Source: Ligilactobacillus faecis (GTDB taxonomy: Bacteria; Bacillota; Bacilli; Lactobacillales; Lactobacillaceae). From it: 64,000 nt of DNA. Location of the stretch: positions 1,965,501 through 2,029,500 of the forward strand of contig NZ_CP123639.1 in NCBI RefSeq assembly GCF_029889745.1. Direction: 5' to 3'. Made by a program: the position numbers and the translations under genes. Below are positions 1 to 64,000 of this stretch, piece after piece; position 1 is the stretch's first letter, and the number at the start of each line of letters is the position of its first letter. The notes beneath the pieces are model-generated. The model was not told where the DNA came from. It searched no databases and saw nothing but the letters and a program-made list of their open reading frames with translations.

Positions 1-8126: not shown

Positions 8127-10019
8127 TTAAACATATTGCCCAAGCTCTTCCCAACGGAGCATTTTTTGTTCATTTTCTGCCGTCAAGGCATCGATCTTTT
8201 GTTGGAGCTCACCTAATTTCCCGTAATCCGAACCATCACTTTGGGCCATCTGCTCTTGTAATTCTTCGATCTGAAGATCGATCTTTTCGATCTCTTGTTC
8301 AAGTTTATTGAACTCGAGTTGTTCGGCATAAGTCAACTTGACTTTTTCTTTTGGTTTGACTGAAGTAGCTTCTTTAGTATTAGCTTTTTTACGTTTTGTT
8401 TTTACAGACACTTCAGCTTGTGTCGCTTCTTTTTTGAGATGATCAGTAAAGCGTCCACTATAACGTGCGATCTTAGCGTTACCTTCAAAGATCAAGAGGT
8501 CATCGGCTACTTTATCTAAGAAATAACGGTCATGTGACACAGTGATCACAGTTCCGTTGAATTTATCTAAATAATCTTCTAAGACAGTCAAAGTTCCGAT
8601 GTCAAGATCATTTGTCGGTTCATCTAATAATAAAACGTTTGGCTTTGTCATTAAGAGTTTTAAAAGATAAAGCCGTCTTTTTTCACCACCAGAAAGTTTT
8701 TTGATCAACGTCCCATGCATAAAGCGGGGGAAGAGAAACTGCTCTAAGAGTTGTGTTGTGCTGATGTGTTCGCCATTTTTATCAACGATACTTTGCCCAA
8801 CTTCATTTAAATAATTGATAACGCGCTTATCTTCAGGAATAGGTTCCATTTGTTGCTGATAGTAAGCAAGTTTGACTGTTTCACCAACGATCAACTCGCC
8901 TTCATCAAGTGCAAGTTTACCAGCTAAGACATTTAAAAAACTAGATTTTCCAGCGCCATTAACACCTGTGATCCCGATCCTTTTTCCCGCTTGGATCAAA
9001 AGGTCAAGATCTTTGATGATCTGGTGATCAGCCAAGGTTAAAGTGCCCTTGCGTAATTCAAGAACTTTTTTTCCAAGGCGTTGTTGTTCTAAATTGATAT
9101 CGACCTTACCATCAACTTGAACTTTATTTAGGTTGTCTTTCAACTCATTAAAACTATTGATCCGCGCTTGTTGTTTTGTAGTCCGCGCTTTAGCACCTGT
9201 TCGCATCCAAGCAAGCTCTTTTTTATATAACTGTTGTTGCTTATGTTCCGCGGTCAATTCTCGTTCAACACGTTTGGCTTTTTGCGTGACAAAATCTTGA
9301 TAGTTTCCCGTATAAAAGTAAAGTTTTCCAAAGGAAAGTTCAATGATCTGATTAGCGATCATATCTAAGAAATAACGATCATGTGTGACAACTAATAATG
9401 CCCCTTTATACGTAGCTAAATATTTTTCGAGCCATGCGATCGAATCAAAATCAAGGTGGTTTGTCGGTTCATCTAGGATCAAAAGATCAGGCGCCTGGAT
9501 CAAGACTTGAGCTAATCCGACCCGTTTGACTTGGCCTCCCGATAAAGTCTTGATCTTTTGCGACCAATCACTGATATGCAACTGTGTCAAGATCGTTTTG
9601 ACATCACTTTCAGCACTCCAAGCATTAGCTTGTTCCATCTTATTTTCTGCTTTGACATAACGATCTTGTAGTTTTGGGTCTTCCGGTGCTTGACTATAAG
9701 CAGCCAATGCTTCTTCATATTGCTTGATCGTTTGAAAAACAGGAGCTGCCCCATCAAAAACGGCGTCAATGATCGTTTTTTCAGGATCAAGTTGGGGTTG
9801 TTGTTTTAAATAACCGATCCGGTAGTTGTTAGGTGCGACTAACCTTCCTGAATCAGCCCCTTCAAGACCACTGATCGTGTTTAGTAACGTTGTTTTCCCC
9901 GACCCATTTGTACCGATCAGACCGATCCGATCGTGTTCGTTGATGATAAAACTTGCATCTTTAAATAAAGTCTTATCACCGTAAGTTTTTGTCAGTTCTT
10001 CAATTCTAAGTGTTTGCAT
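8127..10019 (-). CDS. ABC-F family ATPase (YfmR/Uup-like)
   Basis: 630 residues with two ABC cassettes and no membrane segments. Walker A sequences are GTNGSGKTT and GVNGAGKSS, signatures are LSGGQVKRV and LSGGEKRRL, and each cassette has a LLILDEPT/VLLLDEPT Walker B. The ABC-F linker lies around 240-315. A charged coiled-coil tail (about 540-630) points to the YfmR/Uup branch, which acts on ribosomes (elongation at difficult sequences) rather than in transport. It lies just after cca on the same strand. Confidence 0.88.
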   Translation of the reverse strand: MQTLRIEELTKTYGDKTLFKDASFIINEHDRIGLIGTNGSGKTTLLNTISGLEGADSGRLVAPNNYRIGYLKQQPQLDPEKTIIDAVFDGAAPVFQTIKQYEEALAAYSQAPEDPKLQDRYVKAENKMEQANAWSAESDVKTILTQLHISDWSQKIKTLSGGQVKRVGLAQVLIQAPDLLILDEPTNHLDFDSIAWLEKYLATYKGALLVVTHDRYFLDMIANQIIELSFGKLYFYTGNYQDFVTQKAKRVERELTAEHKQQQLYKKELAWMRTGAKARTTKQQARINSFNELKDNLNKVQVDGKVDINLEQQRLGKKVLELRKGTLTLADHQIIKDLDLLIQAGKRIGITGVNGAGKSSFLNVLAGKLALDEGELIVGETVKLAYYQQQMEPIPEDKRVINYLNEVGQSIVDKNGEHISTTQLLEQFLFPRFMHGTLIKKLSGGEKRRLYLLKLLMTKPNVLLLDEPTNDLDIGTLTVLEDYLDKFNGTVITVSHDRYFLDKVADDLLIFEGNAKIARYSGRFTDHLKKEATQAEVSVKTKRKKANTKEATSVKPKEKVKLTYAEQLEFNKLEQEIEKIDLQIEELQEQMAQSDGSDYGKLGELQQKIDALTAENEQKMLRWEELGQYV

Positions 10020-10030
10020 TTAATTATCCT

Positions 10031-11233
10031 CTACCTCAGATTTTTAGCACGTGTAAGTAACGCCTCTTTTTGATTGGATATCTCACCTAAGACAACTTCG
10101 CGCTCAAGGATGTTTAAGATCTTGCCTAAAAGAGGTCCAGGAGTCAGCTTGGCTTCTTTGATCAAGAGTTTACCGTTGACAGCTAATTGACTCTTATCTT
10201 TGATCGCAAGTTGCGCATAAGCTTGCATAAAATCGGCTGCATCAAAAGCAGGAAAAGCCAGTAAAGTAGCAAGCTGGGCTACAGCACTAACTGCTTCACT
10301 TTTAGCTTGATAACAAGCCCAAATATCTTTTTTGCCAGTTGAATAGATCTGGAGTAAATTTAAGATATGTTGTGCTTGAGCAATGATCTCATTTGAAGTT
10401 TTCCAAGCTTTTAGTAATTTTCTGAGTTGTTTTTCATTTAATTTGAAACTATAACCTAAAAGCCCCCAACATTGAGCCTCTGTCGTCAGCTCGAGTTCAA
10501 GTTTGCTCAAGTCTGCCAAAGCTTGGGCATGTGGGGCAAAACCTGGACAGTATTCAAATAAACGTGTTGTGACAAAAGCTTCTAAGCCACATTTGGGCTG
10601 CTTCCCTAATAAAAGCTTGATCCATTCAACATGGATCCGTTCAACCGCGATCTTTTCCAAAAGATGCGCATTTTGTTGGATCGCTTGCAATGTATTTACT
10701 TCGATCGAAAAATCTAATTGGCTTGCAAAGCGAACAGCACGCATCATACGCAAAGCATCTTCAAAAAAACGTTCTTTTGCATCACCGACAGCTTTGATCC
10801 TTTTAGCTTTGAGATCTTCTAAGCCACCAAACAGATCGATGATCTGACCATCTGGCGCTAATGCAAGTGCATTGATCGTCAGATCACGCCGTTTGAGATC
10901 TTCTGCTAATGAGCGTACAAATTCGACTTTATCTGGGCGTCTGAAATCTTGATATCCACTCTCAGTTCGAAAAGTTGTGATCTCATAACCAATACCATGA
11001 TCCAAGACCATAACTGTCCCATGTTCGATCCCAGTATCAACTGTTTTGCTGAAGATCTGCTTGATCTCTTCTGGATATGCGCTTGTGGCAATATCGATAT
11101 CATGGATCGGCAGACCTAACAGTGTATCGCGAACACATCCACCGACAAAATAAGCTTCAAAGCCAGCTTGCCGGATCTGTTTTAAGATCGGGAGGGCTTC
11201 TTCAAATTCAACTGGAAGTTTTTTGATTTGCAT
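10031..11233 (-). CDS. cca: CCA-adding tRNA nucleotidyltransferase
   Basis: 400 residues from the ATG at 11233. The nucleotidyltransferase head has FVGGCVRD and the metal-binding DIDIATS, then RRDLTINALA and the EDALRMMRAVRFASQL neck. This is a class II enzyme that builds the 3' CCA of tRNAs. The frame is open to an ATG at 11278, but that codon has no ribosome site. The chosen ATG has AGAAGGG, though at a long 14-nt spacing, so the start is not certain. It lies between yitT and the ABC-F gene on the same strand. Confidence 0.93.
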   Translation of the reverse strand: MQIKKLPVEFEEALPILKQIRQAGFEAYFVGGCVRDTLLGLPIHDIDIATSAYPEEIKQIFSKTVDTGIEHGTVMVLDHGIGYEITTFRTESGYQDFRRPDKVEFVRSLAEDLKRRDLTINALALAPDGQIIDLFGGLEDLKAKRIKAVGDAKERFFEDALRMMRAVRFASQLDFSIEVNTLQAIQQNAHLLEKIAVERIHVEWIKLLLGKQPKCGLEAFVTTRLFEYCPGFAPHAQALADLSKLELELTTEAQCWGLLGYSFKLNEKQLRKLLKAWKTSNEIIAQAQHILNLLQIYSTGKKDIWACYQAKSEAVSAVAQLATLLAFPAFDAADFMQAYAQLAIKDKSQLAVNGKLLIKEAKLTPGPLLGKILNILEREVVLGEISNQKEALLTRAKNLR

Positions 11234-11308
11234 TTTTTGCTCAAAATCCCTTCTCAATAATAAATGTTCAATTGTCATTATACGCTGTCTGCAAAGAGAG
11301 ATACAAGC

Positions 11309-12163
11309 TTACTTTTTCCCATAGGTAAAGCCTTCACCTACCACCTCAGTTACTTCTAAGATCGAAATAAAGGCCGCAGGGTCATGCTTTTCAGCGATCC
11401 TTTTGACAAAAGTTAGTTCACTTGGACTAACAACGCAATAGATCGCTTTAAAATCTTTATTTGAAAAAGCACCTTGGCCCTTTAAATAACTGACTCCCCG
11501 ATCAAGTTCTGCGATGATCTCTTTTGCTATTTCTTCGGAATAAAGAGAAATAATAACAACTCCACGAGCAGCATAAGCACCACCTTGAATAAAATTAACT
11601 AGTTGAGAAAAAATATAAGATGCTAGTAAGGTATACATCATTTGGCGAATATCTATGTAACTTAAAGAGAGGGTCAAGACGATCGCATCAAGGGCTAACA
11701 AGGTTTTTCCCATCGCGATCCCCCGTTCTTTTTCAAGGATCCGCGCAACAACGTCGGTCCCCCCAGTAGTTCCACCAAAACGGTAAACGATCCCTGAACC
11801 AGCGCCACCAAAGATCCCGGCTAAAACTCCTGCAATAAATAGATCTTTATGAACATTGATCGTTAAATAATAGCGTTGCCAAAACCAGATCCAAAAAGAT
11901 AAAGCTAAGGTCCCATAGATCGTATAGAGCAGTGCTTTTTTTCCTAAAAAGCGGTAACCGATAATGATCAGCGGAATATTGATCATTATCGTTGAGATTG
12001 CCGGATCGATGTGTAACCAATAACGAATGATCAAAGTCAGTCCAGTCACTCCTCCTTCAGCCAAATTATTTTTGATATTGATCGAAACTAGTCCTAATCC
12101 ATATAAACAACAGCCTAGAGCGATCATAATGAGATCTAACCCACGTATTTTTTCATCGCGCAT
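11309..12163 (-). CDS. YitT family membrane protein (DUF161/DUF2179)
   Basis: 284 residues: about five or six membrane segments in the first ~190 residues, with the family motif around FRFGGTTGGTD, then a cytoplasmic DUF2179 domain (about 200-280) with GRGV/GQGAFSN-like turns. Members are probably transporters of unknown substrate. AGAGGAAGGTG precedes the ATG. It is the first gene before cca. Confidence 0.85.
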   Translation of the reverse strand: MRDEKIRGLDLIMIALGCCLYGLGLVSINIKNNLAEGGVTGLTLIIRYWLHIDPAISTIMINIPLIIIGYRFLGKKALLYTIYGTLALSFWIWFWQRYYLTINVHKDLFIAGVLAGIFGGAGSGIVYRFGGTTGGTDVVARILEKERGIAMGKTLLALDAIVLTLSLSYIDIRQMMYTLLASYIFSQLVNFIQGGAYAARGVVIISLYSEEIAKEIIAELDRGVSYLKGQGAFSNKDFKAIYCVVSPSELTFVKRIAEKHDPAAFISILEVTEVVGEGFTYGKK

Positions 12164-12362
12164 AAGATCACCTTCCTCTTAATTTTTTTAAAGTCACTTT
12201 TATCATAGCATAGCAGATCTAAATTTTTTGTTAACAGCGCCTGGTTTTGGCGCTGTTTTTTATTAACTATTTAGTTAAAGTAACTTTTTATTAATGAATG
12301 GACAAATAAAGACATTCATGTTAAAGTTAAAATAACAATTTATTATTAGGCAGGTGTTTTAA
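12164..12362. promoter_or_regulatory. Divergent intergenic region: yitT promoter, plus-strand hairpin terminator, small inverted repeat
   Basis: The yitT extended -10 (TGC + TATGAT, minus) has its hexamer at 12202-12207. A 9-bp stem (12233-12241 with 12249-12257, AACAGCGCC) followed by TTTTATT reads as a plus-strand terminator, although no plus-strand gene precedes it. ATGAATG (12294-12300) and CATTCAT (12313-12319) form an inverted repeat upstream of the next gene. Confidence 0.45.
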
Positions 12363-13187
12363 ATGTCTTTTCCTTACGAAAAAAGATTCCGCCATTATTT
12401 AGCAACAAAACGTATTTTAGAACGTAATACTCAAGACGATATTTGTCGTGATGTAGCTGACCTTTTTAACTACCTTCGTCATTTCAATTCCTTATATCAA
12501 AAAGATCCCGACCTTTCAAAATTAGAAGAAAGCGATATCCGTGATTACTTGAATATGCTTCAAACAAAGCGGGAGATCAAACCAACAACATACAATAAGG
12601 TTTTGACGCATCTGAATGTCTATTTTTCATTTTTATTCAGTGAAAAGCTTTCAAAAAGTATGCCAACTTTAGCCTTAAAAGGCCTTAAACGCCCTCAAAA
12701 TTCACCAGTTCCTTTGACTTGGCAAACAGATCTTCACTTACTTTTAGAAAATGACCAGCTTTCTTATTACACTCGACTGATGTTATTACTACTGGCACAC
12801 TATTATCCGATCAACGAGATCTTGCGACCTGGTTTTTATCAAATTTTACAGACTGAAAAATTCACACCGGAAGAAGAGAAATTCTTAGAAAATTTCCGCT
12901 CCTATATTGCTCCACGCCAGCTTCGTCAACAAAGTGATGATCTTTTCTTGAAGCAACGCTTTAATTTAGCTGAACCACAGCTGACTTTGCCTGCTTTACA
13001 TAAATATTTAAAAGCTGATCAAGAAGTTTGCCATCTACCATTAGCTCCTCGAAAACTCTATCAAGCAGCGATCTTCAATTATATCAAAACTAATCAAAAT
13101 GCGACCGACCAAGAGCTTTGTGAGCGTCTCCGTTTAGATGGGACTTCGCTCAACTATTATCGGCAAGAACTTCACAAACTAGACTAA
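12363..13187 (+). CDS. Tyrosine-recombinase-like protein with degenerate catalytic domain
   Basis: 274 residues. The N-terminal ~110 residues look like the SAM-like core-binding domain of Xer/phage integrases (DIRDYLNMLQ, then a NKVLTHLNVYFSFL helix). The C-terminal part keeps the helical outline, but the catalytic Arg of the usual GLRxSE is replaced (YPINEIL), and HxLRH is replaced by PRKLY. A Tyr remains near the end in SLNYYRQEL, where the nucleophile would lie. It is probably not an active recombinase; it might be a DNA-binding derivative. The ribosome site is GCAGGTG. The gene abuts IS1182-family copy 1. Confidence 0.6.
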   Translation: MSFPYEKRFRHYLATKRILERNTQDDICRDVADLFNYLRHFNSLYQKDPDLSKLEESDIRDYLNMLQTKREIKPTTYNKVLTHLNVYFSFLFSEKLSKSMPTLALKGLKRPQNSPVPLTWQTDLHLLLENDQLSYYTRLMLLLLAHYYPINEILRPGFYQILQTEKFTPEEEKFLENFRSYIAPRQLRQQSDDLFLKQRFNLAEPQLTLPALHKYLKADQEVCHLPLAPRKLYQAAIFNYIKTNQNATDQELCERLRLDGTSLNYYRQELHKLD

Positions 13188-13228
13188 AAAAACGGGGCTG
13201 GGAAAAAACTCAGTTCTAATAAAGAAAG

Positions 13229-13264
13229 AGGCTCACGTCGAATTTTTTCAACGTGAGCCTTTTC
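13229..13264 (+). terminator. Hairpin between the left IS end and the transposase gene
   Basis: A 10-bp perfect stem (13229-13238 with 13251-13260, AGGCTCACGT) followed by TTTT. It would stop transcription entering the IS from outside, a known way for ISs to limit transposase expression. Confidence 0.65.
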
Positions 13265-13323
13265 ATATGATCGATCTCTTGCTAATATTAAGTTGTCCAA
13301 AAATAATAAAGGAGAGACCTACC

Positions 13324-14991
13324 ATGTATAAAAATTATAACACATCTGAATTAGAATTGGATATCACTTATTCAATGAAATTACCTGCTGATCATATTGC
13401 TGTTTTGATCAGTCATTTTGTTGATTCGATCCCCCAAGATATTCTTTTAGAGGACACTTCACATACCGGTCGTCCAGCTTTTCATCCAGCTATGCTTTTA
13501 AAAATGACTTTATTTGCTTACCATGAATCCGTCTTTTCTGGTAGAAAGATCGCTAAATTGAATCAATACTATCTTCCAATGATGTGGTTAAGCGGAAATA
13601 CTTCTGTTAGTTATAAGACTATCAATAACTTCCGGTCAAGTGATCATGCTAAAGAAATCATCGAAAAAGCCTTTGTGCTGTTTACCTTGCTTCTATCTAA
13701 AAATGGTATGTTAGATGCCGATGAAGCTTTATTTATTGATGGTACTAAATTAGAAGCTGATGCTAATCGCTATAGTTTTACCTGGAAAAATGCTTCTGAT
13801 AAGTTTGAAAAGTCGCTTGATGAAAGAGTAGCTAAGACCTATGACGAGCTGATCCAACACCAAGTTGATATCGCTATTTCAAAAGATATGCTGGGGTCCA
13901 GTGATGCGATAAAGGAGCTTATTAAGGGGACCGATCTTAAATTAGATGCGATTGAAGAAGATATCGCTACTGAACCTAAAGTCATAAAAGGTGGTTCAAA
14001 AAATAAGCGAGCTCGTCGAAGACTAAAAAGCATCAAACGCAAACTCCAAACTGATCTTCTGCCAAGAAAAGAAAGATACGAACGTAATAGGAAGATCTTT
14101 CAGGGACGAAATAGCTTCTCAAAAACAGATAATGACGCTACTTTTATGCGTTTAAAGGAAGATCATATGAAAAATGGGCAACTAAAGCCTGCTTACAATT
14201 TACAGATCGCGACTAGCGGTCGCTTTGTCCTACATTATGATATATTTCCTAACCCAACGGACACACGGACATTAGTGCCATTTTTAAAATCTTTTACTAA
14301 CTTAGAACTATTCAAATATATAGTGGCGGACGCTGGATATGGGAATGAAGCTAACTATCAGGCTGTTACTGATATGTTTGAAAAAATTCCCTTGATGCCC
14401 TATCCAATGTATCAAAAAGAACAGAGTCGCAAATACAAAAAAGATCCACGCAATATCAAAAATTGGACATATCATGCAGAAGATGATTATTATACAGATC
14501 CTGACGGTGTAGTATTTAAGTTTCAAAGATACAGTTCAAGTGTGGACAAATATGGATTCAAAAGAAACTTTAAAGTTTACGTAGCTGATGTTTTCCAGGC
14601 CACTAAAGAACTTGAAAACTTAGCTAAGACACCTAAGGGCTATCAGCGAACTAAAGCCATAAATTATAACTGGGAATTTTTTAAAAATAGTGCCGCAGAA
14701 GACCTTTCAAGTGAAAAGGGTTCAAAGATCTACGCGAGAAGACGTACAGATGTTGAAACCATTTTCGGAGATATGAAGGGTAATTTTGGCGTACGCCGAG
14801 TACATGTTAGAGGAGAGAAAGCAGTTCGAAATGAGATCGGACTGATACTTTTGACGATCAATATATCAAAATTATGGCACCTATTCAAAGAAATAGGGGG
14901 AGGATTTTTGAAAAAACGATCCGAAAACAAGCATAAAAGAAAAATACCTGATCAAATTTCTCAAAAACGAGATTTGATCAGGTATTTTTAG
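13324..14991 (+). CDS. IS1182-family transposase, copy 1
   Basis: 555 residues from the ATG at 13324, which has GGAGAG 8 nt upstream; the open frame starts 57 nt earlier without a ribosome site. The N-terminal DUF772-like part is followed by a DDE domain: FIDGTKLEADANRYSF, VADAGYGNEANYQ and the late RRTDVETIFGDMKG. These are the expected acidic residues, and the gene looks intact. The last codons form the left and right arms of a terminator hairpin. It is about 40% similar by eye to copy 2 but has different terminal repeats, so they are distinct ISs of one family. Confidence 0.92.
   Translation: MYKNYNTSELELDITYSMKLPADHIAVLISHFVDSIPQDILLEDTSHTGRPAFHPAMLLKMTLFAYHESVFSGRKIAKLNQYYLPMMWLSGNTSVSYKTINNFRSSDHAKEIIEKAFVLFTLLLSKNGMLDADEALFIDGTKLEADANRYSFTWKNASDKFEKSLDERVAKTYDELIQHQVDIAISKDMLGSSDAIKELIKGTDLKLDAIEEDIATEPKVIKGGSKNKRARRRLKSIKRKLQTDLLPRKERYERNRKIFQGRNSFSKTDNDATFMRLKEDHMKNGQLKPAYNLQIATSGRFVLHYDIFPNPTDTRTLVPFLKSFTNLELFKYIVADAGYGNEANYQAVTDMFEKIPLMPYPMYQKEQSRKYKKDPRNIKNWTYHAEDDYYTDPDGVVFKFQRYSSSVDKYGFKRNFKVYVADVFQATKELENLAKTPKGYQRTKAINYNWEFFKNSAAEDLSSEKGSKIYARRRTDVETIFGDMKGNFGVRRVHVRGEKAVRNEIGLILLTINISKLWHLFKEIGGGFLKKRSENKHKRKIPDQISQKRDLIRYF
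14940..14990 (+). terminator. Terminator hairpin overlapping the 3' end of transposase copy 1
   Basis: An 18-bp perfect stem (14940-14957 with 14972-14989, core ATACCTGATCAAAT) that ends in Ts. It lies inside the coding sequence. Confidence 0.75.
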
Positions 14992-15065
14992 TTCAGGCTA
15001 GTAGTTTTTTCCCAGCCCCATTTTTTTATTGACCCAAAAAGACATATTCTCTCATTTATTTGCGT

Positions 15066-15103
15066 AAAAAAGCACTTCCTACATTTTTGTAGGAAGTGCT
15101 TTT
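15066..15103. terminator. Terminator of the adhesin gene
   Basis: A 15-16-bp perfect stem (15068-15083 with 15088-15103, core GCACTTCCTACA) with a 4-nt loop. On the minus strand it ends in six Ts, so it fits the adhesin gene that stops about 107 nt upstream. Confidence 0.8.
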
Positions 15104-15210
15104 ATGAATAGCATAATCAGTTGCATGCAAAGATACGTCAATTATTTGATTTTGCACAAAAACCTAGTATTTTCAACGGTTTTATTCCACCGTTCAGCCT
15201 AACTTTTTTG

Positions 15211-18200
15211 CTATTTTCTTTTTTTTCTTCTTTGACCTAGTTCTGCCGTTCCTATCAAAGCAGCACCACTTAATAAACCTAGTCCGAGCAATAACGTTTC
15301 TTTATCTTTTGTATCACCTGTTTGTGGTAACTCCGCCGCTTTAGTTTCAGTTGCTTCAGAAATCACTGGGGTTTCTGGGGCTTCTTTAACTGGCGTATAC
15401 ACGTTATTAACTGGCGTCGTTGTTGGTGTGCCTGGTGTAGCTGGCACATATCTCTTCGGCGTAACTTCACCTGGTCTATTTGGTGTGACGGTTGGGATCT
15501 CTGAGCGATAAACGACTTGTTCGTTCAAGTTTTCTTGGACCGTTTCTTTTGCGCTAACTACTACTTTATCTGCGTAATATCCCTTGATCATAGGTGATCT
15601 TACGGCTTCGTAGTGTGCTTTGTCAGCTGTCCAAGCTTCATTAGGATTCTTGACTTCCCCTGTCACTGTGTCAATGATCAATGTCCGGGTCCATGTAGAT
15701 GTTTGCACATTGTCATCGGCAACCTTATTACCTTGTTCATCAACATAAGTGATCGTTGATGTGTAGTCTTTGCTATATTGATCTTTCGCAGGCCATTTTG
15801 GTCCATTCGGATCGTTAGGGTTGATCGGTGTGTTTGGTTCATGTGGATCGTTTGGTCCAACTGGTTTTTCTCCATGTTTCAAGATAACTTTAAAGACTTG
15901 ATCTATGTTTTTATCGTTATCAAACATTGCATCAGCTGGGAAACCATCACTTACAAGCACGTAACCTTTATCAGTCAACGCTTTGATCTTAGTAGCTGTT
16001 GAGTATTCGATCTTAGCGTTGCTCTTACCTGAAACACTGTCAGAGGCAAGTTGTTGCCCTGTTGTTTCATCGATATAATTGATCGTTGCTTTTTGATCAT
16101 CGTAGTTGTAAACAACTTTTGTATCCTTACCAGGATCTTCTGGCGTCACGCTTGGTACTTCTGGTGTCATACCTGGGATCTCTGGTACTGGTTGATCTGG
16201 CACAGTCTTCGTTGGGTCAGTTGGATCATTTGGATATTGTGGCGTTGGGGCATCTGGAATTGGCTTTCCATTTGGATCAACTGGAATGATCTTACCTAAC
16301 TTAGCGTACGTAAAGGTCACTGTGACGTTGTCTTTACCAAATGTACCTTTAGCGTTGTCTGAAGTCTTGATCAAGTAGTATCCATTGATAACTTTGGCAT
16401 CGCCTGTGACGTCGTACTCTGTACCTTCTTTGTAGTCTGTACCTTTAGTTACAGAAGCAGATAATTCGTTACCTTCTTCATCAACGAAGCGTTCTGTCAA
16501 GCTGTACTTGTCTTCTACAACTGGCACATAGATCACTGGTGTATCTTCACCTGGTTTATCTGGTGTTACACTTGTTACTTCTGGACGATAACCTGGGATC
16601 TCTGGTACTGGCTGATCTGGCACAGTCTTGCTTGGGTCAGTTGGATCGTTTGGATATTGTGGTGTTGGTGCATCTGGAATTGGATTTCCATTTGGATCAA
16701 CTGGAACGATCTTACCTAACTTAGCGTACGTAAAGGTCACTGTGACATTATCTTTACCAAATTTGCCTTTAGCGTTGTCTGAAGTTGCCTTCAAGTAGTA
16801 GCCATTGATAACTTTGGCATCGCCTGTGACGTCGTACTCTGTACCTTCTTTATAATCTGTTCCTTTAGTTACAGAAGCAGATAATTCAGTACCTTCTTCG
16901 TCGACAAAGCGTTCTGTCAAGCTGTACTTGTCTTCTACAACTGGCACATAGATCACTGGTGTATCTTCACCTGGTTTATCTGGTGTCACAGTTGGCACTT
17001 CTGGACGATAGCCTGGGATCTCTGGTACTGGTTGGTTTGGTACTGTCTTACTTGGGTCAGTTGGATCGTTTGGATATTGTGGCGTTGGTGCATCTAGAAT
17101 TGGATTTCCATTTGGATCAACTGGAACGATCTTACCTAACTTAGCATACGTAAAGGTTACTGTGACGTTGTCTTTACCAAATGTACCTTTAGCGTTGTCT
17201 GAAGTTGCCTTCAAGTAGTAGCCAGCGATAACTTTGGCATCGCCTGTGACGTCGTATTCTGTACCTTCTTTGTAATCCGTCCCTTTAGTTACAGAAGCAG
17301 ATAATTCAGTACCTTCTTCGTCGACAAAGCGCTCTGTCAAGCTGTACTTGTCTTCTACAACTGGTACATAGATCACTGGTGTGTCTTCACCTGGTTTATC
17401 TGGTGTTACACTTGGTACTTCTGGTTGGTAGCCTGGGATCTCTGGTACTGGCGTTGTTCCACCCTTAGTTGGATCGTTTGGATCGTTAGGGTATTGTGGA
17501 TTTGGTACGTTTGGAATTGGGTTTCCTTCTGGATCCACTGGAATAACTTTACCTAGCGGCCGGTAAACGACTTGTTCAGTCAAGTTTTCTTGCACTGTGT
17601 CTTTAGCATTTACGACTGCTTTATCAGCGTAGTACCCTTCAACAACTGGAGATTTGACTGCATTATATTGTGACTTGTCAGCTGTCCACGTTTCATTAGG
17701 GTTCTTGACTTCTCCTGTCACTGTGTCAATGATCAATGTCCGAGTCCATGTAGATGTTTGCACATTGTCATCAGCAACTTTGTTGCCTTGTTCATCAACG
17801 TATGTGATCGTAGCGGTGTATTCCTTACTGTATCGATCCTTTGTAGGCCATTTTGGTCCATTTGGATCTGGATCGTTAGGGTTCACTGGAGTTTCTGGTT
17901 CATGTGGATCATTTGGTCCAACTGGTTTTTCTCCGTGTTTTAAGATAACCTCAAAGATCTGATCGACATTCTTATCATTATCAAAGGTCGCATCTGTTGG
18001 GAAACCATCACTTACTAACACGTACCCTTTATTTGTCAACTCATTGATCTTGCCCACCGTCGTATATTCGATCTTGGCGTTATTTCTACCTGTAACACTA
18101 TCTGAACCTAACTGTTGTCCTGTCGTTTCATCGATATAATTGATCGTTGCTTTTTGATCATCATAGTTGTAAACGACTTTTGTATCTTCCCCTGGATCTT

Positions 18201-21200
18201 CTGGAGTGATCGTTGGTACTTCTGGCGTCATTCCTGGAATATTTGGTACTGGTTGATCTGGGGTCGTCTTACTTGGATCAGTCGGATCATTTGGATACTG
18301 TGGATTTGGTACATCTGGGATCGGATTACCATCTGGATCTACCGGAACGATCTTGCCTAATGGACGGTAAACGACTTGTTCACTCAAGTTTTCTTGCACT
18401 GTGTCTTTAGCATTTACGACTGCTTTATCAGCATAGTACCCTTCAACGACTGGAGATTTGACTGCATCATATTGTGACTTGTCAGCTGTCCACGTTTCAT
18501 TAGGGTTCTTGACTTCTCCTGTCACTGTGTCAATGATCAATGTCCGAGTCCATGTTGATGTTTGCACATTGTCATCGGCAACTTTGTTACCTTGTTCATC
18601 AACATAAGTGATCGTTGATGTGTAGTCTTTGCGGTATTGATCTTTAGCTGGCCATTTTGGTCCATTTGGATCTGGATCGTTAGGGTTCACTGGAGTTTCT
18701 GGTTCGTGTGGATCATTTGGTCCAACTGGTTTTTCTCCGTGTTTCAGATGGATCACTACATTTTGATCAACATCATCATTGTCATCAAATGTTGCTGGTA
18801 ATCTATCTTGACTCACTAACACATAGCCCTTGTCAACGTAACCCTTGATGATCTGTTGGTAATCTTGGAGAACACTTGCGCCGATCACACTTGAACTGTC
18901 ACCAACGGCTAATCTCACTTCGTTTTCTAAGACTCTACCATTATCACCATCATCGATCACTGTATACGTCAATACTTGTTGATTTGTGTTGTAGTAGACT
19001 GTCACTTCGCTGTTTTGACTAGCTGAGGTGACTGTTTGGGCTTCGACCACAGCTTTATCAGCTGTATAACCAGCGATCGTTGGACTTGTCACCGCCACAA
19101 ACGTATCTGTAGCTGGATTCCAGACCGGATCACCAACGTTTTGTTTAGTCACTTGATCTACTTTATAGGTTGGCACAAACGTCTTTGTCTCAGTTACGCT
19201 ATCAGCTGCTCTTCGACCTGTTTTTGGTCCGTTACTGTAAACGTAGTTGACTACTCTTGTGACATTCACTGGTGTGCCTTCTACATCTCTTAACGTATGC
19301 GTCAAGTAGACATAGTAGTTTTGATCGACGCTTGGATCAGCATCAAAAGTCCCAGCACTTGCTTCTGGTTGTGCTTCTGCAAGCTCATAACCAGCTTGTC
19401 CGTAGTTCCACAACGTATTGGTGTAACTTTGGTCTGCTTCACCTGTCAATGTTTGTAGTTGAGCTGTTAACTCAGTCCCTGAGGTCGGTGTATAACCTGT
19501 ACCTTTTTCGACTCCGTAAACGTCCACATAGTGCACTTTTACTGTTTGAATCCCAGCAGTATACGTTACGACATCATTTAAGTCAGTCGATTCATGCGTC
19601 AAGCTTTGACTACCAACACTTGTCTTATCAGCAACATAGCCTGCGATTGTTGGGCTCGTTACTTCTAGTGTTGTTTGTGGGTCGCTCCAAACAGTAGTCA
19701 GCACTGCTTTCGTTACTGCATCTAACGTATTTCTTGAAGTAAAGACGTAGTCTTTTTCATACGTTCTGGCAGCTTCTTCACCTTGTTTTGGTCCATTGCC
19801 ATAGACATATCTGATCGTTTGTTTGATCGTCTTCGTCTCGCCATTTTCTTCTAAACGACCATGGTTTAAATGGATCACTACATTTTGATCAACATCATCA
19901 TTGTCATCAAATGTTGCTGGTAAGTTATCTTGACTCACTAACACATAGCCCTGATCAACATAACCATTGATGATCCGTTGGTAATCTTGGAGAACACTTG
20001 CGCCGATCACACTTGAGCTGGCTCCAACTGCTAATCTCACTTCGTTTTCTAAGACTCTACCATTATCACCATCATCGATCACTGTATACGTCAATACTTG
20101 TTCATTTGCGCTGTAGTAGACTGTCACTTCACTGTTTTGACTAGCTGAGGTGACGGCTTGGCCTTCGACCACAGCTTTATCAGCGGTATAACCGGCGATT
20201 GTTGGACTTGTCACCGCCACAAACGTATCTGTGGCTGGATTCCAGATCGGATCACCAACATTTTGTTTAGTCACTTGATCTACTTTATAAGTTGGCACAA
20301 ACTTCTTCGTCTCAGTCACGCTATCAGCTGCTCTTTGACCTGCTTTTGGTCCGTTACTGTAAACGTAGTTGACTACTCTTGTGACGTTCACTGGCGTACC
20401 TTCTACGTCTCTTAACGTATGTGTCAAGTAGACATAGTAGTTTTGATCGACACTTGGATCAGTATCAAAAGTTCCAGCACTTGCTTCTGGCTGTGCTTCT
20501 GCAAGCTCATAACCAGCTTGTCCGTAGTTCCACAACGTATTGGTGTAACTTTGGTCTGCTTCACCTGTCAATGTTTGTAGTTGAGCTGTTAACTCAGTCC
20601 CTGACGTTGGCGTATAACCTGTACCCTTTTCGACTCCGTAAACGTCCACATAGTGCACTTTTACTGTTTGAATCCCAGCAGTATACGTTACGACATCATT
20701 TAAGTCAGTCGATTCATGCGTCAAGCTTTGACTGCCAACACTTGTCTTATCAGCGACATAGCCTGCGACTGTCGGACTCGTCACTTCTGATGTTATTTGG
20801 GTAGCACTCCAGATCGTATCGAGAACAGCCTTAGTTACTGCATCTAACGTATTTCTTGAAGTAAAGACGTAGTCTTTTTCATACGTTCTGGCAGCTTCTT
20901 CACCTTGTTTTGGTCCATTGCCATAGACATATCTGATCGTCTGTTTGATCGTCTTCGTCTCGCCGTTTTCTTCTAAACGACCATGGTTTAAATGGATCAC
21001 TACATTTTGATCAACATCATCATTGTCATCAAATGTTGCTGGTAATCTATCTTGACTCACTAACACATAGCCCTTGTCAACGTAACCCTTGATGATCTGT
21101 TGGTAATCTTGGAGAACACTTGCGCCGATCACACTTGAACTGTCACCAACGGCTAATCTCACTTCGTTTTCTAAGACTCTACCATTATCACCATCATCGA

Positions 21201-24200
21201 TCACTGTATACGTCAATACTTGTTGATTTGTGTTGTAGTAGACTGTCACTTCGCTGTTTTGACTAGCTGAGGTGACTGTTTGGGCTTCGACCACAGCTTT
21301 ATCAGCTGTATAACCAGCGATCGTTGGACTTGTCACCGCCACAAACGTATCTGTAGCTGGATTCCAGACCGGATCACCAACGTTTTGTTTAGTCACTTGA
21401 TCTACTTTATAGGTTGGCACAAACGTCTTTGTCTCAGTTACGCTATCAGCTGCTCTTCGACCTGTTTTTGGTCCGTTACTGTAAACGTAGTTGACTACTC
21501 TTGTGACATTCACTGGTGTGCCTTCTACATCTCTTAACGTATGCGTCAAGTAGACATAGTAGTTTTGATCGACGCTTGGATCAGCATCAAAAGTCCCAGC
21601 ACTTGCTTCTGGTTGTGCTTCTGCAAGCTCATAACCAGCTTGTCCGTAGTTCCACAACGTATTGGTGTAACTTTGGTCTGCTTCACCTGTCAATGTTTGT
21701 AGTTGAGCTGTTAACTCAGTCCCTGAGGTCGGGGTGTAACCTGTACCTTTTTCGACTCCGTAAACGTCCACATAGTGCACTTTTACTGTTTGAGTCCCAG
21801 CAGTATACGTTACGACATCATTTAAGTCAGTCGATTCATGCGTCAAGCTTTGACTGCCAACACTTGTCTTGTCAGCGACATAGCCTGCAATTGTTGGGCT
21901 CGTTACTTCTAGTGTTGTTTGTGGCTCGCTCCAAACAGTAGTCAGCACTGCTTTCGTTACTGCATCTAACGTATTTCTTGAGGTGAAGACGTAGTCTTTT
22001 TCATACGTTCTGGCAGCTTCTTCACCTTGTTTTGGTCCATTGCCATAGACATATCTGATCGTTTGTTTGATCGTCTTCGTCTCGCCGTTTTCTTCTAAAC
22101 GACCATGGTTTAAGTGGATCACTACATTTTGATCAACATCATCATTGTCATCAAATGTTGCTGGTAAGCTATCTTGACTCACTAACACATAGCCCTGATC
22201 AACGTAACCATTGATGATCCGTTGGTAATCTTGGAGAACACTTGCGCCGATCACACTTGAGCTGTCTCCAACTGCCAATCTCACTTCGTTTTCTAAGACT
22301 CTACCATTATCACCATCATCGATTACTGTATACGTCAATACTTGTTCATTTGCGCTGTAGTAGACTGTCACTTCGCTATTTTGACTAGCTGAGGTGACTG
22401 TTTGGGCTTCGACCACAGCTTTATCAGCTGTATAACCAGCGATCGTTGGACTTGTCACTGCTACAAACGTATCTGTGGCTGGATTCCAGACTGGATTGCC
22501 AACATTTTGTTTAGTCACTTGATCTACTTTATAAGTTGGCACAAACGTCTTCGTCTCAGTCACGCTATCAGCTACTCTTTGACCTGCTTTTGGTCCGTTA
22601 CTGTAAACGTAGTTGACTACTCTTGTGACGTTTACTGGTGTGCCTTCTACGTCTCTTAACGCATGCGTCAAGTAAACATAGTAGTTTTGATCGACACTTG
22701 GATCAGCATCAAAAGTCCCAGCACTTGCTTCTGGCTGTGCTTCTGCAAGCTCATAACCAGCTTGTCCGTAGTTCCACAACGTATTGGTGTAACTTTGGTC
22801 TGCTTCACCTGTCAATGTTTGTAGTTGAGCTGTCAACTCAGTCCCTGACGTTGGGGTGTAACCTGTGCCTTTTTCGACTCCGTAAACGTCCACATAGTGC
22901 ACTTTTACTGTTTGAGTCCCAGCAGTATACGTTACGACATCATTTAAGTCAGTCGACTCATGCGTCAAGCTTTGACTGCCGACACTTGTCTTATCAGCGA
23001 CATAGCCTGCAATTGTTGGGCTCGTTACTTCTAGTGTTGTTTGTGGCTCGCTCCAAACAGTAGTCAGCACTGCTTTCGTTACTGCATCTAACGTATTTCT
23101 TGAAGTAAAGACGTAGTCTTTTGTATACGTTCTAGCAGCTTCTTCACCTTGTTTTGGTCCATTGCCATAGACATAACTGATCGTTTGTTTGATCGTCTTC
23201 GTCTCGCCGTTTTCTTCTAAACGACCATGGTTTAAGTGGATCACTACATTTTGATCAACATCATCATTGTCATCAAATGTTGCTGGTAAGCTATCTTGAC
23301 TCACTAAAACATAGCCTTGATCAACATAACCATTGATGATCCGTTGGTAATCTTGCAGAACACTTGCGCCGATCACACTTGAGCTATCTCCAACTGCTAA
23401 TCTCACTTCGTTTTCTAAGATCTTACCATTATCACCATCATCGATCACTGTATAAGTCAATACTTGTTGATTTGCGCTGTAGTAAACTGTCACTTCGCTG
23501 TTTTGACTAGCTGAGGTGACTGTTTGAGCTTCGACCACAGCTTTATCAGCTGTATAACCAGCGATCGTTGGGCTTGTCACCGCCACAAACGTATCTGTGG
23601 CTGGATTCCAGACTGGATCACCAACATTTTGTTTAGTAACTTGATCTACTTTATAAGTTGGTACAAACGTCTTCGTCTCAGTCACGCTATCAGCTGCTCT
23701 TTGTCCCGCTTTTGGTCCGTTACTGTAAACGTAGTTGACTACTCTTGTGACGTTTACTGGCGTACCTTCTACATCTCTTAACGTATGTGTCAAGTAGACA
23801 TAGTAGTTTTGATCGACACTTGGATCAGCATCAAAAGTCCCAGCGCTTGCTTCTGGCTGTGCTTCTGCAAGCTCATAACCAGCTTGTTCGTAGTTCCACA
23901 ACGTATTGGTGTAACTTTGGTCTGCTTCACCTGTCAATGTTTGTAGTTGAGCTGTCAACTCAGTCCCTGAAGTCGGTGTATAACCTGTACCTTTTTCGAC
24001 TCCGTAAACGTCCACATAGTGCACTTTTACTGTTTGAGTCCCAGCAGTATACGTTACGACATCATTTAAGTCAGTAGATTCATGCGTCAAGCTTTGACTG
24101 CCAACACTTGTCTTATCAGCAACATAGCCTGTAATTGTTGGACTCGTCACTTCTGATGTTGTTTGAGCAGCACTCCAAATCGTATCGATAACAGCCTTAG

Positions 24201-27200
24201 TTACTGCATCTAACGTATTTCTTGAGGTGAAGACGTAGTCTTTTTCATACGTTCTGGCAGCTTCTTCACCTTGTTTTGGTCCATTGCCATAGACATATCT
24301 GATCGTTTGTTTGATCGTCTTCGTCTCGCCGTTTTCTTCTAAACGACCATGGCTAAGGTGGATCACCACCAACTGATCTACAGATGAATCTGAATCATAT
24401 TTATCTGGGATCTCAGACATACTTTCAATAATATATCCCTGTTTTTTATAATCATCGGCGATCTTTTGGTAGCGTTGATAGATACTTAACGGAACATCTG
24501 ATTCTGATTCACCTGTCCCAAGCAATGTTACTGGAACAAGCTCTTTGTTTTCAGTATCATCTATCACTTGATAATTGAGCACTTGTTGCTCAGGAGCATA
24601 GTAAACGGTAAAGCTCAGATCACTTTCTGGCGTTTCATGTGTTACATTGATACTTTCGATCTTTGCTTTGTCTGGTGTATAGCCTGAGACAGTCGGACTT
24701 TGAACTTCAACAAATGTTTGAGGACTGCTCCAAACTGTATTGATAACTTCCTTAGTTACTTTATCGATCGTATCGACAGAAGTGAACGTTATTGGTTGTG
24801 AAGTGTACATTGGCGCTGCAACGTCACCTTTATGGATCCCACTAGCATATAAATAATTGATCTTTTCTGTTAATGTTACTGAAGATCCTGCCTTATCCTC
24901 TGTATCATGCCGTAAATGGACCACTAATGTTTGATCGACTGTTGGATCATTATCATAGTTATCAGGCACTGGATCTTGGCTGACTACAACATACCCAGCA
25001 GCTTTATAACGTTCGATAATATTTTCATAATCACTCTTAGTCGAAGCACTGACTTCTGAATTTGATAAACCATTTCCAAGCTCTTGCTTGTCTACTAATG
25101 TAACTGGTGTATATCCCGCATCAGTTTTAGTGCCTTGATCATCGATAACAGTCACACGTAAAGTTTGGAGATCTTCAACATATTTGATCTCATACACTTG
25201 AATATCTGTATCAGTATTACCAGTATTTTCAGTGTTATCAAAAGTCAATTTAGCTGCCAAAGCCGCATCTAAACTGCTATATTCTTTTCCGTCTGGCGCA
25301 GTGACTGTATAGCGATAATTTTGACGTCTAAACGCCAAAGATCCATTTGCTAACGTAGTTGCATCTGAAAGAACAGGCCTTCCATCTGCACCATAAAACA
25401 TCGTTCCCCCAGATACCCCGTCATTATAGAAAGGACTGATATTTTCTGCTTCAGCTACAGTTGCTGGGATCTCATTTACAGGATCATTTTGGCTGATGAT
25501 CACAGCCTTTTGGAAATCACCAACATAATTAACGATAAAGTTTTGCGTTGCCCCAGAGATATCACTGGTACTATCAAATGTCCCTTGAGCTGCTAAAGCC
25601 TCAGCTAAAGTACCATATTCACTACGTCCATCTTTATCTGTCAGTAGTTTACCCGTACGATCGACTACTGTGATCGTATAGTGATAACCTTTACGAGCTA
25701 ATTGCGCATCTGTCACACTAAAGCTGATAGCGCTGACCCCTGTAGGATCTTCTTGGAAGTTACTTCCAGTATTTGCTTGCGGATCACCAGTCGCAGTCGC
25801 CAACTCAGTCCCTCTAAGCGATCCTTCAAGCAAACGTGCCTTATCAACTTGATAGATCCTTGTCACTACAGTAGAACCATCTGCTTGTAAAAGATTACTT
25901 GGCGAGAATGTATCTCGCGTGAATTTATATCCAGTGATAGTTTCAGAAGGATCAAGCACTAAAGCTTTCCCAGTTTCACCAAAGAGATCACCATTTGTAA
26001 CGGTGTACTCGCCAGTATCTGGATCTAAAACAGCTTTACCTTGTACATCTTTGTAACCATTGATCTGATTTCCATCTTGATCAACGATCTTCAAAGTCGC
26101 ATAAGTCGCATAAGTATCAGTAACTTCCCCCCTAACTAAAGATAACTGATTTTCATACCCTCCGACTTGTCGTAAGGTAACCTTCTTCGACATATTATCC
26201 TCACTTGTCGGTGAATATGCGTTAAATTGATAAACGATCTTGTTACTTGCACTCAATGCTGGCACATATAATACTAATGATTTGATCGTTGACCAATCAG
26301 TTACTTGGTCTGCAGTCTTTAATTGACTTGGGAGCGCTTGACCACGCGACCATGTCGATCCATCCTCAAAGGTTAACGTTGTACCGTCTGAACTCAGTGT
26401 AGCTAACTGCGTCGAATAATACATTGTATGTGCGTCATTGACATAGTTATTGGTTGGATCAATTGCCAATGACCCTGGTCCACTAACATTTAGCGTAAAA
26501 TCTTGGGTCGCATTAGGATTATTGCCATCAACTACTCCAGCTTGTGGCAAATTCATAACTGAAATAACGCCTTTTAATGGATCAGACGTATTATTGACCA
26601 TTCCCAATTGAAGAGTTTGAAGACCGATTTTATCCCCGTTAACATCAACATGATCTTGAGTCGGATAATTCAAACCATTAGATGATGAAACAAAATCGAC
26701 CGTTCCTTTGATCAAAGGAGTCGCTTTAACTTCAAGAGGAGCAACAATACGCAAATAGCTATTATTATTCCCAGACTCTACCATCATAGTATCGACACTT
26801 GTACCATCATTAAACTCGATCTTTGCCTTATTCGAACTAGGTATGGTCGAATTACTGAAGTCACCGCCCACTTGAACCCAACTAGTATTACTGTCACTAT
26901 TGACATTAGGAGCATAAGCACGCAACCCTTCAGTTGAGACTCCCATCGCCTGTAGTTGTGCTGCAGTATATAGATCTAAAGTTTTATTATTTGCTTTATC
27001 TTCATAGGCATATAACGTTTCAAGTGTCCTAGCAGTATCAAATCCATTCACCGCATCACTGCGGACCCTAAACGCTAAAGATATCGAAGTACGTGGTTCC
27101 ATCTCGTATCCTGTCCCAGTCCAATCAAGTACGACAACACTTTGACCACTTGTATTATACTTCCTAGATACTTTCGGACTCGGTACACTTTCAAAATCAT

Positions 27201-30200
27201 CACCAGAAATAGTGTAAATAGTCCCTGTCGCAGGATCTCTCACTATATCCATTTGGTCAGGAACAGTAAAATATACGATCGGATCTTTAACTACACCATG
27301 TTTTATCGGCAATGGTCCTCCACCTGAATCAGTAGGTGTCGAATTAGCCTTATCTTCCAAGATCCCGCCCGCATCAAGGTTCACTCTGTTTATTAAGTAA
27401 CTGCTAACTCCATCTACTTTAAGAGCTATATAATATACCTCACCAGCACTAAGAGCCTGTTGATTATTTCCATATCCTTGTGAGCGTGGCCAGTTATTTA
27501 TAGAAAACGGAAGCTTTGTTTCCTCTAATCTTGTGATCGCAACCTCTACAGGAACTTCTTTATGTTCACTTTCAACGACTATATTCGAAACATACTCTTC
27601 CCCATATTGAGCACTAGTATTTAAATACCCTAACACACTGATATATCCCGTTGAAATATCATTTAACCCAACAAAGTTGTTTGACGCTTGAATACCATCA
27701 GCGTAATAAGGAACATCTGGGGTGACATCATAACCTGAAATTTTCACACCTTCAGGCAACTTCTCGCCATTACTAAATTTTCCAAAATGGTCTATAAGCC
27801 CAGTAATTGGATTATAGCTTTCACCTGCTTGTAAGCGTTGGGTGATTTTATGAGTGACCTCTTCTCCGCCTTCAGTAACTTTTCCAGTAACAACAACAGT
27901 ATATCCAGTTTGTGCTGGATTATATGATCCAAAATCAGAATAATCGCCACTTACGTTATTTAGTGGCATTACGATCCCATTCGTTGTAATTTCAGATGGA
28001 AAGTCAAAATGATAGGTAGGTTTAAATTTAGTCAAACCATTTCCAATGACACCAACCGTATAAAGCACTGGCGCTGCAGGATATCCATTTTCTAGGGCCA
28101 CTAATTTTCTTGCTGTACTTTTAGATGGAACAACTTTTACATTCGGCAATTTAACAGAATCATAGTTTGACACAGCCGTCCTAACAGTATTTGACTTTTG
28201 GTCATCTTTACTATACATTACAGAAACGTAAAAATTTTCATGAGCAACTGGAACAACGTTCCCATTTATTATTTTTGTATCATCTCTTGATACCACTGTC
28301 TCATTGAATGATTTTCCATCTTTTAGAGCTAGTGTAGGAGCTAAGCTTTCCCCAGTATCAATATTTATTTTTCCAAAGTAATGTTTTTTCCCGTCACCAA
28401 GATCATACCACCCTGATGGCTTATCACTTGTCCCTGTTGTTTGTGTGCTTGTGTAGCGCCCAATAAATTTAATATAGTTCAAAATACCAGGTTGCTTATC
28501 AAAGCTAAATGGAAGATCCTGAGATTCTACAATTACTGCTGTTCCTTCACCATTTGGCTGAGATATTTTTATTTGCCCGTTAATATATCGATCATTAAGC
28601 TTTGTTTTCTGAAGAAGATCTCCTGTAGCTTGTTCGTCTAGAAGAAAGTGTTCTGGGACAGGAATATTCAACTTTAGATATCCTTGAGTCGCAACCTGAT
28701 TTCCCTTATATTGCATTTGAACGACATAGACATAGTTCTCATCGGTAGTACGAGAATTTTCTGTGCTAACATTGCTATACGGGATCACAGAACAATCATC
28801 TACACTTAAGTATTTTTCCAATACTACTTTAACAGTAGTGTCAGTAGGTGCTTCCACACCATTGATCAAAAAACTGAATTTATAGCCTTGACCACTGTGA
28901 AGAATATTTGGAGTATAATTATCCGTATATGGTTTATAAGCATAATGCGCCATTCCCGATCCTTCTTCAAAAAATGCAAGAGCCGGTATAGTTTGGGTCC
29001 TATTAACAGTAACATTATCTGGCACATCATCGATCGTCCAAGTAAAGGTTCGCGCACCGTTATAGTACCCTCTTTGGGGCGATCCAGTTGGTTTCATGTA
29101 ATATGCTAAGTCTCTTCTTAATCCTTCATCTTGCCTGACAACTAGGCTAAATTTGTCTCCCTTTTTACCTGTATAAGAGATCGTCATCCCTAAGTTCCCA
29201 GCAAGGCTTAAATAACTTGAAGAAAATGTATACTCCCTAGATCCATCTTCCAATACTTTAGGAGCAGACAAAGTTCCTGTAGTGTCTCCTTGTGTTAAAG
29301 AAGTTATCCCAACTGTTCGCCCTGTTGTATCTGCTACTTGAGGTTCTGCACTTGCAGTAGTTGCTAATAGCGAAGTTTCTAGTTTGTTTGTTGATACCGA
29401 ACGGGCTGTTCTTTTCAAAGGGGCCAGCTCTTTTGCAAGCTCAAAAGAGTCAAGCTGCTCCTCCGTTCGTAAGGCGCTTACTTGACTTTGAACTTTTGCT
29501 GGTTCCCCCTCTTGTTTTTGTTCATCGGTTCCTTCTGAAGCAGGCACTTTTGTCTCAATCACGTTATTATTTCCGTTGGGACTGTCGTCTTTTTCTGTAG
29601 CTTGAACTTTATTCTCGGAAACTTGAATCCTTGAGCTTGCTTCTGCTTCTTTATCATTCTTAGCTTCCTCTACAGATTCAGCTTTTTCAGTAGGGATACT
29701 AGCTTGATCTACAACATTCTCTACCTGAGACTTTGCATCCTCTCCTTGATTTTTTGAGGCATTTTGCTCATTAGATATTTCAGTTTCTTTTTCAGTGACT
29801 TCTTCTTGTGTATCTTCTGCTTTACTTGCGTCTACACCTTGTTCAGTATCTTGTACTTGTTCTCGTAACGCTTGTGTCTCATCAGTAGCGATAGCCCCAT
29901 TTACTTCACTAGCTTGGTCTTTTTCCGCTACTGTAGACTCAACGGTCTGACTAGATGAATCAGTTTCTTTTATTTCGCTTACTTCATTGCCATTTGCCAC
30001 TGTATCTGGCTGAGAAATATCATCTTTGACATCACCTGGAATGGTCGTACTTGCTAGTGGAGTCTCGTCAGCGGAAGCTTGTTGTACGAGTGAGGCAGTA
30101 CTAAAGATCGACATCCCAGCTACGATCCACATCTTCTTCCTTTTATAAAGTTTATACCGCTTTTTTTCCTCTGTCGTATATTTAAATAACCGCGAATTTG

Positions 30201-30216
30201 CATTATATCTAAGCAT
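15211..30216 (-). CDS. Giant LPxTG cell-wall adhesin with MUB/MucBP repeats
   Basis: 5001 residues from ATG 30216 (GGGGGAG 6 nt upstream). Residues 20-34 (RYKLYKRKKMWIVAG) match the KxYKxGKxW-type signal; cleavage is likely after Ala49. About 50-290 is an acidic Ser/Thr/Glu/Gln stalk. About 295-1500 is a large non-repeated region, probably the ligand-binding head. MUB-like repeats start near 1650. Residues ~1957-3826 are five near-identical 374-residue units, each made of two MucBP/MUB-B2 pairs. Then come Pro-rich MucBP modules, LPQTG at 4963-4967, a membrane segment and a basic tail, so sortase A anchoring is expected. Such proteins bind mucus or host glycans; the actual ligand is inference. 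The frame is open throughout. It lies between IS copy 1 and a TPR gene. Confidence 0.95.
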   Translation of the reverse strand: MLRYNANSRLFKYTTEEKKRYKLYKRKKMWIVAGMSIFSTASLVQQASADETPLASTTIPGDVKDDISQPDTVANGNEVSEIKETDSSSQTVESTVAEKDQASEVNGAIATDETQALREQVQDTEQGVDASKAEDTQEEVTEKETEISNEQNASKNQGEDAKSQVENVVDQASIPTEKAESVEEAKNDKEAEASSRIQVSENKVQATEKDDSPNGNNNVIETKVPASEGTDEQKQEGEPAKVQSQVSALRTEEQLDSFELAKELAPLKRTARSVSTNKLETSLLATTASAEPQVADTTGRTVGITSLTQGDTTGTLSAPKVLEDGSREYTFSSSYLSLAGNLGMTISYTGKKGDKFSLVVRQDEGLRRDLAYYMKPTGSPQRGYYNGARTFTWTIDDVPDNVTVNRTQTIPALAFFEEGSGMAHYAYKPYTDNYTPNILHSGQGYKFSFLINGVEAPTDTTVKVVLEKYLSVDDCSVIPYSNVSTENSRTTDENYVYVVQMQYKGNQVATQGYLKLNIPVPEHFLLDEQATGDLLQKTKLNDRYINGQIKISQPNGEGTAVIVESQDLPFSFDKQPGILNYIKFIGRYTSTQTTGTSDKPSGWYDLGDGKKHYFGKINIDTGESLAPTLALKDGKSFNETVVSRDDTKIINGNVVPVAHENFYVSVMYSKDDQKSNTVRTAVSNYDSVKLPNVKVVPSKSTARKLVALENGYPAAPVLYTVGVIGNGLTKFKPTYHFDFPSEITTNGIVMPLNNVSGDYSDFGSYNPAQTGYTVVVTGKVTEGGEEVTHKITQRLQAGESYNPITGLIDHFGKFSNGEKLPEGVKISGYDVTPDVPYYADGIQASNNFVGLNDISTGYISVLGYLNTSAQYGEEYVSNIVVESEHKEVPVEVAITRLEETKLPFSINNWPRSQGYGNNQQALSAGEVYYIALKVDGVSSYLINRVNLDAGGILEDKANSTPTDSGGGPLPIKHGVVKDPIVYFTVPDQMDIVRDPATGTIYTISGDDFESVPSPKVSRKYNTSGQSVVVLDWTGTGYEMEPRTSISLAFRVRSDAVNGFDTARTLETLYAYEDKANNKTLDLYTAAQLQAMGVSTEGLRAYAPNVNSDSNTSWVQVGGDFSNSTIPSSNKAKIEFNDGTSVDTMMVESGNNNSYLRIVAPLEVKATPLIKGTVDFVSSSNGLNYPTQDHVDVNGDKIGLQTLQLGMVNNTSDPLKGVISVMNLPQAGVVDGNNPNATQDFTLNVSGPGSLAIDPTNNYVNDAHTMYYSTQLATLSSDGTTLTFEDGSTWSRGQALPSQLKTADQVTDWSTIKSLVLYVPALSASNKIVYQFNAYSPTSEDNMSKKVTLRQVGGYENQLSLVRGEVTDTYATYATLKIVDQDGNQINGYKDVQGKAVLDPDTGEYTVTNGDLFGETGKALVLDPSETITGYKFTRDTFSPSNLLQADGSTVVTRIYQVDKARLLEGSLRGTELATATGDPQANTGSNFQEDPTGVSAISFSVTDAQLARKGYHYTITVVDRTGKLLTDKDGRSEYGTLAEALAAQGTFDSTSDISGATQNFIVNYVGDFQKAVIISQNDPVNEIPATVAEAENISPFYNDGVSGGTMFYGADGRPVLSDATTLANGSLAFRRQNYRYTVTAPDGKEYSSLDAALAAKLTFDNTENTGNTDTDIQVYEIKYVEDLQTLRVTVIDDQGTKTDAGYTPVTLVDKQELGNGLSNSEVSASTKSDYENIIERYKAAGYVVVSQDPVPDNYDNDPTVDQTLVVHLRHDTEDKAGSSVTLTEKINYLYASGIHKGDVAAPMYTSQPITFTSVDTIDKVTKEVINTVWSSPQTFVEVQSPTVSGYTPDKAKIESINVTHETPESDLSFTVYYAPEQQVLNYQVIDDTENKELVPVTLLGTGESESDVPLSIYQRYQKIADDYKKQGYIIESMSEIPDKYDSDSSVDQLVVIHLSHGRLEENGETKTIKQTIRYVYGNGPKQGEEAARTYEKDYVFTSRNTLDAVTKAVIDTIWSAAQTTSEVTSPTITGYVADKTSVGSQSLTHESTDLNDVVTYTAGTQTVKVHYVDVYGVEKGTGYTPTSGTELTAQLQTLTGEADQSYTNTLWNYEQAGYELAEAQPEASAGTFDADPSVDQNYYVYLTHTLRDVEGTPVNVTRVVNYVYSNGPKAGQRAADSVTETKTFVPTYKVDQVTKQNVGDPVWNPATDTFVAVTSPTIAGYTADKAVVEAQTVTSASQNSEVTVYYSANQQVLTYTVIDDGDNGKILENEVRLAVGDSSSVIGASVLQDYQRIINGYVDQGYVLVSQDSLPATFDDNDDVDQNVVIHLNHGRLEENGETKTIKQTISYVYGNGPKQGEEAARTYTKDYVFTSRNTLDAVTKAVLTTVWSEPQTTLEVTSPTIAGYVADKTSVGSQSLTHESTDLNDVVTYTAGTQTVKVHYVDVYGVEKGTGYTPTSGTELTAQLQTLTGEADQSYTNTLWNYGQAGYELAEAQPEASAGTFDADPSVDQNYYVYLTHALRDVEGTPVNVTRVVNYVYSNGPKAGQRVADSVTETKTFVPTYKVDQVTKQNVGNPVWNPATDTFVAVTSPTIAGYTADKAVVEAQTVTSASQNSEVTVYYSANEQVLTYTVIDDGDNGRVLENEVRLAVGDSSSVIGASVLQDYQRIINGYVDQGYVLVSQDSLPATFDDNDDVDQNVVIHLNHGRLEENGETKTIKQTIRYVYGNGPKQGEEAARTYEKDYVFTSRNTLDAVTKAVLTTVWSEPQTTLEVTSPTIAGYVADKTSVGSQSLTHESTDLNDVVTYTAGTQTVKVHYVDVYGVEKGTGYTPTSGTELTAQLQTLTGEADQSYTNTLWNYGQAGYELAEAQPEASAGTFDADPSVDQNYYVYLTHTLRDVEGTPVNVTRVVNYVYSNGPKTGRRAADSVTETKTFVPTYKVDQVTKQNVGDPVWNPATDTFVAVTSPTIAGYTADKAVVEAQTVTSASQNSEVTVYYNTNQQVLTYTVIDDGDNGRVLENEVRLAVGDSSSVIGASVLQDYQQIIKGYVDKGYVLVSQDRLPATFDDNDDVDQNVVIHLNHGRLEENGETKTIKQTIRYVYGNGPKQGEEAARTYEKDYVFTSRNTLDAVTKAVLDTIWSATQITSEVTSPTVAGYVADKTSVGSQSLTHESTDLNDVVTYTAGIQTVKVHYVDVYGVEKGTGYTPTSGTELTAQLQTLTGEADQSYTNTLWNYGQAGYELAEAQPEASAGTFDTDPSVDQNYYVYLTHTLRDVEGTPVNVTRVVNYVYSNGPKAGQRAADSVTETKKFVPTYKVDQVTKQNVGDPIWNPATDTFVAVTSPTIAGYTADKAVVEGQAVTSASQNSEVTVYYSANEQVLTYTVIDDGDNGRVLENEVRLAVGASSSVIGASVLQDYQRIINGYVDQGYVLVSQDNLPATFDDNDDVDQNVVIHLNHGRLEENGETKTIKQTIRYVYGNGPKQGEEAARTYEKDYVFTSRNTLDAVTKAVLTTVWSDPQTTLEVTSPTIAGYVADKTSVGSQSLTHESTDLNDVVTYTAGIQTVKVHYVDVYGVEKGTGYTPTSGTELTAQLQTLTGEADQSYTNTLWNYGQAGYELAEAQPEASAGTFDADPSVDQNYYVYLTHTLRDVEGTPVNVTRVVNYVYSNGPKTGRRAADSVTETKTFVPTYKVDQVTKQNVGDPVWNPATDTFVAVTSPTIAGYTADKAVVEAQTVTSASQNSEVTVYYNTNQQVLTYTVIDDGDNGRVLENEVRLAVGDSSSVIGASVLQDYQQIIKGYVDKGYVLVSQDRLPATFDDNDDVDQNVVIHLKHGEKPVGPNDPHEPETPVNPNDPDPNGPKWPAKDQYRKDYTSTITYVDEQGNKVADDNVQTSTWTRTLIIDTVTGEVKNPNETWTADKSQYDAVKSPVVEGYYADKAVVNAKDTVQENLSEQVVYRPLGKIVPVDPDGNPIPDVPNPQYPNDPTDPSKTTPDQPVPNIPGMTPEVPTITPEDPGEDTKVVYNYDDQKATINYIDETTGQQLGSDSVTGRNNAKIEYTTVGKINELTNKGYVLVSDGFPTDATFDNDKNVDQIFEVILKHGEKPVGPNDPHEPETPVNPNDPDPNGPKWPTKDRYSKEYTATITYVDEQGNKVADDNVQTSTWTRTLIIDTVTGEVKNPNETWTADKSQYNAVKSPVVEGYYADKAVVNAKDTVQENLTEQVVYRPLGKVIPVDPEGNPIPNVPNPQYPNDPNDPTKGGTTPVPEIPGYQPEVPSVTPDKPGEDTPVIYVPVVEDKYSLTERFVDEEGTELSASVTKGTDYKEGTEYDVTGDAKVIAGYYLKATSDNAKGTFGKDNVTVTFTYAKLGKIVPVDPNGNPILDAPTPQYPNDPTDPSKTVPNQPVPEIPGYRPEVPTVTPDKPGEDTPVIYVPVVEDKYSLTERFVDEEGTELSASVTKGTDYKEGTEYDVTGDAKVINGYYLKATSDNAKGKFGKDNVTVTFTYAKLGKIVPVDPNGNPIPDAPTPQYPNDPTDPSKTVPDQPVPEIPGYRPEVTSVTPDKPGEDTPVIYVPVVEDKYSLTERFVDEEGNELSASVTKGTDYKEGTEYDVTGDAKVINGYYLIKTSDNAKGTFGKDNVTVTFTYAKLGKIIPVDPNGKPIPDAPTPQYPNDPTDPTKTVPDQPVPEIPGMTPEVPSVTPEDPGKDTKVVYNYDDQKATINYIDETTGQQLASDSVSGKSNAKIEYSTATKIKALTDKGYVLVSDGFPADAMFDNDKNIDQVFKVILKHGEKPVGPNDPHEPNTPINPNDPNGPKWPAKDQYSKDYTSTITYVDEQGNKVADDNVQTSTWTRTLIIDTVTGEVKNPNEAWTADKAHYEAVRSPMIKGYYADKVVVSAKETVQENLNEQVVYRSEIPTVTPNRPGEVTPKRYVPATPGTPTTTPVNNVYTPVKEAPETPVISEATETKAAELPQTGDTKDKETLLLGLGLLSGAALIGTAELGQRRKKRK
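16291..17550 (-). repeat. Three 420-bp tandem MucBP repeats near the adhesin C-terminus
   Basis: The same coding block recurs with a period of 420 bp (140 residues): landmark TTACCTAACTTAGCGTACG or a near copy at 16291, 16711 and 17131. Each unit has a KYSLTERFVDEEG-type MucBP domain and a Pro/Asn/Asp linker (PQYPNDPTDP). The MUB-B2-like YVDEQGNKVADD block recurs three times in the wider C-terminal region. Confidence 0.9.
18737..24347 (-). repeat. Five 1122-bp tandem repeats in the adhesin gene
   Basis: Five units of exactly 1122 bp (374 codons) can be phased by HGRLEENGETKT, which occurs once per unit. The units are very similar at the DNA level. Segments two units (2244 bp) apart are sometimes more alike than neighbours, for example 18750-19488 and 20994-21732. 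Confidence 0.95.
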
Positions 30217-31006
30217 ACTCTACTCCCCCTGATATAGATATTTTTTTAAATACTACTTATTTATTGTATCTTTATTAATTTTCACTAATGTAATAGTAGG
30301 TCATTATTAAAATTATGTAAAGAAAATAATATAGTATTTTTTTGTTTTTTCTCTCTGTAGTTTTACTATATTTTAAAATTTAACAATTTTAAAAACAGGC
30401 TCATCCCACTCATATCAAGAATTTCCCCATATCCCATATACTTCATGCCCACTAAGTAAAAATATTATTATTCTTAAAACCGAAGTGTTGTTTTATTCAA
30501 ATAAAATCATTTTATCCTAAAAATATCAACTAGGCTCCTATGACAAACGTTAAAAAAAATTTTTCAAATTTCAAATATTTAAACACACACTAGTTTTAGC
30601 GCAAAAAAAAGAACATCTAAATGCCCTCGTGTTCGTCACAGACTACACAAAAGAGAACTTTAAATGTCCTGATCTTATATTATTAAAACTGATCCCAAAG
30701 CTATCCAAGCAAATAGTACTATAAAAAATAGAGTATTTTACCTTACCTTATCGAATGAACAGTGTCGAAAGTGTAGCTTTGACAAAAATTTATATACAAT
30801 TATCAAATTTAATTTGACGTTACACGCTACTTTTTCTTTTTACAACAAATTGCTCATGTACTTGCGTAAGAAAATGCTACTATATAAAATGTAAGCTGCT
30901 TTAGTATGTTTTTAGCAACAGTTAAACCACTCCCCGTAATTCTATAAGAGAAATGTTTGTGAAAAAGTCCATATCATTTGACTGATATCAATAGTCTACT
31001 TCTTTA
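30217..31006. other. 790-bp AT-rich intergenic region between the TPR and adhesin genes
   Basis: Apart from the adhesin promoter I see no convincing gene. Two imperfect direct repeats, AGAACATCTAAATG near 30612 and AGAACTTTAAATG near 30655, flank a stretch with no open frame. A weak hairpin (ATATC/GATAT, about 30970-30990) followed on the minus strand by five Ts may end the TPR transcript. The region may be decayed mobile DNA, but nothing recognisable remains. Confidence 0.4.
30293..30321 (-). promoter_or_regulatory. Adhesin promoter
   Basis: On the minus strand TTTACA (30316-30321) and TACTAT (30293-30298) are spaced 17 bp. Transcription would start about 70 nt before the adhesin ATG. Confidence 0.6.
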
Positions 31007-32266
31007 TCAATACTCTAATTCAGATACTAATTCTTCTACTTCGTAATCAGTTGGATTTTTTGATAAATATTTTTCCGCCATTTCTAATGCTAACGTTCTT
31101 TGACCTGCACTTCTAAAGAAAAAGGCTGCATCGCGTAAGAAATCTTCATTATCATCTAAATAGCGCATTGCAGTTTGATAATTTTTCAATGCTTCTTCAA
31201 ACTCATCAAGGGTAGCTTGTGAGCGTCCTAGATTCCAATACATTTGTGGATCGATCTCTTCATTAGCTAAGTATTCATGTAATAAAGCGATATTTTCCTC
31301 ATGAGCTTGACTTGCCAAAAGTTGATTACTCAATTCTAACACAAGCGTCAAATTGCCTGGTTCGATCTCAAGCGCTTTTTTCAGATAAGTTATCGCTTCA
31401 GAAGTTTGACCTAATTTGGCAGCTAATAAACTTGCTTTTTCATACAAATAGATATTAAATTCATCCACGGCTAATCCTTCTTTAGCTGTGATCAAAGCTT
31501 GAGTAAAATTACCTTCTTGTTCATAAATATCAGCTAAGTATGGATAAAGCGTCACGTAATCTGGAGCTTTATCTCGTAATTCTTCGAAGTTTTTAGCTGC
31601 ATTTTCAAGATCACCTAGTTCTCTTTGGGTGAAAGCTAACTGAAACAAAGTATCATTATCCATTTGTTCAGCTGAGATCTGTTCTAAATAACCTAAAGCT
31701 GTTTCAAATTTACCATACCCTGCATAAGAAACACCTAAGCGTGCCACTAAGTTGACCCGAGAAAATTCTAAGATCCCTTGCTTAACTAAGGATAAGTAAA
31801 ACTTAGCTGCTTTACGATACTCTTTGATATTAAAATAAAGCTCAGCTAAAGCAAATTCGATCACTGGTTCTTCAGGTGCTAAATAATAAGCCTGTAGCAA
31901 CTTTTGTTCACTAACATCAAAAGCTCCTTGCGTTTGGTAAAGATCTGCACTTACGAGCAAAGCTTCTAAATATGCATCTGAATCTGGGGTGATCTGTGAC
32001 AAGATCGCTAAAGCTTTATCATCATTTCCTTCGCTGATCTCGATCTCAGCTAATGGTGTTTTCAACGAATCTTCATCTGGATAGAGTTCTAATAAATGCT
32101 GATAAGCTTTTTGGGCCATTTCAGAAAATCCTAGCGAGTATAATTCCTCAGCTAAACTATAGATCATCTCATCACTGTCATTTTTTAAAGCTTGAGTAAA
32201 ATTTTCTTCAGCTGAAGTAAGATCACCTTTAGACAAAAAATCTAAAGTTTTTTCGGCATATGTCAT
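31007..32266 (-). CDS. ypiA: Tetratricopeptide-repeat protein (YpiA-like)
   Basis: 419 residues made almost entirely of TPR-like helix pairs (for example AKFYLSLVKQ, ALGYLEQISA, AITYLKKALEIEPGN, ALKNYQTAMRYL). There is no signal peptide or membrane segment, so it is cytoplasmic. Length and position near hup/der match Bacillus YpiA, a TPR protein of unclear role. The ribosome site AAAGGA lies 11 nt upstream. An 8-bp hairpin (ACATAGAA/TTCTATGT) sits in its leader. Confidence 0.8.
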   Translation of the reverse strand: MTYAEKTLDFLSKGDLTSAEENFTQALKNDSDEMIYSLAEELYSLGFSEMAQKAYQHLLELYPDEDSLKTPLAEIEISEGNDDKALAILSQITPDSDAYLEALLVSADLYQTQGAFDVSEQKLLQAYYLAPEEPVIEFALAELYFNIKEYRKAAKFYLSLVKQGILEFSRVNLVARLGVSYAGYGKFETALGYLEQISAEQMDNDTLFQLAFTQRELGDLENAAKNFEELRDKAPDYVTLYPYLADIYEQEGNFTQALITAKEGLAVDEFNIYLYEKASLLAAKLGQTSEAITYLKKALEIEPGNLTLVLELSNQLLASQAHEENIALLHEYLANEEIDPQMYWNLGRSQATLDEFEEALKNYQTAMRYLDDNEDFLRDAAFFFRSAGQRTLALEMAEKYLSKNPTDYEVEELVSELEY

Positions 32267-32370
32267 GCTAAAATCAGTCCTTTAATTCAATTCTTATTTC
32301 TAACATAGAACTTTCTATGTAAAATAGCAAGGTCTTTACCTTTCCGATTATACCACAAATCTACTAGCTC

Positions 32371-32425
32371 AATAATTTCCTAGTCTTTTTAAGCAAACTA
32401 TATCAAATGATATAGCTCAAAAAGG
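32371..32425. repeat. Dispersed hairpin repeat, copy A
   Basis: About 54 bp that match 39697-39751 at roughly 85%. This copy can fold as CTTTTTAAGC-aaac-TATATC-aaat-GATATA-GCTCAAAAAG. It lies outside any gene, just before the integrase remnant. Confidence 0.6.
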
Positions 32426-32487
32426 AATTTTTTCAACCCGATCAAGTCCTTTCTCGCAAACTAAAAAATCAAATCTAGGGAAGTTTA

Positions 32488-32894
32488 AATATTAAAGTCG
32501 TCCATGTCTCTGGCACTATCGATAAGCTAAACGACTATGCAAATGCTAAAAAAGGACCAACAAAAACTATGTCCAGCTGTTACACTCACTAAAAGAACAA
32601 TCGCTCTTTTAGAAACTGTACTCACAGAAAATGCACTGCAAAGTAAATTCAGCAAAAAAATGTAACGAGCGCGGGTTTCTTTTTACAACTTGAACCGAGA
32701 TAAAGTTGGTATCCCGGAAGAAAAAAATTTATCCCCACATATTTTTCGGCATACGCATATTTCGATCCTGGTCGAAAATGATGTCCCTTTTCAAACGATT
32801 ATGCGTCGTGTCGACCACACAAGAGATCTATACACACGTAACTAAGAAAATGCAAAAGAATCTGATCGATAAACTGGAAAATACTGGTTTATGA
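32488..32894 (+). pseudogene. Decayed phage-type tyrosine integrase (C-terminal half)
   Basis: Pieces of an integrase catalytic domain appear in different frames: GPTKTMSS, then LTKRTIALLETVLTENALQ, then HIFRHTHISILVENDVPFQ (HxxRHTH box), and IYTHVTKKMQKNLIDKLE with the nucleophilic Tyr near the end. At least three frame changes and stops separate them, and the N-terminal half is missing. The tail is followed by TTTGCCCAAAATTTGCCC, a repeated motif of the sort often seen after phage integrase genes. It marks a former phage or island next to hup. Confidence 0.8.
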
Positions 32895-32975
32895 TCTCTT
32901 TTTGCCCAAAATTTGCCCAGAAAACTGTTTTTTCTCAAAGCACAAAAAAGAGGCTGTGACATAAGTCTACAAAAT

Positions 32976-33021
32976 AAAGCTGGATGTATGGAAACCTTCG
33001 TGTTTCATATATCCAGCTTTT
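32976..33021 (+). terminator. Hairpin before transposase copy 2
   Basis: A long, nearly perfect stem (AAAGCTGGAT at 32976-32985 with 33011-33020, plus an inner GGAAAC/GTTTC extension) followed by TTTT. Its position and likely role match the hairpin in copy 1. Confidence 0.65.
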
Positions 33022-33092
33022 GAATTATAATCAAAGAAAAAAGGTAGCCACGCCCGGCTACCTCACAATTACCCTCGAAAGGATAACATAAA

Positions 33093-34793
33093 ATGATACA
33101 CAGTCATTATAACATTAATCAGACTATTTTGAACATCTCTTTAGAATATATTCCTGAAAAAAATCATCCAGCTCTCTACATCAATGAACTTGTTGAAAGT
33201 TTAGAACTCAAGTATAACTATCAATTTGGACGCCCTCGTGAATATGATCTAGCTGCTATGCTAAAGCTCACTTTACTTGCTTATAGCTATGGTATCTTTA
33301 GTAGTCGAAAAATTGAGAGATTTGCTCGCGAAAATAAGCCTGCTGGTTGGTTGATCGCTGATCAAGTCCCTTCTTATCGAACTATTTGTCGTTTTCGGAT
33401 CTCTGATGAGTTAGCTACCTTAACACAAGAGAGTTTAACTAAATTGACAGCTTTTCTAAAAAAACATAATCTGATTGATGACATTTCTTTCATTGACGGT
33501 ACGAAGATCCTTGCGGATGCTAATAAGTATTCTTTTGTCTGGAAGAAAAATGTCGTTCGTTTTGATGAGCTCAATCGTCAAAAAGTTGTTGAACTTTTAG
33601 GCGAGCTCCACGAAGCTAAAGTTATCGGAAAGATCCCCAAAGGATCTGACCTGACTTTGGAAGCATTAGATGTAATAATTGCCAAGTTTGAAGATTATCT
33701 AGTTGCTTTAGATCAAAAAGTCGAAGAAACTAGACAAGTATCGCCGAACCCTGCGAAACAAGAACGTCGAAAATTAAAGGCAACCTACAAAAAACTATTA
33801 ACGCGTAAAGAAAAAATGCAAAATCACCAAAAACAAAAAGACATCCTTAGAGAACGAAATAGTTACTCTAAAACTGACCATGATGCTACTTTTATGCGTG
33901 TAAAAGAAGATCCAATGTTAAACGGACAACTAAAACCTGCTTATAATCTTCAAATTGCTACTAGTAACCAGTTTATTACCGGGTATAAGTTATTTGCTAA
34001 TCCAACTGATACAAGAACGCTTCCTACTTTTATTGACCATTTGAATGACAATGGCGTACTTGGTTCAACTATCGTTGCTGATGCTGGGTATGGTTCTGAG
34101 AGTAATTATCGTTTTTGTGACGATAATTACGGTGATCGCACCGTTTTGATCCCTTATGGGACAATGCTCAAAGAGAATAGTCGCAAATGGAAAACTGATG
34201 ATCATAAAATCATGAATTGGTCTTATAATGAAAAAGATGACTATTATTTAGACCTTAACGGTGTTAGATTCAATTTTTCAAACTATTCTAAAAGAACTGA
34301 TAAGTATGGATTTACTAGAGATTTTAAAGTATATACTGCTGAAAAATTTGATGATGATCATTTGATAGATCCCCGAGCCTTAACTAAAAGTGGACACGTA
34401 AGGAAGATCATGGTCAATAATGCCTGGGAATATTTTAAAGCACAACAACGAGCTTTACTTTCATCTTCTAATACTGGATCAATCTATGCACGGCGCAAAA
34501 TTGATGTTGAACCTGTTTTTGGAAGATTGAAGGCTTCTTTGGGATTCAACCGATTCTCAGTTAGGGGGAGCGAAAGAGTCGAAAAGGAAATGGGCATTGT
34601 AGTTTTGGCAATGAATATCAACAAATTAGTCACAGTAGTGACCAAGATAAACAAAATACGTAAAGAAAAAGTATCTCAGAAATCAAATTTTCGATTTCTG
34701 AGATACTTTTCTCTTATAGAGACTACTTATGTCACAGCCTCGCACAAAAAAAGAACCCTTGATATATCAAGGGTTCTACGGCTAAAAAGCTAA
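33093..34793 (+). CDS. IS1182-family transposase, copy 2, reading out of the IS
   Basis: 566 residues from ATG 33093; GAAAGGA lies upstream. The DDE motifs are FIDGTKILADANKYSF, VADAGYGSESNYR and RRKIDVEPVFGRLKA. The frame has no stop inside the element: it crosses the right terminal repeat and ends at 34793 in the hup terminator, so the last ~18 residues (from about TASHKKR) come from host DNA. The catalytic core is intact. Whether the foreign tail matters is unknown. Confidence 0.9.
   Translation: MIHSHYNINQTILNISLEYIPEKNHPALYINELVESLELKYNYQFGRPREYDLAAMLKLTLLAYSYGIFSSRKIERFARENKPAGWLIADQVPSYRTICRFRISDELATLTQESLTKLTAFLKKHNLIDDISFIDGTKILADANKYSFVWKKNVVRFDELNRQKVVELLGELHEAKVIGKIPKGSDLTLEALDVIIAKFEDYLVALDQKVEETRQVSPNPAKQERRKLKATYKKLLTRKEKMQNHQKQKDILRERNSYSKTDHDATFMRVKEDPMLNGQLKPAYNLQIATSNQFITGYKLFANPTDTRTLPTFIDHLNDNGVLGSTIVADAGYGSESNYRFCDDNYGDRTVLIPYGTMLKENSRKWKTDDHKIMNWSYNEKDDYYLDLNGVRFNFSNYSKRTDKYGFTRDFKVYTAEKFDDDHLIDPRALTKSGHVRKIMVNNAWEYFKAQQRALLSSSNTGSIYARRKIDVEPVFGRLKASLGFNRFSVRGSERVEKEMGIVVLAMNINKLVTVVTKINKIRKEKVSQKSNFRFLRYFSLIETTYVTASHKKRTLDISRVLRLKS
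34667..34710 (+). terminator. Terminator hairpin inside the 3' end of transposase copy 2
   Basis: An 18-bp perfect stem (34667-34684 with 34693-34710, core GTATCTCAGAAATC) with an 8-nt loop and terminal Ts, within the coding sequence as in copy 1. Confidence 0.75.
34746..34778 (-). terminator. hup terminator
   Basis: A palindromic stem AGAACCCTTGATA with its complement (34752-34777). On the minus strand seven Ts follow, and then GTGC and the IS end. Confidence 0.85.
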
Positions 34794-34795
34794 GC

Positions 34796-35071
34796 TTATT
34801 TAACTGCGTCTTTAAGTGCTTTACCTGGCTTGAATGCAGGTACCTTGCTTGCAGGAATTTGGATTTCTTTACCAGTTTGTGGGTTGCGACCCTTACGAGC
34901 TGCACGTTCACGAACTTCGAAGTTACCAAAGCCGATCAATTGAACTTTTTCGCCTTCTTTGAGGTAGTCTTGGATAGAACCAAAAACTGCATCAACTGCA
35001 ACAGTAGCGTCTTTCTTTGTCAAACCTGTTTTTTCAGCAACAGTTTCGATCAATTGTGCTTTGTTTGCCAT
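34796..35071 (-). CDS. hup: DNA-binding protein HU
   Basis: 91 residues from the ATG at 35071 with GAGGAGG 8 nt upstream; an in-frame GTG at 35080 overlaps that site and is rejected. All HU hallmarks are present: MANKAQLIE start, [21 protein letters not shown] arm and the [14 protein letters not shown] end. It is a nucleoid-packing dimer. It is a single gene after der, convergent with IS copy 2. Confidence 0.98.
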
Positions 35072-35188
35072 GTGTTTCACCTCCTCAAGTGAAGATATAA
35101 AGATATAAGATCATATCTTATTTTCCATCTTTATGCCTAATAGCTAAAGATGATGAAACAATGACTAACAAATCATTGCTCATCTAAT

Positions 35189-35217
35189 AAGATAGCATAG
35201 AAAGCCTAATATAGCAA
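35189..35217 (-). promoter_or_regulatory. hup promoter
   Basis: Minus-strand TTGCTA (35212-35217), a 17-bp spacer ending in TGC, and TATCTT (35189-35194). The leader is about 110 nt and holds small hairpins such as AATGA/TCATT. Confidence 0.55.
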
Positions 35218-35258
35218 CGTTTTTACCCATATTTTTAGAATATTCAAGCTATTTTAAT

Positions 35259-36569
35259 TTATTTTCGACGTCTTTCGATCACGTGGATCGGTGTTCCTTC
35301 GAAATCAAAAGCTGCTCGAATTTGGTTTTCAAGAAAACGCTCATATGAGAAGTGCATCAAATCTGGATCATTGACAAAAACAACGAATGTTGGTGGTTTG
35401 ACTGCGACTTGAGTTGCATAGTAGACCCGCAGACGTTTACCATTATCAGTCGGTGTTGGATTATGCGCGATCGCATCCATGATAACATCATTCAAAACAG
35501 CCGATGGTATGCGCCGTTCATGGTTCGTATTGACCCGTTTGATCAATTCTGGGAGTTTTTCTAGTCGTTGCCGTGTCTTAGCCGAAACAAAGATGATCGG
35601 CGCATAACTCAGATATTGAAATTCTTGACGGATCGTTTTTTCAAATTCTTGCATCGTATGATTACCTTTTTTCAAAGTATCCCATTTATTAACAACGATA
35701 ATGATCCCACGTCCAGCTTCATGGGCATAACCAGCAACATGCTTATCTTGTTCACGAATACCTTCTTCAGCATTTAAAACAACACAGACGACATCTGAGC
35801 GATCGATCGCCCGCATAGCACGTAAGACTGAATATTTTTCAGTGCTTTCATAAACTTTACCCTTCTTGCGGATCCCGGCTGTATCGATCATCGTAAATTC
35901 GGTGTTATCTTTTGAGATAAATTTTGTATCGATCGCATCACGTGTCGTACCTTCAATGTTGGAAACGATCACCCGATTTTCACCTAAGATCGCATTGACA
36001 AGTGAAGATTTTCCAACATTTGGGCGTCCGATAAAGCTAAATTTGATCGAAGTGTCTTCTTCTTCTGCACCATCTTTAGGAAACAGTTGGCAGATCTTAT
36101 CTAAAAGATCGCCCGTTCCGATTCCATGTGTCCCAGATAATGGCATAGGAGCGCCAAAACCAAGGGAATAAAAATCATAGATCTCACTGCGTAGTTCAGG
36201 ATTATCAACTTTATTGACTGCTAAAATAACCGGTTTATCTGTTTGATATAAGATCTTTGCAACTTTTTCATCAGCATCAGTCACGCCTTCTTTGACGCTT
36301 GTTACAAAAACGATCACATCTGCTTCATCGATCGCTATCTGTGCTTGTTCTGTTATTTGTTTTAAAAATGGTTCATCACCCATATCGATCCCACCAGTAT
36401 CGATAATATTAAATGGTTGTCCTAACCATTCGCTTTTTGCATAAATACGGTCTCGTGTCACACCTGGTGTATCTTCGACGATCGAGATCCGTTCACCAGC
36501 GATCCGATTGAACACAGTTGATTTTCCAACATTAGGTCGACCGACGATCGCAACTACTGGATTTGCCAT
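35259..36569 (-). CDS. der: Ribosome biogenesis GTPase Der (EngA)
   Basis: 436 residues with two tandem GTPase domains, each with [12 protein letters not shown] or DTAG and NKVD or NKWD, then a KH-like C-terminal domain. It acts in 50S assembly. The start is ATG 36569; a TTG six nt upstream is possible. The strongest SD lies before a hairpin in the leader, while a weak AGGT lies nearer. It follows rpsA, but a terminator separates them. Confidence 0.97.
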
Positions 36570-36612
36570 ATTCAATTACCTGCATACGTTAACACGTATG
36601 TCCTTTCCTTCC
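36570..36612 (-). promoter_or_regulatory. der leader: Shine-Dalgarno abutting a hairpin
   Basis: GGAAGGAAAGGA (36601-36612 on the minus strand) is directly followed by the hairpin CATACG/CGTATG (36595-36600 with 36583-36588), then 13 nt to the ATG. A weaker AGGT lies in those 13 nt. Confidence 0.5.
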
Positions 36613-36629
36613 ATAATAATATCTATCAT

Positions 36630-36668
36630 TAAAAAAACTGACCCAAAAGCTATCGCACTTGGGCCAGT
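36630..36668 (-). terminator. rpsA terminator
   Basis: A 10-bp stem with one G-U pair (36637-36646 with 36659-36668, ACTGRCCCAA) followed on the minus strand by seven Ts. It lies just after the rpsA stop. Confidence 0.8.
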
Positions 36669-36690
36669 AAATGATCTCAACTAACTGAGA

Positions 36691-37884
36691 TTATTCTTCG
36701 CTTTTCAAGTCGTCACCAACAAGATCACCTAAAGTAAATCCAGTATCTTCTTCTGGGATCTCTACGCGTTCTTCTTCGACAACTTCAACTTCTTTTTTAT
36801 CAGCGGCAGGCTTTTCTTGTAAAGCTTTGATAGATAAAGCAAGACGACGATCTGCACCGTTAACGTTCAACACTTTGACCTTAACATCTTGACCAGAAGT
36901 CAACACTTCGTTAGGTGTAGCAATGTGTTTGTGTGAGATCTGTGAAATATGAACAAGACCTTCAACACCTGGGAAGACTTCCACAAAGGCACCAAAACTT
37001 GTCAAGCGTTTTACTTTACCATCTAAAACATCGCCTTCAGCAACTTTTTCTTCGATGTTATCCCATGGTTGTGGTAATGTTTGTTTGATCGAAAGTGAGA
37101 TACGATCTTTTTCAGGGTCAACAGATAAAACTTTAACTTTAACATCTTGACCAACTTCTAAAACATCAGCTGGTTTACCAACACGTTCGTATGAAATTTC
37201 AGATACGTGTACTAAACCATCAACACCACCGAGATCTACAAAGGCACCAAAGTTTGTCAAACGAGCAACTTTACCGTCAAGTACATCACCAGCTGCTAAT
37301 TGTGACATGATCTCTTGTTTCTTAGCTTCACGTTCTTGTTGTACAAGTTCTTTACGTGATAAGATCAAACGGTTTTCGCTTGGTTCGATCTCAACGATCT
37401 TAAGTTCAAGTTCTTGACCTTTGTATTGGTTGAAATCTTCAACAAAGTGGTCAGAGACCATTGATGCAGGGACAAAGCCACGAACGCCAGCGTCAACAAC
37501 TAAGCCACCTTTTACGATTTGAGTAACAGGCACTGTAAGAGTTTCACCTGCTTCAAATTTCTTTTCGATCTCATCCCACACCTTGCGGGCTTCAAGGCGA
37601 CGTTGTGATAATAAGTAGCTACCGCCTTCTTTGTCAGAGCCGATCTTTGAGATAACTACAAGATCAAGTACGTCTCCAACTTTGATGTTATCTTCGATCT
37701 CGTCAGCTTTTACGCTTAATTCACGGGCAGGCACGACACCTTCGACACCTGTACCTTCGATCCCGACGATAACTTGTTTCTTATCATCAAATGCTAACAC
37801 TTCGCCTTTGACAACGTCACCAACTTTAACTGGTTTGACGCTGTTTAAAGCTTCTAATAAATCCTTGTTTTCTGATTCACTCAT
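36691..37884 (-). CDS. rpsA: 30S ribosomal protein S1 homologue (YpfD-like, four S1 domains)
   Basis: 397 residues with four S1 RNA-binding repeats at roughly 15-90, 105-170, 190-260 and 275-345, the last two being the canonical GGVDGLVHVSE and PGVEGLVHISQ. The acidic C-terminus is typical of the short Firmicute form. It binds mRNA and may help translation. The SD AAGGAGG is followed by a small GGAC-AAA-GTCC hairpin right before the ATG. Confidence 0.95.
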   Translation of the reverse strand: MSESENKDLLEALNSVKPVKVGDVVKGEVLAFDDKKQVIVGIEGTGVEGVVPARELSVKADEIEDNIKVGDVLDLVVISKIGSDKEGGSYLLSQRRLEARKVWDEIEKKFEAGETLTVPVTQIVKGGLVVDAGVRGFVPASMVSDHFVEDFNQYKGQELELKIVEIEPSENRLILSRKELVQQEREAKKQEIMSQLAAGDVLDGKVARLTNFGAFVDLGGVDGLVHVSEISYERVGKPADVLEVGQDVKVKVLSVDPEKDRISLSIKQTLPQPWDNIEEKVAEGDVLDGKVKRLTSFGAFVEVFPGVEGLVHISQISHKHIATPNEVLTSGQDVKVKVLNVNGADRRLALSIKALQEKPAADKKEVEVVEEERVEIPEEDTGFTLGDLVGDDLKSEE

Positions 37885-37959
37885 GGACTTTGTCCTCCTT
37901 AACGACTAACTCTATCTATCATTTTAACTGATAGCTAGCTAAAAAGCTAGTTAAATTAA

Positions 37960-38634
37960 CTATTTATCAAATTTTTCAACAATTTTCATGATCTCATCCG
38001 TAACTTCTTTAATATCTAAAGAAGTCGTATCGACTAAGATCGCATCTTTAGCCTGTACTAAAGGCGAAACTTCGCGATGTGAGTCTTTATAATCACGCGC
38101 TTCGATCTCTTTTTCTAAAACAGCAAGTGGAGTCATGATACCTTTTTGTTGATTTTCTTTAAAACGTCGCAAGGCTCGTTCTTTAACACTTGCAACTAAA
38201 AAGATCTTAACTTCTGCATCTGGCAATACTGTTGAACCGATATCCCGACCGTCCATCACGATCCCACCATTTTTGGCGATCATTTGTTGTCTTTTAGTCA
38301 AAGCTTTACGTACCATTGGTTGAGCAGCTACAGCAGAAACATTATTTGTGATCACAGGCGTTCTGATCGCCTGGGTCACATCAACACCATCGACAAAAAC
38401 TAATTGTTCTGGCTCAGCTGGTATAAATTCGATCTGGATCTTTCCTAGTAATTCGCCTAAAGCAACATCATCATCAAAAGCTACTCCATGTTCTTTGGCA
38501 GCCCAAGTCGTTGCCCGATACATCGCACCTGTATCACAATAAATATAATTTAGCTTTTTAGCCACTAACTTAGCAACTGTACTTTTACCTGCTGAGGCAG
38601 GTCCATCGATTGCGATTTGGATCTTTTTTTGCAT
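37960..38634 (-). CDS. cmk: Cytidylate kinase
   Basis: 224 residues. P-loop GPASAGKSTVAK at about 10-21, the CMP-binding YCDTGAMYRA, and DGRDIGSTVLPDA, all typical of Cmk. It phosphorylates CMP and dCMP. It sits between ypbE and rpsA as in Bacillus. No ribosome site lies directly before the ATG; the nearest AAGGAG is 68 nt upstream, beyond a hairpin. Confidence 0.97.
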   Translation of the reverse strand: MQKKIQIAIDGPASAGKSTVAKLVAKKLNYIYCDTGAMYRATTWAAKEHGVAFDDDVALGELLGKIQIEFIPAEPEQLVFVDGVDVTQAIRTPVITNNVSAVAAQPMVRKALTKRQQMIAKNGGIVMDGRDIGSTVLPDAEVKIFLVASVKERALRRFKENQQKGIMTPLAVLEKEIEARDYKDSHREVSPLVQAKDAILVDTTSLDIKEVTDEIMKIVEKFDK

Positions 38635-38708
38635 AACACTTTACTGTTTTTCATGAAAAAAGCGTCCTCTTCTAACGACTAGGACACTTAATAAACAGCA
38701 TACTCCTT
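38635..38708 (-). promoter_or_regulatory. cmk leader: distant Shine-Dalgarno and terminator-like hairpin
   Basis: On the minus strand: AAGGAG (38703-38708), 4 nt, an outer stem CTGTTT/AAACAG (38693-38698 with 38644-38649) enclosing a 9-bp stem AAGTGTCCT/AGGACGCTT (38681-38689 with 38660-38668) that ends in six Ts, then 9 nt to the cmk ATG. It could be the ypbE terminator, an attenuator, or a spacer that brings AAGGAG near the start. Confidence 0.55.
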
Positions 38709-38714
38709 AATAAC

Positions 38715-39404
38715 TTATTTGATTCGGATCTGCTGACCAGGTGAGATACTGGAATTAGCAGACAGACCAGGATTTAATTGTAATAATTGATCAAGCGTCA
38801 ACCCATTATTTACTGCTACCCGATACAACCCTTGTCCAGCTGGAACTGAGATGTATTGGTGCTCAGCTTCACTACTTGAAGAAGCTTCAGCCACACTTGA
38901 ACTTGTAGCTTGTTCTGAATGGGATTCAGCAGTCGTTTCAGTTGAAGACACACTTTCTACAGAAGAAGCTTCGGCTGTAGAAGACTGCTCTGCAACAGAA
39001 GAAGTTGCTGAACTATCATCGAGTGTATCTTTAGCTGATTCAGAACTAGTTTTGGCTTTTGAACCAGTTTTAGCAGAACTCTTGACTTTCTTTTTTGAAG
39101 ACGACCGAGCAACTTTCTTTTCGCTCGAAGAAACGACTTCGATCGCATCATCAGTACTTGCAGTTTGTTTTGAATCTCTTTGTGAGATGAAGTAAAACGC
39201 GATCGTGCTGAAAATAATAATGACAAATACGACCAAGAGTCCAGTTGTCAATAGAGTATTATTTTTATTATTTTGTCGACTGACTCTACGAGAATAATTT
39301 CCGTTATCGTCCTTTTTCTCTTCAAAAGTTTTTTCCCAAGGTTTAGTCCGATCATCTGATTGTTCCCAAGGCTTTTTTCTATGATCGTCATTTCTTCGAC
39401 TCAT
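38715..39404 (-). CDS. ypbE: LysM-domain membrane protein (YpbE-like)
   Basis: 229 residues from the ATG at 39404, which has AGAGGAAG 5 nt upstream; another ATG at 39419 sits right after a hairpin. A charged cytoplasmic part (1-50) is followed by one membrane segment (about 52-71), a long Ser/Ala/Glu-rich extracellular linker, and a C-terminal LysM domain (about 180-229: GLYRVAVNNGLTLDQLLQLN). It is probably anchored in the membrane and reaches peptidoglycan. Its position beside recQ and cmk matches Bacillus ypbE. Confidence 0.85.
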   Translation of the reverse strand: MSRRNDDHRKKPWEQSDDRTKPWEKTFEEKKDDNGNYSRRVSRQNNKNNTLLTTGLLVVFVIIIFSTIAFYFISQRDSKQTASTDDAIEVVSSSEKKVARSSSKKKVKSSAKTGSKAKTSSESAKDTLDDSSATSSVAEQSSTAEASSVESVSSTETTAESHSEQATSSSVAEASSSSEAEHQYISVPAGQGLYRVAVNNGLTLDQLLQLNPGLSANSSISPGQQIRIK

Positions 39405-39475
39405 CTGTCTTCCTCTCATGCTATATAGATGTGAATGAGAAAACTCATCAAAAGTCGATATAGCTTTCCTTTCCT
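39405..39475 (-). promoter_or_regulatory. ypbE leader: AGGAAAGGAAA and GCTATAT/ATATAGC hairpin
   Basis: On the minus strand AGGAAAGGAAA (39465-39475) abuts a hairpin with outer stem GCTATAT/ATATAGC (39458-39464 with 39420-39426) and inner stem ATGAG/CTCAT. An ATG (39417-39419) follows at once; the annotated ATG is 15 nt later with its own SD. Confidence 0.5.
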
Positions 39476-39814
39476 AAAATTACTTATCCAAAGTAGGCAA
39501 CGATCCAGAATTGATCTAGTCTACTTTATGGTTAATATTTTATCATTATTACTTCAAAGCTTAAAGCAATAAACTTAGTGACATTCCACATCTTTTAACT
39601 TAAAATGTCTGATGACCTATTATCGTTTGTGTCGACTACAACACTGAACGATGCTAGAAAATATCATAGCATAATTTAGCCTAAAAATACAGATTAATAA
39701 TTTTCTAGTCTTTTTGGGCAAACTATATCAAATGACACGACTCAAAAAGACACCTCACTCAATCAATAGAGTCGACCAGCCAATAAACTTTGCAACTAGA
39801 AAATGCCCTATCTA
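39476..39814. other. Intergenic region between ypbE and recQ with dispersed hairpin repeat, copy B
   Basis: No gene is seen. The segment 39697-39751 repeats copy A at 32371-32425 at about 85% identity. Its ends GTCTTTTTG and CAAAAAGAC pair, but the inner stem is weaker than in copy A. The rest is AT-rich with only small palindromes. Confidence 0.5.
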
Positions 39815-41251
39815 CTAATGTTGATCTTTAGCAAAAAGCTTAGCTAAATATTTTTCATACCCTAATTCTATTTTAGGAGGAGCCGTCTTATTTATGCGTT
39901 CCGTTTGAAATATCTGTGAGTCTCCTTTACCACAACTACAACAACCATTTTCCTGATGCTTGGGAAGCGGATCATCTCCAAAATAGTTAGCAATAAACCG
40001 TCGTTTACATTGGGACTCGTCTAAATAAGCAAGTAAATGCGTTAACGCAAGCTCTTTTTCTTCTCTACGTGTCTCTGTCATCGCGATCAATTCTTGTTCG
40101 CTCTTTCCCGTTGCGATCAAGCGTTGTAAAACCTTAGCTTCTTCAGTTTCAAAACTCGCTAAAACTTGTCTTTTTTGATAAAAATAACGGATCTGTGTCG
40201 TATCTGGTAAATTTTTTTCCAGAATAAAACGTTGTCGCACTAGATCATCAGGACTATAAAGAAGGAGCGCGTTCCCCTTTTTTCCATCACGAGCACAGCG
40301 TCCGATCTCTTGGACATAACTTTCAAGATCACTTGGTAAATGATAATGGATCACATACCGAATATTTTGTTTATTGATCCCCATCCCAAAAGCACTTGTT
40401 GCACAAACGATCTCAAGCTGATCATTTAAAAACTGTTGTTGGATCAAATAACGTTCATTTAGCTCAAGGCCTGCGTGATAGACTGCTGAAGCTAGACCTA
40501 ACTCTAAAAGCTCTAAATTTATTTCCTCAGCTTTCTGTTTACTTGAAAAATAGATGACTCCTGGCCCTTTGGCTGAAGTTATCTTTTCAAGCAAATACAT
40601 TTTCTTTTCCTCTGGTGTTGCAAATTTTTGCACTTCTAAAAAGATATTGTTGCGATCGACCGGGTAACGGATGATCGGCGTCTCCTTTAGTCGTAACTCC
40701 TTTAAAATATCTTGTTCAACTCTTTTAGTCGCAGTAGCTGTTAGTGCTAGCGTTCGTTTGATCTGCAATTTTTCTTTAAGATTGCCTAAATTTAGATAAT
40801 CTGGGCGAAAGTCAGGCCCCCATTTTGAGATACAGTGAGCTTCATCAACAACAAAAAGTCCGATCTCTAAAGAGCGCAAACGAGTAAGCAGTTCATTTGA
40901 AGTGAGCATCTCAGGAGAAACATAGATAAATTTGAATCGAGCTATATTTTTTAAGGCTAATTGTTTTTGATCATAACTTAAATTGGAATTGAGTGCGATC
41001 ACAGCCTTTTCTCCTTGATACCGCAACTGTTCGACTTGGTCTTGCATCAACGAGATCAACGGTGAGACGATCAAAACTGGACACGCCAAATATTCACCTA
41101 AAAATTGATAACAAAGTGACTTACCTGTTCCAGTTGGTAAGATCGCTAAGGCGGAATTTTTTTCTAAGACTGTTTTGATCGTCTCTTCTTGCCCGATCTT
41201 AAAATCTGAGTGACCAAATTTTTGTTTTAAAAATGTCTTAAGCTCTTTCAT
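39815..41251 (-). CDS. recQ: ATP-dependent DNA helicase RecQ, short form (RecS-like)
   Basis: 478 residues. Walker A PTGTGKS at 39-45, the DEAH box VVDEAHCISKWG, helicase motif VI ending EIGRCARDGK, and a zinc-binding Cys set near the C-terminus (QCKRR, CCSCG). It lacks an HRDC domain, as in Bacillus RecS. It acts in recombination repair and fork processing. It overlaps the end of ypbB by 14 nt. Confidence 0.93.
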   Translation of the reverse strand: MKELKTFLKQKFGHSDFKIGQEETIKTVLEKNSALAILPTGTGKSLCYQFLGEYLACPVLIVSPLISLMQDQVEQLRYQGEKAVIALNSNLSYDQKQLALKNIARFKFIYVSPEMLTSNELLTRLRSLEIGLFVVDEAHCISKWGPDFRPDYLNLGNLKEKLQIKRTLALTATATKRVEQDILKELRLKETPIIRYPVDRNNIFLEVQKFATPEEKKMYLLEKITSAKGPGVIYFSSKQKAEEINLELLELGLASAVYHAGLELNERYLIQQQFLNDQLEIVCATSAFGMGINKQNIRYVIHYHLPSDLESYVQEIGRCARDGKKGNALLLYSPDDLVRQRFILEKNLPDTTQIRYFYQKRQVLASFETEEAKVLQRLIATGKSEQELIAMTETRREEKELALTHLLAYLDESQCKRRFIANYFGDDPLPKHQENGCCSCGKGDSQIFQTERINKTAPPKIELGYEKYLAKLFAKDQH

Positions 41252-42266
41252 TTTCTAGCCTCATTATTTGATATAAACGAAATTCTACAAACGATAATTG
41301 GGGATAGACCTTTTTGACTGCTTGAAAATTCCAATCTAAAACAGGTAAGTGCTTAAAAAAAGTGTGCAAGTCACGCTCGACTTGGGCAGATAAAAAATTT
41401 TCAAAAGGAAAACCAGGTGTTAAGAGCGCGATATTCAACAAATGTTCTTTAACTGTATTGAGCTTTAAATGACGCTTAATTGCGATCTGTTCAAGCGTTG
41501 CCCCTTGACGTAATAATTCATATGTCGTTTGGCTACTTTGTGGCAAGCGTTGTCCTTGCATAAAAGGAAGCACAAGTTCAGCTGACTTGAACTCCTCTTT
41601 CAACAAATAATTTGCATAACAACTGCTCAGATCATGCCAAATATAAAAGATGTCGCTCAGCTCTAAGTGATATTTTCGTGCCAATTGTGGTATTGTCTGT
41701 CCAAGCATTTTGTGTCCAGTCAATTGTTCGCAAAAAATCTGCGCTTTAAGTGGATCTTTTGTAGCTAAAAAGCTTTCTAGCGAAGCAAACGTTTCAGTCA
41801 GTAAAGTTTGCTTACCATATTTTTTCAACCACGCTTTGAATAGCTGTTGTACTTGAAGGTCATTTGTGATCACAAAATAACGTTCATTTCGATAACTGAG
41901 TTCAGAACTGACTTGAACTAGCAAACGTAGCATCTCAGACCATTTTTGCCATGTGAGTTTTGCAAAAAAAGCAGGCATCGTCAAATAAAAATGATTGTCT
42001 TGAAAAGCTTTGCAACGTGCGACCCCATTTGCAGTCAGTACTAGCCCTTTTTCTTCTGCAACTAGTGCCCCTTCTTTTTGGAGTTCTGATACAGCTGTTT
42101 CGATCTTGGTTTCAAATTTAGGAGTATTGATTAAATCTAATAATCCATAGGCTTTCCCCCAAAAAAGAGCTGAAGTCGTCAAATGACCTTCAAGTATCTG
42201 TCGAATAACAGTGACTCGACGCGGTTGCTTTGCTGAAAAATATGTTAGATAGCGTTCTTTTTCCAT
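41238..42266 (-). CDS. ypbB: YpbB-like helix-turn-helix protein
   Basis: 342 residues with no membrane segment. The C-terminal part (about 250-310) holds a helicase-associated HTH-40-like domain (TTYELLRQGATLEQIAIKRH). It always precedes recQ in related genomes, which suggests a helper of the helicase, but the function is not known. The ribosome site is AAGGA, 7 nt before the ATG. Confidence 0.8.
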   Translation of the reverse strand: MEKERYLTYFSAKQPRRVTVIRQILEGHLTTSALFWGKAYGLLDLINTPKFETKIETAVSELQKEGALVAEEKGLVLTANGVARCKAFQDNHFYLTMPAFFAKLTWQKWSEMLRLLVQVSSELSYRNERYFVITNDLQVQQLFKAWLKKYGKQTLLTETFASLESFLATKDPLKAQIFCEQLTGHKMLGQTIPQLARKYHLELSDIFYIWHDLSSCYANYLLKEEFKSAELVLPFMQGQRLPQSSQTTYELLRQGATLEQIAIKRHLKLNTVKEHLLNIALLTPGFPFENFLSAQVERDLHTFFKHLPVLDWNFQAVKKVYPQLSFVEFRLYQIMRLENERA

Positions 42267-42394
42267 ATCTTATCCTTTTATGCATTTAACAATTACTTTA
42301 GATTACTAATTTTAGCACTTTTGCCTAAGGATGCAACTGACAAGTCTGAGAGTTAGCTTAAGATTTTGAACTACGATTTACTGTCTAAAAAAAA

Positions 42395-42480
42395 TTTCTA
42401 AGGTGCACCTAAAAATACTTTTAATTTGACTTAATAAGGTGTACAATGTCAAAGTACCGAAAAAAGGAAGGACGGTTTTT
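42395..42480 (+). promoter_or_regulatory. mntH control region with possible MntR operators
   Basis: TTTCTAAGGTGCACCTAAAA (42395-42414) holds the perfect 10-bp palindrome AGGTGCACCT. TTTAATTTGACTTAATAAGG (42419-42438) is a second partly symmetric AT-rich box. A possible -10 TACAAT lies at about 42443. DtxR/MntR-type repressors bind such sites, so manganese control is likely by inference. Confidence 0.5.
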
Positions 42481-42483
42481 ATT

Positions 42484-44049
42484 GTGGATAAACAACACGA
42501 AAAACACAAACTCGTAGAATATGCGAATGGTCCCTCATTAGAGGAAATCAATGGTACGGTCGTTGTACCAAAAGGAAAGGGGTTTTGGCGCACTTTATTT
42601 GCCTATTCAGGTCCTGGAGCTTTAGTTGCTGTAGGTTATATGGATCCAGGTAACTGGTCGACTTCGATCACCGGTGGACAAAATTTCCAATACTTATTAA
42701 TGTCCGTTATCTTGATGTCAAGTTTGATCGCGATGCTTTTACAATACATGGCTGCCAAACTTGGGATCGTGAGCCGGATGGATCTAGCCCAAGCGATCCG
42801 CGCCCGCACTGGTAAGACTCTGGGGATCGTTTTATGGATCTTGACTGAGTTAGCTATCATGGCAACTGATATCGCTGAAGTTATCGGGGCTGCGATCGCC
42901 TTATACTTACTCTTTGGTATTCCGTTAGTCGTAGCTGTTTTCATTACTGTATTTGACGTTTTACTCTTGCTCTTATTGACTAAGATCGGTTTTCGCAAGA
43001 TCGAAGCGATCGTTGTTGCTTTGATCTTAGTTATCTTATTTGTCTTTGTTTATCAAGTTGCACTATCTGACCCAGATTGGGGCGCTGTCTTTAGCGGCTT
43101 TATCCCAACAGCACAAACATTTGCTACGACACCAGAAGTCAACGGTATGACACCATTGAATGGTGCTTTAGGTATCATCGGGGCAACTGTTATGCCACAT
43201 AACTTATATCTTCACTCGGCTGTTTCTCAAACACGTCAGATCGATCATAATAACGAAGACGAAGTCGCTGAAGCAGTCCGTTTCTCAGCTTGGGATTCCA
43301 ACATCCAATTAGGTGCTGCTTTTATCGTAAACTCGTTACTGTTGATCATGGGTGTTGCTGTCTTCAAGAGTGGTGCTGTTGATGACCCTTCATTCTTTGG
43401 TCTTTACGCAGCCCTTTCCGATACTTCGATGTTGAGCAACGGTGTTTTGATCTCAGTCGCTAAATCAGGCGTACTCTCAGTACTTTTTGCGGTCGCCTTA
43501 CTTGCTTCCGGGCAAAACTCAACGATCACAGGAACTTTAACTGGTCAAGTTATCATGGAAGGTTTCGTCCACTTGAAGATGCCACTTTGGGCACGGCGCT
43601 TGATCACACGTTTGATCTCTGTGATCCCAGTTTTGATCTGTGTTTCCCTTTCTGCCGGTCAAAGTGCCGAACGTGAACATCAAGCTTTGAATAACTTGAT
43701 GATCAACTCACAAGTCTTTCTTTCTCTAGCTTTGCCATTCTCGATGGTCCCACTTTTGATGATGACAAACAGTAAGGTAGAAATGGGCGAACGTTTTAAG
43801 AACTCTCTTTGGGTCAAGATCTTAGGTTGGCTATCTGTTTTAACTTTGACGATCCTCGATTTCAAAGGAATGCCAGATGCGATCTTGCAATTTTTCGGTG
43901 ATAATCCAACCGCAAGCGATGTTCATCTTGCAACAATGATCGCCTATGTCGTAGTTGTCTTGATCTTAGCGCTTCTCATCTGGACCGTTTATGAATTACA
44001 CCAAGGTAATAAGCGCTATGCTACTAAATTAGCTGAAGCTAAAAAATAA
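42484..44049 (+). CDS. mntH: NRAMP-family manganese/proton symporter
   Basis: 521 residues from GTG 42484 (GGAAGGA 11 nt upstream); the open frame starts 45 nt earlier without a ribosome site. About 11-12 membrane segments, with the metal-binding DPGNW in TM1 and the MPHN motif in TM6. It imports Mn(II), and probably some Fe or Cd, with protons. It is a single gene with a strong terminator. Confidence 0.95.
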
Positions 44050-44054
44050 TGCGT

Positions 44055-44160
44055 AAAAAATATCTGCTGATGAATTTTTAAACTTTGAAGTGCCCCCCCT
44101 AAGTTGGACAAAAGAATCTAACTTAGGGGGGGCACTTCACTTATTCAGCGGATATTTTTT
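44055..44160. terminator. Bidirectional mntH/ribU terminator interrupted by a mini-element
   Basis: Outer arms AAAAAATATCTGCTGA (44055-44070) and TCAGCGGATATTTTTT (44145-44160) pair over 16 bp with one G-U. The loop holds a 54-bp insertion. The ribU stop codon overlaps the right arm. Confidence 0.85.
44086..44139. mobile_element. 54-bp mini-element made of two IS3/IS150-like terminal repeats
   Basis: Perfect 20-bp inverted repeats TGAAGTGCCCCCCCTAAGTT (44086-44105) and its complement (44120-44139), with only 14 bp between them. The 3-bp CTT lies at both outer edges (44083-44085 and 44140-44142). The TG-start and CCCCC pattern resembles IS150-group IS3 ends. It is non-coding and forms a very strong hairpin. 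Confidence 0.8.
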
Positions 44161-44731
44161 AACGTAATTTTTGATGTTGCAACATCCAAGGATGTAATTT
44201 AGCGTACAAAAGTAAAAATAGACTACCGACAAGCGTACCTTTGATCAAGTTAAAGGGAACGACCCCATATAAAACGACTTGAGCAAGTGGTAAGCTCAAC
44301 TTCATTCCTAAAATTTTCATATATAAAGGAAGCGTGATCGACCAATTCACTAAAGACAAGATCAAAGTTAAGCTAAATGTTGCAACTAAAACAGCTACAA
44401 ATTTATCTTTAGCTGTTAACTTTTGCCGTTGTAATAAATAGTACAAAGGCAAACAAAAACTCAAAGTTGCTAAAAAGCTCAAACTAACTCCGATCAAGTT
44501 AGGGAGCGATGGTCCAGAAATGATAAAATACAATAACGAGCGTAAAAAAGCAACTTGGATCCCGCCTGCCGTCCCTAAAAGACAAAAGGCAATTAAGATC
44601 GGCAAATCAGAAAAATCGAGTTTCATAAAGGGAACGAGCGGGATCACAACAAATGAGACAAACATCAATAAGTACGAGATCGCTGCTAAACAGGCTCCTA
44701 GTGTCAAACGACGGACAGTTATATTATTCAT
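44159..44731 (-). CDS. ribU: Riboflavin transporter, ECF S component RibU
   Basis: 190 residues with about six membrane segments, the LGACLAAISYLL start and LPILIAFCLLG typical of RibU-like S components. It binds riboflavin and works with the shared ECF module, which is not in the window. Control by an FMN riboswitch upstream confirms the flavin link. The start ATG has no SD of its own; GAGGAGG lies 40 nt upstream, beyond a hairpin, and an in-frame TAA excludes an earlier start. Confidence 0.93.
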   Translation of the reverse strand: MNNITVRRLTLGACLAAISYLLMFVSFVVIPLVPFMKLDFSDLPILIAFCLLGTAGGIQVAFLRSLLYFIISGPSLPNLIGVSLSFLATLSFCLPLYYLLQRQKLTAKDKFVAVLVATFSLTLILSLVNWSITLPLYMKILGMKLSLPLAQVVLYGVVPFNLIKGTLVGSLFLLLYAKLHPWMLQHQKLR

Positions 44732-44778
44732 TTTAAAATTCGAAGTTGTGAGCTTTTAAAGAGTACTTCGACCTCCTC
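44732..44778 (-). promoter_or_regulatory. ribU translation leader: SD, hairpin, AUG
   Basis: On the minus strand GAGGAGG (44772-44778) directly abuts a perfect 7-bp stem TCGAAGT/ACTTCGA (44765-44771 with 44740-44746; 18-nt loop), followed by ATTTTAAA and the ATG. Looping out the hairpin gives a spacing of 8 nt. Confidence 0.7.
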
Positions 44779-44885
44779 ATTCTACATGTATTTATCTCGG
44801 ATATCCGCCTCACATTTTATCTCTTCTGGTTATCCTACTATTCATCCCTCCCATGGGTCTATCTACAAGTAGAATCTTTATATCT

Positions 44886-44929
44886 AAAAAGACCACTACC
44901 CCATCTATCTTGGGCGTAGTGGTCTTTTA
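44886..44929 (-). terminator. Riboswitch-controlled terminator of ribU
   Basis: A 13-bp stem (44887-44899 with 44916-44928, core AAAGACCACTAC) followed on the minus strand by five Ts, between the FMN aptamer and ribU. Confidence 0.85.
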
Positions 44930-44968
44930 GATGAGGCGCTAAATAAACTCATCTAGTATAAAACCTAT

Positions 44969-45082
44969 CTTCTTCCATCCAGACTTTAACTGTCGGTACT
45001 GGAATCACACCAGTTCAGTCCTTAAAAAAGGAGTAGCGGACTTTTACCGCCGGTCGGGATTTACACCCTGCCCTGAAGATAA
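44969..45082 (-). ncRNA. FMN riboswitch (RFN element)
   Basis: The minus strand holds the conserved RFN blocks: TTCAGGGCAGGGTGTAAATC at the start, CCGACCGGCGGTAAAAGTCC, GGACTGAACTGGTGTGATTC, and GACAGTTAAAGTCTGGATGG at the end. Bound FMN should favour the downstream terminator and so lower ribU expression when flavin is plentiful. Confidence 0.95.
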
Positions 45083-45106
45083 ACCTAAAAGTAATTTTTC
45101 GGTTTC

Positions 45107-45135
45107 ATTTTAACATACTTGCTGTTTAAAAACAA
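45107..45135 (-). promoter_or_regulatory. ribU/riboswitch promoter
   Basis: Minus-strand TTGTTT (45130-45135), a 17-bp spacer ending in TGT, and TAAAAT (45107-45112). Transcription would start just before the RFN element. Confidence 0.65.
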
Positions 45136-45140
45136 ACGGC

Positions 45141-45872
45141 TCAGTGAGTCAAGGTCGCTAAGTCATACAGTTGTTTGACTTCATCGCGGGAAAGCTCACG
45201 ATATTGCCCTGAAACAAGTCCATCCAAATTCAAGAAGCCATATGTTTCACGTTTCAACTTCTTAACTGGATGTCCAACCGCTTGCAACATATTTTTCACT
45301 TGATGGTTACGACCTTCATGGATCGTCAATGAAACGATCGATGTTTCATTTTTTTTGTCAAAAGAGAGCACCTTAGCTTTTCCTTTAGCTCGTTTACGTC
45401 CATCTTTTAAGTCCACTCCTGTCCGTAAACGTTTCAAAGCTTCATTTTTGACGAGTCCTTTGACTTTTGCAACATAAGTCTTGTTGACTTTATAGCGAGG
45501 ATGCATCAATTTATTAGCAAGCTCGCCATCATTTGTCATCAATAAGAGCCCTGAAGTATCATAATCTAAACGTCCTACAGGATAAACTCTTTCAGCTTGG
45601 TCAGCAAAAAAATCAGTTACGACTTTGCGTCCCTTATCGTCGCTAGCTGCACTGATGACCCCTCGCGGTTTGTAGAATAGATAATATACTTTATTTTCAC
45701 GTTCAACTAAGTGACCGTTAACTTCGATCACGTCATCAGTATCGACTTTGACGCCTAATTCTTTGATGACCTGTCCGTTGACCTTGACTTTTCCAGCTAA
45801 GATCAATTTTTCACTGGCACGTCTAGAAGCCACACCAGCATTTGCCATAACTTTTTGTAATCGTTCTGCCAT
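45141..45872 (-). CDS. rluB: Ribosomal large-subunit pseudouridine synthase B
   Basis: 243 residues: an S4 RNA-binding domain (about 2-60), then the RsuA/RluB catalytic domain with GRLDYDTSGLLLMTNDG holding the catalytic Asp. It modifies 23S rRNA. It starts 38 nt after the scpB stop. AGGAAAGGA lies 26 nt before the ATG with a short hairpin between them. Confidence 0.94.
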   Translation of the reverse strand: MAERLQKVMANAGVASRRASEKLILAGKVKVNGQVIKELGVKVDTDDVIEVNGHLVERENKVYYLFYKPRGVISAASDDKGRKVVTDFFADQAERVYPVGRLDYDTSGLLLMTNDGELANKLMHPRYKVNKTYVAKVKGLVKNEALKRLRTGVDLKDGRKRAKGKAKVLSFDKKNETSIVSLTIHEGRNHQVKNMLQAVGHPVKKLKRETYGFLNLDGLVSGQYRELSRDEVKQLYDLATLTH

Positions 45873-45908
45873 TATAGATATTTGCTATATGATAGCATTC
45901 CTTTCCTT
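45873..45908 (-). promoter_or_regulatory. rluB leader: SD, short hairpin, AUG
   Basis: Minus-strand GGAAAGGA (45899-45906), 1 nt, the hairpin TGCTAT-CAT-ATAGCA (45883-45897), then 10 nt to the ATG. TGCTATCAT could also be read as an extended -10, which would leave an unusually short leader. Confidence 0.5.
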
Positions 45909-45909
45909 T

Positions 45910-46491
45910 TTATTCTTCACTTGTTAGAGCATCATTAAATAACTCCATCAGATCTGCATCATTTTCTCTTGGAGCTTCTTCTTGCTTAGGTAATTCTGGA
46001 AGTTGCGCTAAATTTTCGATCCCAAAATAATTCAAGAAGTTTTCAGTTGTTTTATACATGATCGGTCTTCCTGGAGCATCTAAGCGCCCAGCTTCAGTCA
46101 CTAGATCTAACGCTAATAGTTTTTGTAGCATCCCGCTTGATTGAACTCCTCTGATCTCATCGATCTGTAAACGTGTGACTGGTTGCCGATATGCGATGAT
46201 AGCAAGTGTCTCTAAAGCTGCTCCTGATAATTCAGTCATCGCAGGTGATTCAAAATATTGTCGGACTAAAGTAGCTAGCGCTTTTTTAGTCACGAGGCGA
46301 TAACGTTCATCAGCATGGATCAATTTTAAAGAGCTGTTATTATCTTTAGCATATTTCTCTTCAAGAAGCTTAAGTTGCTCTAAAACAGCCGGTTTCATGA
46401 TCCCAGTCAACAGTGCGATCTCTCGCACTGTGATCCCATCATTTCCACTTATAAATAATAAACTTTCGATCTTGGCTTGATTAGATAGCAT
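45910..46491 (-). CDS. scpB: Segregation and condensation protein B
   Basis: 193 residues from the ATG at 46491 ([13 protein letters not shown]). The frame is open to a TTG at 46518, but that lies inside a hairpin and has no SD. Two winged-helix domains (about 1-80 and 90-165: [18 protein letters not shown]) are typical of ScpB, the kleisin partner in the SMC-ScpA complex. An IS607 element separates it from scpA. Confidence 0.95.
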
Positions 46492-46577
46492 TGTTTCTGC
46501 TATATAAAATGTAAACAAATGTGATCAAACGTGTTGAATGATTACATTTGAGAAAGAAATATAGCTTCTCCTTTCCT
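46492..46577 (-). promoter_or_regulatory. scpB leader: SD, large hairpin, AUG
   Basis: Minus-strand AGGAAAGGAG (46568-46577), 2 nt, an outer stem GCTATAT/ATATAGC (46559-46565 with 46499-46505) over an inner stem CAAATGT/ACATTTG (46544-46550 with 46516-46522, extended by ATCA/TGAT), then AGAAACA and the ATG. The linear gap is 76 nt; without the hairpin it is 9 nt. Confidence 0.65.
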
Positions 46578-46592
46578 AAATTTTATTTACTA

Positions 46593-46690
46593 CCGTCAAC
46601 GCTAGTATTCCCATATCCTAACTAGAGGGTAATGACATTGACTAGCTCTGATAGCCTAAGGGTGTAGCCCACCCCGTTATCTTTTTAATT
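46593..46690 (-). ncRNA. Probable omega/reRNA scaffold of TnpB
   Basis: The ~95 nt after tnpB are GC-richer than the surroundings and highly structured: GGGTG/CACCC, CTAGT/ACTAG and GTCAA/TTGAC can pair, the last two as nested or pseudoknotted arms. TnpB guide RNAs come from this position, with the guide taken from DNA just outside the right end. The exact end is inferred. Confidence 0.5.
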
Positions 46691-47839
46691 TAATAAAGCT
46701 AAAAGATTAGCTACTGCATTTTCATCTCTATCCATGATCGCACCACATTCATAACAAATATACTCGTTATGCTTAGTTCTGTGCTTTTCATTACCATTGA
46801 GACCGACTTTATCTGCACCTGTCTTAACGAAGCCACACTTAGAACAACGTTGCGTGCTCGGATAGTATTTATCAGCTAAAACTACTTTTTTACCATACCA
46901 GTTGCACTTATAAGTTAATGTTTGTCTAAAGTAGCCAAACAATGAACGATGAAGCCCTTTAGAGGCAACATGTGTCATCTGCATTTTCTTGACATCTAGA
47001 TCTTCAATTACGACCTGATCGTAATTAGTCACTAACTCAGTGGTAACTTTTTGGATAATGTCATGTTGGATACTAGCCACTTTACGATAATCACGTTGTA
47101 ACTTGGCTCTCGTCTTAACATAATTACTCGTTTTATTAGCTTTTGTACCATTAACCACACGTTTTTTAGCTAATTTTCTTTGATAATACTTGATACGTTT
47201 ATAAAGTCGTTTCAAATTATCGGGCAAAGTATTGGTCTTACCGTCTGTGTAGTTTAGATGTCCGACATTGACGTCAACGGCTGAGTTCTTACCCGTCTTG
47301 ATCTTCTTTTTTATCTCGACTTCAAAAGGTAGACTAGCCCAGTATTTATCATTTTCACGGTAAATTGAAACGACTCTTAAATCACCTTCTAAAGACTTAG
47401 CCCCTTTAAATCTGATGTCGTACCAAGTTTTGACTCCAAGTGGTTTATCAAGTCTTAGCTTACCATTAACGATCTTAGCCCGATCAGTTTTAAAACCTTG
47501 TCTAGGAGCTTTCTTGGACTTAAATTTTGGTTTGCCCCAATCAGGTTGGGATCTATCAAAGAAATTTTTCCAAGCCTTACCTAGATCAGAGATCGCTAAT
47601 TGTAAACAACGAGCTGATAACAAATATTGCCAATCTTCTTTATTAGCTACTAATTCATCACGAACTTTGCGTTCACTAGGTCTAAGCAACTTGTCGTCTA
47701 AAATCAACGAGTTATCGTATATATCATTCCATAAAGCTAAACCTTGATTCCAACAGTATCTACGATAATCACACAAATCATCAATCACCTTTTTCATGGT
47801 CTTGTTTGGATAAAGCCTTACTTTTTGAACTCGAATCAT
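46685..47839 (-). CDS. tnpB: TnpB RNA-guided nuclease of the IS607 element
   Basis: 384 residues without interruption. The N-terminal OrfB helix-turn-helix-like region (RYCWNQGLALWNDIY) is followed by a RuvC core with Asp in AVDVNVGHLN, Glu in VVIEDLDVKKM and Asp in GAIMDRDENAVANL, and a zinc ribbon CSKCG/CYECG. All expected catalytic residues are present, so it may be active. TnpB proteins cut DNA guided by a right-end RNA and help keep the element in place. Confidence 0.9.
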   Translation of the reverse strand: MIRVQKVRLYPNKTMKKVIDDLCDYRRYCWNQGLALWNDIYDNSLILDDKLLRPSERKVRDELVANKEDWQYLLSARCLQLAISDLGKAWKNFFDRSQPDWGKPKFKSKKAPRQGFKTDRAKIVNGKLRLDKPLGVKTWYDIRFKGAKSLEGDLRVVSIYRENDKYWASLPFEVEIKKKIKTGKNSAVDVNVGHLNYTDGKTNTLPDNLKRLYKRIKYYQRKLAKKRVVNGTKANKTSNYVKTRAKLQRDYRKVASIQHDIIQKVTTELVTNYDQVVIEDLDVKKMQMTHVASKGLHRSLFGYFRQTLTYKCNWYGKKVVLADKYYPSTQRCSKCGFVKTGADKVGLNGNEKHRTKHNEYICYECGAIMDRDENAVANLLALLN

Positions 47840-48448
47840 TATTTTCGCCAGCTTTCAGAGACTTGTCATTTTTTAATTTACTTTTGTATTTACGTAAACC
47901 ATATGAGCGACAAGAAAATACATGTACAATGCTTATCATATCGTCGATCATTTCTTGAGTAGGACTAGTTTCAATGTTATTTAACACTACAATTTTCGTA
48001 TTGTGCATCTTACATAATCTTTCAAACCATTCATAACCAAAGCGGATAAATCTATCTTTATAGGTAATAAAGATCGCATCGACTTGATTATCCATTACTT
48101 CTTTCAGTAATTGATTCCATTTTTTACGGTTATAATCAAGCCCGCTGCCAATATCAGTAAATGTTTCATCAAGAATAATGCCTTTTGCATTAGCATATTG
48201 TCTAATAAAAGCAATTTGATTTTTTAAATTATCTTTCTGCCCATATGTTGAGACTCTAGCATAAGCAACATTCTTACGATCATTACTGGTTGATCGACCG
48301 ATGTATTTTAAGTATTGTTCTTCTGTATATATCTTCGATTAGTGGAAGTACGATAAGCTTTTAAAATCCCATTATTATCCCAGCGTTGGAGGGTCAGAAC
48401 AGTAACGCCCAATCTTTCAGCCATTTCTTTTGGTTTTAATATCGCCAT
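47781..48448 (-). pseudogene. tnpA: Frameshifted IS607 serine recombinase TnpA
   Basis: The MerR-like start (MAILKPKEMAERLGVTV, ATG 48448, GAGG 8 nt upstream) breaks after TNRRYI. The next frame continues with YTEEQYLKYIGRSTSNDRK and the resolvase domain NVAYARVSTYGQKDNLKNQ, whose Ser is the nucleophile, to a normal C-terminus at 47781. One missing T in a TATTATAC-like run would explain it. The 3' end overlaps tnpB by 59 nt. The element should not move without another TnpA in the cell. Confidence 0.85.
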
Positions 48449-48516
48449 AATATCTACCTCACATTTTATCTTTATTGTAGATATTATATCGCATTTGATC
48501 ATATTTTAATTAACAG

Positions 48517-49278
48517 TTATCTCCTCCCACCTACTAATTTTATCGGTCCCAAATTTTGCTCTTGGCTAGCTTTGATATCACCTTGTTTAACTAACTCTAA
48601 TAAGGCTAAAAAAGTCGTTACGACCAGTTCTAGATCAGCATCAGCTTCAAATAATTCTTCAAAATCAAGCGGACGATCAGCTGTGCAAATAAGCGTTTTG
48701 ACACGTTTGATCTGATCTTTTAGCAAATAACGTTCAGGTTCAACTTTACGTACACTTTTGACTTGGATACGCTTTTTTAACATTAATTTAGCAAAAGCAC
48801 GTTGCAGTTGCTCTAAATCAGCTTCATCTGGGTCTAACTGTCCTAGACGCGCATCTGGAGGTAACAAAGCCTGCTCCCGCTGATACAGCTTAGCTCGTTC
48901 ATCGGCATAGCCTCGCATATTTTCAGCAGCTTTTTGAAATGTCTGATGCAAAATAAGTTGCTGTACTAACTCATCACGTGGGTCTTCAGTCTCTGTCTCT
49001 TCTTCTGCTACAAGCCTTTCATTTGGCAAAAGCATCTTGCTTTTGATATTGACTAACATCGAGGCGATAACTAAATATTCACCCGCAATATCTAGCTGAA
49101 GCTCTTTTAATTGGTGAAGATAGGCGATATATTGTGCTGTGATCTCTGCCATCTGGATATCATAGATATCCATCTTATTTTTTTTGATCAAATGCAACAA
49201 AAGATCTAGCGGACCTTCAAAAGTAGGGAGCTTAAAAAGCAATTCAGTTGCATTTGAACTTGTCTCAGGCTTCATCAT
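48517..49278 (-). CDS. scpA: Segregation and condensation protein A
   Basis: 253 residues. The kleisin N-terminus FKLPTFEGPLDLLLHLIKK binds SMC, and the C-terminal winged helix (about 190-245) closes the ring. It works with ScpB and SMC (smc is at the end of the window) in chromosome condensation. It overlaps the ribT end by 14 nt. Confidence 0.96.
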   Translation of the reverse strand: MMKPETSSNATELLFKLPTFEGPLDLLLHLIKKNKMDIYDIQMAEITAQYIAYLHQLKELQLDIAGEYLVIASMLVNIKSKMLLPNERLVAEEETETEDPRDELVQQLILHQTFQKAAENMRGYADERAKLYQREQALLPPDARLGQLDPDEADLEQLQRAFAKLMLKKRIQVKSVRKVEPERYLLKDQIKRVKTLICTADRPLDFEELFEADADLELVVTTFLALLELVKQGDIKASQEQNLGPIKLVGGRR

Positions 49279-49624
49279 GTTGTTCCCACTTAGTGATCAA
49301 GGAAGAAGCTTCCAAATTTCCCATTAATTTCTTTTCTGGGTAAAGAGCTGCTAATTCATCTAACATCAAGAAACTTACACCTTGATTTCTCTCTGCTGGT
49401 GTAACTGAGATATGCCGCACCATAATAAAGTCATCATTGATCTCAGTTCCGACAATACCTGTAAAATCGCCATTCTCATTTTTCCAAAGATAAAGGATCC
49501 GATCCGTATCGCCCTCATACCACTCGATCTCCGTTTGTAGATTTGTGATCTCTTTTAGATCAGGAATAAAAGATAACAATCCCATTGCGATCTTTTCATA
49601 GTCGCCTTTATATTTGTAAAGCAT
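49265..49624 (-). CDS. ribT: RibT-like GNAT-family acetyltransferase
   Basis: 119 residues from the ATG at 49624 (MLYKYKGDYEKIAMGLLSF), which aligns with the RibT start; AAGGTG lies close upstream. An upstream in-frame ATG at 49654 sits inside a hairpin. The GNAT core is visible in VRHISVTPAERNQGVSFLMLDEL. RibT is linked to riboflavin operons in Bacillus, but its substrate is unknown; here it is next to scpA without other rib genes. Confidence 0.82.
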   Translation of the reverse strand: MLYKYKGDYEKIAMGLLSFIPDLKEITNLQTEIEWYEGDTDRILYLWKNENGDFTGIVGTEINDDFIMVRHISVTPAERNQGVSFLMLDELAALYPEKKLMGNLEASSLITKWEQHDEA

Positions 49625-49698
49625 TTCACCTTGTCGTATCTCATGTGAGGCCATAGCTTAGACTATGACTTAGAAAGCGATAGCACCTTTCCTTTCCT
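49625..49698 (-). promoter_or_regulatory. ribT leader with AGGAAAGGAAAGG and GCTAT motif
   Basis: The minus strand has AGGAAAGGAAAGG (49686-49698) then TGCTATC and a hairpin CATAG-TCTAAG-CTATG (49663-49667 with 49652-49656). The annotated ATG is a further 27 nt downstream with its own weak SD. Confidence 0.4.
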
Positions 49699-49879
49699 AA
49701 TTTAGATAATGATCGATCTGTTAGACTCAAATACGGTCTCACATTTTATCCTTCTAAACCTTTAATTGAGTTTACTTGCTCTCGACCAACAATCTTTACT
49801 GATTATGCTAGTATAACATAATCTCGCTTAAAGTGCTTAATCGCAATAGCTCAATATACTTGGGCTACTTTGACCGCAC

Positions 49880-49912
49880 AAAAAAGCTTTGGAGAGATCC
49901 CAAAGCCTTTTT
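49880..49912 (-). terminator. xerD terminator
   Basis: A 7-bp stem GCTTTGG/CCAAAGC (49886-49892 with 49900-49906), with flanking A and T runs; six Ts on the minus strand. It overlaps the xerD stop. Confidence 0.75.
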
Positions 49913-50810
49913 AAGCATGTGGATGTGTCTTATTATAGACTTCAGCTAAACGTTTCTTAGATAAGTGTGTATACAGCTGAGTCGTTGAAATATCTGCATG
50001 GCCTAATAATTCTTGCACGATCCGAAGATCTGCCCCATTTTCTAAAATATGGGTCGCAAACGAATGTCGCAGTGTATGGGGCGTAACATTTTTTTTGATC
50101 CCAGCTAAACCAACATACTTGCGAAGATTTTTCCAGATCCCTTGACGTGTTAGTTGTTGTCCATGAAAGTTGACAAAAACATAGGCAAGTGGCTGTCTAA
50201 CTAATTTAGGACGAGCCTTTTGTAAATATTCTTTGAGCCATTTGATCGCAACATCACCGATCGGTACGATCCGCTCTTTTTGACCTTTACCTAACGTTTG
50301 GACGATCCCTAATTCTAAATGTAGATCATTCATTTTTAGTGCGATGACTTCACTGACCCGTAGCCCAGTCGCATACATCACTTCTAGGATCGCGCGATCG
50401 CGTAACCCTAAAGGTTTAGCTACATCAGGTGTTGCTAAAAGTAATTCGACTTCACTTGCAGATAAAACTTCTGGGAGATGCTCTTCTTTTTTAGGTAGAT
50501 CGATCAATTGCATCGGATCTTCTTGGATGAGCTCTTCTTGTTTCAAATACCGAAAGAATCGACGTAAACTAGTCAGCATACGGCTTAACGAACTTCTCTT
50601 CTTTTGATGTTTGAAACTTTCATCTAAATATGCAATGACAGTCTCACGATCAACATGCGTAACAGCTAAATTATTTTGATCAGCTAAATAAGCTAAAAAT
50701 AATTTTAAGTCACTCCCATAACTAGCCAACGTATTTTTTGAAAGACCACGTTCAACTAGTAAATAGTGCAAATAATCTGCGACTAGCTCATCATTTCTAT
50801 TTCCGTTCAT
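49911..50810 (-). CDS. xerD: Tyrosine recombinase XerD
   Basis: 299 residues. Catalytic residues are complete: Arg151 (TGLRVSEV), Lys175 (LGKGQKER), His245 and Arg248 (PHTLRHSF), His271 (LGHADIS) and Tyr280 (TQLYTHL). It resolves chromosome dimers at dif with a partner Xer. The gene overlaps the fur end by 14 nt; the fur-xerD pair is conserved in Bacillus. Confidence 0.95.
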   Translation of the reverse strand: MNGNRNDELVADYLHYLLVERGLSKNTLASYGSDLKLFLAYLADQNNLAVTHVDRETVIAYLDESFKHQKKRSSLSRMLTSLRRFFRYLKQEELIQEDPMQLIDLPKKEEHLPEVLSASEVELLLATPDVAKPLGLRDRAILEVMYATGLRVSEVIALKMNDLHLELGIVQTLGKGQKERIVPIGDVAIKWLKEYLQKARPKLVRQPLAYVFVNFHGQQLTRQGIWKNLRKYVGLAGIKKNVTPHTLRHSFATHILENGADLRIVQELLGHADISTTQLYTHLSKKRLAEVYNKTHPHA

Positions 50811-51273
50811 CGCTTTGTCCTAACTGTTCTAAACGTTTCTTGCGCAGACAATCTTGACATGTGCCTAAAAACGTCAAACGATGATCCCGAACTTCAAAAT
50901 GATATTGGCGTTTGATCCGTTGTTCAACATCAAGCAACATGTCTTCATGGATCTCATTTACACTTCCGCAGCATTCACAAACTAAATGATGATGAAAATG
51001 TCCTTTATCTTCAGTTTTTAGATCAAAGCGAGCGATCCCGTCCTCAAAAGTGATCTTATTGACGATCTGGATCTCAGCCAAGATATCAAGAGTCCGATAA
51101 ACAGTTGCTAAGCCTACTTCGGGGTGTGCCTCATGTAGTAGCGAATAGATCTCTTCTGCTGAAAGATGCTCTTCTTTATGCGTAACTAAAGTTTTGATCG
51201 TTGCTCTTCGTTGCGGTGTAAGTTTAAAGCCTCGCGCATGTAATTTATCTTCGATCTGTGTCAATTCACGCAA
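50797..51273 (-). CDS. fur: Ferric uptake regulator family repressor
   Basis: 158 residues from TTG 51273 (AAAGGA 10 nt upstream). The winged-helix DNA-binding part includes LATVYRTLDIL. HFHHHLVCECC and CQDC supply the His cluster and two CxxC pairs (Cys99/102 and Cys139/142) for structural zinc. Pairing with xerD suggests Fur, but PerR or Zur function cannot be excluded from sequence. Confidence 0.9.
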   Translation of the reverse strand: MRELTQIEDKLHARGFKLTPQRRATIKTLVTHKEEHLSAEEIYSLLHEAHPEVGLATVYRTLDILAEIQIVNKITFEDGIARFDLKTEDKGHFHHHLVCECCGSVNEIHEDMLLDVEQRIKRQYHFEVRDHRLTFLGTCQDCLRKKRLEQLGQSDERK

Positions 51274-51300
51274 CTTGATCGTTTCCTTTCTTTTATTTGA

Positions 51301-52167
51301 TCATTTTTTGACCAAATATAAATGTCCATCACGCTGGACGACTACGCCAGCCTTCATTAAATGCCCAACAGCACGTTTGAACTGCCCTTTACTGATCCCA
51401 AAATATGCTTTGATCGCAGTCGGATCACTTTTATCGGTAAATGGTAAGCTTCCGTCTAAACTATGTTCTAGGGCAGCTAAAAGCATTTGAGCATCATCAC
51501 CGATCGCTTCATAAGCACGTGGTCTAAGAGATAGATTCAACGTTCCATCTGGCCGAACACCGATCACACGTGCTTTTACCTTTTCACCTAAGCGCGGTTC
51601 AAGATCACGTTCACTTGGATGGATAAAGCCTAATTGATAGTCATCTGTGATCACATAAGTCCCGACTAATTTTAAACGGTAAACTGTTGCAGTCACATCT
51701 CTATTCATCATCTTTTTCGTAGCAGCTACTTGGATTGCTTTAAACATTTCGGTCGTCGCTAATTCACCCCAGAGGCGGCCTTTTTCGTCGACTTTTAAGG
51801 CGATCATCAACTGATCACCTTGTTTTGGCCAAAGATTTTGTAATTCTGGTAGTTCATCTGCCGAAACAACAACATCTTTATTTGGTAAGCCAATATCAAC
51901 AAAAACGCCTAATCCACGTTGAACTTTTTTCACACTTCCCCAAGCGTAGCGATAAAAACCACTCTTAGGCTGTTTTTTAGTCAGTTGTAATTCATGATCT
52001 TCATTTTCATATGCAAAACCACTGACCATTGCACCTAACTTAGGGAGCTTGAGCAATTCCGCTTTAGCTAGACGAAATGTCAGCCCGTCTTTTTGTGCAA
52101 AAATATACTGCTCATTTTCATCAGTCACCATCGCAGTGATATTTTTTCCGATTAAATCTTTTAACAT
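51301..52167 (-). CDS. cvfB: S1-domain RNA-binding protein CvfB (YitL-like)
   Basis: 288 residues with S1-type modules (GSVKKVQRGLGVFVDIGLPN, then VTATVYRLKLVGTYVITDDY) and a C-terminal winged helix (YFGISKGQFKRAVGHLMK). CvfB affects virulence or expression in related bacteria. It is the first gene before fur-xerD; the next start is 28 nt away, so the three are probably one operon. Confidence 0.9.
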   Translation of the reverse strand: MLKDLIGKNITAMVTDENEQYIFAQKDGLTFRLAKAELLKLPKLGAMVSGFAYENEDHELQLTKKQPKSGFYRYAWGSVKKVQRGLGVFVDIGLPNKDVVVSADELPELQNLWPKQGDQLMIALKVDEKGRLWGELATTEMFKAIQVAATKKMMNRDVTATVYRLKLVGTYVITDDYQLGFIHPSERDLEPRLGEKVKARVIGVRPDGTLNLSLRPRAYEAIGDDAQMLLAALEHSLDGSLPFTDKSDPTAIKAYFGISKGQFKRAVGHLMKAGVVVQRDGHLYLVKK

Positions 52168-52454
52168 TTTCTTGACCCCTAACTGATAATCTTAAGATCT
52201 TACTGTCTATTTTACAAAAAAATACTATATCATTCAAAGGTACTAAAAGAAACTTCATATTATCAACGATCTTTACTTTGGGATGTAATTGTAACTGTAG
52301 ATTTGACTGACCGCTACATCCAATATCTTTCGTGCATGACGTTTTTCATCTAGTACCAGTCTTTAACAACTTAATAACGATCGTTCTTTAACGTCTGCGA
52401 TCGCAAAAAAAGACAAAATAAAAAGCACCCAACTTACGCTGAATGCTAACATAA
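52168..52454. promoter_or_regulatory. cvfB promoter and prophage-side intergenic region
   Basis: Minus-strand TTGAAT (52232-52237), a 17-bp spacer and TAAAAT (52209-52214) form a good promoter for cvfB. The rest up to 52454 shows no gene and no clear attachment repeat. Confidence 0.6.
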
Positions 52455-52715
52455 CTACTTAACTTTGATGATGTGTGGCTCGATCGCTTTTCTGACATTT
52501 TCTCGCTCTTTGGGAGTGAGCTTTGGCCAGTAAAGTTCTTCTGGATCATCAAAATGGAAACACGCATCTTCGGGATTTGGATTATCTGTCATATTTGCAA
52601 CAAAATCAATCAATTCGCTTCTTTCATCTAAAGTATGATTGCGCCAATCAGTCAATTCTTTACTTGTATATGAAAACTCTACATCACCGGCGAATATTTT
52701 GTATTTTTTAACCAT
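52455..52715 (-). CDS. Small acidic protein overlapping the ADP-ribosyltransferase-like gene
   Basis: 86 residues, acidic and soluble, not recognised. The ATG at 52715 has AGGA 8 nt upstream and lies 37 nt inside the preceding frame, so the two are translationally coupled. The N-terminal MVKKYKIFAGDVEFSY suggests a compact alpha/beta domain. Coupling to a toxin-like ART suggests an immunity or accessory protein, or simply the next phage gene. Unlike its neighbour it is intact. Confidence 0.6.
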   Translation of the reverse strand: MVKKYKIFAGDVEFSYTSKELTDWRNHTLDERSELIDFVANMTDNPNPEDACFHFDDPEELYWPKLTPKERENVRKAIEPHIIKVK

Positions 52716-53245
52716 TCAAGTATTCCTCGATTCATGATATTTTTGGTTGAACCTGCGTCAATCATATCATATCCTGCAGCAAGTGCTAAAATATCATATT
52801 GATTATCCATACGATCACCAGTATCTCTTAATGGTTTTAATTGCTTTATTCTATTACCTAAGCTATTCAAATCTTTAATGTGAATACTGTATACATCTTT
52901 AGATATTCCCCATTCTGAGATCAATCCATCAGGTTTAGCATGGTTTTTAGCATAAGAATAAAGCTCTGTGAAGTATAATCCACGTCCCTTATGAAGAAGT
53001 ATTAGTTCCAGAGATCATCATTTCACCGAACTTGATACTATCTAAGAACTCTTTAGCAGTCATGTTAGCCGAATCTCTTACACCACGATAAACTTTAGAG
53101 CTAGGATCAGAATATTTTGTAACTTGTTTAGGCAATATATCATATCCTAAGCGATGATAAACATGTTTCATAAATCTTGCACGTTCATCATCATCCAATA
53201 TCCTATCTCTTTACAGCCATACATTTCACAAATATTCTCTGGATT
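52679..53245 (-). pseudogene. Broken phage-type ADP-ribosyltransferase-fold protein
   Basis: Three pieces in different frames form one domain: MYGCKEIG, then DDDERARFMKHVYHRLGYD ending VYRGVRDS and FGEMMISGTNTSS, then after a frameshift KGRGLYFTELYSYAKNHAK and GISKDVYSIHIKDL to the stop at 52679. The YRG, the ISGTNTSS strand and the G-GLYFT-Y-YA block resemble ART/PARP-like folds found at the C-end of phage head or toxin proteins. At least two frameshifts (near 53195 and 52990) break it. The N-terminal part is missing. Confidence 0.65.
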
Positions 53246-53675
53246 TAAGTTCTGTACTTTTGGATATGGTCTATAAATAAAAACACGAACCTAAAAGCGA
53301 ACTTATTGTCCTGATCGCGTTATCTAAATTCATCAAGAGAGGTATAACGGATTAGATCGTTGGTATAGGCTAGCAGTAAGACTGAAAATGATTTTTTACT
53401 ATCCTATCTTTGTTTGAAGCATACGCATTATCTAAATATAATAACATGTGCTATTATTATTATAGAATTACTAAAATAATCCAGCTTAAGCTAGATAGAC
53501 TATCAAGTTTAAGAAAAAAATTACTTGTAGATATATTTTTTGCCATCACATAACATAAAAGTATATCATTCACATCTTATTATTTTCATACGCAAAAGTA
53601 AGCGCTGTCACAAGCTGGATAATTGGACCAAATACTGATGTCGTTAAAAGCTGAAATAAAAAGGGAGTTATTATC
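53246..53675. other. Degraded region before the lipoprotein gene
   Basis: About 430 bp without a convincing gene. A minus-strand frame over 53570-53794 ends in a hydrophobic stretch but mostly mirrors the lipoprotein gene. AAGGGAGT (about 53657-53664) is the ribosome site of the next gene. Confidence 0.4.
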
Positions 53676-54356
53676 ATGAATAAAAATATCAAAATCACTG
53701 TTTTACTACTTTTATCAGCTTTGACCTTGGGAGGTTGCAGCAATTCTGTAGATAATTCAAATAAATCAGCTTCTTCTTCCAGCGTTAAGGTCAAGAAAAA
53801 CAGTTCTTCTCAAGAAAATAAAGAAGTAACTTCTGGAGAACTTTTAAAAGTTGGGCAATGGCATAATGATCCAGCTAGTGGGAAAGTAACTTTAGAAAGA
53901 ATAATTTCACCTACAAATGCTGAGATCAACTATGGCTCTATGAGCTTTAAAATCAAAACGATCAAGTTATTAAAATATGAACCAAAAACAGATGCACAAA
54001 GAGAAAATATCGCCACAGCATTTAATGTTGTAAAAGCCTCATCATCATCTTATGTTATTCAAGTAACTTATACATTGAATAACACTTCAGACTCTGAACT
54101 TCAATTTAATGGTATTAAATCTCTAGTGACAAATTATGGTCAGCAACTAAGCATGAACAGTGGTTTGATCGATGAAGGTGTAGGATCTGCAATTGCAGCA
54201 CATGCATACAAAGATGAACATGCACAAGCACTTATTAATTCTGAGGATGTTTCTAAATTAAATCAGTTGACCTTTAATCTTGATTCTGTTTCCAGAACTG
54301 ATACATATGAAACAGTTGCTGAAGCTCCAGAATCACTAACTATTGACTTTAAATAA
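53676..54356 (+). CDS. Phage-associated lipoprotein (DUF5067/DUF4352-like)
   Basis: 226 residues. The signal ends in lipobox LGGC (Cys21), followed by a Ser/Lys linker and a beta-rich domain that resembles DUF5067/DUF4352 (YVIQVTYTLNNTSDSELQF). Such lipoproteins often lie next to integrases in lactobacillus prophages, where some block superinfection. That role is inference. It directly precedes an integrase remnant on the same strand. Confidence 0.75.
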   Translation: MNKNIKITVLLLLSALTLGGCSNSVDNSNKSASSSSVKVKKNSSSQENKEVTSGELLKVGQWHNDPASGKVTLERIISPTNAEINYGSMSFKIKTIKLLKYEPKTDAQRENIATAFNVVKASSSSYVIQVTYTLNNTSDSELQFNGIKSLVTNYGQQLSMNSGLIDEGVGSAIAAHAYKDEHAQALINSEDVSKLNQLTFNLDSVSRTDTYETVAEAPESLTIDFK

Positions 54357-54365
54357 TACTAGTCT

Positions 54366-54389
54366 CCCGTCCACAGTGACGGGTTTTTT
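54366..54389 (+). terminator. Lipoprotein gene terminator
   Basis: Stem CCCGTC (54366-54371) with GACGGG (54378-54383), a 6-nt loop and six Ts. Confidence 0.85.
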
Positions 54390-54430
54390 AAACTGAAAAA
54401 AGAACATATATTCGAAAAGAGGCAATAATT

Positions 54431-54675
54431 ATGTGGTTTAGAAAAGAAAAAAGTGGAAAGAGCGGTACTTTGAACGATATACTGATCCTTCCACTGAAAA
54501 ATAATAAAATACTCATGTTATCCTTGTCATCTAGTTCTCAATAAGGTAAAAAAGAAGCGCAACTTACTTTTAACGAAACGAGCCTTCAAAAACTAAGGTC
54601 TCTCTTCTGAACTGAACTTGATATCAAATTAGACTTGCTTTGACATAAGTATGCTACCATTTTGCTACCATAGCT
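54431..54675 (+). pseudogene. Remnant of a phage integrase (N-terminal piece and tail)
   Basis: MWFRKEKSGK at 54431 breaks and continues in another frame as RYFERYTDPSTEK, then VTLSSSSQ and GKKEAQLTFNE, which is the AP2/SAM-like start of a phage integrase. Most of the gene is deleted. The repeated TGCTACCATTTTGCTACCAT (about 54650-54669), of a kind seen after integrase genes, remains just before the rplS terminator. Confidence 0.75.
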
Positions 54676-54714
54676 CTTAAAAAAATAATATATTAAACAA
54701 AGCTAATTTTTTGC

Positions 54715-54746
54715 AAATAAAAAAACCCTTGAAGATCAAGGGTTTT
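54715..54746 (-). terminator. rplS terminator
   Basis: An 11-bp stem AAAACCCTTGA (54722-54732 with 54736-54746), a 3-nt loop and seven Ts on the minus strand. Confidence 0.85.
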
Positions 54747-54756
54747 GAGCGTTTTA

Positions 54757-55110
54757 TTAACGACGGCGTTCTGGGATACGAGCAGCCTTACCTTGTAATG
54801 CACGTAAGTAGTACAACTTAGCACGACGTACACGACCGTAACGTACAACTTCGATCTTGTCAACACGTGGTGTGTGCAATGGGAATGTACGTTCTACCCC
54901 GATACCGTTACTGATCTTGCGAACTGTGTAAGTTTCTGAGATACCTTCGCCACGGCGTTTGATAACAACACCTTCGAAGATTTGGATACGTTCGCGCTTA
55001 CCTTCAACGATACGAGCGTGAACACGCACTGTATCACCAGCGCGAAATTCTGGAATATCGTTACGTAATTGAGATTCTGTGATCTTTGCGATCAATGGGT
55101 TTACTGACAT
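54757..55110 (-). CDS. rplS: 50S ribosomal protein L19
   Basis: 117 residues, normal length. It has [20 protein letters not shown] and the [19 protein letters not shown] block typical of L19. It lies at the 30S-50S interface. The SD is AAGGAG. It has its own promoter, so it can be expressed apart from trmD. Confidence 0.98.
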
Positions 55111-55215
55111 TATGTGTTCTCCTTTTCATCGACATTCATGTCCAGATGCAGCGGAATATCGTTAATCTGGCAATAGCCAACAATTAATATAGCATATTTT
55201 TCTAAGTACTGTAAA
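55111..55215 (-). promoter_or_regulatory. rplS promoter and possible L19 leader
   Basis: Minus-strand TTTACA (55210-55215), an 18-bp spacer ending in TGC, and TATATT (55186-55191). The ~65-nt leader holds CCAGAT/ATCTGG pairing before the SD, which may be an L19-type autoregulatory leader; that identity is tentative. Confidence 0.55.
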
Positions 55216-55216
55216 G

Positions 55217-55789
55217 TTATTTTTCAGATATTTCAGCAAAAGGAATAAATTTAGGCGCTGGTACTGAATGTTCACCGACAAATTTTTCCATCCAGATCAT
55301 ATCATACCAAGTTTCAAATTTATATCCACATGCATGAAAACGTCCGACTAAACGATAACCTAAGTGCTCATGAAAATGCATGCTATCATAGTTCAAATGT
55401 TCATCTTCTTTGTTTGGTACACTGATGCATGCGTTGATATTTTGGATCCCTTGAGCTTTTAGTTTAGCTTCTAAAGCTTGATAAAGTTTCTTTCCTGCCC
55501 CAAGACGGCGTTTATTTGGGTCAAGGTAGATCGTTACCTCAACAGACCATTTATACGCTTCGCGGTGATTAAACGGTCCAGCATAGGCAAATCCAACGAT
55601 CTCACCTGCTTTGAGCGCCACTAAAAATGGGTATGTTTCTAAAGTCGTTTCGATCCGCTGTCTAAAATCACTCAAAGTTGGGACTTCGTATTCAAAAGTG
55701 ATCGCTGTTTCTTTGACATAGTAGGCATAGATCGCTAATAACGCACTAGCATCACTTGGTTTGCCCGTTCGTATCTCAAGTTCATTCAT
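55217..55789 (-). CDS. GNAT-family N-acetyltransferase (phosphinothricin acetyltransferase-like)
   Basis: 190 residues. The core has [20 protein letters not shown] with the acetyl-CoA-binding RRLGAG, and [14 protein letters not shown] in the last part, as in Pat/YwnH-like enzymes that acetylate amino-acid analogues. The ATG overlaps the trmD end by 8 nt, so it is coupled to trmD; the substrate is unknown. Confidence 0.82.
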
Positions 55790-56525
55790 CAGCTACACCT
55801 CGCGTTTTAAATTCACGCAGCCATTTTTCTTCTTGTTTAGATAATGGATAATTTTCTAAAAGATCAGGTCGTCGAAGATACGTCCGGCGTAGTGCTTCTT
55901 TATTGCGCCATTCTGCGATCTTTTGATGATTACCGCTCGTCAAAACTTCTGGAACTTTCATCCCTCTAAAGTCAGCTGGTCGTGTGTATTGCGGATATTC
56001 CAATAATCCCGTTGAAAAAGAATCACCAACTGCTGATTCAGCATTACCTAAAACTTCTGGCAACAAACGCACAGTCGCATCGATCACGACCATGGCTCCT
56101 AATTCACCACCAGTTAAGACAAAATCGCCTAACGAGATCTCGTCTGTTACTTTTGTTCTGATCCGCTCATCATAACCTTCATAGTGACCACAAATAAAAG
56201 TCAGATGTTCTTCTTTGGAAAGTTCTTCTGCTACCTTTTGATCAAATTTTCGTCCGGCTGGATCTAGTAAGATCACCCGACCTAGTCCACCATTTTTTTC
56301 TTCAACAGCATCTAAAGCATCAAAGATCGGTTGTGCTTGTAAGAGCATTCCAGCTCCACCACCATAAGGCGTATCATCAACATGCCGTTGCTTATTTGTC
56401 GTATAGTCACGGAAATCTGTCACATCGATCTGCAAAAGTCCTTTTTCGCTAGCTTTCCCGACGATCGATTGCGTCAAAGGACCTTTGAACATCTCTGGAA
56501 ATAAACTTAAAATATCTATTTTCAT
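55782..56525 (-). CDS. trmD: tRNA (guanine-N1)-methyltransferase
   Basis: 247 residues. The trefoil-knot SAM site is seen in HYEGYDERI and the [15 protein letters not shown] block, and the start [13 protein letters not shown] is typical. It makes m1G37 in tRNAs and prevents frameshifts. It begins directly after rimM (1 nt apart). Confidence 0.97.
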
Positions 56526-57041
56526 TTAATCATCCAACCCGTCTAAAAGTTCAACGATAACTTGACCTTGTTTGAGATCGACTTCTTTGACGACATCATC
56601 GATCACCGGTAATAAAAGATCTTTTTTCCCAGGTCTTTTAACGACCCAAACATCGTTTGCACCTGGTGACATGATCTCTTTGATCTTTCCAAGCGTCTCG
56701 CCTGCTAAGTCTTTGACTTGTAAGCCAATGATCTGATGGTAGTAGTATGAACCATCTTCTAACTCTTCGAGTTGCTCAGCTGAGACCTTTAGATCAGAAC
56801 CTTTAAACCCTTCTACTTCAGAGATATTATCATAGCCTTCAAATTTCAACATGATAAATTGTTTATGCTTGCGACTGCTTTTGACTGTAACTTCAAGCCC
56901 TGTTTGCGCATTTTCTTTAAAAATGTATAATTTATTTCCAACTTTGAAGCGTTGTTCTGGAAAATCAGTCGTGGCGATCACTTTTACTTCGCCCCGGATC
57001 CCGTGAGTATTTACGATCTTTCCTACTTGATAAAATTCCAT
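56526..57041 (-). CDS. rimM: 16S rRNA processing protein RimM
   Basis: 171 residues. The RimM domain VGKIVNTHGIRGEVKV is followed by a PRC-barrel (QIIGLQVKDLAG to DDVVKEVDL). It acts in 30S maturation with S19. GGGGG lies 4 nt before the ATG. A 9-codon frame that starts at an ATG 10 nt upstream overlaps the rimM start. Confidence 0.95.
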   Translation of the reverse strand: MEFYQVGKIVNTHGIRGEVKVIATTDFPEQRFKVGNKLYIFKENAQTGLEVTVKSSRKHKQFIMLKFEGYDNISEVEGFKGSDLKVSAEQLEELEDGSYYYHQIIGLQVKDLAGETLGKIKEIMSPGANDVWVVKRPGKKDLLLPVIDDVVKEVDLKQGQVIVELLDGLDD

Positions 57042-57071
57042 AGTACCCCCATAAAATTTCCTATTTCTATG

Positions 57072-57115
57072 AAAAAAACCTCTGAAGAAACAAGTGTTTC
57101 AGCCAGAGGTTTTTT
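57072..57115 (-). terminator. Hairpin terminator after khpA
   Basis: A 12-bp stem AAAAAACCTCTG (57073-57084 with 57104-57115) with an inner GAAAC/GTTTC arm, followed on the minus strand by Ts. It overlaps the khpA stop and splits the rpsP-khpA and rimM-trmD transcripts. Confidence 0.8.
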
Positions 57116-57362
57116 AATCATCTACAATATTCAAACGAACACGTAACGGTCCGTCAAGCCGAATGCTATAAACGATCGTCCGGATCGCTTGGGCGACCCG
57201 ACCGTGTTTTCCAATCACACGCCCAACATCAGTAGGCGCTACGGATAAATTAAAATTCAGAAAATGTTCATCCTCAAAAGTCGTGATCTTGATCTTATCA
57301 CTTTCACTGACTAGAGGCGCGACAATTGCTATGATCAATTGCTTCACATCTGCTTCTGTCAT
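57114..57362 (-). CDS. khpA: KH-domain RNA-binding protein KhpA (YlqC)
   Basis: 82 residues: a single KH domain with the GxxG loop GKHGRV at about 49-54. KhpA pairs with KhpB (Jag/EloR) in RNA binding linked to cell division. It starts 9 nt after rpsP. Confidence 0.93.
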   Translation of the reverse strand: MTEADVKQLIIAIVAPLVSESDKIKITTFEDEHFLNFNLSVAPTDVGRVIGKHGRVAQAIRTIVYSIRLDGPLRVRLNIVDD

Positions 57363-57371
57363 TTAATTACC

Positions 57372-57647
57372 TTATTTCTTGGAGTATTTAGCTTCGTGGA
57401 ATTTCTTCATAACACCTTGTTTTGAAAGGATGTTACGCACTGTATCTGATGGTTGTGCACCGTTATCTAACCAGCCCATGATAGCTTCTTCTTTAAGTGT
57501 TACTTGTTCTGGTTGTGTCAATGGGTTGTATGTACCCACTGTTTCGATAAAACGGCCATCACGTGGTGAACGTGAGTCTGCTACAACGATACGATAGAAT
57601 GGGCGCTTTTTAGAACCCATACGCTTTAAACGAATTTTTACTGACAT
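57372..57647 (-). CDS. rpsP: 30S ribosomal protein S16
   Basis: 91 residues: [20 protein letters not shown] and [17 protein letters not shown] are diagnostic of S16. AGGAGGTG precedes the ATG. It lies between ffh and khpA, as usual. Confidence 0.98.
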
Positions 57648-57759
57648 GCATTACACCTCCTAATATCTTCTCAACGATAAATAATATACCAGTAATTTGG
57701 TCTGCTGTAAAGGAAAATTTCTTGACAGTTGAAAAAAATTTTTAAAAATGAGCGATTTT

Positions 57760-59187
57760 TTATTTTTTTCGTTTACGTAAGCGCTGCATTTTCCGTTTTT
57801 TATTTTTACGGACCATTCGATTCATCGACATCTTAGCTAGCTTACCGCCGATTCCATCGCCAAGTAAGCCTTCCATCCCACTAAAGTTTCCTTTAGACAT
57901 CTTTTGCATCATCTCACGCATCTGTTTGAATTGTTTGATCATACGGTTGACTTCTTGGATTGGACGTCCAGAACCAGCCGCGATTCGACGTCTACGGCTT
58001 GGATTCAAAAGATCTGGATCTTCTCTTTCTTGCGGTGTCATCGAATAAACGATCGCTTTTGTATGCTCCATATCTTTTGGATCGAGCTTAACATTTTTTA
58101 GAGCTGGATTATTAGCCATTCCTGGGATCATCTTCATAATATCTTCTAATGGCCCCATATTTTGGACTTGTTCGAGTTGATCTAAAAAGTCATTGAAATC
58201 AAAGCTATTTTCCCGCATCTTATCGGCAAGTTCTTCAGCTTTTTTCTCATCGAAATCTTTTTGAGCTTTCTCGATCAAAGTCAACATGTCACCCATGCCC
58301 AAGATCCGCGATGCCATGCGATCAGGATAAAAGACATCCAGTGCCGTCATTTTCTCACCTTGACCGATAAATTTGATCGGTTTGCCCGTTACCGCGCGGA
58401 TCGAGAGCGCAGCCCCACCACGCGTATCACCGTCTAACTTAGTCAAGACGACCCCAGTTACATCCAGTTGATCGTTAAAGCCTTGTGCAACTTCGACGGC
58501 ATTTTGCCCAGTCATCGCATCAACTGTCAGTAAGATCTCATTTGGTTGCGCTAGTTCTTTGATCTTGACTAATTCATCCATCAATTTCTCGTCGATCTGT
58601 AAACGACCAGCAGTATCGATCAAGACATAATCATTTTTCTTTTCGCGCGCAAGTCCCATCCCTTGTTTGACGATCTCGACTGGATCAACATCTGTCCCTA
58701 ACGAAAAGACTGGAACATCGATCTCATTTCCGATCGTCTTTAATTGATCGATCGCGGCTGGTCGATAAACATCGGCGGCGATCATCAATGGACGAGCTTT
58801 TTGTTCATTTTTTAAACGGTAAGCTAATTTACCAGCAGTCGTTGTTTTACCGGCACCTTGCAATCCGACCATCATGATCACAGTCGGGATCTTAGGTGAT
58901 TTATTGAGAGGAGTCGCTTCTTCCCCCATAACTTTGACTAATTCTTCATTAACGATCTTGACGATCTGCTGAGCTGGTGTCAAACTCTCTAACACTTCAG
59001 CCCCGACAGCTCGTGTTCGAACTGTTTTGACAAAATCTTTCACGACTTTAAAGTTAACGTCGGATTCAAGTAAAGCCAAGCGGATCTCACGCATGACTTC
59101 TTTGACATCAGCTTCACTAACTTTACCTTTTCGGCGTAACTTGCCGATCGCATTTTGGAGACGTTCGGTCAATCCTTCAAATGCCAT
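57760..59187 (-). CDS. ffh: Signal recognition particle protein Ffh
   Basis: 475 residues: an N domain, a GTPase G domain (GLQGAGKTTTAGKL, DTAGRLQ, TKLDGDTRGG), and a Met-rich M domain (MREMMQKMSKG) that binds signal peptides and 4.5S RNA. It targets membrane proteins together with FtsY. Confidence 0.98.
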   Translation of the reverse strand: MAFEGLTERLQNAIGKLRRKGKVSEADVKEVMREIRLALLESDVNFKVVKDFVKTVRTRAVGAEVLESLTPAQQIVKIVNEELVKVMGEEATPLNKSPKIPTVIMMVGLQGAGKTTTAGKLAYRLKNEQKARPLMIAADVYRPAAIDQLKTIGNEIDVPVFSLGTDVDPVEIVKQGMGLAREKKNDYVLIDTAGRLQIDEKLMDELVKIKELAQPNEILLTVDAMTGQNAVEVAQGFNDQLDVTGVVLTKLDGDTRGGAALSIRAVTGKPIKFIGQGEKMTALDVFYPDRMASRILGMGDMLTLIEKAQKDFDEKKAEELADKMRENSFDFNDFLDQLEQVQNMGPLEDIMKMIPGMANNPALKNVKLDPKDMEHTKAIVYSMTPQEREDPDLLNPSRRRRIAAGSGRPIQEVNRMIKQFKQMREMMQKMSKGNFSGMEGLLGDGIGGKLAKMSMNRMVRKNKKRKMQRLRKRKK

Positions 59188-59202
59188 TTAACGCACCATC
59201 TT

Positions 59203-59544
59203 TCATTTTTCTTCTAAACTCTCTAAATTCATCACTAGTTCTAACAAATTCTCATCAGTCGGGTATTTCTTTTTGACATACCCTAACAACTCATCAGTTT
59301 TTTGACTTTGTAACAAAAAATCACGGTAGAGGTGTAATTTTTCTTCATAATCTTCTAGGATCTTTTCAGTTCGTTTGATATTATCATAAACTGCTTGCCG
59401 TGAGACCTCGTAGTTCTCAGCGATCTCACCTAAGGAAAAATCATCTCGATAATATAAAGCAATATAAGTGACTTGTTTTTCTGTCAACAAAGGCTCATAA
59501 AATTCAAAGAGTGCATTGATCCGATTAGTTTTTTCGATCGCCAT
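59203..59544 (-). CDS. ylxM: YlxM family DNA-binding/SRP-associated protein
   Basis: 113 residues from the ATG at 59544 (AGGGTGGA 6 nt upstream); an in-frame GTG 9 nt earlier overlaps the SD. The HTH block [20 protein letters not shown] is typical. YlxM always sits between ftsY and ffh; it is thought to modulate SRP. Confidence 0.92.
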
Positions 59545-59554
59545 CGCTTCCACC

Positions 59555-60964
59555 CTATGCTTTCTGTGGTGTTACAAGCCCTTTAAAGAGCCCGTAAACA
59601 AATTCTTCTGGTGAAAAATCGCGTAGATCGTCCATCTTTTCACCTAGACCTACTAGTTTGACTGGCAAATGTAACTCGTTTCTGATCGCTAAAACGATCC
59701 CTCCCCGAGCTGTTCCGTCAAGTTTTGTCAAAACGATCCCAGAAACATCAGTTACTTCTTTGAACTGCTTTGCTTGCGTCAAAGCATTTTGACCTGTAGT
59801 TGCATCTAAAGCCAATAAAACTTCTTGTGGCGCTTCAGGGATCTCACGCGTGATAACACGTTTGATCTTATCGAGCTCTTTCATCAAGTTGACTTTATTT
59901 TGTAAACGTCCGGCTGTATCGACTAGTAAAATATCGTAATCTTCTTTTTTAGCTTTGACGACTGCATCATACACAACGGCAGCTGGGTCACTTTTTTCAG
60001 GTTTAGTCACGATATCGACGTTGACTCGTTTAGCCCATTCAGCTAATTGTTCGATCGCACCAGCTCTAAAAGTATCCCCTGCTGCTAACAAGACTTTTTT
60101 ACCTTCTTTTTGATAGCGATGGGCCAATTTACCGATCGTCGTCGTTTTACCGACGCCGTTTACACCAACGAATAAAAAGACTGTTGGACCTTCTTTAGCA
60201 AAATGTAAAGTATTATCTTCATCTTGACCTTCAGCTTCATAAATATCAACTAACCGTTCAATGATCGCATCTGAAACATCATCTTTTCGCTTAGCGTTGC
60301 GTAATTTGACTTCTTCTTGGAGCTCATCACTGATCTTCATTGCAGTCTCAAAGCCAACATCAGCTTCGATCAAAGTTTCCTCGAGTTCTTCAAAAAAATC
60401 TTCGTCAACACTTCTGAAATTAGCCAATAAAGAATTCAGCATCGCTCCAAAGCCTTTGCGTGACTTAGCTAGACCTTTATCATAACGTTTAGTTTCAGCC
60501 GTCTCTTTTAGTGGCTCTTCATCTTCGTTTGCTTCTGTAGTCGCAACTTCTTCAGTTTGAACGACTTCTTTTGCTTCTTCAGTTTCTTCTCGCGTTTCAT
60601 TTTCTGTTAGTTCTAGTTTTGGCGCAACTTCTTCTTCAGTCGGCTCTGCAACTTGAATTTCAGGTTCTGGTTCTTTTACTTCTTTTTCCGGCGTTACTTT
60701 ATTTTCTGTTTCTTCTGATGCTTCTTCTATTTGGGCTTTAGCAACTGGTTCTTTTACTTCAAGCTCTGTCGTTTCTTCAACACTAGCCGTAACTTCGTCA
60801 GCCTCAGTTTCTTGTTGTTTGTTTTGTTCAAGCGTTGTAACATCACTTTCAGAACTTGTTTCTTCAAGTTCTGCAGTTTGTTTTGCTTCATCTTTTGTTT
60901 GTTCTTCTTTTTCTGGGGCTGGTTCACCCGAAAAAGCACGTCTAAGTCTATCAAATAGACCCAT
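59555..60964 (-). CDS. ftsY: Signal recognition particle receptor FtsY
   Basis: 469 residues from the ATG at 60964 (AGGTG 7 nt upstream). A long acidic Glu-rich N-terminal domain (about 1-160) is followed by NG domains with [23 protein letters not shown] and [10 protein letters not shown]. It docks SRP-ribosome complexes to SecYEG. Confidence 0.97.
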
Positions 60965-61026
60965 ACTTTTCACCTACTTCTGATTTTTGCTTATATTTTA
61001 CCAAATTAGTTTATCCCTTGCCAAAA

Positions 61027-64000
61027 TTATTCCAACTCATCTAAGGCAACCGAAACGATCTTTGAGACCCCAGATTCTTGCATTGTGACGCCATATAAGA
61101 CGTCTGCATTCATCATCGTCCCTTTCCGATGCGTGATCACGATAAATTGTGTTTGTTGGTCAAAGCGACGTAAATAACGTGAATAGCGCGCAACATTGGC
61201 GTCATCTAAAGCTGCTTCTGCTTCATCTAAAACTGCAAATGGAACTGGGCGAACTTTTAAGATCGCAAACAATAAAGTGATCGCAGTCAAAGCACGCTCA
61301 CCACCAGAAAGAAGGTTCAAATGCTGGAACTTCTTTCCTGGCGGTTGTGCCATCAATTCGATCCCTGTATGCAAGAGATCGTTCGGATCAGTTAAACTTA
61401 ATTCTGCCTTTCCACCTTCAAATACTTGTGGGAAGATCTCGGAAAAGGCGGCTTGGACATCATCAAAGGCAGCTTTAAACCGATTTTTAGCTTCAGTATC
61501 CATTTCATCCATACTTTGAACTAATTGCGCTTTAGCTTCTAAAAGATCCGCTTGTTGCTGGGTCAAGAAACTATAACGTGTATCGATCCGTTCAAATTCG
61601 CTGATCGCACCTAAGTTGACTTCGCCTAACTCTTCGATCCCCAATTTTAATAACTGTACTCGTTGTTTGACTTGGACGAGGTCAGTTTCAGTATTTTCTT
61701 GTTTGGCAGCTTCAAACGTCGATCCATAATTTTGAGCAAGTTCATCTAGATCACGTTCTAAAGAAGCTTTACAACTTCCAAGTTCTGCCGTCAAGCCACT
61801 TTTTTCATCAGCTGTTACTTGGCGTAATTCATTTGCACGTGCAGCATTTTGTTGGCTTTCTTTCAAAAGATCATGTAACTTACTTCGTTTTTCTTGGTAA
61901 CGTGCGATCCCTTTTTCCAGCTCTTTGTGCTCTTGTTCGACTGCTTTTCGCTTAGCCTCGATATCTGTCCCTAGTGCTTGTTTTATTTGTTGTTCTTCTT
62001 TGATACTTTGGATCTTGATAGTCGCTTTTTCGATCCGTTGAATAGCTTGTTCTAATTGGATCTTTGCTTCTTTGATCTGGATCAGCAAAAGATTTTTACG
62101 CTCATGCTTGATCCCAAGTTCTTGCTCTAATTTATTTTTTTGCGCTTGTTGTTTTTGTTGTTCTTGACTACGATCTTTTTGCAATGCGATCCTGACCGAT
62201 AGCTCTTCTTTTTTCTTTATGATCGTCTCTGTCAATTGTGTTAATTCAGTCGCTAATCGCTCATTTTGCTCTTCAGTCTCGGTATCAGTTCCTTTGGTTT
62301 GTTCAAAAGTCTCACTTAAAGTTTTGACTTCGGCTTCCTGTTGCTTTTCGGCTAACATTGCAACTTGTAGTTTTTCTGTTACAGCTTGCACACTTTGAGC
62401 TCGAACTTGCTCTTCTTGCTGAAGATCTTTGCGCTCTTTTTCCAAATACTCAACTTTTTGTTTTGTCTTACCACCTTCAAGTTCGATCGTACTTAATTTT
62501 TCAGTCATAACTGTGATATCTGCTGTTAACTGCTTAAGTTGTTGTTGTTGTTCTAAAAGACCTGTACGCTTTTGGCGCTCTTGTCCCCCAGTCAATGAGC
62601 CCCCAGCATTGATGACTTCTCCAGCCAAAGTAACTATTTTAACACTGTAATTCAGAGTGGCCGCGATCTTAGTTGCTGCATCTAGATCTTTTGCAACGAC
62701 TAACGCCCCTAGCAAATGCAAAACGATCGGGCGATCTTCTACTTGATATTCGACTAATTCACTTGCGATCCCGATCACACCAGCGACATTTTGCAGTAAA
62801 ACACGTTTTTCTGAAGATAGTTCTCGTGGTTTGACAGTTGTGCGTGGAAGAAATGTTGCCCGTCCAGCACGCTTTTCAGTCAAATAACGGATCGCACTTT
62901 TGGCAGCCTGTTCATCAGTCACAACGACATTTTGCAGTTGTGCTCCTAAAGCAGTATCGATCGCCTTAGCCAATTTAGCTGGTACTTGCAGGAGATCAGC
63001 AACAGCTCCAACGACCCCAGTCATTTTAGCTTGTAAGATCGCTTTGACGCCATGGTAATAGCCAGCATAATTAGCTGCAACATTTTGTAATGACTCTTGT
63101 CTAGCTTTAGCACGTTGTAAAACATCACTTGCATTGAGCCAACGTCTCTGTTGATCTTCTCTTAGGCGTTGAGCTGTCAAAAGTTCTTGTTGTAGCTTTA
63201 CTAGCTGTTCTTTTACCGTTACGTAGTGACTTTTTATCTCAGCAACTTCAGAGTCGATCTCTTGGCGTTTTGCAACTGCTTTGGCTAACTTAGCTTTTGC
63301 TTGTTCTAGACGTTTTGTCGTTGCTTTTGTCTGAGCAACCTTTTTTTGCGCTTCTTTAGCAAGATACGCTTGCCGATTTTTTAGCGTCGCTTGTTCTTGC
63401 AGATCATCAACGATCTCTTGACGTAAGCTCTCGATCTGTTCTTCAAGTTGAGCTGGATCAACCGTCAAGATCGCATCTGCTTCAGCTAACTTGGCTTCTA
63501 AGCTGTGACATTCCTCAGTCAATTTAGCTTCTTGTATTTTGAACTCGTCCAATTGTTTAGTCACTTCTTGTTTTGTGAGCTCATCGCCTTGGATACTCTC
63601 ACTTAACTCTTGTAGACGAGTTTTGATGTACTCACTATCGTGTTCTGAGAGGTCGCGCTTCCCGATCAGCTTTTCTTGTTGTCGCGTTAATTCATTAAAA
63701 CGTTTTTGGTCTTGATCGAGTTTTTCTTCTAGACTTGCTTGACGCAATTGTAACTGCTGTGTTTTAGCCTCTTGTTTTTTAGCTTCTGCAATTTGTTTTG
63801 TCAAGATCTCATCAAGCGTGGCGATCTTTTCTTCTAAAGTCTTTTTCTTAGTTGAACGATCTGTAATCTCAAGCACTAAGCGACTTTTTTCGTAATGATC
63901 ATATTCTTCTTTTTGAGTCAAATAATCCCGGGCAATACTTGCCTGGATCTTTAACGGTTCACGTTGTTTATCTAATTCTGTGATGATATCTGCGACACGA
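61027..64000 (-). CDS. smc: Chromosome partition protein SMC, 5' end outside the window
   Basis: 991 residues are visible and the frame is open past 64000, so the N-terminal ATPase part is missing. Long coiled coils flank the hinge (GVVGAVADLLQVPAKLAKAI to NAGGSLTGGQ). The C-terminal head has LNLLSGGERALTAI and the Walker B FAVLDEAEAALDDANV. With ScpA and ScpB it forms the condensin of this cell. The start codon seen at 63921 is only an internal TTG. Confidence 0.96.
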   Translation of the reverse strand, partial: RVADIITELDKQREPLKIQASIARDYLTQKEEYDHYEKSRLVLEITDRSTKKKTLEEKIATLDEILTKQIAEAKKQEAKTQQLQLRQASLEEKLDQDQKRFNELTRQQEKLIGKRDLSEHDSEYIKTRLQELSESIQGDELTKQEVTKQLDEFKIQEAKLTEECHSLEAKLAEADAILTVDPAQLEEQIESLRQEIVDDLQEQATLKNRQAYLAKEAQKKVAQTKATTKRLEQAKAKLAKAVAKRQEIDSEVAEIKSHYVTVKEQLVKLQQELLTAQRLREDQQRRWLNASDVLQRAKARQESLQNVAANYAGYYHGVKAILQAKMTGVVGAVADLLQVPAKLAKAIDTALGAQLQNVVVTDEQAAKSAIRYLTEKRAGRATFLPRTTVKPRELSSEKRVLLQNVAGVIGIASELVEYQVEDRPIVLHLLGALVVAKDLDAATKIAATLNYSVKIVTLAGEVINAGGSLTGGQERQKRTGLLEQQQQLKQLTADITVMTEKLSTIELEGGKTKQKVEYLEKERKDLQQEEQVRAQSVQAVTEKLQVAMLAEKQQEAEVKTLSETFEQTKGTDTETEEQNERLATELTQLTETIIKKKEELSVRIALQKDRSQEQQKQQAQKNKLEQELGIKHERKNLLLIQIKEAKIQLEQAIQRIEKATIKIQSIKEEQQIKQALGTDIEAKRKAVEQEHKELEKGIARYQEKRSKLHDLLKESQQNAARANELRQVTADEKSGLTAELGSCKASLERDLDELAQNYGSTFEAAKQENTETDLVQVKQRVQLLKLGIEELGEVNLGAISEFERIDTRYSFLTQQQADLLEAKAQLVQSMDEMDTEAKNRFKAAFDDVQAAFSEIFPQVFEGGKAELSLTDPNDLLHTGIELMAQPPGKKFQHLNLLSGGERALTAITLLFAILKVRPVPFAVLDEAEAALDDANVARYSRYLRRFDQQTQFIVITHRKGTMMNADVLYGVTMQESGVSKIVSVALDELE

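Follow-up and report, generated by a model that had tools for sequence, protein, structure and literature searches.

The window analysed here, a 64,000-nt stretch of the Ligilactobacillus faecis genome, contains several minus-strand genes in which a hairpin lies between the Shine-Dalgarno (SD) sequence and the start codon. A preliminary description had singled out four such leaders, those of scpB, ypbE, rluB and ribT, and the sequence agrees with its reading of all four on the minus strand. Pfam searches confirmed ScpA, ScpB, RluB (a pseudouridine synthase), a LysM protein (ypbE), an ECF transporter subunit and cytidylate kinase as products, and gave a weak GNAT match for the ribT product. The same strand also holds a single ORF of 5001 aa (15211-30216). 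In what follows, P2 is the hairpin between the SD and the start codon and P1 is a second hairpin farther upstream. The four leaders are as follows.

46568..46577, minus: scpB SD AGGAAAGGAG (46577-46568) of a split ribosome-binding site (RBS), read from the sequence
46499..46565, minus: scpB P2 hairpin, outer stem GCTATAT (46565-46559)/ATATAGC (46505-46499), between the SD and the ATG at 46491
39420..39475, minus: ypbE SD AGGAAAGGA (39475-39467) and P2 GCTATAT/ATATAGC (39464-39420), ATG at 39404
39580..39609, minus: ypbE candidate P1, GACATTT (TAAGTTAAAAGATGTG) GAATGTC, in which c AGATGTG pairs with c' CACATCT
45883..45907, minus: rluB SD AGGAAAGGA (45907-45899) and minimal P2 TGCTAT-CAT-ATAGCA (45897-45883), ATG at 45872
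49634..49770, minus: ribT P1 (loop TTAGAAGGATAAAATGTGAG), SD and P2 with CTCACAT, start at 49624 by homology

In the ribT leader AGGAAAGGAAAGG is followed by GTGCTATC, and homologues place the start codon at 49624 (MLYKY) rather than at the ORF start, 49654. The ypbE SD and P2 were also found in L. apodemi, L. murinus and L. animalis. The SD-ATG gap of rluB holds a full element in L. apodemi (L038, approximately 10590-10712), the minimal CTAT hairpin in L. faecis, and, in both L. murinus and L. animalis (L039/L040, approximately 10590-10630), the palindrome ACTGCAGTTGCTGCAGT, which is unrelated.

An IS607-type element with a broken tnpA and a tnpB lies between scpA and scpB, and the scpB leader proved to be its right end, a point that the preliminary description had overlooked. 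The features of the element are listed here, with approximate outer boundaries.

46497..48527, minus: IS607-type element, left end GGAGGAGATAAC, right end ...ATATAGCAG; ends common to other genomic copies
48447..48487, minus: left-end P1 hairpin, ATAATATCTAC (AATAAAGATAAAATGTGAG) GTAGATATTAT; in the sister copy L345 the left-end P1 matches the right end
47784..48448, minus: serine recombinase gene tnpA, broken frame (Pfam PF00376 and PF00239, pieces searched apart)
46685..47839, minus: TnpB (Pfam PF07282, PF01385, PF12323)
46596..46654, minus: P3, RF03014 Transposase-1 RNA (cmscan, 72.4 bits)

The two tnpA pieces correspond to a MerR-type HTH (48311-48448) and a Resolvase domain (47784-48290), so that the pairing of a serine recombinase TnpA (PF00239, PF00376) with TnpB (PF07282, PF01385) that marks IS607 elements is present. 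P3 is probably the omegaRNA core of the element. Other L. faecis copies share sequence from upstream of the SD through ...ATATAGCAG, and the insert is absent from L. apodemi, L. murinus and L. animalis, where scpB directly follows scpA. P1 lies immediately before tnpA in five L. faecis copies; in the window copy, about 40 nt separate it from the left end, and it overlaps the tnpA SD and start. Five left ends begin with GGAG and the right ends finish with CAG (once CAA, CCG or AAG), with no direct repeat seen by eye at the IS ends.

We found that these leaders belong to a large family. The pattern AGGAAAGGN{0,6}GCTAT matched the L. faecis genome 18 times, compared with 2 matches for a reversed control. 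With AAAGGA N1-6 CTATA N TATAG and two gap ranges, 23 and 33 matches fell at 53 distinct places in the same genome, versus 1 and 4 for the reversed control. The unit consists of AAAGGA, 1-6 nt, the CTATA stem and then, usually 8-15 nt further on, a start codon. A catalogue of 119 matches from four species (53 from L. faecis, 25 from L. apodemi, 22 from L. animalis and 19 from L. murinus) was built with the CTATA/TATAG pattern, so part of the stem was fixed beforehand. Removal of 13 matches that an upstream motif marked as IS right ends and of 6 others without a called gene left 100 copies. All but one of these have a downstream gene and no TnpB-like frame at most 700 nt upstream (41 in L. faecis, 23 in L. 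apodemi, 19 in L. murinus and 16 in L. animalis); L002 is the sole copy close to a TnpB. MITEs have both ends of the parent element, no transposase and recent near-identical copies; here many copies show features of both ends and 99 lack TnpB, but by eye the copies within one genome are strongly diverged. Hence the recurrent leader type proposed in the preliminary description is a real family, far commoner than its four examples, one of which is a transposon end.

A scan of sampled ORFs for this kind of spacing, chance matches included, gave 24 of 297 in L. faecis, 14 of 237 in L. apodemi, 8 of 43 in L. murinus/L. animalis and 8 of 234 in an outgroup; 13, 9, 4 and 2 of these, respectively, had no near-SD alternative. 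None of the four outgroup matches listed was of the CTATA type. The family-wide search pattern was also applied beyond the genus and set aside, as the matches listed there appeared random.

The SD and the start codon are separated by a median of 60 nt (range 23-85, n=100), which falls to a median of 13 nt once P2 is removed. The SD is therefore too distant in linear sequence, as in the split RBSs of phage T4 genes 25 and 38, and there is structure between SD and AUG: P2a by the search pattern, with covariation of the outer pairs and of P1-P2. An in-frame stop codon lies between SD and start in 64 of the 100 copies, so translation of those genes begins past that stop. ATG serves as start codon in 69 copies, TTG in 17 and GTG in 14. 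Only 4 copies have a 5-mer SD near the start, compared with 25 of 25 adk genes that lack the element. Weaker SD-like sequence is present after P2 in part of the set (a 4-mer in 17 of 100, any of AGG, GGA, GGG or GAG in 36), so some genes may use a weak near SD.

In 17 of 78 gene groups two or more species share the element, and ypbE has it in all four. It also precedes a dehydrogenase gene in L. apodemi, L. murinus and L. animalis, with an exchanged stem (GCTATATT/GATATAGC versus GCTGCATT/GGTGCAGC), as well as in L. faecis (L281). At adk it occurs in L. faecis only, the other 25 genus genomes having ordinary SDs, and the der and ECF transporter leaders are likewise confined to L. faecis among the four species compared. 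This patchy presence suggests gain, retention and trimming of copies at individual genes. Our reading of N-terminal sequences supplied the names adk, gyrA, radA, secE, rpoZ, der and dehydrogenase.

Three further leaders in the window have a structure next to the SD.

36583..36609, minus: der, SD AGGAAAGGA, short hairpin CATACGT-GTTA-ACGTATG, start at 36569
44740..44835, minus: ECF transporter gene, P1 with GATAAAATGTGAGG (44808-44821), SD AGGAGG (44777-44772), P2 TCGAAGT/ACTTCGA (44771-44740), start at 44731
38642..38708, minus: cmk, SD AAGGAG, stem TGCTGTTT/AAACAGTA enclosing a terminator-like hairpin, start at 38634

The L. faecis der insert, from SD through hairpin to ATG, reads CATACGTGTTAACGTATG, and three close relatives have a plain SD there. 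In the ECF transporter leader the order is again P1, SD, P2, with an SD and stem very unlike those of the CTATA leaders; an FMN riboswitch (44963-45084, minus, 116.6 bits) lies upstream of this gene. The cmk layout is related to the CTATA family but stands outside it, and recurs with different letters in L. apodemi and in the L. murinus/L. animalis pair. It is perhaps another split-RBS layout, with a terminator between SD and AUG.

The preliminary description had also missed the second, upstream hairpin. P1 was located by motif in 39 of the 67 copies with an inner part of at least 24 nt, a set that includes some doubtful hairpins; by eye, b', c' and a recognisable P1 are absent from most short copies. 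The P1 loop is of the type AGAAAG-N-UAAA-AUGUGAG, or b-UAAA-c. Segment b, on its 5' side, is the complement of the 5' inner strand of P2 (b', CUUUCU), and segment c, on its 3' side, that of the 3' inner strand (c', CUCACAU). Where these strands have changed, their partners have changed with them. In the adk leader (L286) c AUGUAGA matches UCUACAU, and similar compensatory pairs are AAAAUAUGG with CCAUAUUUU in L267 and AAAUGUGC with GCACAUUU in L285. Both helices match in L245 (AAAUGCGG with CCGCAUUU, GGAAG with CUUCC) and in L184 (CAAAAAG with CUUUUUG, GAUGUAA with UUACAUC). These compensatory changes argue that the P1 loop pairs with both inner strands of P2, forming a pseudoknot. The motif AAAATGTGAGG alone was discarded as a marker of P1, most of its 28 matches being copies of an unrelated IS. 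This second IS, present in many near-identical copies (L108-L111, L113, L116 and others; G000), appears to bear the motif by chance.

We compared the pairing of real partners with that of permuted ones. Over the 81 copies with an inner part of at least 18 nt, the joint score was 10.9 versus 9.39±0.17 (40 permutations) and reached 11 in 44 copies, versus 32% after permutation; here the pairing score decided which P1 was used, whether the partners were real or permuted. As this choice is loose, the test was repeated with P1 defined by motif alone, on 33 rows (the 39 less six L. animalis rows orthologous to L. murinus; doubtful-P1 rows such as L002, L298, L023 and L272 were kept). The c-c' score was then 7.37 versus 6.27±0.17 for permuted partners and the b-b' score 5.95 versus 5.22±0.15, neither being reached in 1000 permutations, and the crossed pairs scored 3.87 and 3.69. 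In an alignment with the pieces joined and the linker and top of P2 removed (A1), 81.3% of cells pair versus 76.8% after shuffling, and covariation is 0.200 versus 0.131 (0 of 500 shuffles in both cases); slid versions pair in 37-56% of cells. Pairs altered on both sides numbered 11 versus 8.1, a moderate excess reached by 32 of 500 shuffles. The stem covariation that the preliminary description had put forward as a check is thus found in the helices, and a dispersed RNA element between SD and AUG, one of its two suggestions, is strongly supported. The family, its position and its covariation are read from the letters themselves.

The two halves of the pseudoknot are also found at the ends of IS607-type elements, another connection absent from the preliminary description: in IS copies, P1 lies in the left end, and the SD with P2 in the right end. 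Beyond the four species, most of the genus matches examined proved to be IS right ends preceded by a TnpB-like C-terminus; no such C-terminus was found upstream at L214, L244, L249 and L256, and L019 gave no result. The right-end pattern matched 14 of 301 genomes, those of the genus included, with six genomes of other genera among those drawn; the G178 match was dismissed because it appears random. The left-end P1 clearly matched the right end in 3 of 14 genus IS loci (L333, L340, L345; 16 were entered and 14 scored, with L330 compared through the wrong right-end stretch), and at L339 and L341 the hairpin is P1-like but its c matches incompletely. Seven of ten loci from other genera showed the match (L386-L388, L390-L392 and L394, from three genomes), their c-c' helices being 9-13 nt long and varying in sequence from genome to genome; of the others, L389 is cut off by a contig end and L393 and L395 resemble stand-alone copies. 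Matches within a single IS include AAAATGTAGA/TCTACATTTT and TAAAATATGGAAG/TTTCCGTATTTTA. The stand-alone copy L328 retains a weak, below-threshold match to RF03014 (29.5 bits, E 0.015).

Right ends are enriched before start codons. An ORF start lies 5-16 nt beyond the IS right end in 15 of 28 genus copies (2 of 10 in L. faecis, 13 of 18 elsewhere), whereas in sampled L. faecis DNA the same rule holds for 2.6% of positions and 4.2% of GG sites. Since only 2 of the 10 L. faecis right ends lie near an ORF start, insertion is not strictly at RBSs. Among TnpB-bearing copies from other genera a start follows at 8-14 nt in 8 of 8, under a looser rule with no background of its own (three genomes, six copies coming from one). 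Like the presence of P1 and P2 at IS ends, this enrichment comes straight from sequence comparison.

We propose, with a probability of roughly three in four, that a transposon inserting in ribosome-binding sites rebuilds them by RNA folding and has left many domesticated leaders behind. In this model the leader RNA would comprise P1 (not in every copy), an optional P3, the SD and P2, directly before the start codon. The ribosome would bind the SD while P2 folds out, bringing the distant SD and AUG to a usable spacing and creating a split RBS, and the b-UAAA-c loop of P1 would join the b' and c' strands of P2 in the pseudoknot. IS607-type transposons would be the carriers of the family, with P1 at the left and P3-SD-P2 at the right. 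An element is envisaged to enter the native SD of a gene at its GG and to supply, through its right end, a replacement split RBS such that the downstream gene is still translated; in L. murinus, L. animalis, L. apodemi and L. faecis many copies would then have lost tnpA and tnpB and persisted as leaders of ordinary genes. We infer looped-out initiation, insertion into a native SD and the direction from IS to stand-alone leader; looped-out initiation is the simplest reading, as for T4 genes 25 and 38. A more elaborate version is put forward tentatively, at somewhat less than even odds: an IS607-type lineage may live in RBSs with its ends as halves of one RNA, and P1, made first from the host promoter, may dock on the anti-SD strand of the far end and so open the replacement SD, the host promoter keeping control while domesticated pseudoknot RBSs are seeded genome-wide.

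The preliminary description had also raised a regulated translation switch, which the folding model leaves as a possibility that we consider somewhat improbable. Acting in cis or in trans, b' would turn translation OFF by pairing with the SD, or leave it ON by pairing with the SD-like loop b of P1, output being set by P1 docking, temperature, a protein or an RNA. For the 67 long copies the predicted mean unpaired probability of the SD goes from 0.37 without P1 to 0.74 once b' and c' are blocked, and that of P2a formation from 0.33 to 0.87; however, blocking b' frees the SD by construction, so the SD change is partly forced. When P1 is left out, the energy model has the SD sequestered by b' in 46 of the 67, and for this reason P2 alone may repress. 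The scpB leader on its own is predicted to fold in this way, unlike that of ypbE, in which P2a forms. Against a switch, the genes appear functionally unrelated, b' is missing from short copies, and SD-b' pairing is absent where b/b' has drifted (the 35-nt copy of L184, and L286) and so is not the conserved feature. As drifted copies like L286 lose SD-b' yet keep b-b', P1-P2 pairing seems to be what selection keeps. An earlier origin, in which an IS607-type element captured an existing host leader family, would fit the large excess of stand-alone over IS copies in the four species; we think it unlikely because IS copies with the same ends occur in several members of the genus and in other genera, where few stand-alone copies were seen.

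The hairpins could instead be mere remnants of IS ends, part of an omegaRNA or recombinase sites, with translation starting from the weak SD-like runs after P2. Their occurrence at IS607-type ends, the weak RF03014 match of L328 and the runs in 36 of 100 copies agree with this, but 96 of 100 copies have no 5-mer SD near the start, and stand-alone copies keep the structure through compensatory change and at the same gene in several species, which makes the idea improbable. Least credible is the promoter alternative that the preliminary description itself had named, in which GCTATAT/TATAGC would be -10 boxes and the mRNA would begin after the hairpin. TATAG(T/C) does resemble a -10 box; however, the compensatory change to GCTGCATT/GGTGCAGC abolishes the box and preserves the stem, the pseudoknot helices covary, and some copies lie between adjacent co-oriented genes (by eye), for example after gyrB-like and rpmG-like ends. 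We therefore regard this alternative as very improbable.

Rfam scans, which covered the window and, at E<=3 or E<=1, 35 distinct loci, assigned no family to the leader, which led us to reject a known riboswitch or Rfam family as its identity. At the 35 loci, RF03014 matched L010 and, weakly, L328, a tRNA was recognised in L315, and L319 gave an SSRC10 match, below threshold, on the upstream side of the element; there were no others. A compact pseudoknot around the SD is also a feature of translational riboswitches such as preQ1-II. The leaders described here differ in that their genes appear to belong to no single pathway, their SD lies between two hairpins and they match no Rfam family. The same scans found no group I intron, and assignment of the element to the IStrons by such an intron was rejected.

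The textbook RBS is a short linear signal. One bacterial group appears to translate housekeeping genes (adk, gyrA, radA, secE, rpoZ and others) through folded, discontinuous RBSs spread by a transposon. This would be a natural experiment in how the 30S subunit reads SD and AUG across RNA structure and a new route to harmlessness for mobile DNA, and it calls for caution in the annotation of start codons.

The translation principle is already known from phage T4. In genes 25 and 38 a hairpin brings a distant SD closer to its AUG, the effective spacing falling from 27 to 11 nt and from 22 to 5 nt, respectively (PMC3014915). Our leaders resemble these split RBSs, but the T4 cases are single genes, whereas here there are about 100 dispersed copies, many with an upstream pseudoknot hairpin, carried by a transposon. 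Of a dispersed, transposon-borne pseudoknot family no account appeared among the literature matches listed (subscription journals lay mostly outside the search). IS607 targets GG without target duplication (PMC6188088). The present elements share the serine recombinase, TnpB and Transposase-1 RNA (RF03014) with TnpB-bearing members of that family; unlike the members described there, their ends hold the halves of a conserved, SD-bearing RNA pseudoknot. Group B IStrons combine IS607 with a group I intron (PMC4227781), which lies at the 5' end. Common to these IStrons and our elements are the IS607-type mobile element, probably GG targets and an RNA that would render insertion harmless; in contrast to them, no group I intron was found here, the sites are often start regions, and harm is apparently averted at initiation rather than by splicing. 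If true, this would make the leaders an initiation-level counterpart of the splicing IStrons.
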